The position numbers and the translations under genes were made by a program. The notes under the pieces were generated by a model. That model made no database searches. It was not told where the DNA came from and worked only from the letters and a program-made list of their open reading frames with translations. 27,228 nucleotides of DNA, taken from IMG/VR virus record IMGVR_UViG_3300042392_001262, positions 1 through 27,228 of that record. One strand, given 5' to 3'. This document shows positions 1-27,228 of the stretch, piece by piece. The DNA comes from a virus. How positions within the stretch are numbered: position 1 is the stretch's first letter; every line of letters begins with the position of its first letter.

Positions 1-2007
1 GATAGTGTTAGTATTGATCCTACAATATGTTTGATAAGCAATGATTTAGCTACATTTATAACAGATAGTGAATCAACAACAGATCAACAAGATCGTGGAT
101 TTAACCCTTTAATGTTTAATGGATTTACATTTGATCCTGCTTTAAATTCTTACAAAGCAGGTTCATCATATGTCTTACCTTCCTTTTATAAACAAGATAC
201 TATTAAACAAAAAGATGGTTATAAAGTTGTTAGTGTAGGAAAAATAGGAAATATATATATTTCTATAGGCAAAATATTAGAAGTATATAGAAAATATTCA
301 GGCGGAGAAAATGGAGTAGATATAACTAAATTATTAACAGAATTACTAGAAGACATATCATTTGCCTTAGGTGGAATAAATGACTTCAAATTATACACTA
401 ATAGAAATATTATCCAGATAATTGATGCTAAGTACTTAGAGACAGGTGAGGGCGCTAGTAGTAAATTCATGTTTGATACATTTGGTTTAAAAAGCATATG
501 TCGAGATGTTAAGATTAATTCTCGTATATTTTCTGAACAATCAACTATGATTGGTATAGCCGCTGGTTCATCAGGAAATGTTAAAAATTTAGGTGATATT
601 TATGCTTCAACACAAACTTATTTTAATGAAGGATTAAGTGATAGAATTAAAAATAATTTAGATATATCAACATCTGAAACAGCTGGAAATAGCAGTATTT
701 TAGATAAAGATGGAAAGGAAATAGAAGCTAATACATTATATTATTATAACATATATAATAATGTATCAATATTAACAGGTTATATAAATAAAAAAATATT
801 AGGAGATTACACTACAAAATATAATGTATCTACTGCTAATCCTAAAGGAATTAGAGAAACAAGAATACCACAACAAATAGAAACTAGTAATGCTTCTAAT
901 TTATTAAAAACTTTCCATTATCAAATAAATGGTAAAGATGTTAATTTCAAATCAATTATACCTTTTGAACTTGAACTCACATTAGACGGGATAGGAGGAT
1001 TTATTATTGGTCAAATTTTTAGAATTGATAAAGACATGTTACCTAGAAGTTATTATAACTCTAATGTTGGTTTTATAATCACAGGTATATCTCATTCTTT
1101 ACAAAGTAATGATTGGATAACAACTTTAAAAACACAAATGTGTTTATTAGATAATGAAGCGATTGAACTTTCTATTGATAAAAATAAATTAAAACAAGTA
1201 ATACAACAGATTAAAACACAAATAAAAGGAAACTCATATTTGGTTTTTGCTATGGCTGATTATTTAGTTTATCAAACTCTTAGAACAATAGGTGATAATA
1301 ATCCAACTTTAAAAGAACCATTTTTAGAAGGAAATAAAAAATTAACTTCAAGTACTATAAGTTTTGATAGAGTAAAAGCAGATGATGCTGTGTATATATT
1401 CAACGCTCTAACAAGTACTACTAAAGCATTAACTTTTGATGAATATCTTACATTATGGTTTAACAAAGCAAGTCAAAATCCACCTCCTGATTTTCCCGCT
1501 ACATTAGCAGAATTAAAAGAAGTGACAGTATATACTGGTCAGAAATTACAAACAGAAATATTAACTGGTACAAATTTTTATAGAGGATTTTTTATAAAAG
1601 ATCTTGGATCAGATAAATATAAAAAAAGCATAGATCAATCTCGTTTTGTAAAAGAATCAGATTTTAAATCTACAGATATATTTTTATTTAGGATATTTGG
1701 AGATGAAGCTGGAGAGAAAATTAAAAATGATCTAACTACAATTGATGATAATCCTGATACAGTAACTTATTATGGTACAATAGTTAAATCTATTAATTTA
1801 CAGAATTTATATCTTACAATGTTAAATGCTGTAAATCAAAATGTAATACAATCAAATGAAACCTTTAGTGCATTTATAGATATAACAGCGGTTGAAAAAT
1901 TTTCACAAGAAATTGATATTAAAAATATATCAAAAAATAAAATCATTTATGAAAGTAAATGTAAACAAGGATCAGAGTCATCAGGTTGTTTAAAACCAGT
2001 TAAATAA
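1..2007 (+). CDS. Probable tail/baseplate hub-like structural protein (5' truncated)
   Basis: The reading frame is open from base 1 (first codons read DSVSIDPTIC), so the start lies upstream and at least 668 residues remain. No enzyme motif is visible. Numbering from the TTG at base 31, a segment around residues 320-380 (FELELTLDGIGGFIIGQIFR, then GFIITGISHSLQSNDWITTL) has the look of phage baseplate hub or gpD/gp27-type proteins, in which a beta domain ends with a 'HSI..NDW.T.L' strand. An earlier stretch with 'NEGLSDRI' also resembles tail proteins. The gene lies 14 nt before another structural-looking gene, which supports a virion role. This is my recognition of a pattern, not a domain search. 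The C-terminal 250 residues, including three cysteines near the end, are unassigned. Confidence 0.5.
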   Translation, partial: DSVSIDPTICLISNDLATFITDSESTTDQQDRGFNPLMFNGFTFDPALNSYKAGSSYVLPSFYKQDTIKQKDGYKVVSVGKIGNIYISIGKILEVYRKYSGGENGVDITKLLTELLEDISFALGGINDFKLYTNRNIIQIIDAKYLETGEGASSKFMFDTFGLKSICRDVKINSRIFSEQSTMIGIAAGSSGNVKNLGDIYASTQTYFNEGLSDRIKNNLDISTSETAGNSSILDKDGKEIEANTLYYYNIYNNVSILTGYINKKILGDYTTKYNVSTANPKGIRETRIPQQIETSNASNLLKTFHYQINGKDVNFKSIIPFELELTLDGIGGFIIGQIFRIDKDMLPRSYYNSNVGFIITGISHSLQSNDWITTLKTQMCLLDNEAIELSIDKNKLKQVIQQIKTQIKGNSYLVFAMADYLVYQTLRTIGDNNPTLKEPFLEGNKKLTSSTISFDRVKADDAVYIFNALTSTTKALTFDEYLTLWFNKASQNPPPDFPATLAELKEVTVYTGQKLQTEILTGTNFYRGFFIKDLGSDKYKKSIDQSRFVKESDFKSTDIFLFRIFGDEAGEKIKNDLTTIDDNPDTVTYYGTIVKSINLQNLYLTMLNAVNQNVIQSNETFSAFIDITAVEKFSQEIDIKNISKNKIIYESKCKQGSESSGCLKPVK

Positions 2008-2021
2008 AATATTTAGAATAA

Positions 2022-5000
2022 ATGAATATATCTCCTTCAAATATAGTTGAGACTGGATATGACCAAGGGTTTAAATTTGTAGACTCTAAGGGAGATTACT
2101 ATAAAGGATTTTATCATAAAGATGATAAAGATAGATATTGGACTGGTCAAACACATACAATAGCATCTATTAGAATATATGATACACGTAAACCAATTAA
2201 TACAGATCCAAATAGTTTAGTTAAAACTCTAGGCTCAAATAATGCTTATAATAAACATTATAATCAAAATCTAGCTACAGTTTTATTAAAATCAGATTTC
2301 ATTCAACCAACAGATACTGATTATAGTTTAGGATTTTTTCCTCGTTATATAGTTCAATTAAAGGCATCAACAATACCTGAAAATAACATATATGAGTTAA
2401 ATGCTATTAATTTTAACAAATATAGAAATGATGTTAGTTTTTTAAATTCATATAATGCTATTGTTATAGGATGGAAATTAACAGGTCCATTAAATGATGT
2501 ATATAAAAATAATGTTAGAATTCAACCTGGTCTTATAGATTCTAACTTACGCGCTATAGCAGATGCAAATAAAACTATTATAAATCTAAACAAATATTTA
2601 ACTGATCCCCTTCAATATACTTTAATTAATGAACGTTTAGAACTAGAAATTATAACCAATCCAGTAGTGTTGGTAGAAGTACCAATATATGAAGAACTTG
2701 ATCTATCAGTTTCATCATTACCTACTCCTAGTATAACAATAACTCCAACTTCAAGTCCCACACCTTCAATAAGTGTAAGTCCATCAATTGGATCTTCATT
2801 ATCACCTAGTATTAGTGTTTCACCATCTATTACTATATCTAGAACACCATCAAAAACACCAAGTATTAGTAAATCTGCTTCAATTAGTAGAACACCTAGT
2901 GTTACTTTAAGTAAATCAATTTCTAAATCTCCTAGTATAACACCTTCAGTTAGTATCAGTGCTACACCAAGTGTAACACTAAGTGAAACACCTTCAATTA
3001 GTATTAGTGCTACACCAAGTGTTACACCAAGTGAAACACCTTCAATAAGTGTTAGTGCTACACCAAGTGAAACACCTTCAATAAGTGTTAGTGTTACACC
3101 AAGTGAAACACCTTCAATTAGTATTAGTGCTACTCCAAGTATTAGTATAACACCTAGTATTACACCAACAATTAGTATAACACCATCAATAAATTCATCT
3201 ATAACAGCTAGTCCTAGTATAACACCTAGTATTAGTATTAGTGCCACTCCAAGTAGAACACCAAGTGAAACACCTTCAATAAGTGTATCTAAAACACCAA
3301 GTGTAACACCTTCAATTAGTATATCTGGAACACCAAGTGAAACACCTTCAATAAGTGTATCTAAAACACCAAGTATTTCTATTAGTACAACACCTAGTAT
3401 TTCTATTAGTCAATCAATATCTAACACTCCAAGTATAACTGTTAGTAATTCTATAAGCAATACACCGAGTATTACTGTTAGTAATTCTATAAGTAATACT
3501 CCAAGTATTACTATAAGCAGCTCAATAAGTAACACACCTTCTGTAACACCAAGTATTTCTATTAGTACAACACCTAGTATTTCTATTAGTCAATCAATAT
3601 CTAACACTCCAAGTATTTCTATAAGTGCTACACCAAGTGTAACACCTAGTATCACTATAAGTAACTCAATTAGTAATACACCAAGCATATCAATTAGTCC
3701 ATCTATTAGTAATACACCTTCTGTAACACCTAGTATAACAGTGAGTAACTCTATAAGTAATACACCAAGTATTTCTATAAGTGCTTCTATAAGTAATACT
3801 CCAAGTGTTACTCCAAGTATTTCAATTAGCGCTACACCAAGCATATCAATTAGTCCAACTCCAAGTATTTCAATTAGTAAATCAATATCCAATACTCCAA
3901 GTATTACTCCATCTATTAGTATTAGTGCAACACCAAGCGTTACACCTAGTATTACTATAAGTGCTTCTATTAGTAACACACCTAGTATAACTGTTAGTAA
4001 CTCTATAAGTAATACTCCATCTGTAACACCTAGTATCACTATAAGCAACTCAATATCAAATACACCAAGTATTAGTATTAGTGCAACACCAAGTGTAACA
4101 CCAAGTATTTCAATTAGTAAATCAATATCAAATACTCCATCTGTTACTCCATCTATTAGTATTAGTGCAACACCAAGCGTTACACCTAGTATCACTAAAT
4201 CAATATCAGTTAGTGTAACACCAAGTATATCAATAAGTAAATCTATTAGTAATACTCCATCTATAACACCTAGTATCACTATAAGCAACTCAATATCAAA
4301 TACACCAAGTATTAGTATTAGTCCATCATTTAGCAATACACCTTCTATAACACCAACTCGAACACCATCTGTAACTCCTTCACCAACAATATCTTATAGA
4401 TCATGGTTATTAGCTAATGGCAACGATACAGTTTTCCATGATGGGTTTGAAGTTTGTGGGTGGTATCCAACAATAAGCACAACTACTTATTACACTTTAC
4501 CTAATGTGACTAATCTATCAAACGGAACTACCATATACACTGATCCAGGATTAAGTATACCAATTAGTGAAAATAGTAATCCGTATGCTGTATATTTATC
4601 TGATGGTGTAAGCTATTGGAATATTGGAGACAATCCAACTGATGCTGGTAAGATATTTAATGAAACTTCTTGTACTCCACCTTCACCAACACCTAGTATC
4701 ACTAAATCAACATCAATTAGTGCTACACCAAGTATATCAATAAGTACTAGTATAAGTAAAACACCAAGTATATCAATAAGTAAATCTATTAGTAGAACAC
4801 CTAGTATTACACTAAGTAGAACACCTAGTGTTACACCAAGTATATCAATTAGTAAATCTATAAGCAATACACCAAGTATTAGTATAAGTAAATCTATTAG
4901 TAACACACCTAGTATTACACCAAGTAGATCAGTAGCGGCAGCTAGTGTCACACCAAGTATTTCAATAAGTAAATCAATTAGTAATACTCCAAGTACATCA

Positions 5001-5348
5001 CCTGCTGTAACAACATTTACAGTTAATATTTACGCTAAAACAGATGTTACTTTCCTAGGTGGAGCGGCATTATATACTTCAACTGATAATGTTAACTGGA
5101 CTAGAAGAGGATCAGCTATGGGTACAGGTTGTGTAGTTAAATATGGTCCTGTCAGTATAGCTAATGGTACAACAATATACTATCAAGTAGCTGATAACGC
5201 AGTTAATCCAGGTTCTGGTGGTGATACTTACTTCCATGGCGCAAGTACAAATACAACATGTCCAGCAGCAAGTACATCTTGTGTAGGATCATTTGTTGTA
5301 ACAGCGAATACTAATAGAGCACTTACAGCGCAAGAAATAGTTTGTTAA
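2022..5348 (+). CDS. Mucin-like Ser/Thr/Pro/Ile repeat virion protein, probable fibre or surface protein
   Basis: This 1108-residue protein has a non-repetitive N-terminal domain (about residues 1-230, rich in Tyr/Asn/Asp). A very long low-complexity region follows (about 234-790) made of variants of TPSISIS, TPSVTPS and SNTPSITVS. Next come a short globular insert (about 791-887, two Cys), a second repeat block (about 887-995) and a C-terminal beta-rich domain (about 996-1108) with several Cys. No signal peptide or TM segment is visible. The N-terminal domain may attach it to the virion. The upstream gene looks structural, so a tail fibre, whisker or capsid decoration is plausible. Dense Ser/Thr with Pro is the composition of mucin-type O-glycosylated stalks. 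The open frames on the opposite strand are artefacts of the repeats. The exact role is not shown by the sequence. Confidence 0.7.
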   Translation: MNISPSNIVETGYDQGFKFVDSKGDYYKGFYHKDDKDRYWTGQTHTIASIRIYDTRKPINTDPNSLVKTLGSNNAYNKHYNQNLATVLLKSDFIQPTDTDYSLGFFPRYIVQLKASTIPENNIYELNAINFNKYRNDVSFLNSYNAIVIGWKLTGPLNDVYKNNVRIQPGLIDSNLRAIADANKTIINLNKYLTDPLQYTLINERLELEIITNPVVLVEVPIYEELDLSVSSLPTPSITITPTSSPTPSISVSPSIGSSLSPSISVSPSITISRTPSKTPSISKSASISRTPSVTLSKSISKSPSITPSVSISATPSVTLSETPSISISATPSVTPSETPSISVSATPSETPSISVSVTPSETPSISISATPSISITPSITPTISITPSINSSITASPSITPSISISATPSRTPSETPSISVSKTPSVTPSISISGTPSETPSISVSKTPSISISTTPSISISQSISNTPSITVSNSISNTPSITVSNSISNTPSITISSSISNTPSVTPSISISTTPSISISQSISNTPSISISATPSVTPSITISNSISNTPSISISPSISNTPSVTPSITVSNSISNTPSISISASISNTPSVTPSISISATPSISISPTPSISISKSISNTPSITPSISISATPSVTPSITISASISNTPSITVSNSISNTPSVTPSITISNSISNTPSISISATPSVTPSISISKSISNTPSVTPSISISATPSVTPSITKSISVSVTPSISISKSISNTPSITPSITISNSISNTPSISISPSFSNTPSITPTRTPSVTPSPTISYRSWLLANGNDTVFHDGFEVCGWYPTISTTTYYTLPNVTNLSNGTTIYTDPGLSIPISENSNPYAVYLSDGVSYWNIGDNPTDAGKIFNETSCTPPSPTPSITKSTSISATPSISISTSISKTPSISISKSISRTPSITLSRTPSVTPSISISKSISNTPSISISKSISNTPSITPSRSVAAASVTPSISISKSISNTPSTSPAVTTFTVNIYAKTDVTFLGGAALYTSTDNVNWTRRGSAMGTGCVVKYGPVSIANGTTIYYQVADNAVNPGSGGDTYFHGASTNTTCPAASTSCVGSFVVTANTNRALTAQEIVC
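2722..4391 (+). repeat. Degenerate tandem repeat array encoding TPS-I/V-S/T units (block 1)
   Basis: About 1.67 kb of coding repeat built on short units such as 'acaccaagtattagtatt', translated TPSISI. Higher-order copies are visible. Bases 3365-3436 recur exactly at 3545-3616 (72 bp, offset 180). Bases 3904-3952 recur at 4144-4192 and 4024-4082 at 4264-4322 (both offset 240). Offsets that are multiples of 60 bp (20 codons) suggest growth by unequal recombination while keeping frame. Confidence 0.9.
4680..5008 (+). repeat. Degenerate tandem repeat array, block 2 of the same gene
   Basis: The same TPSISIS / SKSISNTPS units resume here after a 290-bp non-repetitive insert (4392-4679), then give way to the C-terminal domain. 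The unit type is shared with block 1, so the globular insert either interrupted one array or was carried with it. Confidence 0.85.
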
Positions 5349-5356
5349 AATAAAGA

Positions 5357-5388
5357 TTTGGTTATCTAGATTTTTAACTATATATTTA
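5357..5388 (+). promoter_or_regulatory. Bacteroidetes-type promoter candidate ahead of the polymerase gene
   Basis: TTTG at 5357-5360, exactly 20 nt, then TATATTTA at 5381-5388. The same arrangement with identical boxes and spacing occurs at 7142-7173 and 17638-17669. It fits the known Bacteroidetes consensus (-33 TTTG, -7 TAnnTTTG). A leader of only 16 nt separates the box from the ATG at 5405. Confidence 0.6.
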
Positions 5389-5404
5389 ATCTATAATAAA
5401 GGTT

Positions 5405-6673
5405 ATGTTTTATATAGTCGAAACAAAAGAACAACTTGAACATTTAGGTAAACCAGAAAACAATACTTGTTTTATTAATGTCACTACATTAAATGATAAT
5501 AGTCATCCATCATTAACTAAACCATGTTTGGTGTATTATAATGATGGAGATAAAGGTTATATATTACCTATAGACCATAGTGAAGCATTTAAGCTAGATT
5601 GGGAAACAGTTAAAGAATTTATTTCTAGTATTGACACTGTCTATGTTTTAGATAAAAAATACCATTTATATTTTCTATCAGGTGATAATTTATTAGATAT
5701 TAATTTTACTAATTATGTTGATGAATCACAATTTGATACTAAAGTACATACTGATTTTAATAATCAAAAATATTATATAAATGATTTAAATTCACTTATA
5801 CCCATACCTAAACATTATGAAAAATGGGAAAATATATATACTCATTTAAAGGATAAATTATATTTTTCTAAATTTTACACTAATCATAAAAACGAATTTT
5901 TAAATACGTTTACTGAAGTATTTTACCAGATTGAAAAAAGTGGTATAGGTATTGATTCACGTAAGTTTAATAAACATTTTGAAACTACTTGGAAAGATAA
6001 TTCGATTTACGGGAATACAGTTTATACACAATACAATTTATATAATTTAACTACTCGTCCGTCAAACGCATTTAATGGCGTTAATTACGCCGCTTTACCT
6101 AAGGGTAGCGCACGTGAGTCATTTGAACCAAATAATTATGTTTTTGTTGAATTTGATTACAGTGCTTACCATCCACGTATAATAGCTAAAATGATTGGTT
6201 ATACATTTGAAGGTGAACCATATGATGAAGTACCTAAAGAAATTATGTTCCAAAACATATATGGTGGTATTAGAGATGAATATGCTTGGTTTCCATTTTT
6301 TGCTAAATTAAATGAATGGTTAGATAATAAATGGAAAGAATTCAAATCAACACATATTAATAGTTTAATATTACCTTCAGGTATTACTATACCACAAATA
6401 AAAATAGAAAATCCAAATAAAAATAAAATATTAAGTTACTTAATCCAATCATACGAAACATATTATAATACATTAACATTAGAACGTGTGTTAAAATTAC
6501 TAGATGGTAAAAAAACTAAAATAGTATTATACACATATGATTCTATATTGTTAGATGTAGCTAAAGAAGATATTAAAACATTATTACCCAAAATTAAACA
6601 AGAGCTAGAGGCTAATGGTTTCCCAACCCGTATGAGTGTTGGCGAGAATTATGGCGCTTTAGTAAAAAAATAA
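5405..6673 (+). CDS. Compact family A DNA polymerase-like protein (thumb/fingers reduced)
   Basis: Pol I-type palm motifs are recognisable: motif A FVEFDYSAYHPR (Asp251), motif B K278...F282...Y286 in KEIMFQNIYGG, a Gln348 matching the Gln of PIQGTAAD, and motif C LYTYDSILLDV (Asp379). The NYAALPKG...R..F segment before motif A matches LQNIPV....R..F. At 422 residues it is far shorter than Klenow fragment or T7 gp5. The step from 'IEKSGIGID' (176-184) to 'YTQYN' (207) leaves no room for a thumb, and motifs A and B are about 25 residues apart, so most of the fingers is missing. In Pol I numbering, steric-gate Glu710 is His256, Arg754 aligns with Asp274 and Glu883 is Ser380. The N-terminal ~160 residues may be a degenerate exonuclease-like domain without a DxE motif. 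Activity is uncertain; family membership is fairly secure. Confidence 0.75.
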   Translation: MFYIVETKEQLEHLGKPENNTCFINVTTLNDNSHPSLTKPCLVYYNDGDKGYILPIDHSEAFKLDWETVKEFISSIDTVYVLDKKYHLYFLSGDNLLDINFTNYVDESQFDTKVHTDFNNQKYYINDLNSLIPIPKHYEKWENIYTHLKDKLYFSKFYTNHKNEFLNTFTEVFYQIEKSGIGIDSRKFNKHFETTWKDNSIYGNTVYTQYNLYNLTTRPSNAFNGVNYAALPKGSARESFEPNNYVFVEFDYSAYHPRIIAKMIGYTFEGEPYDEVPKEIMFQNIYGGIRDEYAWFPFFAKLNEWLDNKWKEFKSTHINSLILPSGITIPQIKIENPNKNKILSYLIQSYETYYNTLTLERVLKLLDGKKTKIVLYTYDSILLDVAKEDIKTLLPKIKQELEANGFPTRMSVGENYGALVKK

Positions 6674-6680
6674 CATATTT

Positions 6681-7106
6681 ATGGAATATAATATAACCAT
6701 ACAAGAATTGGCCAATAAGTTATTCGGAACTTTCGCAAAGAAAGAAGACATAGATCAAACGTTAGACATTATAACTGGTCGCTACTCTATTCTATATAAT
6801 AAAATTTTTATTTTAGAATCAAAAGATAGTGACGAGGTTATATTTACTTATAATATTGATCCAGGTAATATGAGTACAACTTCTGTATTACCTAACACTA
6901 TATTAGTACATCGTAAAAAAGAATCGAATACTTTATATACTATTAATGCTTTAAACGCGTTAATTAAATCTTTAAATAATGGTTATGCAGATCCTAATTA
7001 CAGAATAGAATGGAACGACTATCGCAACACAATTCTACTCACACAAGGTCCAGACCAATTAAGAAAATTGGAAACAACAATTCACAAAATAATTAATATT
7101 AACTAA
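6681..7106 (+). CDS. Unknown phage protein in replication block
   Basis: I do not recognise this 141-residue protein. It is soluble-looking, has no Cys, and mixes alpha and beta segments: helix-like residues 7-30, strands around 38-60, a helix around the TINALNALIKSL stretch and a further strand at 'NTILLTQ'. It follows the polymerase-like gene by 7 nt and ends at a probable terminator hairpin, so it is likely the last gene of the polA transcript. The start ATG lies in an A/T leader without Shine-Dalgarno. A polymerase accessory role is only a guess from position. Confidence 0.7.
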   Translation: MEYNITIQELANKLFGTFAKKEDIDQTLDIITGRYSILYNKIFILESKDSDEVIFTYNIDPGNMSTTSVLPNTILVHRKKESNTLYTINALNALIKSLNNGYADPNYRIEWNDYRNTILLTQGPDQLRKLETTIHKIININ

Positions 7107-7130
7107 GAGCTTTTAGAAATGAAAGCTTTT
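7105..7130 (+). terminator. Weak rho-independent terminator candidate
   Basis: AGCTTT (7108-7113) pairs with AAAGCT (7122-7127) around an 8-nt loop. Extension outward with A-U and G-U pairs gives about 9 bp. The right arm runs into TTTTGTT. It begins on the stop codon of the 141-aa gene and precedes the next promoter, a sensible place for a terminator, but the stem is AT-rich and weak. Confidence 0.45.
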
Positions 7131-7141
7131 GTTAACTTAGG

Positions 7142-7173
7142 TTTGGCCTCTAATTTTTCTGATGCTATATTTA
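7142..7173 (+). promoter_or_regulatory. Bacteroidetes-type promoter candidate ahead of the SSB gene
   Basis: TTTG at 7142-7145, a 20-nt spacer, then TATATTTA at 7166-7173, identical in boxes and spacing to the elements at 5357 and 17638. It follows a terminator-like hairpin and precedes the SSB gene, a product usually needed in quantity. The box-to-ATG distance is 26 nt. Confidence 0.65.
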
Positions 7174-7199
7174 GTTATAAATAAATAAACAGTTATAAT

Positions 7200-8006
7200 A
7201 TGGATTTAAATCAAATTAAGCAACGTATGCAATCGTTGCAAAACAAAAAAGGCGGCTTCATTAAAGAAGATCGTACTAAGACATTTTGGGCTCCACCTAT
7301 TGGCAAAGCAGTAATTCGTATTGTTCCATCCAAATTTAACAAAGCTAATCCGTTTAGAGAAGTGATGTTTCATTATGGTATTGGAAACAAAACAATGTTA
7401 TCGTTAACTAACTTTGGTGAAAAAGATCCAATTGTTGAATTTGCATCTCAGTTAAGAAAAACTAGTGACAAGGAAAATTGGTCATTAGCTAAGAAAATTA
7501 GTCCTAAAATGAGGATATTTGTTCCTGTTATTGTTAGAGGCGAAGAAGATAAAGGTGTTCGTCTATGGCAGTTTGGTAGGGAAATGTATCTTGAACTATT
7601 AGGTATTGCTGAAGATGAGGATATTGGAGATTACACTGATATTATGGATGGTAGAGATTTAACAATCGATACTGTTGGTCCTGAAGTTACAGGTACTAAA
7701 TTCAATAAATCATCAGTTCGTATTAAACCAAAAACATCAGGATTATCTGATGATAATGAAGCCATTAAAAAATGGATTAGTGAACAACCAGATGTACTTG
7801 AACTCTATAAGAAATATGAGTTTGATGAAATGAAAAACATGTTGATGGAATGGTTAGAACCAAGTGAAGAAACAACTACTGAAGAAGAAACAACTGACGA
7901 AGTTACAGACACACCAGTAGTAGAATCACCTAAGACTAATTATGCGTTAAATACTAAGAAAAAAGGATTTGACGAGAATGAATTTGATGAACTTTTTAAT
8001 AAATAA
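7200..8006 (+). CDS. gp32-like single-stranded DNA-binding protein
   Basis: This 268-residue protein has the layout of T4 gp32-like SSBs. It has a basic N-terminus (MDLNQIKQRMQ...KKG), a core with 'KTFWAPPIGKAVIRIVPSK' and 'HYGIGNKTMLSL', then a long acidic tail (about 218-268) ending DENEFDELFNK, the type of tail that recruits replication partners. It would coat ssDNA at the fork and during UvsX-driven recombination. No Cys is present, so the zinc site known in T4 gp32 is absent. It is followed 5 nt later by uvsX. It probably has its own promoter (7142-7173), since a terminator-like hairpin separates it from the upstream genes. Confidence 0.85.
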   Translation: MDLNQIKQRMQSLQNKKGGFIKEDRTKTFWAPPIGKAVIRIVPSKFNKANPFREVMFHYGIGNKTMLSLTNFGEKDPIVEFASQLRKTSDKENWSLAKKISPKMRIFVPVIVRGEEDKGVRLWQFGREMYLELLGIAEDEDIGDYTDIMDGRDLTIDTVGPEVTGTKFNKSSVRIKPKTSGLSDDNEAIKKWISEQPDVLELYKKYEFDEMKNMLMEWLEPSEETTTEEETTDEVTDTPVVESPKTNYALNTKKKGFDENEFDELFNK

Positions 8007-8011
8007 TTATT

Positions 8012-9115
8012 ATGGCTAAATCAGCTAAAAGTGTAAATACAAGTGTTTCTCAAGCAATTAAGGGTACATTTGATCTTGATAAATTCAAGAAAACAAAAAA
8101 GCTGGATCAGTCATCAAATTTTAAGACGCAGAAGTGGATCCCATTTTCACCAGCGATGCAGGACACTTTATCTATACCTGGTATACCAATGGGTCATATC
8201 ACAATAGCTAGAGGTGGTTCAGATACAGGTAAAACAACACTATTGATTGAGACAGCTGTCGCTGCTCAAAAGATGGGTATATTGCCTGTGTTTATCATCA
8301 CTGAGATGAAATGGGATTTCATTCATGCTCAAAAAATGGGATTTCAATGTAATGCAATTCCAGATGAAGCAACAGGCGAAGTAATGAATTATAGTGGTTT
8401 CTTTCTTTATGTTGATAGATCATCTTTAAATTCAATTGAAGATGTATCAGCGTTCATAGCTGATATTTTAGATGAACAAAAGAAAGGTAATTTACCTCAT
8501 GATTTATTGTTTCTATGGGATTCAGTAGGTTCTATACCATGTGATTTAAGTATCGAACAAGGTAAAAACAATCCGATGTGGAACGCGGGTGCCATGTCAA
8601 CACAGTTTGGTAACTTTATTAATCAAAAGTTTCCAATGTCTCGTAAAGATAACTCACAATTCACAAATACATTTTTTGTAATTAATAAAGTAGGAGTTCA
8701 ACCAGCACTTACACCTATGAGTCAACCAAGAATGACTAATAAAGGTGGTAATACAATGTATTGGGACGCTTCAATTGTAATTACATTTGGTAATGTGACT
8801 AATAGTGGTACATCTAAAATACATGCTCAACATAAAGGTAAAAAAGTTGAGTTTGCTAAACGTACAAAAGTATCTATAGATAAAATTCACGCTGATTGTG
8901 GAGTAGCTACATCATCAACTGTTATAGTAACACCACATGGTTTTATTGAAGATGATCCAGATGCTACAAAAGAATATAAAAAACAACACGCTCATGAGTG
9001 GTTTTCAGAATCTATAACTAATGTGGATGAATTAAAAATTACTGAAGATAATAGTGAATGGGAAGAAAGTATCAGTATTTCACCTACAATAGAAATAGAT
9101 AATGACGAAGAATAA
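8012..9115 (+). CDS. uvsX: UvsX/RecA-like recombinase
   Basis: A RecA-fold ATPase of 367 residues. The Walker A motif is GGSDTGKTT (68-76), a candidate catalytic Glu lies in the ITEMKWD region (about 98), and Walker B is LLFLWDSVGS (Asp170). 'NTFFVINKVG' and 'GGNTMYWDAS' match the core of UvsX-like proteins that bind ssDNA after the SSB and drive strand invasion for recombination-dependent replication and repair. The C-terminus is acidic. It sits directly after the SSB gene and overlaps or abuts the exonuclease gene, as in other phage replication operons. The length is close to T4 UvsX. Confidence 0.9.
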   Translation: MAKSAKSVNTSVSQAIKGTFDLDKFKKTKKLDQSSNFKTQKWIPFSPAMQDTLSIPGIPMGHITIARGGSDTGKTTLLIETAVAAQKMGILPVFIITEMKWDFIHAQKMGFQCNAIPDEATGEVMNYSGFFLYVDRSSLNSIEDVSAFIADILDEQKKGNLPHDLLFLWDSVGSIPCDLSIEQGKNNPMWNAGAMSTQFGNFINQKFPMSRKDNSQFTNTFFVINKVGVQPALTPMSQPRMTNKGGNTMYWDASIVITFGNVTNSGTSKIHAQHKGKKVEFAKRTKVSIDKIHADCGVATSSTVIVTPHGFIEDDPDATKEYKKQHAHEWFSESITNVDELKITEDNSEWEESISISPTIEIDNDEE

Positions 9116-10136
9116 AATGTTCAAGCAGATGCTTGATGGTATAACAAGTGCCAAAGACGAACCTTTACATTTAAATAGTAGAGTACTTCTTATAGACTCT
9201 ATGAATACATTTCTTAGGAGTTTCGCCATGATTAACCATATGAATCCTAGTGGAGCCCACATTGGTGGGCTCACTGGTTTTCTAAAATCAATTGGTTTTG
9301 CTATTAGGCATATTAAACCTACTAGAGTAATTCTAGTATTTGATGGTACAGGCAGTACTACTAATAAGAAGAATTTATTTCCTGAGTATAAAGCTCATAG
9401 AAAAATTCAACGTATAACTAATTGGGATGGATTTAATGATAAAGATGATGAGTCTGAATCAATTGAAAATCAATTAGTACGTTTAGTTCAATATCTAAGA
9501 TGTTTACCTGTTGGTTTACTATCTATTGATAAAGTAGAAGCGGATGATGTTATCGGATACATAACTAAAAGAGTTGAAGATGAAGTTTATATCATGTCAG
9601 CAGATCAAGATTTCTTACAATTAGTAACTCCTAAAGTAACAGTATATTCTCCTATTAAGAAAAAGTTTTATACACCTAAGTTAGTTAAAGAAGAATATGG
9701 TTTAGAAGCATATAATTATCTTAACCAAAAAATACTAATGGGTGACAATTCAGATAATATACCCGGTGTAAAAGGATTAGGACCTAAAAAATTATTTAAA
9801 TTATTTCCTGAATTAGAAAGTACCAACGCTGTTACTTTAGAGAGTATTTTAGAAAAATCTACAGAATTAGTTAATGAACATGGTTTGTATGGTAATATTG
9901 TTAATTTTAAAAAACAATTACTTATAAATCAAGAATTAATGGATCTATCAGATCCAATTATGCCTGAGAATAGTATTATTGAGATAGAAGAAGTAATACA
10001 TAATGAACCTAATAAAATAGATAAGTTACATTTTTTAAAGCTGTACAATGAAGATAAGCTTGGTAATTCAATACCTAATGTAGAAGTTTGGCTTTCAGAA
10101 ATATTTAGCTATCTTCAAGTATATAAAACAAAATAA
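9102..10136 (+). CDS. 5'-3' exonuclease / flap endonuclease (T4 RNase H-like)
   Basis: FEN-family nuclease of 344 residues. Metal-binding acidic residues appear in the usual order: Asp32 (LLIDSMN), Asp81 (LVFDGTG), the E-A-D-D group at 146-149, Asp168/Asp170 (SADQDFL) and Asp215/Asp218 (MGDNSDN). A helix-hairpin-helix IPGVKGLGPKKL (220-231) follows. The basic arch segment 'FPEYKAHRKIQR' is present. The role is removal of RNA primers and flaps on the lagging strand. The ATG at 9102 overlaps uvsX by 14 nt; an ATG at 9117, just after the uvsX stop, is an equally good start and would shorten the protein by 5 residues. Confidence 0.88.
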   Translation: MTKNKMFKQMLDGITSAKDEPLHLNSRVLLIDSMNTFLRSFAMINHMNPSGAHIGGLTGFLKSIGFAIRHIKPTRVILVFDGTGSTTNKKNLFPEYKAHRKIQRITNWDGFNDKDDESESIENQLVRLVQYLRCLPVGLLSIDKVEADDVIGYITKRVEDEVYIMSADQDFLQLVTPKVTVYSPIKKKFYTPKLVKEEYGLEAYNYLNQKILMGDNSDNIPGVKGLGPKKLFKLFPELESTNAVTLESILEKSTELVNEHGLYGNIVNFKKQLLINQELMDLSDPIMPENSIIEIEEVIHNEPNKIDKLHFLKLYNEDKLGNSIPNVEVWLSEIFSYLQVYKTK

Positions 10137-10139
10137 GTT

Positions 10140-11510
10140 ATGACAACATTTTCAAAATTAAACCAATATGGTTTGAATTTTCAAACTAAGGTGATTAGTT
10201 CACTTTTAAAAAATAAAAAATTTCTACTTAATATTCGAGATGTAGTAACACCAGATTACTTTGATAATCAAGCACATCAATGGTTAGTAGAAACTATCAC
10301 TAAATATTTTGATAAATGGCATGCAACTCCAACACTTGATATACTTCATATTGAAGTAAAAAAGATTGAGAATGAAGTATTAAAAACAACAGTAGTAGAA
10401 CAACTTAAAGAAGCTTATAAAACATCAAATGAAGATGCTGATTATGTTGAAGCTGAATTTAGTAATTTTTGTAAAAATCAACAATTAAAAAAAGCACTAT
10501 TAACATCAGTTGATTTACTACAATCAGGTATGTATGATGATATTAGAGCGCTTGTTGATAATGCTTTAAAAGCAGGAATGGATAAAAATTTAGGTCATGA
10601 GTATGAAAAGGATGTTGAAGATAGATATCGTGAAGAATATAGAAATCCAATTGCTACACCTTGGCCTGTTATAAATGGTTTATTACAAGGTGGTTTGGGT
10701 GGTGGTGATCTTGGATTAATATTTGGAGGTCCAGGAGGTGGAAAAAGTTGGTCATTAGTTGCCTTAGGAGCAGCGGCTATACAAGCTGGATTTAATGTTA
10801 ATCATTACACACTTGAATTAAGTGAAGCTTATGTTGGTAAAAGGTATGATGCTTGTTTCACTAATATACCAGTTAATACAATTCAAGAACATAGAAAAAA
10901 CGTTGAATCTGTTGTATCTAATTTATCCGGTAAGTTGGTTATTAAAGAATATCCGATGGGTAAAGCGACTATAAGTACTATTGAATCACATATACAGAAA
11001 TGTAGAGATTTAGATCAGTCACCTGATTTAATCCTTATAGATTATATTGATTTATTACGCGCTGATAGATCAAGTAAAGAACGTAAAGAAGAAATTGATG
11101 ATGTATATATGGCTACTAAAGGTTTAGCACGTGAATTAAATTTACCAATATGGAGTGTTAGTCAGGTTAATAGAGCTGGTGCTAACGATAATATTATTGA
11201 AGGTGATAAAGCAGCAGGTTCATACAATAAAATGATGATTACTGATTTTGCATTATCATTATCACGTCGACGTCAAGACAAAGCAGGTGGTACAGGTAGA
11301 TTCCATGTCATGAAAAATAGATATGGAATGGATGGTATAACTTATTCAGCTGTCATAGACACTTCTACAGGCCATATACATATTGATAATAATGAACTAG
11401 ATGAAGAAACACTAGAACGTGAAAAACCAACTAAATTAAATGATAATTTTGACTCAGTAGATCGTGATATTTTAAAGAAAAAGTTTTTTGAACTTAATAA
11501 CAATAGTTAA
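10140..11510 (+). CDS. DnaB/gp41-like replicative DNA helicase
   Basis: 456 residues with a helical N-terminal domain (about 1-150, DnaB-N-like, with 'VVTPDYFDNQAHQWL') and a RecA-type hexameric helicase domain. Walker A is GGPGGGKSW (196-204), Walker B is LILIDYIDLLRA (Asp301), and a sensor-like motif WSVSQVNRAG follows. 'ATPWPVINGLLQGGLGGGDLG' matches the family's entry to the P-loop. It would unwind the fork ahead of the polymerase. The gene begins 3 nt after the exonuclease gene. No primase is seen in the window, so it is encoded elsewhere or supplied by the host. Confidence 0.9.
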   Translation: MTTFSKLNQYGLNFQTKVISSLLKNKKFLLNIRDVVTPDYFDNQAHQWLVETITKYFDKWHATPTLDILHIEVKKIENEVLKTTVVEQLKEAYKTSNEDADYVEAEFSNFCKNQQLKKALLTSVDLLQSGMYDDIRALVDNALKAGMDKNLGHEYEKDVEDRYREEYRNPIATPWPVINGLLQGGLGGGDLGLIFGGPGGGKSWSLVALGAAAIQAGFNVNHYTLELSEAYVGKRYDACFTNIPVNTIQEHRKNVESVVSNLSGKLVIKEYPMGKATISTIESHIQKCRDLDQSPDLILIDYIDLLRADRSSKERKEEIDDVYMATKGLARELNLPIWSVSQVNRAGANDNIIEGDKAAGSYNKMMITDFALSLSRRRQDKAGGTGRFHVMKNRYGMDGITYSAVIDTSTGHIHIDNNELDEETLEREKPTKLNDNFDSVDRDILKKKFFELNNNS

Positions 11511-11529
11511 TTTATCCATATTTATACCC

Positions 11530-12018
11530 ATGAGTACAGTTGTATTAGTTTCATGTTCCGCAGGTAAAGAAGAAAAGTCAATGCCTGCCGAAAAATTATA
11601 TAATTCTGATTTGTTTAAAAAACAATTAGAATATGCTAAAAAATTAGCACCCTCAAATCATATATATATTATATCTGCTAAGTACCATTTAGTACCACTA
11701 AATAAAACCATAGCACCATATAATTTAACATTAAAAGATCTACCAGCACCTGATCGTGAGGCGTGGTCTGAAGTTGTTAAAAAACAATTAGAACAAAAAG
11801 GTTACAATCTCCAAAAAGATAAATTCATTTTTCTAGCAGGAATGGCCTATCGTCAATATTTAGAACCCCAAATGAAGAATGTTAGTGTTCCATTTGAAGG
11901 ATTACGTATAGGACAACAGAAAAAAGCTTTGTTACAAAAGCTAAAAGAAACAGTTATAAAATTAACCAGATATATAATTAAAGAAGTAAAAAAACTTTAC
12001 AAAAATGGAGTTCTCTAA
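11530..12018 (+). CDS. DUF6884-like protein
   Basis: I chose ATG 11530; the frame also opens at a TTG at 11488 inside the helicase gene, but that adds a 14-residue stretch unlike the family. The 162-residue product starts VVLVSCSAGK and continues with PAEKLYNSDLF (19-29), IYIISAKYHLV (45-55) and IAPYNLTL (61-68). These match the pattern I know for DUF6884 proteins (LxSCxxxK, LYxSxLF, ILSAKxGLL, PYxxTL), which are small and of unproven function. Homologous domains occur near nucleotide- and base-modifying enzymes, so a link to the 7-deazaguanine genes downstream is possible but inferred. The basic C-terminus (KKLYKNGVL) is unassigned. Confidence 0.65.
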   Translation: MSTVVLVSCSAGKEEKSMPAEKLYNSDLFKKQLEYAKKLAPSNHIYIISAKYHLVPLNKTIAPYNLTLKDLPAPDREAWSEVVKKQLEQKGYNLQKDKFIFLAGMAYRQYLEPQMKNVSVPFEGLRIGQQKKALLQKLKETVIKLTRYIIKEVKKLYKNGVL

Positions 12019-12268
12019 AAAACGAATAGAAAAATTAATGGATCAATATCTTCAAGACAATGAAGATTTCGGTGACTATACTGAAAACACATTAATGATT
12101 GAAGTATTTAATAAATTCAATTCATTGATTTTAGAGAATACAAGTAATACAGTTTCATCAACACTTCTTCAAGAACATTCTAATTCATTAGATGGTGTTC
12201 CTAAAGATATATTTGAAGATTTTATGCTGTATATCAACATGACTGAACTAGACAGTCGATTACTTTAA
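12005..12268 (+). CDS. Small acidic unknown protein
   Basis: 87 residues, start overlapping the upstream gene by 14 nt, which implies translational coupling. The product is mostly helical-looking and acidic (Asp/Glu-rich), without Cys and without recognisable motifs. The run 'NSLILENTSNTVSSTLLQEHSNSL' is polar. Function unknown. Confidence 0.6.
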   Translation: MEFSKKRIEKLMDQYLQDNEDFGDYTENTLMIEVFNKFNSLILENTSNTVSSTLLQEHSNSLDGVPKDIFEDFMLYINMTELDSRLL

Positions 12269-12288
12269 AGATTTATTAAAAAATAAAA

Positions 12289-12304
12289 AGTCATGAAAAT
12301 GACT
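12289..12304 (+). promoter_or_regulatory. Hairpin with GAAA tetraloop in the RNR leader
   Basis: AGTCAT (12289-12294) and ATGACT (12299-12304) form a perfect 6-bp stem closed by GAAA, a GNRA-type tetraloop, 36 nt before the RNR start. No T-run follows, so it is not an evident terminator. It also overlaps a 9-codon open frame (12293-12322). It could be a translation or RNA-stability element, or chance. Confidence 0.35.
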
Positions 12305-12339
12305 ATGACATCATACACTTAACTATTAAATAACAAAAA

Positions 12340-14190
12340 ATGGATGTAACACAGAGTATCCTTAGCGAAATAACTACTTATATGAAGTATGCTAAGTATA
12401 GACCAGAATTAAACAGAAGAGAAACATGGGAAGAGTTAGTAACAAGAAACAAAGAAATGCATCAAGTAAAGTTCCCCCAATTAAAAGATGAAATTGAAAA
12501 TGCTTATAAATTAGTATATGATAAAAAAGTTTTACCATCTATGCGCTCATTACAGTTCGCGGGTAAGCCCATTGAGCTTAATAATGCTCGTATATTTAAT
12601 TGTTCTTTTTTGCCTCTCGATGATTGGCGTGCTTTTAGCGAAATAATGTTCTTACTATTAAGTGGATGTGGAGTAGGATATAGTGTACAAACACATCATA
12701 TAGATAATTTGCCTGAAATTAAAGTACCAACTAAACATAAAAGATATTTAGTAGGTGATAGTATTGAAGGATGGGCTGATGCTGTTAGAATGCTTTGTAA
12801 AGCATATTTTCAAGGAGCTCCACTTCCAACATTTGACTTTAGAGATATTAGAGCTAAAGGCGCTCAGTTAATTACTGTAGGTGGTAAAGCACCTGGCCCT
12901 GAACCATTAAAAGAATGTTTATTTAATTTACAAAAGGTATTTGAACGTAAGAAAAATGGTGATAAACTAACATCAATAGATGCTCATGATATGGCTTGCC
13001 ATATTGCAGATGCAGTACTATCAGGAGGTATTAGAAGAGCAGCATTAATTTCATTATTTAATTTAGATGATGAAGATATGTTAACTTGTAAGTTTGGAAA
13101 TTGGTGGGAACAAAATCCACAACGTGGAAGAGCAAATAACTCAGCTGTAGTTATGCGTCATAAAATTACTGAAAGTGAATTTTTCAAATTATGGAAAAAA
13201 ATTGAATTAAGTAACTCAGGTGAACCAGGTATTTATTTTAGTAATGATAAAGAGTGGGGAACAAATCCATGTTGTGAGATTGCTCTTAAAGCTTTCCAAT
13301 TCTGTAATCTATGTGAAGTAAATGTTTCAAATATTGAATCACAAGAAGATTTAAACGAAAGAGTACGTGTAGGTTCTTTTATTGGAACTTTACAAGCAGC
13401 ATATACTGATTTCCATTACTTAAGAGAAGTATGGCAAAAAACAACTGAAAAAGAAGCTTTATTAGGTGTTGGGATGACAGGTATTGGTTCTGGAGTTATC
13501 TTGAATTATGATTTAAAGAAAGCAGCTGATTTAGCTAAAGAAGAAAATACTCGTGTTGCTGATATTATAAAAGTAAACAAAGCATCTCGTGTGACTACAG
13601 TTAAACCATCAGGTACTAGTTCATTAGTATTAGGAACTGCATCTGGAATTCATGCTTGGCATAATGATTACTATATTCGTAGAATCAGAGTAGGTAAAAA
13701 TGAAGCAATTTACTCTTACCTTGCAATTAACCATCCTGAACTAGTTGAAGATGATTTCTTTAAACCAACAATACAAGCTGTAATTTCAGTACCTCAACAA
13801 GCACCAGAAGGTTCTATTTTAAGAACTGAAAATGTACTTGATATGCTTGAGCGTACTAAGAAATTTAATGTACAGTGGGTTAAAAAAGGTCATCGCAAAG
13901 GAGCAAATACAAACAACGTATCAGCGACTGTATCAATTCAAGAAGGTGAGTGGGAACAAGTAGGCAAATGGATGTGGGAAAATAAAGAAACATTTAATGG
14001 ACTATCAGTATTACCTTATTTTGGAGGTACTTATACTCAAGCACCATTTGAAGATATTACTAAAGAACAATTTGATGAAATGGCTAAATATTTACATAAT
14101 ATTGATTTAAGTAAGATTGTTGAATTTAGCGATGATACAGCGTTAATGGACCAAGCCGCGTGTGCTGGAGGCGCTTGTGAGATAGTATAA
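12340..14190 (+). CDS. nrdJ: Class II (adenosylcobalamin-dependent) ribonucleotide reductase, monomeric type
   Basis: 616 residues resembling the RTPR type of class II RNR, which makes dNTPs from NTPs using B12. The first active-site Cys is in ARIFNCSF (Cys88). 'SGCGVGYSVQ' (108-117) and 'GGIRRAALISLF' are conserved core pieces. NPCCEI (Cys311) and FCNL (Cys322) are 11 apart, as are Cys408 and Cys419 of Lactobacillus RTPR. The C-terminal CAGGAC pair (608, 613) matches the thiol relay at the RTPR tail. The protein is about 120 residues shorter than RTPR. Much of the deficit (about 66) lies between the first and second active cysteines, perhaps reduced allosteric structure. No small subunit is needed. 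Activity would depend on host cobalamin. Confidence 0.88.
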   Translation: MDVTQSILSEITTYMKYAKYRPELNRRETWEELVTRNKEMHQVKFPQLKDEIENAYKLVYDKKVLPSMRSLQFAGKPIELNNARIFNCSFLPLDDWRAFSEIMFLLLSGCGVGYSVQTHHIDNLPEIKVPTKHKRYLVGDSIEGWADAVRMLCKAYFQGAPLPTFDFRDIRAKGAQLITVGGKAPGPEPLKECLFNLQKVFERKKNGDKLTSIDAHDMACHIADAVLSGGIRRAALISLFNLDDEDMLTCKFGNWWEQNPQRGRANNSAVVMRHKITESEFFKLWKKIELSNSGEPGIYFSNDKEWGTNPCCEIALKAFQFCNLCEVNVSNIESQEDLNERVRVGSFIGTLQAAYTDFHYLREVWQKTTEKEALLGVGMTGIGSGVILNYDLKKAADLAKEENTRVADIIKVNKASRVTTVKPSGTSSLVLGTASGIHAWHNDYYIRRIRVGKNEAIYSYLAINHPELVEDDFFKPTIQAVISVPQQAPEGSILRTENVLDMLERTKKFNVQWVKKGHRKGANTNNVSATVSIQEGEWEQVGKWMWENKETFNGLSVLPYFGGTYTQAPFEDITKEQFDEMAKYLHNIDLSKIVEFSDDTALMDQAACAGGACEIV

Positions 14191-14191
14191 A

Positions 14192-14442
<251 letters not shown>

Positions 14443-14443
14443 T

Positions 14444-14451
14444 TATATTTA
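14444..14451 (+). promoter_or_regulatory. Promoter -7-like box and leader shared with the polymerase gene
   Basis: TATATTTA at 14444-14451 is followed by a leader ending ATAATAAAGGTTATG, a 15-nt string identical to the one at the start of the polymerase gene (5393-5407). The nearest TTTG (14424-14427) is only 16 nt upstream, so the -33 element is weaker than in the three N20 promoters. Confidence 0.4.
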
Positions 14452-14467
14452 ATTAATAATAAAGGTT

Positions 14468-14950
14468 ATGGTGAAACATTCTATAGAAACTGTTAATAGA
14501 GAAATAGCCAAATTACAGGCTATTAAATACAACCAATTCTTTTGGTGGAGAAAATTTAAAGAGAAGTCTCCATTATCATCCAAAGATGCATTACATGCTA
14601 GGATTGATAATGGAGATTTTGATTTTTCTTCATATTATTGGCAGGCACAATATGCTATTCATGAAATGGAAGAAAAAACAGGACATATTGTTGATCCTGC
14701 TAGTAGACATGAATCACAATCAATATATAGAGAACGCTGGAGACGATTAATGAATGATTTTGAAAAAGATGAACCACAACGTTTAGAAAATTATATTAAA
14801 TCTATAACTAGTATATTTGAAATAGAAAAAGAAGACTTAGAAAGAAAAATGGAAGATTTCGAGGGTACCTTAAAAGAATTATATATATTAATAAAAACAA
14901 ATTACAGTTTTAGAACTAAACAAAAACGCGGAAGATCTAAAAAAATATAG
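14468..14950 (+). CDS. Unknown Trp- and Lys-rich protein
   Basis: 160 residues, not recognised. The N-terminal part is aromatic (NQFFWWRKFKEK, SSYYWQAQYAIHEM). A long helical, probably coiled-coil segment follows (about 95-135, EIEKEDLERKMEDFEGTLKE), then a strongly basic tail (KQKRGRSKKI) that could contact nucleic acid. It is 3 nt upstream of queD and has its own -7-like box, so it may be the first gene of the queD-dpdA-queC transcript. Confidence 0.65.
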   Translation: MVKHSIETVNREIAKLQAIKYNQFFWWRKFKEKSPLSSKDALHARIDNGDFDFSSYYWQAQYAIHEMEEKTGHIVDPASRHESQSIYRERWRRLMNDFEKDEPQRLENYIKSITSIFEIEKEDLERKMEDFEGTLKELYILIKTNYSFRTKQKRGRSKKI

Positions 14951-14953
14951 TAT

Positions 14954-15418
14954 ATGAGTAAATTTCAATCAACAAAATTATTTGACGGATTTAGTTGTGT
15001 GTTTCGTCAATGGAAAGCAGAAGGTACACACTGTCGTTTTCTCCACGGTTATGGAGTATCATTTAGAGTATGGTTTGAAGGTGAATTAGATGAAAAAAAT
15101 TGGGTTTGGGACTTTGGAGGTATGAAACGTGCTAAAGGTACTATTGATAATATGAATCCTAAAGAATGGATGGACTACATGTTTGATCATACTACAATTA
15201 TTGCAGAGGATGATCCTGGAATAGGTGGATTTAAAACAATGGATCAACTAGGTATAATTCAGCTTAGAGTCATTCCAGCTGTTGGAGCAGAACAATTTGC
15301 TAAATTTATATTTGAGAAATTAAATACATTTGTTCAAGAGGAAACAAGCGGTAGAGTTAAAATAGCGAGAGTAGAATTCATGGAACACGCTAAAAATACT
15401 GCTATATATGAAGGCTAA
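14954..15418 (+). CDS. queD: QueD-like 6-carboxytetrahydropterin synthase
   Basis: 154 residues of the T-fold PTPS/QueD family, which converts dihydroneopterin triphosphate to 6-carboxytetrahydropterin in 7-deazaguanine synthesis. Seen: THCRFLHGYG (catalytic-type Cys27, then His31), WDFGGMK (52-58, the 'DF..LK' element), FDHT (Asp78-His79, the catalytic pair) and a C-terminal Glu (RVEFMEH). The classic zinc ligands are HGH plus an upstream 'FSAAH' His. Here the motif is HGY (Tyr33) and the upstream position reads FSCVF, so two of three ligands are replaced. I believe similar forms exist in other phages, so this may be a family variant rather than decay. It overlaps the next gene by 11 nt. Confidence 0.8.
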   Translation: MSKFQSTKLFDGFSCVFRQWKAEGTHCRFLHGYGVSFRVWFEGELDEKNWVWDFGGMKRAKGTIDNMNPKEWMDYMFDHTTIIAEDDPGIGGFKTMDQLGIIQLRVIPAVGAEQFAKFIFEKLNTFVQEETSGRVKIARVEFMEHAKNTAIYEG

Positions 15419-15680
15419 ATTAAGTAAACAACTCCAAAAAGAATTAATCAATAAATATGAATTAGAAAATCCACCTCCATATACTGAAGGACATTGGGAT
15501 GATGCTATGTTGGAGAATGATAGTTTTTATGATATAGATATACTTCATAAACATAATAAACCAATTTTAGAAAAAATTAAATATTGGCAAGATGAATTTA
15601 AACCATCAGGCAACATGGGAAAATGGTGGGCATCAGTTCAAATAGAAAAATTAAGGAAACAACTAAAACATTATAAATGA
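15408..15680 (+). CDS. Small unknown protein between queD and dpdA
   Basis: 90 residues, overlapping queD by 11 nt and dpdA by an ATGA, so it is tightly coupled to both. The sequence is polar and rich in Lys/Trp/His (NPPPYTEGHWDD, GKWWASVQIEKLRKQLKHYK) with a probable C-terminal helix. No known motif. Its place inside the pathway operon makes an accessory role in base modification possible but unproven. Confidence 0.6.
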   Translation: MKAKLSKQLQKELINKYELENPPPYTEGHWDDAMLENDSFYDIDILHKHNKPILEKIKYWQDEFKPSGNMGKWWASVQIEKLRKQLKHYK

Positions 15681-16462
15681 AAATATCACACGAACTACCT
15701 CTTAGTTTAATGGATTATGCTTACAAATGGAATGATTATGATTATTGTCTTCCTCACTTAATAGATGAATCAATGCAGTATAGATTATTCTTTCAAAAAT
15801 CAAGAATAGATAAAAGATTCATTATAATGGATAATGGATTATTTGAAGGAGTAGATCATACAATAGAAGATTTACTTGAAAAAATTAGTCTTATTCATCC
15901 TAATGTATTCATTATTCCTGACGCTTGGAATGATTCAACCTCAACTATTAGAAGTGCAAAACATTGGATGATAAATTATGGTGATAAACTAAAGGAAATT
16001 GATGTTAATTTAATGGCTGTATGTCAAGGCAAAACAATAGGTGAATTAATAACTACATATCAAACATTAGTTGATTTAGGCTACAAACATATAGCATTCA
16101 ATCATTCTAGCATTGCCTATCAAGAACTAGGATATGATAATTCTTTAAAGAATCAAATGTATGGCAGAATGGAATTTATTAGAAAATTAGTTGAAAATAA
16201 AACTATTAGAGAAACATTCTACCATCATTTACTTGGTTGTTCTTTACCTCAAGAATTTATGGCTTATAAAGATTGGAAATTTATCAAATCAGTAGATACA
16301 TCTAATCCTATCCTAGTAGGAGCAGAAGGTAAACATTACACAGATAGTGGTATAAATTGGAAACCAAAAGAAAAATTAGCTTATTATTTTGAAAAAGATT
16401 TATCTGACCGAATTGATGATATTAGCTTTAATGTAAATAAATTTAAAGAATATGTTAAATAA
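15677..16462 (+). CDS. dpdA: DpdA-like DNA 7-deazaguanine transglycosylase
   Basis: 261 residues with the sequence landmarks of a TGT-type TIM barrel in their usual order. They are FIIMDNGLFEG (Asp52, first catalytic Asp), VFIIPDAW (Asp82), AVCQGKT (115-120, the base-recognition Gln-Gly), HHLLGCSLP (183-191, the 'GVG.P' strand) and SVDTSNPILVG (Asp207, candidate nucleophile, with the D-T/S-S-N-P form I associate with phage DpdA). The Cys3-His zinc site of tRNA-guanine transglycosylases is absent: only three Cys occur, far apart. The expected reaction is exchange of G in DNA for preQ0 or a derivative, protecting phage DNA from host nucleases. Close linkage to folE, queD, queE and queC strongly supports this over a tRNA enzyme. 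The subfamily cannot be fixed by eye. Confidence 0.85.
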   Translation: MKISHELPLSLMDYAYKWNDYDYCLPHLIDESMQYRLFFQKSRIDKRFIIMDNGLFEGVDHTIEDLLEKISLIHPNVFIIPDAWNDSTSTIRSAKHWMINYGDKLKEIDVNLMAVCQGKTIGELITTYQTLVDLGYKHIAFNHSSIAYQELGYDNSLKNQMYGRMEFIRKLVENKTIRETFYHHLLGCSLPQEFMAYKDWKFIKSVDTSNPILVGAEGKHYTDSGINWKPKEKLAYYFEKDLSDRIDDISFNVNKFKEYVK

Positions 16463-16751
16463 TACACAATCACTTTATGATTATTTAGGTAGAGCAGCTG
16501 GTCCAACATTAGGTTTAGAAGTAGCTAAATATGCTAGACAACAAAATTCACCAGTACAAACTAGAGAAATATCAAATCCTAAATATTCAGGTCTTGTAAA
16601 TTTATATACTGAAAATTTATTAATGGCTTTTTTTAATAATCCAAATTATAGAGATATTATCAACACTGATAAAATCCAATACGAATTAAAATCAAAAAAA
16701 TCGCTTGAACGGAAGATAAGCGAATCACAAGATAATACTCTTCCATTTTAA
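16452..16751 (+). CDS. Small unknown protein downstream of dpdA
   Basis: 99 residues, start overlapping dpdA by 11 nt. The N-terminal 'SLYDYLGRAAGPTLGLEVAKYARQ' and 'REISNPKYSGLVNLYTENLL' stretches are well ordered and look conserved; I have an impression of similar small phage proteins but no name or function. The C-terminus is Lys/Ser-rich (KSKKSLERKISESQ). It is followed 12 nt later by queC. A dpdA partner role is a guess from coupling. Confidence 0.6.
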   Translation: MLNNTQSLYDYLGRAAGPTLGLEVAKYARQQNSPVQTREISNPKYSGLVNLYTENLLMAFFNNPNYRDIINTDKIQYELKSKKSLERKISESQDNTLPF

Positions 16752-16763
16752 TTTAAAATAAAA

Positions 16764-17567
16764 ATGAAAAAATCAGTTTTAAGTCTTTCAGGTGGAATGG
16801 ATTCTAGTTCATTATTACTTCATCTATTAGCTAAAGGTTATCAAGTAACAGCTTTAGGTTTTGATTATGGTCAAAAACATAAAGTAGAATTAGACCGTGC
16901 TAAATCATTAGTAGAATATTTAAAATCTAAAGGACAAAAAGTAACACATCAGATTATTAAGTTGGATGGTTTATCTCAATTACTTAATTCAGCTTTAGTC
17001 ACAGGTGGTAAAGATGTACCTGAAGGACACTACGAACAAGACAATATGAAAGATACTGTTGTTCCTAATCGTAATAAGATATTTGCTTCACTTATTCAAG
17101 CGGTAGCATTATCAGAAGCGACTAAAGATAAAAAACAAGAATGTATTATAGCAATGGGTATTCACGCTGGTGATCACGCTATTTATCCTGATTGTAGACA
17201 AGAGTTTAGAGATGCTGATTTTGAAGCATTTAAAGTTGGTAATTGGGATTCAGAATTAGTATCACATTATACTCCATATTTGAATACTGATAAATTTGGT
17301 ATTTTAGAAGATGGTTTAAAATGTTGTGAAATACTAGATTTAGAATTTGATAAAGTTTATAGGCGTACAAATACTTCTTATAAACCAATATGGTTTGAAG
17401 GAGAATGGTATTCAGATTATAAATCAGCAGCATCTGTAGAGCGTATTGAAGCATTTATTAAACTAGGTCGTCCTGATCCTGTAGCTTATGCTGATGAAAC
17501 AGGACCTGTACGTTGGGAAGTAGCTAAAACAGCAGTAGAAAAAGTATTAAACGAATATAATAAATAA
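16764..17567 (+). CDS. queC: QueC-like 7-cyano-7-deazaguanine (preQ0) synthase
   Basis: 267 residues of the PP-loop ATP pyrophosphatase family. Seen: SGGMDSSS P-loop (9-16), GFDYGQKHK (32-40), VVPNRN (99-104), GIHAGDHAIYPDCRQEF (132-148) and the C-terminal VERIEAF (225-231). QueC converts carboxydeazaguanine, via the amide, to preQ0 with two ATP. The usual C-terminal zinc site (C...CxxCxxC before V/R-x-R-x-E-x-F) is gone. The aligned positions are Ser205, Asp218, Ser221 and Ser224. The rest of the enzyme is intact, so it is probably active without zinc, or stops at the amide. A rho-independent terminator follows. Confidence 0.85.
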   Translation: MKKSVLSLSGGMDSSSLLLHLLAKGYQVTALGFDYGQKHKVELDRAKSLVEYLKSKGQKVTHQIIKLDGLSQLLNSALVTGGKDVPEGHYEQDNMKDTVVPNRNKIFASLIQAVALSEATKDKKQECIIAMGIHAGDHAIYPDCRQEFRDADFEAFKVGNWDSELVSHYTPYLNTDKFGILEDGLKCCEILDLEFDKVYRRTNTSYKPIWFEGEWYSDYKSAASVERIEAFIKLGRPDPVAYADETGPVRWEVAKTAVEKVLNEYNK

Positions 17568-17695
17568 TGCATGAATTTCAACATATATTAGGATTATGTG
17601 CTGACTCAAAAACACATTTAAACATATTGGGGTTTCTTTTGGAACCCCAACTTTTACAACATATATTTAATTATCTAAAAACATGGAGGATTTAA
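17567..17695 (+). CDS. Possible 42-aa ORF spanning the queC terminator
   Basis: ATG 17567 overlaps the queC stop (TAATG) and runs 42 codons (MHEFQHILGLCADSKTHLNI...) to TAA 17693-17695. The TAATG overlap is typical of coupled genes here. However, the frame reads through the strong hairpin at 17627-17650, which encodes LGFLLEPQ, and ends 3 nt before the next gene. It may be a real small gene or an accidental frame. Confidence 0.3.
   Translation: MHEFQHILGLCADSKTHLNILGFLLEPQLLQHIFNYLKTWRI
17627..17655 (+). terminator. Rho-independent terminator after queC
   Basis: TTGGGGTTTC (17627-17636) pairs with GGAACCCCAA (17641-17650) over 10 bp with one G-U pair and a TTTT loop, followed by CTTTT. It is the strongest hairpin seen in the window and lies 60 nt after the queC stop, closing the queD-dpdA-queC group. 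Confidence 0.75.
17638..17669 (+). promoter_or_regulatory. Bacteroidetes-type promoter overlapping the terminator loop
   Basis: TTTG (17638-17641) is formed by the terminator's loop and the first base of its right arm. A 20-nt spacer and TATATTTA (17662-17669) follow, the same boxes and spacing as at 5357 and 7142. It would drive the 76-aa gene, queE and the genes after it. Confidence 0.6.
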
Positions 17696-17698
17696 CCA

Positions 17699-17929
17699 AT
17701 GAAGTGTCTTAAAAATGTCAAAACAGGAACAATTATTCGCTTAGATGACTTTAAAGCGGACAACATGGTAGGAAGGGAGTGGATTTTTGTTTCCAAAACA
17801 GAATGGAAATCATTAACTCGTAAACCAGAACCAGTAGTTGAATCTACAAAAACTATCTCAGACAGTATTATTAGAGGTCTTGAAGGAGAAACAATTTCAG
17901 AAAAACAATTAAAACGTAAGAAAAAATGA
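17699..17929 (+). CDS. Small unknown basic protein upstream of queE
   Basis: 76 residues. The first half 'MKCLKNVKTGTIIRLDDFKADNMVGREWIFVSKTEWKSL' looks like a small SH3-like beta fold of a kind I have seen in phage proteins beginning 'KxVKTG'. The second half is a charged linker ending KQLKRKKK. A GGAGG lies 9 nt before the ATG (17685-17689), a good Shine-Dalgarno, unlike other starts here. That GGAGG is itself within a nine-codon frame from ATG 17683. It overlaps queE by ATGA, so the two are translated together. No function can be assigned. Confidence 0.65.
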   Translation: MKCLKNVKTGTIIRLDDFKADNMVGREWIFVSKTEWKSLTRKPEPVVESTKTISDSIIRGLEGETISEKQLKRKKK

Positions 17930-18816
17930 GTAAAATAGATCCTAAAAAACTATTAATAAGCTCTGATTTCTACTCTGTCCAAGGTGAGGGTATTTCATCA
18001 GGAGTACCTTCATACTTTGTTCGTTTAGGTATTTGTAATCTGACTTGTGGTATGAGTAGAGCATTTACAAATAATCTTTTAAAAGAAGCATCATTAGAAG
18101 ATGGTGAAATTTTTAAAGGTGATTTAGAGTTAGAAGGTAAAGCGTCTTGGACTTGTGATTCAACAAGTCAATGGTTATGGAGAGGCGAAGATAAAGAATT
18201 TGATTATTTAATTAAACGTTGGAAAGATGAAGGTGTTTATGATGATATATTAAATGGTATTATTCATATCATTTGGACAGGTGGAGAACCTACAATTAAA
18301 GGACATCAAGAAGCTATTGTTAATTTTCATAAGTATTGGCTATTACAAGTAGATCCATCAACAACACTTCCTGGTAAAGAATATGCTTGGAGATTACCGG
18401 AGAATGATTTAATTGTAAGGCATAACTATAATGAAATAGAAACAAACGGTACAATAGTAATTGAAGATGATTTATTTAAAATTATAGATCAAATCAACTG
18501 TTCACCTAAGTTATCTAATTCAGGTATGGATGTTAAACAGCGTATTAATGAAGCTGCTATTAAACGTGTAATGGAACATAAAAATTATCAATTTAAATTT
18601 GTTATATCTAATGAAGAAGATGTTCAAGAATTATTTCGTGACTTTGTCATACCATTTAGCATACCTCTTACCAACTTGGTTTGTATGCCAGGATTAGATG
18701 ATGTATCTAATTTTGAAGAACGTACTCAATTTTGTTTAGAAATGGCTAAAAAATATAGATTTAGAGGTTTGACTCGTCTTCATATTGCAGCCTGGAATAA
18801 AACACTTAATGTATAA
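17926..18816 (+). CDS. queE: QueE-like 7-carboxy-7-deazaguanine synthase (radical SAM)
   Basis: 296 residues. 'FYSVQGEGISSGVPSYFVRLGICNLTC' is the QueE signature with cluster cysteines Cys37 and Cys41. The third, usually two residues later (CxxxCxxC followed by D-T/S), is instead at Cys77 in SWTCDST, so the cluster motif is CxxxC-x35-C with an inserted segment (42-76). 'HIIWTGGEPTIKGHQ' (about 113-127) is the SAM-binding GGEP motif. The enzyme makes CDG from carboxytetrahydropterin using a 4Fe-4S cluster, SAM and Mg. I recall similar inserted forms in marine phage QueE proteins. It is translationally coupled to the preceding small gene. Confidence 0.85.
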   Translation: MSKIDPKKLLISSDFYSVQGEGISSGVPSYFVRLGICNLTCGMSRAFTNNLLKEASLEDGEIFKGDLELEGKASWTCDSTSQWLWRGEDKEFDYLIKRWKDEGVYDDILNGIIHIIWTGGEPTIKGHQEAIVNFHKYWLLQVDPSTTLPGKEYAWRLPENDLIVRHNYNEIETNGTIVIEDDLFKIIDQINCSPKLSNSGMDVKQRINEAAIKRVMEHKNYQFKFVISNEEDVQELFRDFVIPFSIPLTNLVCMPGLDDVSNFEERTQFCLEMAKKYRFRGLTRLHIAAWNKTLNV

Positions 18817-18934
18817 AATAATTAATTTAATATTAGGTTTAGTAGCTACATTTAGTATTCCTTTAGGTTTACTATGGTTAGCTACTACCTATTCAAACAA
18901 AAAAGATAAAAATGAATATAACAATAACTCCTGA
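18809..18934 (+). CDS. Small single-TM protein
   Basis: A 41-residue frame (ATG 18809, TGA 18932-18934) overlapping the queE end by 8 nt and the next gene by 23 nt. It encodes a hydrophobic segment at about residues 4-27 (IINLILGLVATFSIPLGLLW), then a polar tail (NKKDKNEYNNNS). The overlap pattern and the clean TM-plus-tail shape argue for a real gene. Function unknown. Confidence 0.5.
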   Translation: MYKIINLILGLVATFSIPLGLLWLATTYSNKKDKNEYNNNS

Positions 18935-19130
18935 TAATGTCTATACAGGTATAGCTTTATTACTTATGAGTTTACAGATTTACCAATATAGACAATTAGA
19001 AAAATCTAGAAAAGAAATACAACGACTGTGGGATCAAATAGCTACATTTAACACTATGGTCGCTTTAAAACTTTTGGAAACTCAACAAGATATTAATAAA
19101 TTAAATGAAAATAAGAATGATGGAAAATAA
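18912..19130 (+). CDS. Small membrane-anchored coiled-coil protein
   Basis: 72 residues: short N-terminus, a hydrophobic segment (about 11-26, VYTGIALLLMSLQIYQY), then a charged helix likely to form a coiled coil (QLEKSRKEIQRLWDQI ... LLETQQDINKLNE). Together with the preceding 41-aa frame it makes a pair of tiny membrane proteins between queE and folE. Spanin/holin-like shapes are similar, but nothing here proves lysis function. Confidence 0.6.
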   Translation: MNITITPDNVYTGIALLLMSLQIYQYRQLEKSRKEIQRLWDQIATFNTMVALKLLETQQDINKLNENKNDGK

Positions 19131-19848
19131 AAGAAGAACAGTAGCAGATATTGAAGCTCTAGAAACTGCTAAACCTGGTTTTGCAAATGGTATTTCATTA
19201 CAATTAAAATCACGTATTGAAGATGGTTTCCATCGTTCACTTACAGATAATGAAAAATGGCTTATTGTAGGTGAAGCTGAAACAGCATATGGTAAATTTT
19301 TAGATGCGTTAGGTGTTGATTGGAGAAATGATCCAAATAGTATGGAAACACCTCGTCGTGTAGCTAAAGCATATGTATTTGATTTATGGAAAGGTAGATA
19401 TGAATTACCAACTGACATTACATCATTTCCATCTGATGGATATGAAGGTATTGTATTAGAAAGAGATATTCCAATTGTTAGTATGTGTTCTCATCACCAC
19501 CAAGCAATTTTAGGTAAAGCACACGTAGCTTATATACCAGGTAAAGAAGGTAAAGTAGTTGGTTTAAGTAAATTAAATCGTATTGTAGAACATTTTGCTC
19601 GTAGAGGTGCTATCCAAGAACAACTTACAGTTGCTATTCATAACGCTGTAAATACTGTTTGTGAAGATAACGCAGGTGTGATGGTAATAGTACATGCTGG
19701 ACACCAATGTGTTAGTTGTAGAGGGGTTAAACATCAAGGAGCATCAATGGTTACAAGTGAAGTAAGTGGAGTATTTGCTGATCATAGTCGTACTGCTAAA
19801 GCTGAAGTATTAGAAATGATTAAATTAAATCTTCAATCTTATTGTTGA
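19105..19848 (+). CDS. folE: GTP cyclohydrolase I
   Basis: 247 residues (243 if translation starts at ATG 19117, which I find as likely because 19105 lies 26 nt inside the upstream gene). FolE type I landmarks: ETPRRVAKAY (81-90), zinc ligands Cys128 and His131 in MCSHHHQAI, GLSKLNRIVEHFARR (153-167), and GHQCVSCRGV with Cys202 as third zinc ligand and the catalytic-type His200. The product is dihydroneopterin triphosphate from GTP, the first step of the preQ0 pathway whose other enzymes are QueD, QueE and QueC here. The zinc site is fully conserved, in contrast to this phage's QueD and QueC. The N-terminal ~40 residues extend beyond the core. Confidence 0.92.
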   Translation: MKIRMMENKRRTVADIEALETAKPGFANGISLQLKSRIEDGFHRSLTDNEKWLIVGEAETAYGKFLDALGVDWRNDPNSMETPRRVAKAYVFDLWKGRYELPTDITSFPSDGYEGIVLERDIPIVSMCSHHHQAILGKAHVAYIPGKEGKVVGLSKLNRIVEHFARRGAIQEQLTVAIHNAVNTVCEDNAGVMVIVHAGHQCVSCRGVKHQGASMVTSEVSGVFADHSRTAKAEVLEMIKLNLQSYC

Positions 19849-19868
19849 AATTTAAAATAAAATAGATA

Positions 19869-20279
19869 ATGAATAAAATATACTTAACCTGGAATAATAT
19901 TGAAGACGCTGTTGTAAGTTTAGCTCACCAAATTAAAACTAGTGGCAAATCTATAGAAGCAATAGCTGGATTACCTAGAGGAGGACTTATTCCAGCTGTA
20001 TTGCTTTCTCATAAACTTAATTTACCATATGTTGATATAATGGGAGACTGTGAAGAATATGAACATATTCTAATAGTAGATGATATATGTGACTCAGGAG
20101 TAACTCTTAAACAATATCATCAATTATTTTCTACAGCTACTATTCATTATAAACAAACAGCTATAGTTGAACCTAATTTTTACTATAGTTTAGTCTCTGA
20201 AAGTATATGGATAGTATACCCATGGGAACGTGAAGATTCAGAAGCGGTACCTGATTATTTAAAAAGATCAATAATGTAA
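19869..20279 (+). CDS. Type I phosphoribosyltransferase
   Basis: 136 residues. ILIVDDICDSGVTL (67-80) is the PRPP-binding loop of type I PRTases, and AGLPRGGLIPAVLLSHKL (33-50) is the usual pyrophosphate-loop strand. The C-terminal 'WIVYPWERED' recalls xanthine/guanine-type PRTases. It likely salvages a purine base using PRPP. The length is short compared with Gpt/Hpt (about 150-180). A role with 7-deazaguanine bases cannot be excluded, since it stands next to folE and in the same strand group. Confidence 0.75.
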   Translation: MNKIYLTWNNIEDAVVSLAHQIKTSGKSIEAIAGLPRGGLIPAVLLSHKLNLPYVDIMGDCEEYEHILIVDDICDSGVTLKQYHQLFSTATIHYKQTAIVEPNFYYSLVSESIWIVYPWEREDSEAVPDYLKRSIM

Positions 20280-20283
20280 TAAT

Positions 20284-20445
20284 ATGCAACAAAAAGAAAG
20301 TAAAACAAATTGGCATTTCAGACTCAGTATGATTAAATCAGTTTTTAGAATATTCGCAGGTGTAGCTATTATGTTCCAAGATTTTGAAATTGGAGGTTTT
20401 TTACTTATATTAGCTGAAGCAGTTGGAATAGCAGAAGAATTTTAA
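20284..20445 (+). CDS. Small hydrophobic protein
   Basis: A 53-residue frame filling the gap between the PRTase and the DCD/DUT gene. It has a basic N-terminus (MQQKESKTNWHFRLSMIKS), a hydrophobic stretch broken by polar residues (VFRIFAGVAIMFQDFEIGGFLLILAEAVGIAEEF), and two possible short membrane helices. It starts 4 nt after the PRTase stop and ends 12 nt before the next gene. Function unknown. Confidence 0.55.
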   Translation: MQQKESKTNWHFRLSMIKSVFRIFAGVAIMFQDFEIGGFLLILAEAVGIAEEF

Positions 20446-20457
20446 TAAATTTATAAT

Positions 20458-20991
20458 ATGTTAAACGCAAAACAAATAGTAGATGAAGGATTACTCCTTC
20501 TAGAAAACACAAAAGGTAAACCAGCACAAGTAGGTTATGACCTTAGTTTAAAAGCAGTAAATAAAGTAGGTTCTAGTAGAGTCGTAGGAGGAACTTTTAA
20601 TAAAGATGCTAAAATAGGTAAAATATTAAAAGATAAGACTGAATTAACTACTTACATTCCAATTGACCCAATCAAATTAGATGGAGATGAAGGATGGTTA
20701 TTATATGAAGGTGTATATGATATTACATTTAATGAAGGATGTAATATACCTGATAATAGAGTAGCATTCATTAAACAACGATCATCTCTCTACCGCAACG
20801 GTGCTATAATTAATAGTCCTGTATTTGATCCTGGCTTTAAAACCGAATTTATGGGTACATTATTGTATGTACATGAAACAATATTCATTGAACAAGATGC
20901 TAGAGTAGCACAAATATATTTTCATGAGTGTATGTCCGCTGAAATGTATGATGGTCAATGGCAAGGTGATAAACAACGTAATTCTCTTTAA
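20458..20991 (+). CDS. dCTP deaminase / dUTPase superfamily protein
   Basis: 177 residues. 'AQVGYDLSL' (23-31), 'FIKQRSSLYRNGAIINSPVFDPGF' and 'RVAQIYFHE', then a C-terminal 'YDGQWQGDKQ', follow the DCD-DUT trimer fold in order: RSSL substrate Arg/Ser, the D-P-G-F turn and the closing tail. The family makes dUMP/dUTP precursors for dTTP synthesis or removes dUTP. I cannot place the catalytic Glu that separates deaminases from dUTPases with confidence, so substrate specificity is left open. It fits with the RNR and PRTase as pool-adjusting genes. Confidence 0.75.
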   Translation: MLNAKQIVDEGLLLLENTKGKPAQVGYDLSLKAVNKVGSSRVVGGTFNKDAKIGKILKDKTELTTYIPIDPIKLDGDEGWLLYEGVYDITFNEGCNIPDNRVAFIKQRSSLYRNGAIINSPVFDPGFKTEFMGTLLYVHETIFIEQDARVAQIYFHECMSAEMYDGQWQGDKQRNSL

Positions 20992-21022
20992 TTCGTATAT
21001 ATTTATATAAAACATAGATAAT

Positions 21023-21346
21023 ATGGAAGGATTTGATCCGAAACAAGAATCTAAAGGTGTAGGAGATACAATAGCTAAAATAACTAATTTTTTTGGTATT
21101 GATAAAGTAGCAGATGCTATAGCTAAAATAGCAGGAGCTGAAGGATGTGGATGTGGTGAACGTAGACAATTATTAAATGAGTTATTTCCTTATGAAGGAA
21201 AAATAAGAAAATTTAAAGTTTTAAAACAATTCACTTGGGCTGGAGAAACTTATTTTGAAGGACAAATATTAGATATAAATAGTAAACACCATATATTCAC
21301 AGGTGTTATAAATTTGACTCAAGATAAAACATTAGAAGAATTATGA
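21023..21346 (+). CDS. Unknown protein with CGCG motif and SH3-like C-terminus
   Basis: 107 residues. The N-terminal half is helical (GVGDTIAKITNFFGIDKVADAIAKIAG) and leads into EGCGCGERRQLLNELFPY, a CxC cluster plus 'LN..FPY' that I have the impression of seeing in other Bacteroidetes phage proteins of unknown role. The C-terminal half (KFKVLKQFTWAGETYFEG) looks like a small beta barrel. The stop overlaps the next gene by ATGA. A structural or virion-associated role is conceivable; nothing here proves it. Confidence 0.6.
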   Translation: MEGFDPKQESKGVGDTIAKITNFFGIDKVADAIAKIAGAEGCGCGERRQLLNELFPYEGKIRKFKVLKQFTWAGETYFEGQILDINSKHHIFTGVINLTQDKTLEEL

Positions 21347-22395
21347 AGATAGATAAATACTTTAGACTTAAAAATGACTTAGAAACATTTAATTTTGAGA
21401 AAAGTTTTAATCCATTAAGTAGGACACTCTATTATTTCTCATTTTTAGGAAATATATTCTTAATATTGTTTAGTTATTTTTTTATTAAAGATGTGACTAA
21501 TAATATTCCTGCATTATTTATAGGACAAAATATTTTTTTCTCTGTATTCATTATTTTGTTTATGACAGGATATGAATTATTTAAACGATTTGCTTTTGAA
21601 CAACTTACCTCTACTATATTACGTGTACGTAAATTTACTATTAATATAGCATCAGGAGTAATAATTTGTTTAGCATTAGTATCTGGATCATTTTATCTAT
21701 CACTTAATGGTGCTCATAGATTAATTGATACTAGTGAAATAACAGCATCAAAATTAGATACTATAACAACCAACGTATCTGATTCTATATCGGCTATATA
21801 CTCACAAAGAATCGCTTTAAAGGAACAACAAATACAAGCCATCAATACTAATGATGAAGATGGAGTGCTAAGTAAACGCCAGTTAAACACTGTTAAGTCA
21901 CTAGAAAATGATGTTAAAGTATATGAGACTGAGAGAGATAATCGTATAGCTCAGTTTGAAGAAAAAACAGGTAAAAAATTAAATAAACAAGAAGATAAAG
22001 TAAAACAAAATAGTATTGCTTTTGCTGTCATGGTATTCTTTTTAGAATTTATTATATTGATAGGAGTAGCATTTAGCGCTTATTATACTTGGACTTCATA
22101 TAGTGAAATGAAAAGTCTATTAGCAACACCTACATTTAAACAGTTAGAGTTAAATCTTAGATTATTAAAACTCTATTATCAAAACGGAAGGAAAAAAGAA
22201 CAAGACTCATCTATACCACGCTCTAAATTAATAGCGTTAGCTAATTCATCTAAAATACAATGTAATCAAAAAGATATTGATAGTTTTATAGTATTATGTT
22301 CTGAACTTGAAATTGTTACAGGTGAAAGAAGAAAAAAAGTTTATAATATGAGTTATGAAAAAGCTAAACATTTGATTGAAACCCAAGAAATTTAA
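21343..22395 (+). CDS. Four-TM membrane protein with long coiled coil
   Basis: 350 residues. Predicted TM segments by eye: 30-49, 55-76, 99-121 and 225-247. The segment between TM3 and TM4 (about 122-222) is polar with heptad-like stretches (YSQRIALKEQQIQAI, TVKSLENDVKVYETERDNRI), probably a coiled-coil domain on one side of the membrane. The C-terminal ~100 residues are soluble and basic, perhaps a small winged-helix-like fold (SKLIALANSSKIQCNQKDIDSF). No known family recognised. It is coupled to the CGCG protein by ATGA. Candidates include an inner-membrane or host-takeover protein. Confidence 0.65.
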   Translation: MKIDKYFRLKNDLETFNFEKSFNPLSRTLYYFSFLGNIFLILFSYFFIKDVTNNIPALFIGQNIFFSVFIILFMTGYELFKRFAFEQLTSTILRVRKFTINIASGVIICLALVSGSFYLSLNGAHRLIDTSEITASKLDTITTNVSDSISAIYSQRIALKEQQIQAINTNDEDGVLSKRQLNTVKSLENDVKVYETERDNRIAQFEEKTGKKLNKQEDKVKQNSIAFAVMVFFLEFIILIGVAFSAYYTWTSYSEMKSLLATPTFKQLELNLRLLKLYYQNGRKKEQDSSIPRSKLIALANSSKIQCNQKDIDSFIVLCSELEIVTGERRKKVYNMSYEKAKHLIETQEI

Positions 22396-22414
22396 GTTAT
22401 ATTTAAAATAAGTT

Positions 22415-23674
22415 ATGGAAACAATTTTTATATCAATCGCGAGTTATCGCGACCCGGAGTTATTACCAACATTAAGAGATTGTATAGCAAATGCTAAACA
22501 ATCAGATAGACTAGTATTTGGAATCTGTAGACAATTTCACCCAGATGATAAATTCGATGTTTTAGATGAATTTAAAAATGATCAAAGATTTAAAGTTGTT
22601 AATGTACCTTATGAACATTCTAAAGGTACATGTTGGGCTAGAAATATGATCCAAGATTTATATGATGGGGAAACTTATTATATGCAATTAGATTCACACC
22701 ATCGTTTTACTAAGAACTGGGATTTGACTTTAATTAAAATGTTAAAGCAACTTAAAAAATTAGGACACAAGAAACCATTATTAACAGCTTATTTACCTGG
22801 ATTTTTTCCAGATAATGATCCAGTAGGTCGAGTCCAAGATTGTTGGAATTTAGAATTTGATAGATATATGCCTGAGGGTCCTATTTTTATTAAGCCTCAT
22901 TCTATTGATGGGTGGCAAAATTTAGAATCACCTTATCCAGCTAGATTTTTATCAGCACATTTTATCTTTACTTTAGGCAAATGGGCTAAAGAAGTAAGAT
23001 ATGATCCTAATTTTTATTTTCACGGTGAAGAACCATCATTAGCTGCTAGATCATATACTCATGGATATGATTTATTTCAACCACATATACCTGTTATATG
23101 GCATGAGTATACTAGAAATGGTAAAACTAAACAATGGGATGATGATAAAGAATGGGCTGAGAAAAATAAAGTATCATATTCTAGATATAGAGCATTACAT
23201 GGAATGGGTAGTGTAATTGAAGGTACAACTAAAGATTTATTTGAAAAATACGGATGGGGTAAAGAACGCTCATTACATGAATATGAAAGATATATTGGTG
23301 TAAGATTTTCCACAAGACAAGTACATAAACATACATCTGAATATCTTCCACTTCCAGTTCCACAAGAAGATTTTGAAGAAAATTTAGTTAACAGAATTAA
23401 AGTTTGTATTGATTATTGGAAGGGAGCTTTAGTTGAACCAGATTATGATCTATTAGTTGTTGCTATATTAGATAAAAATGGAGAAGATATCTTTAGACAA
23501 GATGTAGATAAAAATGAATTAAATTCCTTAATAAACTCTGATCCACAAGATCAATTTATCCATATTTGGAGAGAATATGATGATAATAAACAACCATCTA
23601 AATGGAGAGTTTGGCCACATAGTGAATCAAAAGGTTACTTAGAAAGAACAGATCAAGACATACCATATGAATAA
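22415..23674 (+). CDS. GT60-like GlcNAc-transferase family glycosyltransferase (copy 1)
   Basis: 419 residues. 'IFISIASYRDPELLPTLRDCI' (4-24) opens a GT-A fold of the Skp1/GlcNAc-transferase family (Pfam Glycosyltransferase-GlcNAc; CAZy GT60-like). 'VFGICRQFHP' (34-43) and QLDSHHRF (91-98, the D-S-H metal/nucleotide motif) follow. 'FLSAHFIFTLGKW' and 'FHGEEPSLAARSYTHGYDLF', then 'HIPVIWHEY', complete the signature. Characterised relatives attach GlcNAc to protein hydroxyproline or threonine. The last ~90 residues (after 'HKHTSEYLPLP') look like a separate small domain. It is paralogous to the next gene, which it overlaps by 8 nt. Confidence 0.8.
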   Translation: METIFISIASYRDPELLPTLRDCIANAKQSDRLVFGICRQFHPDDKFDVLDEFKNDQRFKVVNVPYEHSKGTCWARNMIQDLYDGETYYMQLDSHHRFTKNWDLTLIKMLKQLKKLGHKKPLLTAYLPGFFPDNDPVGRVQDCWNLEFDRYMPEGPIFIKPHSIDGWQNLESPYPARFLSAHFIFTLGKWAKEVRYDPNFYFHGEEPSLAARSYTHGYDLFQPHIPVIWHEYTRNGKTKQWDDDKEWAEKNKVSYSRYRALHGMGSVIEGTTKDLFEKYGWGKERSLHEYERYIGVRFSTRQVHKHTSEYLPLPVPQEDFEENLVNRIKVCIDYWKGALVEPDYDLLVVAILDKNGEDIFRQDVDKNELNSLINSDPQDQFIHIWREYDDNKQPSKWRVWPHSESKGYLERTDQDIPYE

Positions 23675-24923
23675 AAAAGAAACAATACTGGTACATCTAC
23701 CAGCGTATCGCGACCCAGAGTTAGTTCCTACTATTAAAGATGCTTTGGATAAAGCTAAATATCCTAAACGTATTCATTTTGGAATATGTAGACAATATCA
23801 TCCTGAAGATAGTTTTGACAATCTAGACGAGTTTAGAAAAGATAAACGTTTTCATATCATGGATGTGTTATATACTGAATCACAAGGTTTACCTTGGGCT
23901 AGAGCACAGATAAATGAGAAATTACTAACTAATCAAGATTATATCTGCCAGTTAGATTCACATCATCGTTTTGCTCAAGATTGGGATGTAACATTAATTG
24001 AAATGCATAACAATCTAGAAAAGAAAGGTCACAAACCAATTTTAGCGGCTTATCTACCATTATACGATCCATTTAATGACCCAGCAGGTAGAGCTGATGT
24101 ACCATGGCAACAACAGTTTGTCTGTTTTTATCCACATGGAACAATATTTATTAGACCAGCTTTATTAACAGGATGGGAAAATATGACTGAACCTCCATTT
24201 AGTAGATTTTTATCAGGACATTTTTGTTTTGCTAGAAACGAATGGGCTAAAGAAATAAGACATGATCCAGATATTTACTTTAGTGGTGAAGAAATTAATT
24301 TAACAGTTAGATCTTATACTCATGGATATGATTTATTCCATCCTCATAAAATGGTAATATGGCATTCAACAATGAGAGAAGAACGAGCGGGTAAATTAAA
24401 GTGGGATGATGATGCTAAACTAGGAGTTGATTGGTGGACTAAACAAGAATATGCTCGTAAAAAAATAAGAACATTATTTAGAGTAGAAGACAATCCAGAA
24501 ATTAATTTAACAGGATATGATTTAGGAACTGCTAGAACAATAGCTGATTATGAGGCATATGCTGGAGTTAATTTTAAAACAAGATCAGTACAAAAATATA
24601 CTGTAGAAAATGGATATCCACCAACACCAATTAATAGTCCATGGTCTAAATCATTCTATCATTTAGTTACAATTTATAGACAATCACTTCCTGAAAATGA
24701 TTATTCATCTATATTAATAGCATTTGATGATAAAGATGGTATAGGTATTTATTCTAAAACTATAGAAGGATATGAATTACAAAATTTCTTAAATAATAAT
24801 GGACCTATTCATTATGAAGAATATTTTGAATACTTTGATAAAGAACCATCTAGGATGGTGGCATGGGCATATAGTAAAGAAAGAGGTTGGGCTGAACGTT
24901 TTGAAACTAGTTTAAATGATTAA
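23667..24923 (+). CDS. GT60-like GlcNAc-transferase family glycosyltransferase (copy 2)
   Basis: 418 residues with the same plan as copy 1: LPAYRDPELVPTIKDAL (11-27), HFGICRQYHPEDSFDNLDEF, QLDSHHRF (95-102), FLSGHFCFARNEW, FSGEEINLTVRSYTHGYDLFHPH and a 'MVIWHSTMREERAGKLKWDD' segment longer than in copy 1. Both end in a similar ~90-residue domain with 'D-K-D/N-G' and 'RV/MVAWxxSxxxG' motifs. The copies have clearly diverged, so they may add different sugars or use different acceptors. The start is inside copy 1 (8-nt overlap), implying coupled expression. Confidence 0.8.
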   Translation: MNKKETILVHLPAYRDPELVPTIKDALDKAKYPKRIHFGICRQYHPEDSFDNLDEFRKDKRFHIMDVLYTESQGLPWARAQINEKLLTNQDYICQLDSHHRFAQDWDVTLIEMHNNLEKKGHKPILAAYLPLYDPFNDPAGRADVPWQQQFVCFYPHGTIFIRPALLTGWENMTEPPFSRFLSGHFCFARNEWAKEIRHDPDIYFSGEEINLTVRSYTHGYDLFHPHKMVIWHSTMREERAGKLKWDDDAKLGVDWWTKQEYARKKIRTLFRVEDNPEINLTGYDLGTARTIADYEAYAGVNFKTRSVQKYTVENGYPPTPINSPWSKSFYHLVTIYRQSLPENDYSSILIAFDDKDGIGIYSKTIEGYELQNFLNNNGPIHYEEYFEYFDKEPSRMVAWAYSKERGWAERFETSLND

Positions 24924-24926
24924 TTT

Positions 24927-25865
24927 ATGATGAAAATTTACTTTTTAGAGACCCAATATCATTACATGGGATGGAATGATGTATTTTTAGAATTAGTTAA
25001 TAATCTAAAAGAAAAATATAACGCTGAAGTAATACATCAGAAAGGTGGTCATTTATATATAGAAAAATTCGATTATAATATGCCCGATTGTGAATTAATA
25101 ATTCATGATGAAGAAAATGATATATTAAAAAGTATCACTTGGTCTGAAAGTCCAACTAATATATTTGATATATATAAACAAAGAAATAATGAGAAAGATA
25201 TTTTATTATTAACTCAACAAGCTTATTGGTTTCCTAAAGATTATGATTTTTCAGTATATAATTTTACAGTTAAACCAACTACATTTTATACATTCACTCC
25301 TCAAACATGTCATGATCACTTTTATAATTTAAGAAAATTTAAAAACTTTGATTCTTTAATAGATCAAATGTTTTGTTTATTTACTACAAGAAGAGAAGAT
25401 CCATTTAGACTTAGAGAAATGGGACTTAGCAATACATCTCCTGGAATATTAAGTATAGATGATTATTTAAAAGGAGCTATTAATTTTAAAGTAGGATTAT
25501 CTTTATCCAGTTTAGCAGAAGTTTGTTATAGAGATATAGAATATATGGCTGTGGGATTACCAATGATGAGATTAGAGTATATGACTCCATTTGACCCACC
25601 ATTAATTCCTAATTACCATTATATCTCTATTCCTAGAGATGGATTTGATTGGAGTACTGAGTCAGATAGACGTGGTGGAGAAAAATATGTAGAAGCTTAT
25701 AAAAATAGATTTTTAGAAGTAAAAGATGATGAACAATTTTTAAATTTTATTACTAAAAATGCTAGAGAATATTATACAACATATTGTAGTCCTCAAAACC
25801 GAGTTACTCATATAATGAATAGATTAGAAATTAATCCAACTTTATCTGATGGCTTCAATATTTAA
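24927..25865 (+). CDS. Probable glycosyltransferase (GT-B-like C-terminal half)
   Basis: 312 residues. The C-terminal half contains 'FKVGLSLSSLAEVCYRDIEYMAVGLPMMRLEY', then 'NYHYISIP' and 'FLNFITKNAREYY'. This order (donor-site Glu after a Gly-rich strand, a 'G.P' turn, then closing helices) is common in GT-B or exostosin-like transferases. The N-terminal half has 'ELIIHDEEND' and a Phe/Tyr-rich middle. I cannot name the donor or acceptor. Its position in the sugar cassette supports the call. Tandem ATG codons at 24927 and 24930 leave the start uncertain by one residue. Confidence 0.5.
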   Translation: MMKIYFLETQYHYMGWNDVFLELVNNLKEKYNAEVIHQKGGHLYIEKFDYNMPDCELIIHDEENDILKSITWSESPTNIFDIYKQRNNEKDILLLTQQAYWFPKDYDFSVYNFTVKPTTFYTFTPQTCHDHFYNLRKFKNFDSLIDQMFCLFTTRREDPFRLREMGLSNTSPGILSIDDYLKGAINFKVGLSLSSLAEVCYRDIEYMAVGLPMMRLEYMTPFDPPLIPNYHYISIPRDGFDWSTESDRRGGEKYVEAYKNRFLEVKDDEQFLNFITKNAREYYTTYCSPQNRVTHIMNRLEINPTLSDGFNI

Positions 25866-26718
25866 TGAAAAAGTAGCTATTTGTTACTCATGTGCTGGAG
25901 AAAGTTATAGAGAAAGTGCTAAACGTCAATTAGAAAACAATTATATTGATGATGATAATCTTTATTATTTTATTATAACAGATGATAAAGAATATTTTAA
26001 AGATATAAATAGACAAAATCTAATAGTTAACGAACTTAAAGATTTCTATCCAGAATTTCCATTAATAGAAAAATATGAAGCATTAATTGACTCTACAGAT
26101 AAGAGTGATTATGCTAAAAAATTTATAGATAACGATTATGTTTATTCTTTCTCATTAATGAGATTTCACTTTTTACAAGCGTATAAACATGATATAAAAA
26201 ATGTTTCTATAATGTGTACTGACACAAATATGTTTTTAGAATCAATTAATCCAATATTAAAAGATAAAAACACAATATACAACGCTGTATCAGAGTGGGA
26301 TGAGAATATCGCTAATAAAGATATGTCTATAATATCTAATGTATTAAAAGAAAAATATAACTTAGAACCAGATCAAATAATTAGAGTTTTGGATGCCGCA
26401 GGAAGATTTTTTATATTTAATGATATTAATTACATGAAGAATTTTTTCGACATATGGAATGATATTATATTTTATTTATTTGAAACTAACCTAATAGAAC
26501 GTTTCAGAGGATCATATGTTTACCATGATGAATATATTTTAGCTCCTATATATAATATATTTGGATTAAATAAAAGACATTCTCATGCTGGGTATAGATT
26601 ATTTGAGGTACAACACAATCAAATACAAGAAAGATTTTGGCGTATGGGAGTAACAGGATATATAGAACATACTGATTATAATGAATTTTTAAGATTAAAT
26701 AATTTACAAAATGGCTAA
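25849..26718 (+). CDS. Possible GT-A-type glycosyltransferase
   Basis: 289 residues, start overlapping the preceding gene by 17 nt. 'KVAICYSCAGESYRESAKRQ' at the N-terminus, 'NVSIMCTDTNMFLESINP' (a possible D-x-N/D nucleotide-sugar site) and 'YVYHDEYILAPIYNIF' late in the sequence resemble the layout of GT-A glycosyltransferases, but no family signature is decisive. Asp/Asn/Tyr/Phe content is high. It is encoded between a probable glycosyltransferase and a carbamoyltransferase, so sugar metabolism is likely. Low confidence in the exact activity. Confidence 0.4.
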   Translation: MASIFNEKVAICYSCAGESYRESAKRQLENNYIDDDNLYYFIITDDKEYFKDINRQNLIVNELKDFYPEFPLIEKYEALIDSTDKSDYAKKFIDNDYVYSFSLMRFHFLQAYKHDIKNVSIMCTDTNMFLESINPILKDKNTIYNAVSEWDENIANKDMSIISNVLKEKYNLEPDQIIRVLDAAGRFFIFNDINYMKNFFDIWNDIIFYLFETNLIERFRGSYVYHDEYILAPIYNIFGLNKRHSHAGYRLFEVQHNQIQERFWRMGVTGYIEHTDYNEFLRLNNLQNG

Positions 26719-27228
26719 TATAAGTTTTCATGGTTCCCATAATGGAGCTTTTGTAGTAGAAAAAGATGGAGAAATACTTTGTATTATAGAAGTAGAAAGA
26801 TTTCTCAATTATAAAAATGTAGGAATATCTCAATATAAAGTTCCTAGATATATAATGATAACAGTAGAAGAAATTATAAAGTGGATTGAGCAAGAATATG
26901 GAATATATGAATATGACAATTGTTATTTCTCATCTACTGATTTTATAGGAGAAGATTTTAAAGGTACTCACACTGCATTCCAAACTAATGCTTTAATAAA
27001 TGCTAAAAATTATGTTCATGGATTACACCATGAATCTCACGCTTATGGAGTATTTTATCAATCACCATATCCAGAAGCATTAATATTTTCATTTGATGGA
27101 GGAGGAGATGATGGTGAATTTAATATATACCATGCTAAAAAAGGTGAAGATATAATTCGACTAGCACAAGTTAAAAATCCATTGACTGGAGATGATGGTC
27201 CATATTATAATTTAGGTTTTGCCTATAT
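26711..27228 (+). CDS. NodU/TobZ-type carbamoyltransferase, 5' part (runs off window)
   Basis: An open frame begins at ATG 26711, overlapping the previous gene by 8 nt, and is still open at the window end (172 codons). 'ISFHGSHNGAFVVEKDGEILCIIEVERF' (4-31) is the N-terminal Kae1/ASKHA-like strand pattern of the carbamoyltransferase family. 'HHESHAYGVFYQSPYPEALIFSFDGGGDDGEF' supplies the HHxxHA metal-binding histidines and the DGGG phosphate turn. Family members transfer a carbamoyl group from carbamoyl phosphate to sugars or antibiotics. In this cassette the likely acceptor is a sugar added by the neighbouring glycosyltransferases. The C-terminal carbamoyl-transfer domain is outside the window. 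Confidence 0.8.
   Translation, partial: MANISFHGSHNGAFVVEKDGEILCIIEVERFLNYKNVGISQYKVPRYIMITVEEIIKWIEQEYGIYEYDNCYFSSTDFIGEDFKGTHTAFQTNALINAKNYVHGLHHESHAYGVFYQSPYPEALIFSFDGGGDDGEFNIYHAKKGEDIIRLAQVKNPLTGDDGPYYNLGFAY

Follow-up and report, generated by a model that had tools for sequence, protein, structure and literature searches.

The window analyzed here, the whole 27,228-nucleotide stretch of viral DNA (IMG/VR record IMGVR_UViG_3300042392_001262), carries on its plus strand an open reading frame of 422 residues (5405-6673) with motifs A, B and C of family A DNA polymerases, which we annotated as a thumbless polymerase of the divPolA1 type. On the same strand it is followed by orf141 (6681-7106), a 141-residue immediate neighbor of unmatched fold and a candidate partner; a single-strand DNA-binding protein (SSB; 7200-8006; PHROG 1192, E 1.2e-18); a UvsX/RecA-like recombinase (8012-9115); a 5′-3′ exonuclease of the Pol I N-terminal/FEN type (9102-10136; PF02739, E 9.8e-32; PF01367, E 2e-10); and a DnaB-like replicative helicase (10140-11510; PHROG 19, E 1.6e-73). 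The upstream neighbor (2022-5348) is a protein of 1108 residues with long Ser/Thr/Pro-rich tandem repeats of the SISxTPS type, and owing to these repeats its antisense strand shows long mechanical open reading frames.

Further along the window lie a ribonucleotide reductase carrying the insertion domain of B12-dependent class II enzymes (12340-14190; PF21995), a 7-deazaguanine pathway (14954-19848), and a tandem pair of similar-looking glycosyltransferase-like genes (22415-24923). The pathway consists of QueD (14954-15418), a DpdA-like protein with 33% identity to the annotated DpdA of Flavobacterium phage immuto (15677-16462), QueC (16764-17567), a QueE-like protein with no Pfam match (17926-18816), and FolE (19105-19848).

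Fold and family membership

The Pfam model DNA_pol_A matched the window protein weakly (E 8e-4, 18.8 bits, below the curated cut-off of 34.3 bits), and a PDB sequence search with the single protein gave no match; a profile built from 14 homologs was needed to reach a PDB match by sequence. This profile aligned to the Klenow fragment with an E value of 2.6e-7, pairing D251/D705 and H256/E710 in motif A, K278/K758, F282/F762 and Y286/Y766 in motif B, and Q348/Q849, Y378/H881, D379/D882 and S380/E883 in the remainder. A Foldseek search with the AlphaFold2 model (pLDDT 94.9, pTM 0.92) retrieved Klenow, Taq, apicoplast polymerase and polymerase theta from the PDB (E ~1e-14, with TMq reaching 0.69); in BFVD the model matched full-size phage PolA. 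In the predicted structure, the family A fold extends along the entire protein with a gap at the position of the thumb. The profile alignment and the fold search bear out the sequence-only reading, which had placed all three motifs within 422 residues. Of the canonical family A features (DNA_pol_A), the fold and motifs A, B and C are present and the thumb subdomain is absent.

In 2024, Yutin et al. (Virol J 21:200; PMC11348598) described divPolA1 in 14 phages. They report a truncated thumb, an inactivated exonuclease with all three exo Asp lost in the relatives, retained palm residues, a regular polymerase (family A, B or C) encoded in addition by the same phages, and replication genes downstream. 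The window protein is almost certainly a member. It fits each divPolA1 feature examined, namely homology, thumb, exonuclease, palm, regular polymerase and downstream genes; it aligns with the immuto-type protein with an E value of 5e-59 (33% identity, 98% query coverage), and the two join in one alignment and tree. The published divPolA1 phages have genomes of 155-190 kb; the window covers a fragment of 27 kb, contigs identical to it reach 72 kb at most, and the genome of one homolog measures 484 kb.

The gene is intact and under constraint

Two IMG/VR scans, one genome scan and cultured phages together yielded 148 usable homologs. The protein is abundant in metagenomic viruses (hundreds of contigs), and the short architecture is common to the homologs: all 55 nonredundant representatives measure 417-443 residues. 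The active-site residues remain invariant across the 148 sequences down to 29% identity, and the median dN/dS is 0.20 in the near clade and 0.18 in its palm/fingers region. Contigs with DNA identical to the window across 8.8-14.7 kb contain the same frame. The equal short length of the homologs and these independent contigs rule out the frameshift or assembly error that had been considered as a trivial cause of the missing parts. We also considered that a neighboring gene supplies the missing parts; neither the sequence nor the predicted fold of orf141, which comes next, could be matched to any solved structure. A recent duplication of the phages' own full-size PolA was unsupported (profile comparison probability 1%).

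Thumb, fingers and exonuclease-like domain

Residues 1-164 (5405-5896) form a degenerate 3′-5′ exonuclease-like domain. Aligned by eye, the exo I region reads CFINVTT, compared with FDTET in Klenow; the exo I site corresponds to N25 and T27 and the exo II Asp to His87, none of them acidic in the window protein. By the same visual equivalence, only 4 of 148 homologs have Asp at position 25. The thumb of Pol I, of about 100 residues, is replaced by a loop at residues 186-206 (5960-6022), in which the AlphaFold2 model forms no thumb helices; no complete thumb is built from unrecognized residues elsewhere in the model. This loop, estimated at about 20 residues from the sequence, is 21 residues long in 133 of 148 homologs.

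The spacing between D251 and K278 is 27 residues, compared with 53 in E. coli Pol I. The short gap between motifs A and B, noted from the sequence alone, is a property of the window subclade; in the other homologs the spacing is 37-47. The homologs fall into classes of 27-28 (the window clade, 55 sequences), 37-40 (33 sequences) and 45-47 (60 sequences), the first of which forms a single tree branch with support 100/98. Thumb loss is family-wide, and very short fingers are limited to the window subclade. The simplest reading of the tree, which is rooted only at its midpoint, is that the thumb was lost first and that a single lineage later shortened its fingers further. The sequence-only reading had aligned Asp274 with Arg754 of Pol I. 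The column does hold Asp in the window clade (55/55), which has no Arg754, but the pairing hinges on gap placement: in longer-fingered members the same column holds a His734-like His, invariant in the 45-47 class (60/60). The window clade has neither His734 nor Arg754, and its Asn845 equivalent is Ser.

Active-site residues and the steric gate

Motif A (EFDYSAYH; 6149-6172) contains the catalytic Asp251 and, at the Glu710 steric-gate position, His256. Motif B, the O helix (KEIMFQNIYG; 6236-6265), contains Lys278, Phe282 and Tyr286 and is preceded by the 27-residue fingers; motif C (YTYDS; 6530-6544) contains the catalytic Asp379, followed by Ser or Ala in place of Glu883. R218, D251, H256, K278, F282, Y286, Q348, E351 and N355 are invariant in 148/148 sequences, and D379 in all 147 that extend that far. 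The catalytic-type residues listed from the sequence alone (Asp251, Asp379, Lys278, Phe282, Tyr286 and Gln348) are retained throughout the family, as is the His256 substitution. That His is the oddest feature of the family. In Bacillus Pol I, Glu658, the Glu710 equivalent, excludes ribose, and removal of its carboxylate sharply reduces rNTP discrimination (PMC7200780). With an invariant His at this site, divPolA1 may have relaxed sugar selection.

The contrast of YDS in motif C with HDE of Pol I was correctly aligned (Y378, D379, S380), but the Ser is not unusual. The full-size PolA of Kayvirus reads VHDS and keeps Glu at its steric gate; the motif C Ser is therefore less odd than first thought, and YDS is weakened as a mark of odd chemistry.

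A fixed gene order and a second polymerase

The order divPolA1-orf141-ssb-uvsX-5′ nuclease-dnaB, on a single strand, was found in all 46 loci that extend 7.5 kb or more downstream, including Flavobacterium, Microcystis and jumbo-phage records. With orf141 as the query, divPolA1 lay directly ahead in all 53 loci that reach far enough upstream, and among 50,697 phage records both genes occur in the same six, which represent three independent phages. The orf141 model is fairly confident (pLDDT 87.7), and its PDB fold search returned nothing significant (best E 0.24). A match to a PHROG ssDNA-binding family (E 0.0012) appeared in only 1 of 47 members and was taken as chance. The orf141 protein contains a conserved HRKK..NTLYTIN segment. 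A separate DnaG-type primase is present in five long records.

The search for a second polymerase was positive. One contig, whose DNA matches the window exactly for 14.7 kb, encodes a complete family B polymerase; the two window-identical contigs both carry an 862-residue PolB with intact exonuclease and polymerase motifs, and in the longer contig PolB lies about 27 kb downstream of divPolA1, just beyond the window. Among related records of at least 70 kb, 10 of 11 have a second PolA or PolB, a few of them in separate pieces. Flavobacterium phage immuto encodes the short protein and a 777-residue PolA, Microcystis phage Mel-JY01 the short protein and a full PolB adjoining clamp-loader genes. 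Family C occurs as the second polymerase only in the 484 kb genome, where it too is a piece. In the 111 kb record G013, which is perhaps incomplete, searches for families A, B and C gave no second polymerase. In the related phages L192, L193, L194 and LR756508 (W03), PolB consists of an N-terminal open reading frame of about 560-580 residues and a separate later piece, perhaps reflecting split genes or inserted elements. Because this phage also encodes a full-size PolB, divPolA1 is an accessory enzyme and not its only polymerase.

Discussion

The divPolA1 family and its accessory status are already published (PMC11348598). Neither the steric gate nor orf141 nor a subclade with short fingers comes up in the text of that paper, which refers to fingers only as general background. 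New here are the universal His at the Glu710 steric gate; the monophyletic short-fingers subclade, including the window, that has lost the His734-like residue; and the conserved orf141 that invariably follows divPolA1, ahead of ssb, uvsX, the 5′ nuclease gene and dnaB.

Overall, we propose that divPolA1 is probably an active, distributive and non-proofreading accessory polymerase encoded beside a full-size replicative polymerase, here of family B. The sequence-only reading had left open whether this was a real minimal polymerase or a protein recruited to another role; the confident fold, the invariant catalytic residues, the dN/dS of about 0.2 and the lack of a hidden thumb favor the former. 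Because the palm active site and O helix are conserved, nucleotidyl transfer is likely. Because the thumb and a working proofreading domain are missing, synthesis would be short and unproofread, and the fixed neighbors suggest that it takes place at single-strand gaps, at junctions or on recombination intermediates. The enzyme would add a few nucleotides distributively, whether at a short gap, an Okazaki junction or a recombination intermediate, and the missing grip on DNA could be supplied by orf141, SSB, UvsX, the 5′ nuclease and the helicase. A gap-filling or repair role is quite possible, if short of probable. Together with the separately encoded 5′ nuclease, divPolA1 would resemble a Pol I split into two proteins; this link is suggestive only, because a FEN-type nuclease also occurs in T4-like phages without PolA. 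Counting against an active enzyme, the thumb is what Pol I depends on to hold DNA. In the window clade, the loss of the His734-like residue and the change of the Asn845 equivalent to Ser could also mean weak or altered catalysis.

divPolA1 might instead be a non-catalytic scaffold or regulator of polymerase descent, for which the missing thumb and exonuclease activity and the two altered triphosphate-contacting residues of the window clade would speak. We consider this very unlikely, since both metal-binding Asp and the motif B Lys, Phe and Tyr are invariant even in very divergent members. At the other extreme, divPolA1 might carry out the main, processive synthesis in one part of replication, such as the lagging strand; orf141 or SSB would then stand in for a clamp or thumb, and the auxiliary enzyme would be the regular polymerase. 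The invariant replication neighborhood belongs to divPolA1 and not to the regular polymerases, which belong variously to families A, B or C and whose functionality Yutin et al. describe as less obvious (PMC11348598). However, divPolA1 has neither thumb nor proofreading, the full-size polymerases keep intact exonuclease and polymerase motifs, and the Mel-JY01 PolB adjoins clamp-loader genes, all of which make a main replicase unlikely. Where the regular polymerase is far from the replication genes, the share of divPolA1 in replication could nevertheless be larger than assumed.

The gate residue raises the question of an RNA-using polymerase that serves primer synthesis, ribonucleotide patches or transcription. 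The invariant replacement of the gate by His (148/148), the resemblance of motif C to the Asp-Ser of single-subunit RNA polymerases, and the far weaker discrimination against rNTP by Bacillus Pol I without the Glu658 carboxylate (PMC7200780) all point this way. However, the bulky His may itself act as a gate, the Kayvirus PolA combines Asp-Ser in motif C with a retained gate Glu, and the long records carry a separate DnaG-type primase, so that an RNA-using enzyme seems quite unlikely. Close to negligible is the idea, raised earlier from the sequence, that divPolA1 is specialized for incorporating modified (7-deazaguanine) nucleotides. The FolE, QueD, QueC, QueE-like and DpdA-like genes of the window would fit such a role. 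However, DpdA-type enzymes exchange guanine in finished DNA, and by this chemistry and the annotation of the DpdA-like gene the route would need no special polymerase; moreover, divPolA1 is kept with its own replication cluster in 46/46 loci. Finally, we regard as highly improbable an obligate two-part polymerase in which orf141 is a thumb in trans and the His gate admits ribonucleotides; if true, it would be a new way of building a family A polymerase.

An accessory, distributive divPolA1 remains our preferred reading. A thumbless and mostly fingerless polymerase with a catalytic core tests the minimum of Pol I that templated synthesis requires. Discrimination against rNTP is directly testable given the invariant His at the sugar gate, and Flavobacterium phage immuto, which is in culture, offers a system for testing the roles of divPolA1, always beside the same five genes, and of the uncharacterized orf141.

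Comparison with known polymerases

The window protein is an end-to-end homolog of known divPolA1 such as gp001 of Flavobacterium phage vB_FspM_immuto. Like the published divPolA1, it is truncated at the thumb, exonuclease-dead, conserved in the palm and accessory, with replication genes downstream; unlike other divPolA1, its subclade has fingers 10-20 residues shorter still and lacks the His734-like residue. According to the same paper (PMC11348598), divPolA2 of barbaviruses is likewise an accessory divergent PolA with an unrecognizable thumb, but its description sets it apart by a variable gene neighborhood and an unrelated N-terminal domain. The PolA of Kayvirus, a Staphylococcus phage, shows weak similarity to one divergent divPolA1 member (E ~1e-5) but differs in being full-size and in having Glu at the steric gate. 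With E. coli Klenow, the window protein shares the order of exonuclease-like domain, palm and fingers and the same catalytic Asp, Lys, Phe, Tyr and Gln. In contrast to Klenow, it has no thumb, short fingers, no proofreading residues and 422 rather than about 605 residues; Glu710 is replaced with His, His881 with Tyr and Glu883 with Ser (or Ala in homologs).

What the first reader, a model, noticed from the sequence alone, without database searches (positions are those of the whole stretch)
14954..19848. Near-complete 7-deazaguanine DNA modification pathway with a DpdA transglycosylase
FolE, QueD, QueE and QueC give GTP to preQ0, and the DpdA-like protein supplies insertion into DNA. The order is queD - orf90 - dpdA - orf99 - queC - terminator/promoter - orf76 - queE - two tiny membrane genes - folE. 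No QueF, amidotransferase, DpdL-, DpdM- or DpdN-like gene is recognised here, so dPreQ0 (or the amide form) is the expected base. Known: such modifications protect phage DNA from restriction.
Basis: partly seen in the sequence, partly recalled or inferred. Interest (0 to 1): 0.7.

Follow-up and report, generated by a model that had tools for sequence, protein, structure and literature searches.

The report
Phage guanine-replacing pathway, zinc motifs missing
A virus of aquatic bacteria carries a full gene set predicted to swap guanine in its DNA for a protective look-alike base, and two of its enzymes lack the metal-binding motifs that normally define them.

Summary
Confirmed. Window 14954-19848 encodes QueD, a DpdA-type transglycosylase, QueC, QueE and FolE: a complete GTP-to-preQ0 route plus an inserting enzyme, all five present in 32 of 35 viral loci that span the site. 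The DpdA call, invisible to the TGT Pfam model (0 of 32 records), is upheld by a confident model with the TGT/DpdA fold, invariant D52, D82, D207, and a homologue in Campylobacter phage CP220, whose dG is reported as 100% dADG (PMC8306585, passage). No QueF, formyltransferase or GATase_6 gene was found in 29 IMG/VR records of this clade, so dPreQ0 (or dADG) is predicted, perhaps at high occupancy. Such zinc-less QueC is the only full-length QueC in 12 of 12 TGT-bearing genomes checked. A guanine-type phosphoribosyltransferase beside folE may recycle released guanine (inference). Known kind of system, new enzyme variants; no activity is measured.

The parts
14954..15418 (+). queD-type 6-carboxytetrahydropterin synthase, 154 aa, with CxxxHGY (C27..Y33) in place of CxxxHGH and F17 in place of the first His
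   Evidence: Pfam PTPS 1.7e-15, PHROG QueD 1e-39; motif in 63 of 63 viral rows
15408..15680 (+). orf90, unknown, conserved with the cluster
   Evidence: homologues in 49 of 66 loci; no family hit of note
15677..16462 (+). dpdA-type guanine transglycosylase, 261 aa; D52, D82, Q117, D207 conserved
   Evidence: phrog_19058; homologues in immuto, CP220, phi13:1, BSTP12, CC_R7; AlphaFold2 pLDDT 94.9; TGT/DpdA fold; invariant residues
16452..16751 (+). orf99, unknown
   Evidence: homologues in 42 of 66 loci
16764..17567 (+). queC-type preQ0 synthase, 267 aa, zinc Cys4 replaced by S205/D218/S221/S224
   Evidence: Pfam QueC 2.1e-36; invariant in 44 of 44; fold of QueC 3bl5 Z 18.2, rmsd 3.0, 196 aligned
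17567..17695 (+). orf42, tiny conserved protein; holds a hairpin about 17627-17650
   Evidence: homologues in 37 of 66 loci; hairpin
17699..17929 (+). orf76, unknown
   Evidence: homologues in 22 of 66 loci
17926..18816 (+). queE-type radical SAM CDG synthase, 296 aa, split cluster motif C37-x3-C41-x35-C77
   Evidence: PHROG QueE 2.5e-36; motif seen in all 44 full-length rows; nearest phage relative HVTV-1
18912..19130 (+). orf72, small, probable membrane segment (by eye)
   Evidence: homologues in 12 of 66 loci
19105..19848 (+). folE GTP cyclohydrolase I, 247 aa, canonical-looking C/H/C metal residues kept
   Evidence: Pfam 7.5e-46; motif rows
19869..20279 (+). 6-oxopurine (Gpt/Xpt-like) phosphoribosyltransferase, proposed guanine salvage
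   Evidence: Pfam 2.6e-11; best solved relative 1vdm purine PRTase 1.5e-12, E. coli XGPRT 1a98 2.3e-6; in 22 of 40 loci where both neighbours are seen
20458..20991 (+). dCTP-deaminase/dUTPase-like gene, conserved flank of the cluster
   Evidence: Pfam DCD 1.9e-12; 41 of 66 loci

Best explanation
A tailed phage makes 7-deazaguanine itself and puts it into its own DNA. FolE turns GTP into dihydroneopterin triphosphate, QueD makes 6-carboxytetrahydropterin, QueE makes CDG, QueC makes preQ0 (via ADG), and the DpdA-type transglycosylase cuts the glycosidic bond of guanine in finished DNA with D207 as nucleophile and joins the modified base there, releasing guanine. The result, most likely dPreQ0 (dADG as second choice), would shield the DNA from restriction enzymes. 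The neighbouring phosphoribosyltransferase plausibly turns the released guanine back into GMP. QueD and QueC of this lineage do their steps without the canonical zinc sites. Shown here: genes, order, conservation, fold, catalytic pattern, missing motifs. Inferred: every catalytic activity, DNA as the substrate, the identity and occupancy of the base, protection, the salvage role.
For: Homology of all five genes; all five in 32 of 35 spanning loci; the transglycosylase family is found beside 7-deazaguanine genes also in immuto, phi13:1, CC_R7 and BSTP12; TGT/DpdA fold (DpdA 7ui4 Z 17.3, rmsd 3.3, 230 aligned); a family-wide profile finds DpdA 7ui4 as best natural protein in the PDB (E 5e-4, behind one designed TIM barrel) and aligns D52 and D207 with the DSG and VDSS motifs of CAjan-type DpdA (E 8e-5; unrelated control E 0.13); CAjan needs dpdA for modification and gains restriction resistance from it (PMC6884629, Results parts 2 and 3 read); CP220 dG is 100% dADG (PMC8306585, passage). 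No QueF over cut-off, Formyl_trans_N or GATase_6 in 29 IMG/VR records up to 183 kb, while immuto rings for the first two. Zinc-less QueC is the sole full-length QueC in 12 of 12 genomes, all with a TGT; in 6 of these the HGY-type QueD is the sole PTPS.
Against: No experiment. The narrow profile of the window's own DpdA clade does not beat chance against phage DpdA (E 0.12), and the broad one is nearer tRNA TGTs (E 1.3e-6), so DNA specificity rests on context. QueC and QueD fail their published signatures, so either might have shifted function. CC_R7 and CPt10 QueC keep the four cysteines, so the dADG precedent does not transfer directly. PRT is missing in 18 of 40 loci where it could be seen. 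All IMG/VR records may be fragments.
Confidence: 0.85

Rival explanations
1. The route stops at ADG: the zinc-less QueC carries out only the first ATP-dependent step and DpdA inserts ADG, giving dADG as in CP220.
For: CP220, whose transglycosylase is 34% identical, has 100% dADG (PMC8306585, passage); the metal site of QueC is gone.
Against: CPt10 (dADG by the same passage) keeps all four cysteines, so cysteine loss is not the cause of dADG there; immuto with the same zinc-less QueC also has QueF, which acts on preQ0; zinc-less QueC is the sole full-length QueC in 12 of 12 TGT-bearing genomes.
Confidence: 0.25
2. The genes boost queuosine in host tRNA rather than modify DNA.
For: The broad profile aligns somewhat better to tRNA TGTs than to phage DpdA; the Cysteiniphilum-type bacteria use the same QueC with an ordinary TGT.
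Against: The family lacks a PF01702 match altogether and is about 100 residues shorter than TGTs; relatives sit in phages with modified DNA; PMC6884629 reports that no phage encodes QueA, QueG or QueH.
Confidence: 0.07
3. The phosphoribosyltransferase makes a 7-deazaguanine nucleotide, so that the base enters DNA as a triphosphate during replication instead of by base exchange.
For: PRT sits beside folE here and between queE and folE in immuto; complete replacement is reported for a relative.
Against: PRT is absent in CP220 and in 18 of 40 visible sites, whereas the transglycosylase is always there (partly by construction, as loci were found with it).
Confidence: 0.04

Closest known systems
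Flavobacterium phage vB_FspM_immuto (Immutovirus)
   Same: QueD 71%, FolE 61%, QueC 61%, PRT 55%, DpdA 33% identical; same S/D/S/S QueC and F/Y QueD
   Different: has QueF and a formyltransferase; a QueE of another branch; queC lies apart
Campylobacter phages CP220/CPt10 (Firehammervirus)
   Same: homologous transglycosylase, 34%; reported 100% dG to dADG (PMC8306585, passage)
   Different: QueC of CPt10 keeps Cys4; no PRT found in CP220
[quoted passage not shown]
   Same: FolE-QueD-QueE-QueC plus DpdA, no amidotransferase; PMC6884629 group 2
   Different: other DpdA subfamily; canonical QueC (CAjan and the Rosebush-type phage Boyle) and HGH QueD; about 30% of G modified (PMC6884629)
Halovirus HVTV-1
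   Same: nearest phage QueE, 33%, with a split CX3CX22C motif
   Different: makes mainly dPreQ1 (PMC6884629, Table 2)
DpdA3 subfamily (Cui et al. 2023, recalled; paper not held)
   Same: recalled as the subfamily for complete guanine replacement
   Different: not tested against the published set
QueC of Cysteiniphilum, Poseidoniales and Pirellulaceae
   Same: no Cys4; 47-63% identical; Cysteiniphilum type has the very same S/D/S/S
   Different: chromosomal, in genomes with an ordinary TGT

Membership tests
Phage preQ0 DNA-modification group (PMC6884629 group 2) | FolE, QueD, QueE, QueC homologues | tested here: met
Phage preQ0 DNA-modification group (PMC6884629 group 2) | a DpdA homologue | tested here: met
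   fold and catalytic pattern; PF01702 itself gives nothing
Phage preQ0 DNA-modification group (PMC6884629 group 2) | no QueF / amidotransferase | tested here: met
   PF14489 over cut-off 1 of 32 (immuto only), PF13522 0 of 32; ArcS not searched; records may be fragments
Phage preQ0 DNA-modification group (PMC6884629 group 2) | 7-deazaguanine in virion DNA | not testable with these tools
   needs LC-MS
DpdA / TGT superfamily | TIM-barrel fold of TGT | tested here: met
DpdA / TGT superfamily | two catalytic aspartates (roles recalled) | tested here: met
   D52 and D207 invariant in 52 of 52 and 15 of 15 rows, aligned with D of DSG and VDSS
DpdA / TGT superfamily | DNA rather than tRNA as substrate | not testable with these tools
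   profiles do not separate the two
DpdA3 subfamily (recalled) | clusters with published DpdA3 sequences | not tested
   paper not held; only homology to CP220 seen
Canonical QueC (PMC13329287) | SGGxDS, YxQxHxxE, VPxRN, YPDC, essential Tyr after the first Cys | tested here: met
   S9-S14, Y35-E42, V100-N104, Y141-C144, Y206 in the window row
Canonical QueC (PMC13329287) | C(x)8CxxCxxC zinc motif | tested here: not met
   S205/D218/S221/S224 invariant in 44 of 44
QueD / PTPS-I (PMC5041015) | CxxxHGH | tested here: not met
   CxxxHGY in 63 of 63 viral rows
QueE | CxxxCxxC radical SAM cluster motif (recalled) | tested here: inconclusive
   three Cys present but as CX3CX35C

The most novel reading that the evidence does not exclude
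There is a second, unrecognised version of the preQ0 pathway in which QueC works without its zinc site and QueD with a rebuilt one (CxxxHGY plus an invariant His before the Cys). It is shared by these phages and by whole cellular lineages (Thiotrichales such as Cysteiniphilum, Poseidoniales and group III archaea, and, for QueC, Pirellulaceae), so the QueC zinc is not needed for the chemistry as now stated; in the phage it feeds near-complete replacement of guanine, with the freed guanine recycled by the phosphoribosyltransferase.
Probability: 0.4. Interest if true: 0.65.

Novelty: new variant of a known kind. Interest (0 to 1): 0.5.

Why it matters
Phages with fully replaced guanine are candidates for broad escape from restriction. 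The DpdA branch here has no TGT Pfam match, so scans with that model alone will miss such phages. The QueC and QueD variants contradict the published family signatures and the statement that zinc is required for QueC (PMC13329287), and offer natural enzymes to test what the metal does. The PRT link proposes an answer to where the released guanine goes.

Tried and rejected
Megablast of window 5000-27228 against phages found nothing. Sequence search of the PDB with the window DpdA alone gave only chance-like hits, and with its narrow clade profile too; the narrow profile against phage DpdA was at chance level, which is why a broader alignment of 15 was made and checked with an unrelated control. 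I first thought cysteine loss in QueC might explain dADG; CPt10, with Cys4, speaks against it. PRT as a universal partner was rejected: 22 of 40 sites, 20 of 32 records. Promoter hits are not above chance. Sub-cut-off QueF hits in 20 IMG/VR records are read as FolE: one (G018/L042) was placed by coordinates on the folE gene, the others were not checked one by one.

Limits of the counts. The tree is a quick one with long branches among the reference phages; it was built without the motif columns and from 97 rows, six cellular rows having been left out beforehand (L092, L142, L149, L150, L152, L155: truncated or with unknown residues); only 11 of the phage-contig QueCs were put in it. The cellular set is the best 80 of 267 relatives found with two patterns from the query, so it favours the query's type. 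The genome checks used 12 zinc-less and 2 Cys-type genomes for QueC and TGT and 11 of the 12 for PTPS. For the QueC alignment 44 rows were given of the 47 distinct long ones, the window standing for L005 (L026, L032, L052 left out: cut or extended ends). An earlier count gave wrong spacings for the QueE motif; the report has the recounted ones.

Literature: the paper that defines DpdA3 is not held and the word DpdA3 finds only yeast papers. Zinc-less QueC or HGY QueD was not found described and in a find within PMC13329287, which cover only open-licence PMC papers; only PMC5041015 was looked into.
Full report
Observation. The four named enzymes score below NCBIfam's equivalog cut-offs, i.e. 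they are diverged. The window is a 27-kb virus record; two longer IMG/VR contigs of 60,504 and 72,313 bases match it at 16,783 of 16,783 compared bases each.

Conservation. A scan of IMG/VR with the transglycosylase gave 66 loci. QueD is found in 62 of 66, QueC 60, QueE 52, FolE 44; many loci are cut by contig ends. Of 35 that span nrdJ to the dCTP-deaminase gene, 32 hold all five genes, and 30 keep the window's order. This is an operon-like, conserved unit in a family of aquatic phages, some contigs of which reach 183 kb.

The transglycosylase. Pfam finds nothing, and TGT PF01702 rings in 0 of 32 phage records, among them the immuto phage where the gene is annotated as DpdA. Relatives lie in immuto (33%), Campylobacter phages such as CP220 (34%) and CC_R7 (27%), Cellulophaga phiST/phi13:1 (22%) and Bacillus BSTP phages (24%). 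I opened five such neighbourhoods; four have 7-deazaguanine genes beside it, and in CP220 none was annotated in the stretch shown. An AlphaFold2 model from 52 sequences (pLDDT 94.9, pTM 0.91) matches TGTs and DpdA 7ui4 (Foldseek E 1.8e-8 and 1.5e-7; Z 17.3 for 7ui4, rmsd 3.3, 230 aligned), and the phiST protein among viral models (TM 0.89). D52, D82 and D207 are invariant in 52 of 52 near and 15 of 15 mixed near and distant members. A profile of the 15 aligns with four phage DpdA at E 8e-5 and pairs D52 and D207 with their DSG and VDSS aspartates, with five cellular TGTs at E 1.3e-6, and with an unrelated family at 0.13; the narrow profile of 52 does not pass (E 0.12). So superfamily membership is well supported; DNA as the substrate is inferred from context. 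PMC6884629 (Results, parts 2 and 3 read) had put the Campylobacter phages in the group without DpdA; from memory, a later paper (Cui et al. 2023, not held) named the missing enzyme DpdA3 and tied it to complete replacement of guanine. PMC8306585 (passages) gives 100% dADG for CP220 and CPt10. The window protein being a CP220 relative, high occupancy is a reasonable but unproven prediction.

Which base. QueF is over its cut-off only in immuto (1 of 32), likewise Formyl_trans_N; GATase_6 in none. ArcS, DpdL and DpdM were not searched. dPreQ0 is expected, dADG second.

QueC. The canonical motifs of PMC13329287 (parts 1 and 2 and passages read) are kept (SGGxDS, YxQxHxxE, VPxRN, YPDC, the essential Tyr), but the C(x)8CxxCxxC zinc motif is replaced by S205, D218, S221, S224, invariant in 44 of 44 aligned phage QueCs. 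Immuto has the same; of ten other reference phages nine have Cys4 and one, R26L, has SLDT. A scan of GTDB genomes found relatives (38-70% identical) on chromosomes and on contigs that look viral (they carry the same transglycosylase): 70 of 74 in the tree lack Cys4 (S/D/S/S in the Thiotrichales such as Cysteiniphilum; mostly S/x/[ST]/D in Poseidoniales, marine group III and Pirellulaceae); four have CCCC. On a quick tree made without the motif columns three changes suffice. In 12 of 12 such genomes this is the only full-length QueC, and each has one TGT. The model superposes on B. subtilis QueC (Z 18.2, rmsd 3.0, 196 aligned). So the variant very probably makes preQ0, and the zinc site is not universal; this is inference from genomes, not an assay.

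QueD. PMC5041015 (passages) defines PTPS-I/QueD by CxxxHGH. Here it is CxxxHGY, with Phe where E. coli has the His of AAH (alignment; that these are zinc ligands is recalled). All 63 viral rows have F/Y; in all 80 F/Y rows a His before the catalytic Cys is invariant. phi47:1 has this QueD with a Cys4 QueC, so the two traits are not strictly tied. In six genomes (five Thiotrichales, one euryarchaeote) the HGY form is the sole PTPS. FolE keeps its C/H/C residues. QueE has a split motif CX3CX35C (counted by eye); HVTV-1, which makes dPreQ1 at about 30% of G (PMC6884629, Table 2), has CX3CX22C in its related QueE, so the split form can work.

Guanine salvage. The gene after folE is a Gpt/Xpt-type phosphoribosyltransferase, present in 22 of 40 loci that show the site, directly in the FolE-PRT-DCD order in 17 of 17 spanning loci that have it, and in immuto between queE and folE. 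Each base exchange frees a guanine; recycling it to GMP would refill the GTP that FolE uses. This is inference, and the gene is not universal.

Mosaic. Against its near twin L006 the window is 96-100% identical in most of the rest, but the modification segment is an island: DpdA 91%, QueE 89%, PRT 63%, orf53 74%, dCTP-deaminase 84%. Exchange of alleles in just these genes fits pressure from host defences, as inference.

Verdict. The finding is right; the system is of a known kind, with enzyme variants that I did not find described in the searches I could make. No activity was measured.

Noticed in passing
window 15677-20991 against L006: Island of divergence over the modification genes between two phages otherwise mostly 96-100% identical; PRT, orf53 and dCTP-deaminase most.
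   Followed up: partly
window 22415-24923: Two paralogous GlcNAc-type glycosyltransferases (PF11397) in tandem, followed by two unknown genes and a cut carbamoyltransferase-like gene from 26711; surface glycan or DNA glycosylation both open.
   Followed up: no
L166:417-1253: Dinoroseobacter phage R26L QueC has lost the zinc cysteines apparently independently (SLDT).
   Followed up: no
folE in L005-L070: Two folE alleles at the same site in syntenic loci: 75-100% identical to the window, or 43-50% with a different motif.
   Followed up: no
L154: Contig binned as Spirochaetia with a transglycosylase relative (36%) and a Cys4 QueC.
   Followed up: no
window 17627-17650: Hairpin GGGGTTTC-TTTT-GGAACCCC inside the conserved tiny frame orf42; same or similar in L005, L006, L007, L017, L018 of ten loci checked.
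   Followed up: partly
window 14257-14442: DUF5522 gene with homologues in 62 of 66 loci just upstream of the cluster; function unknown.
   Followed up: no
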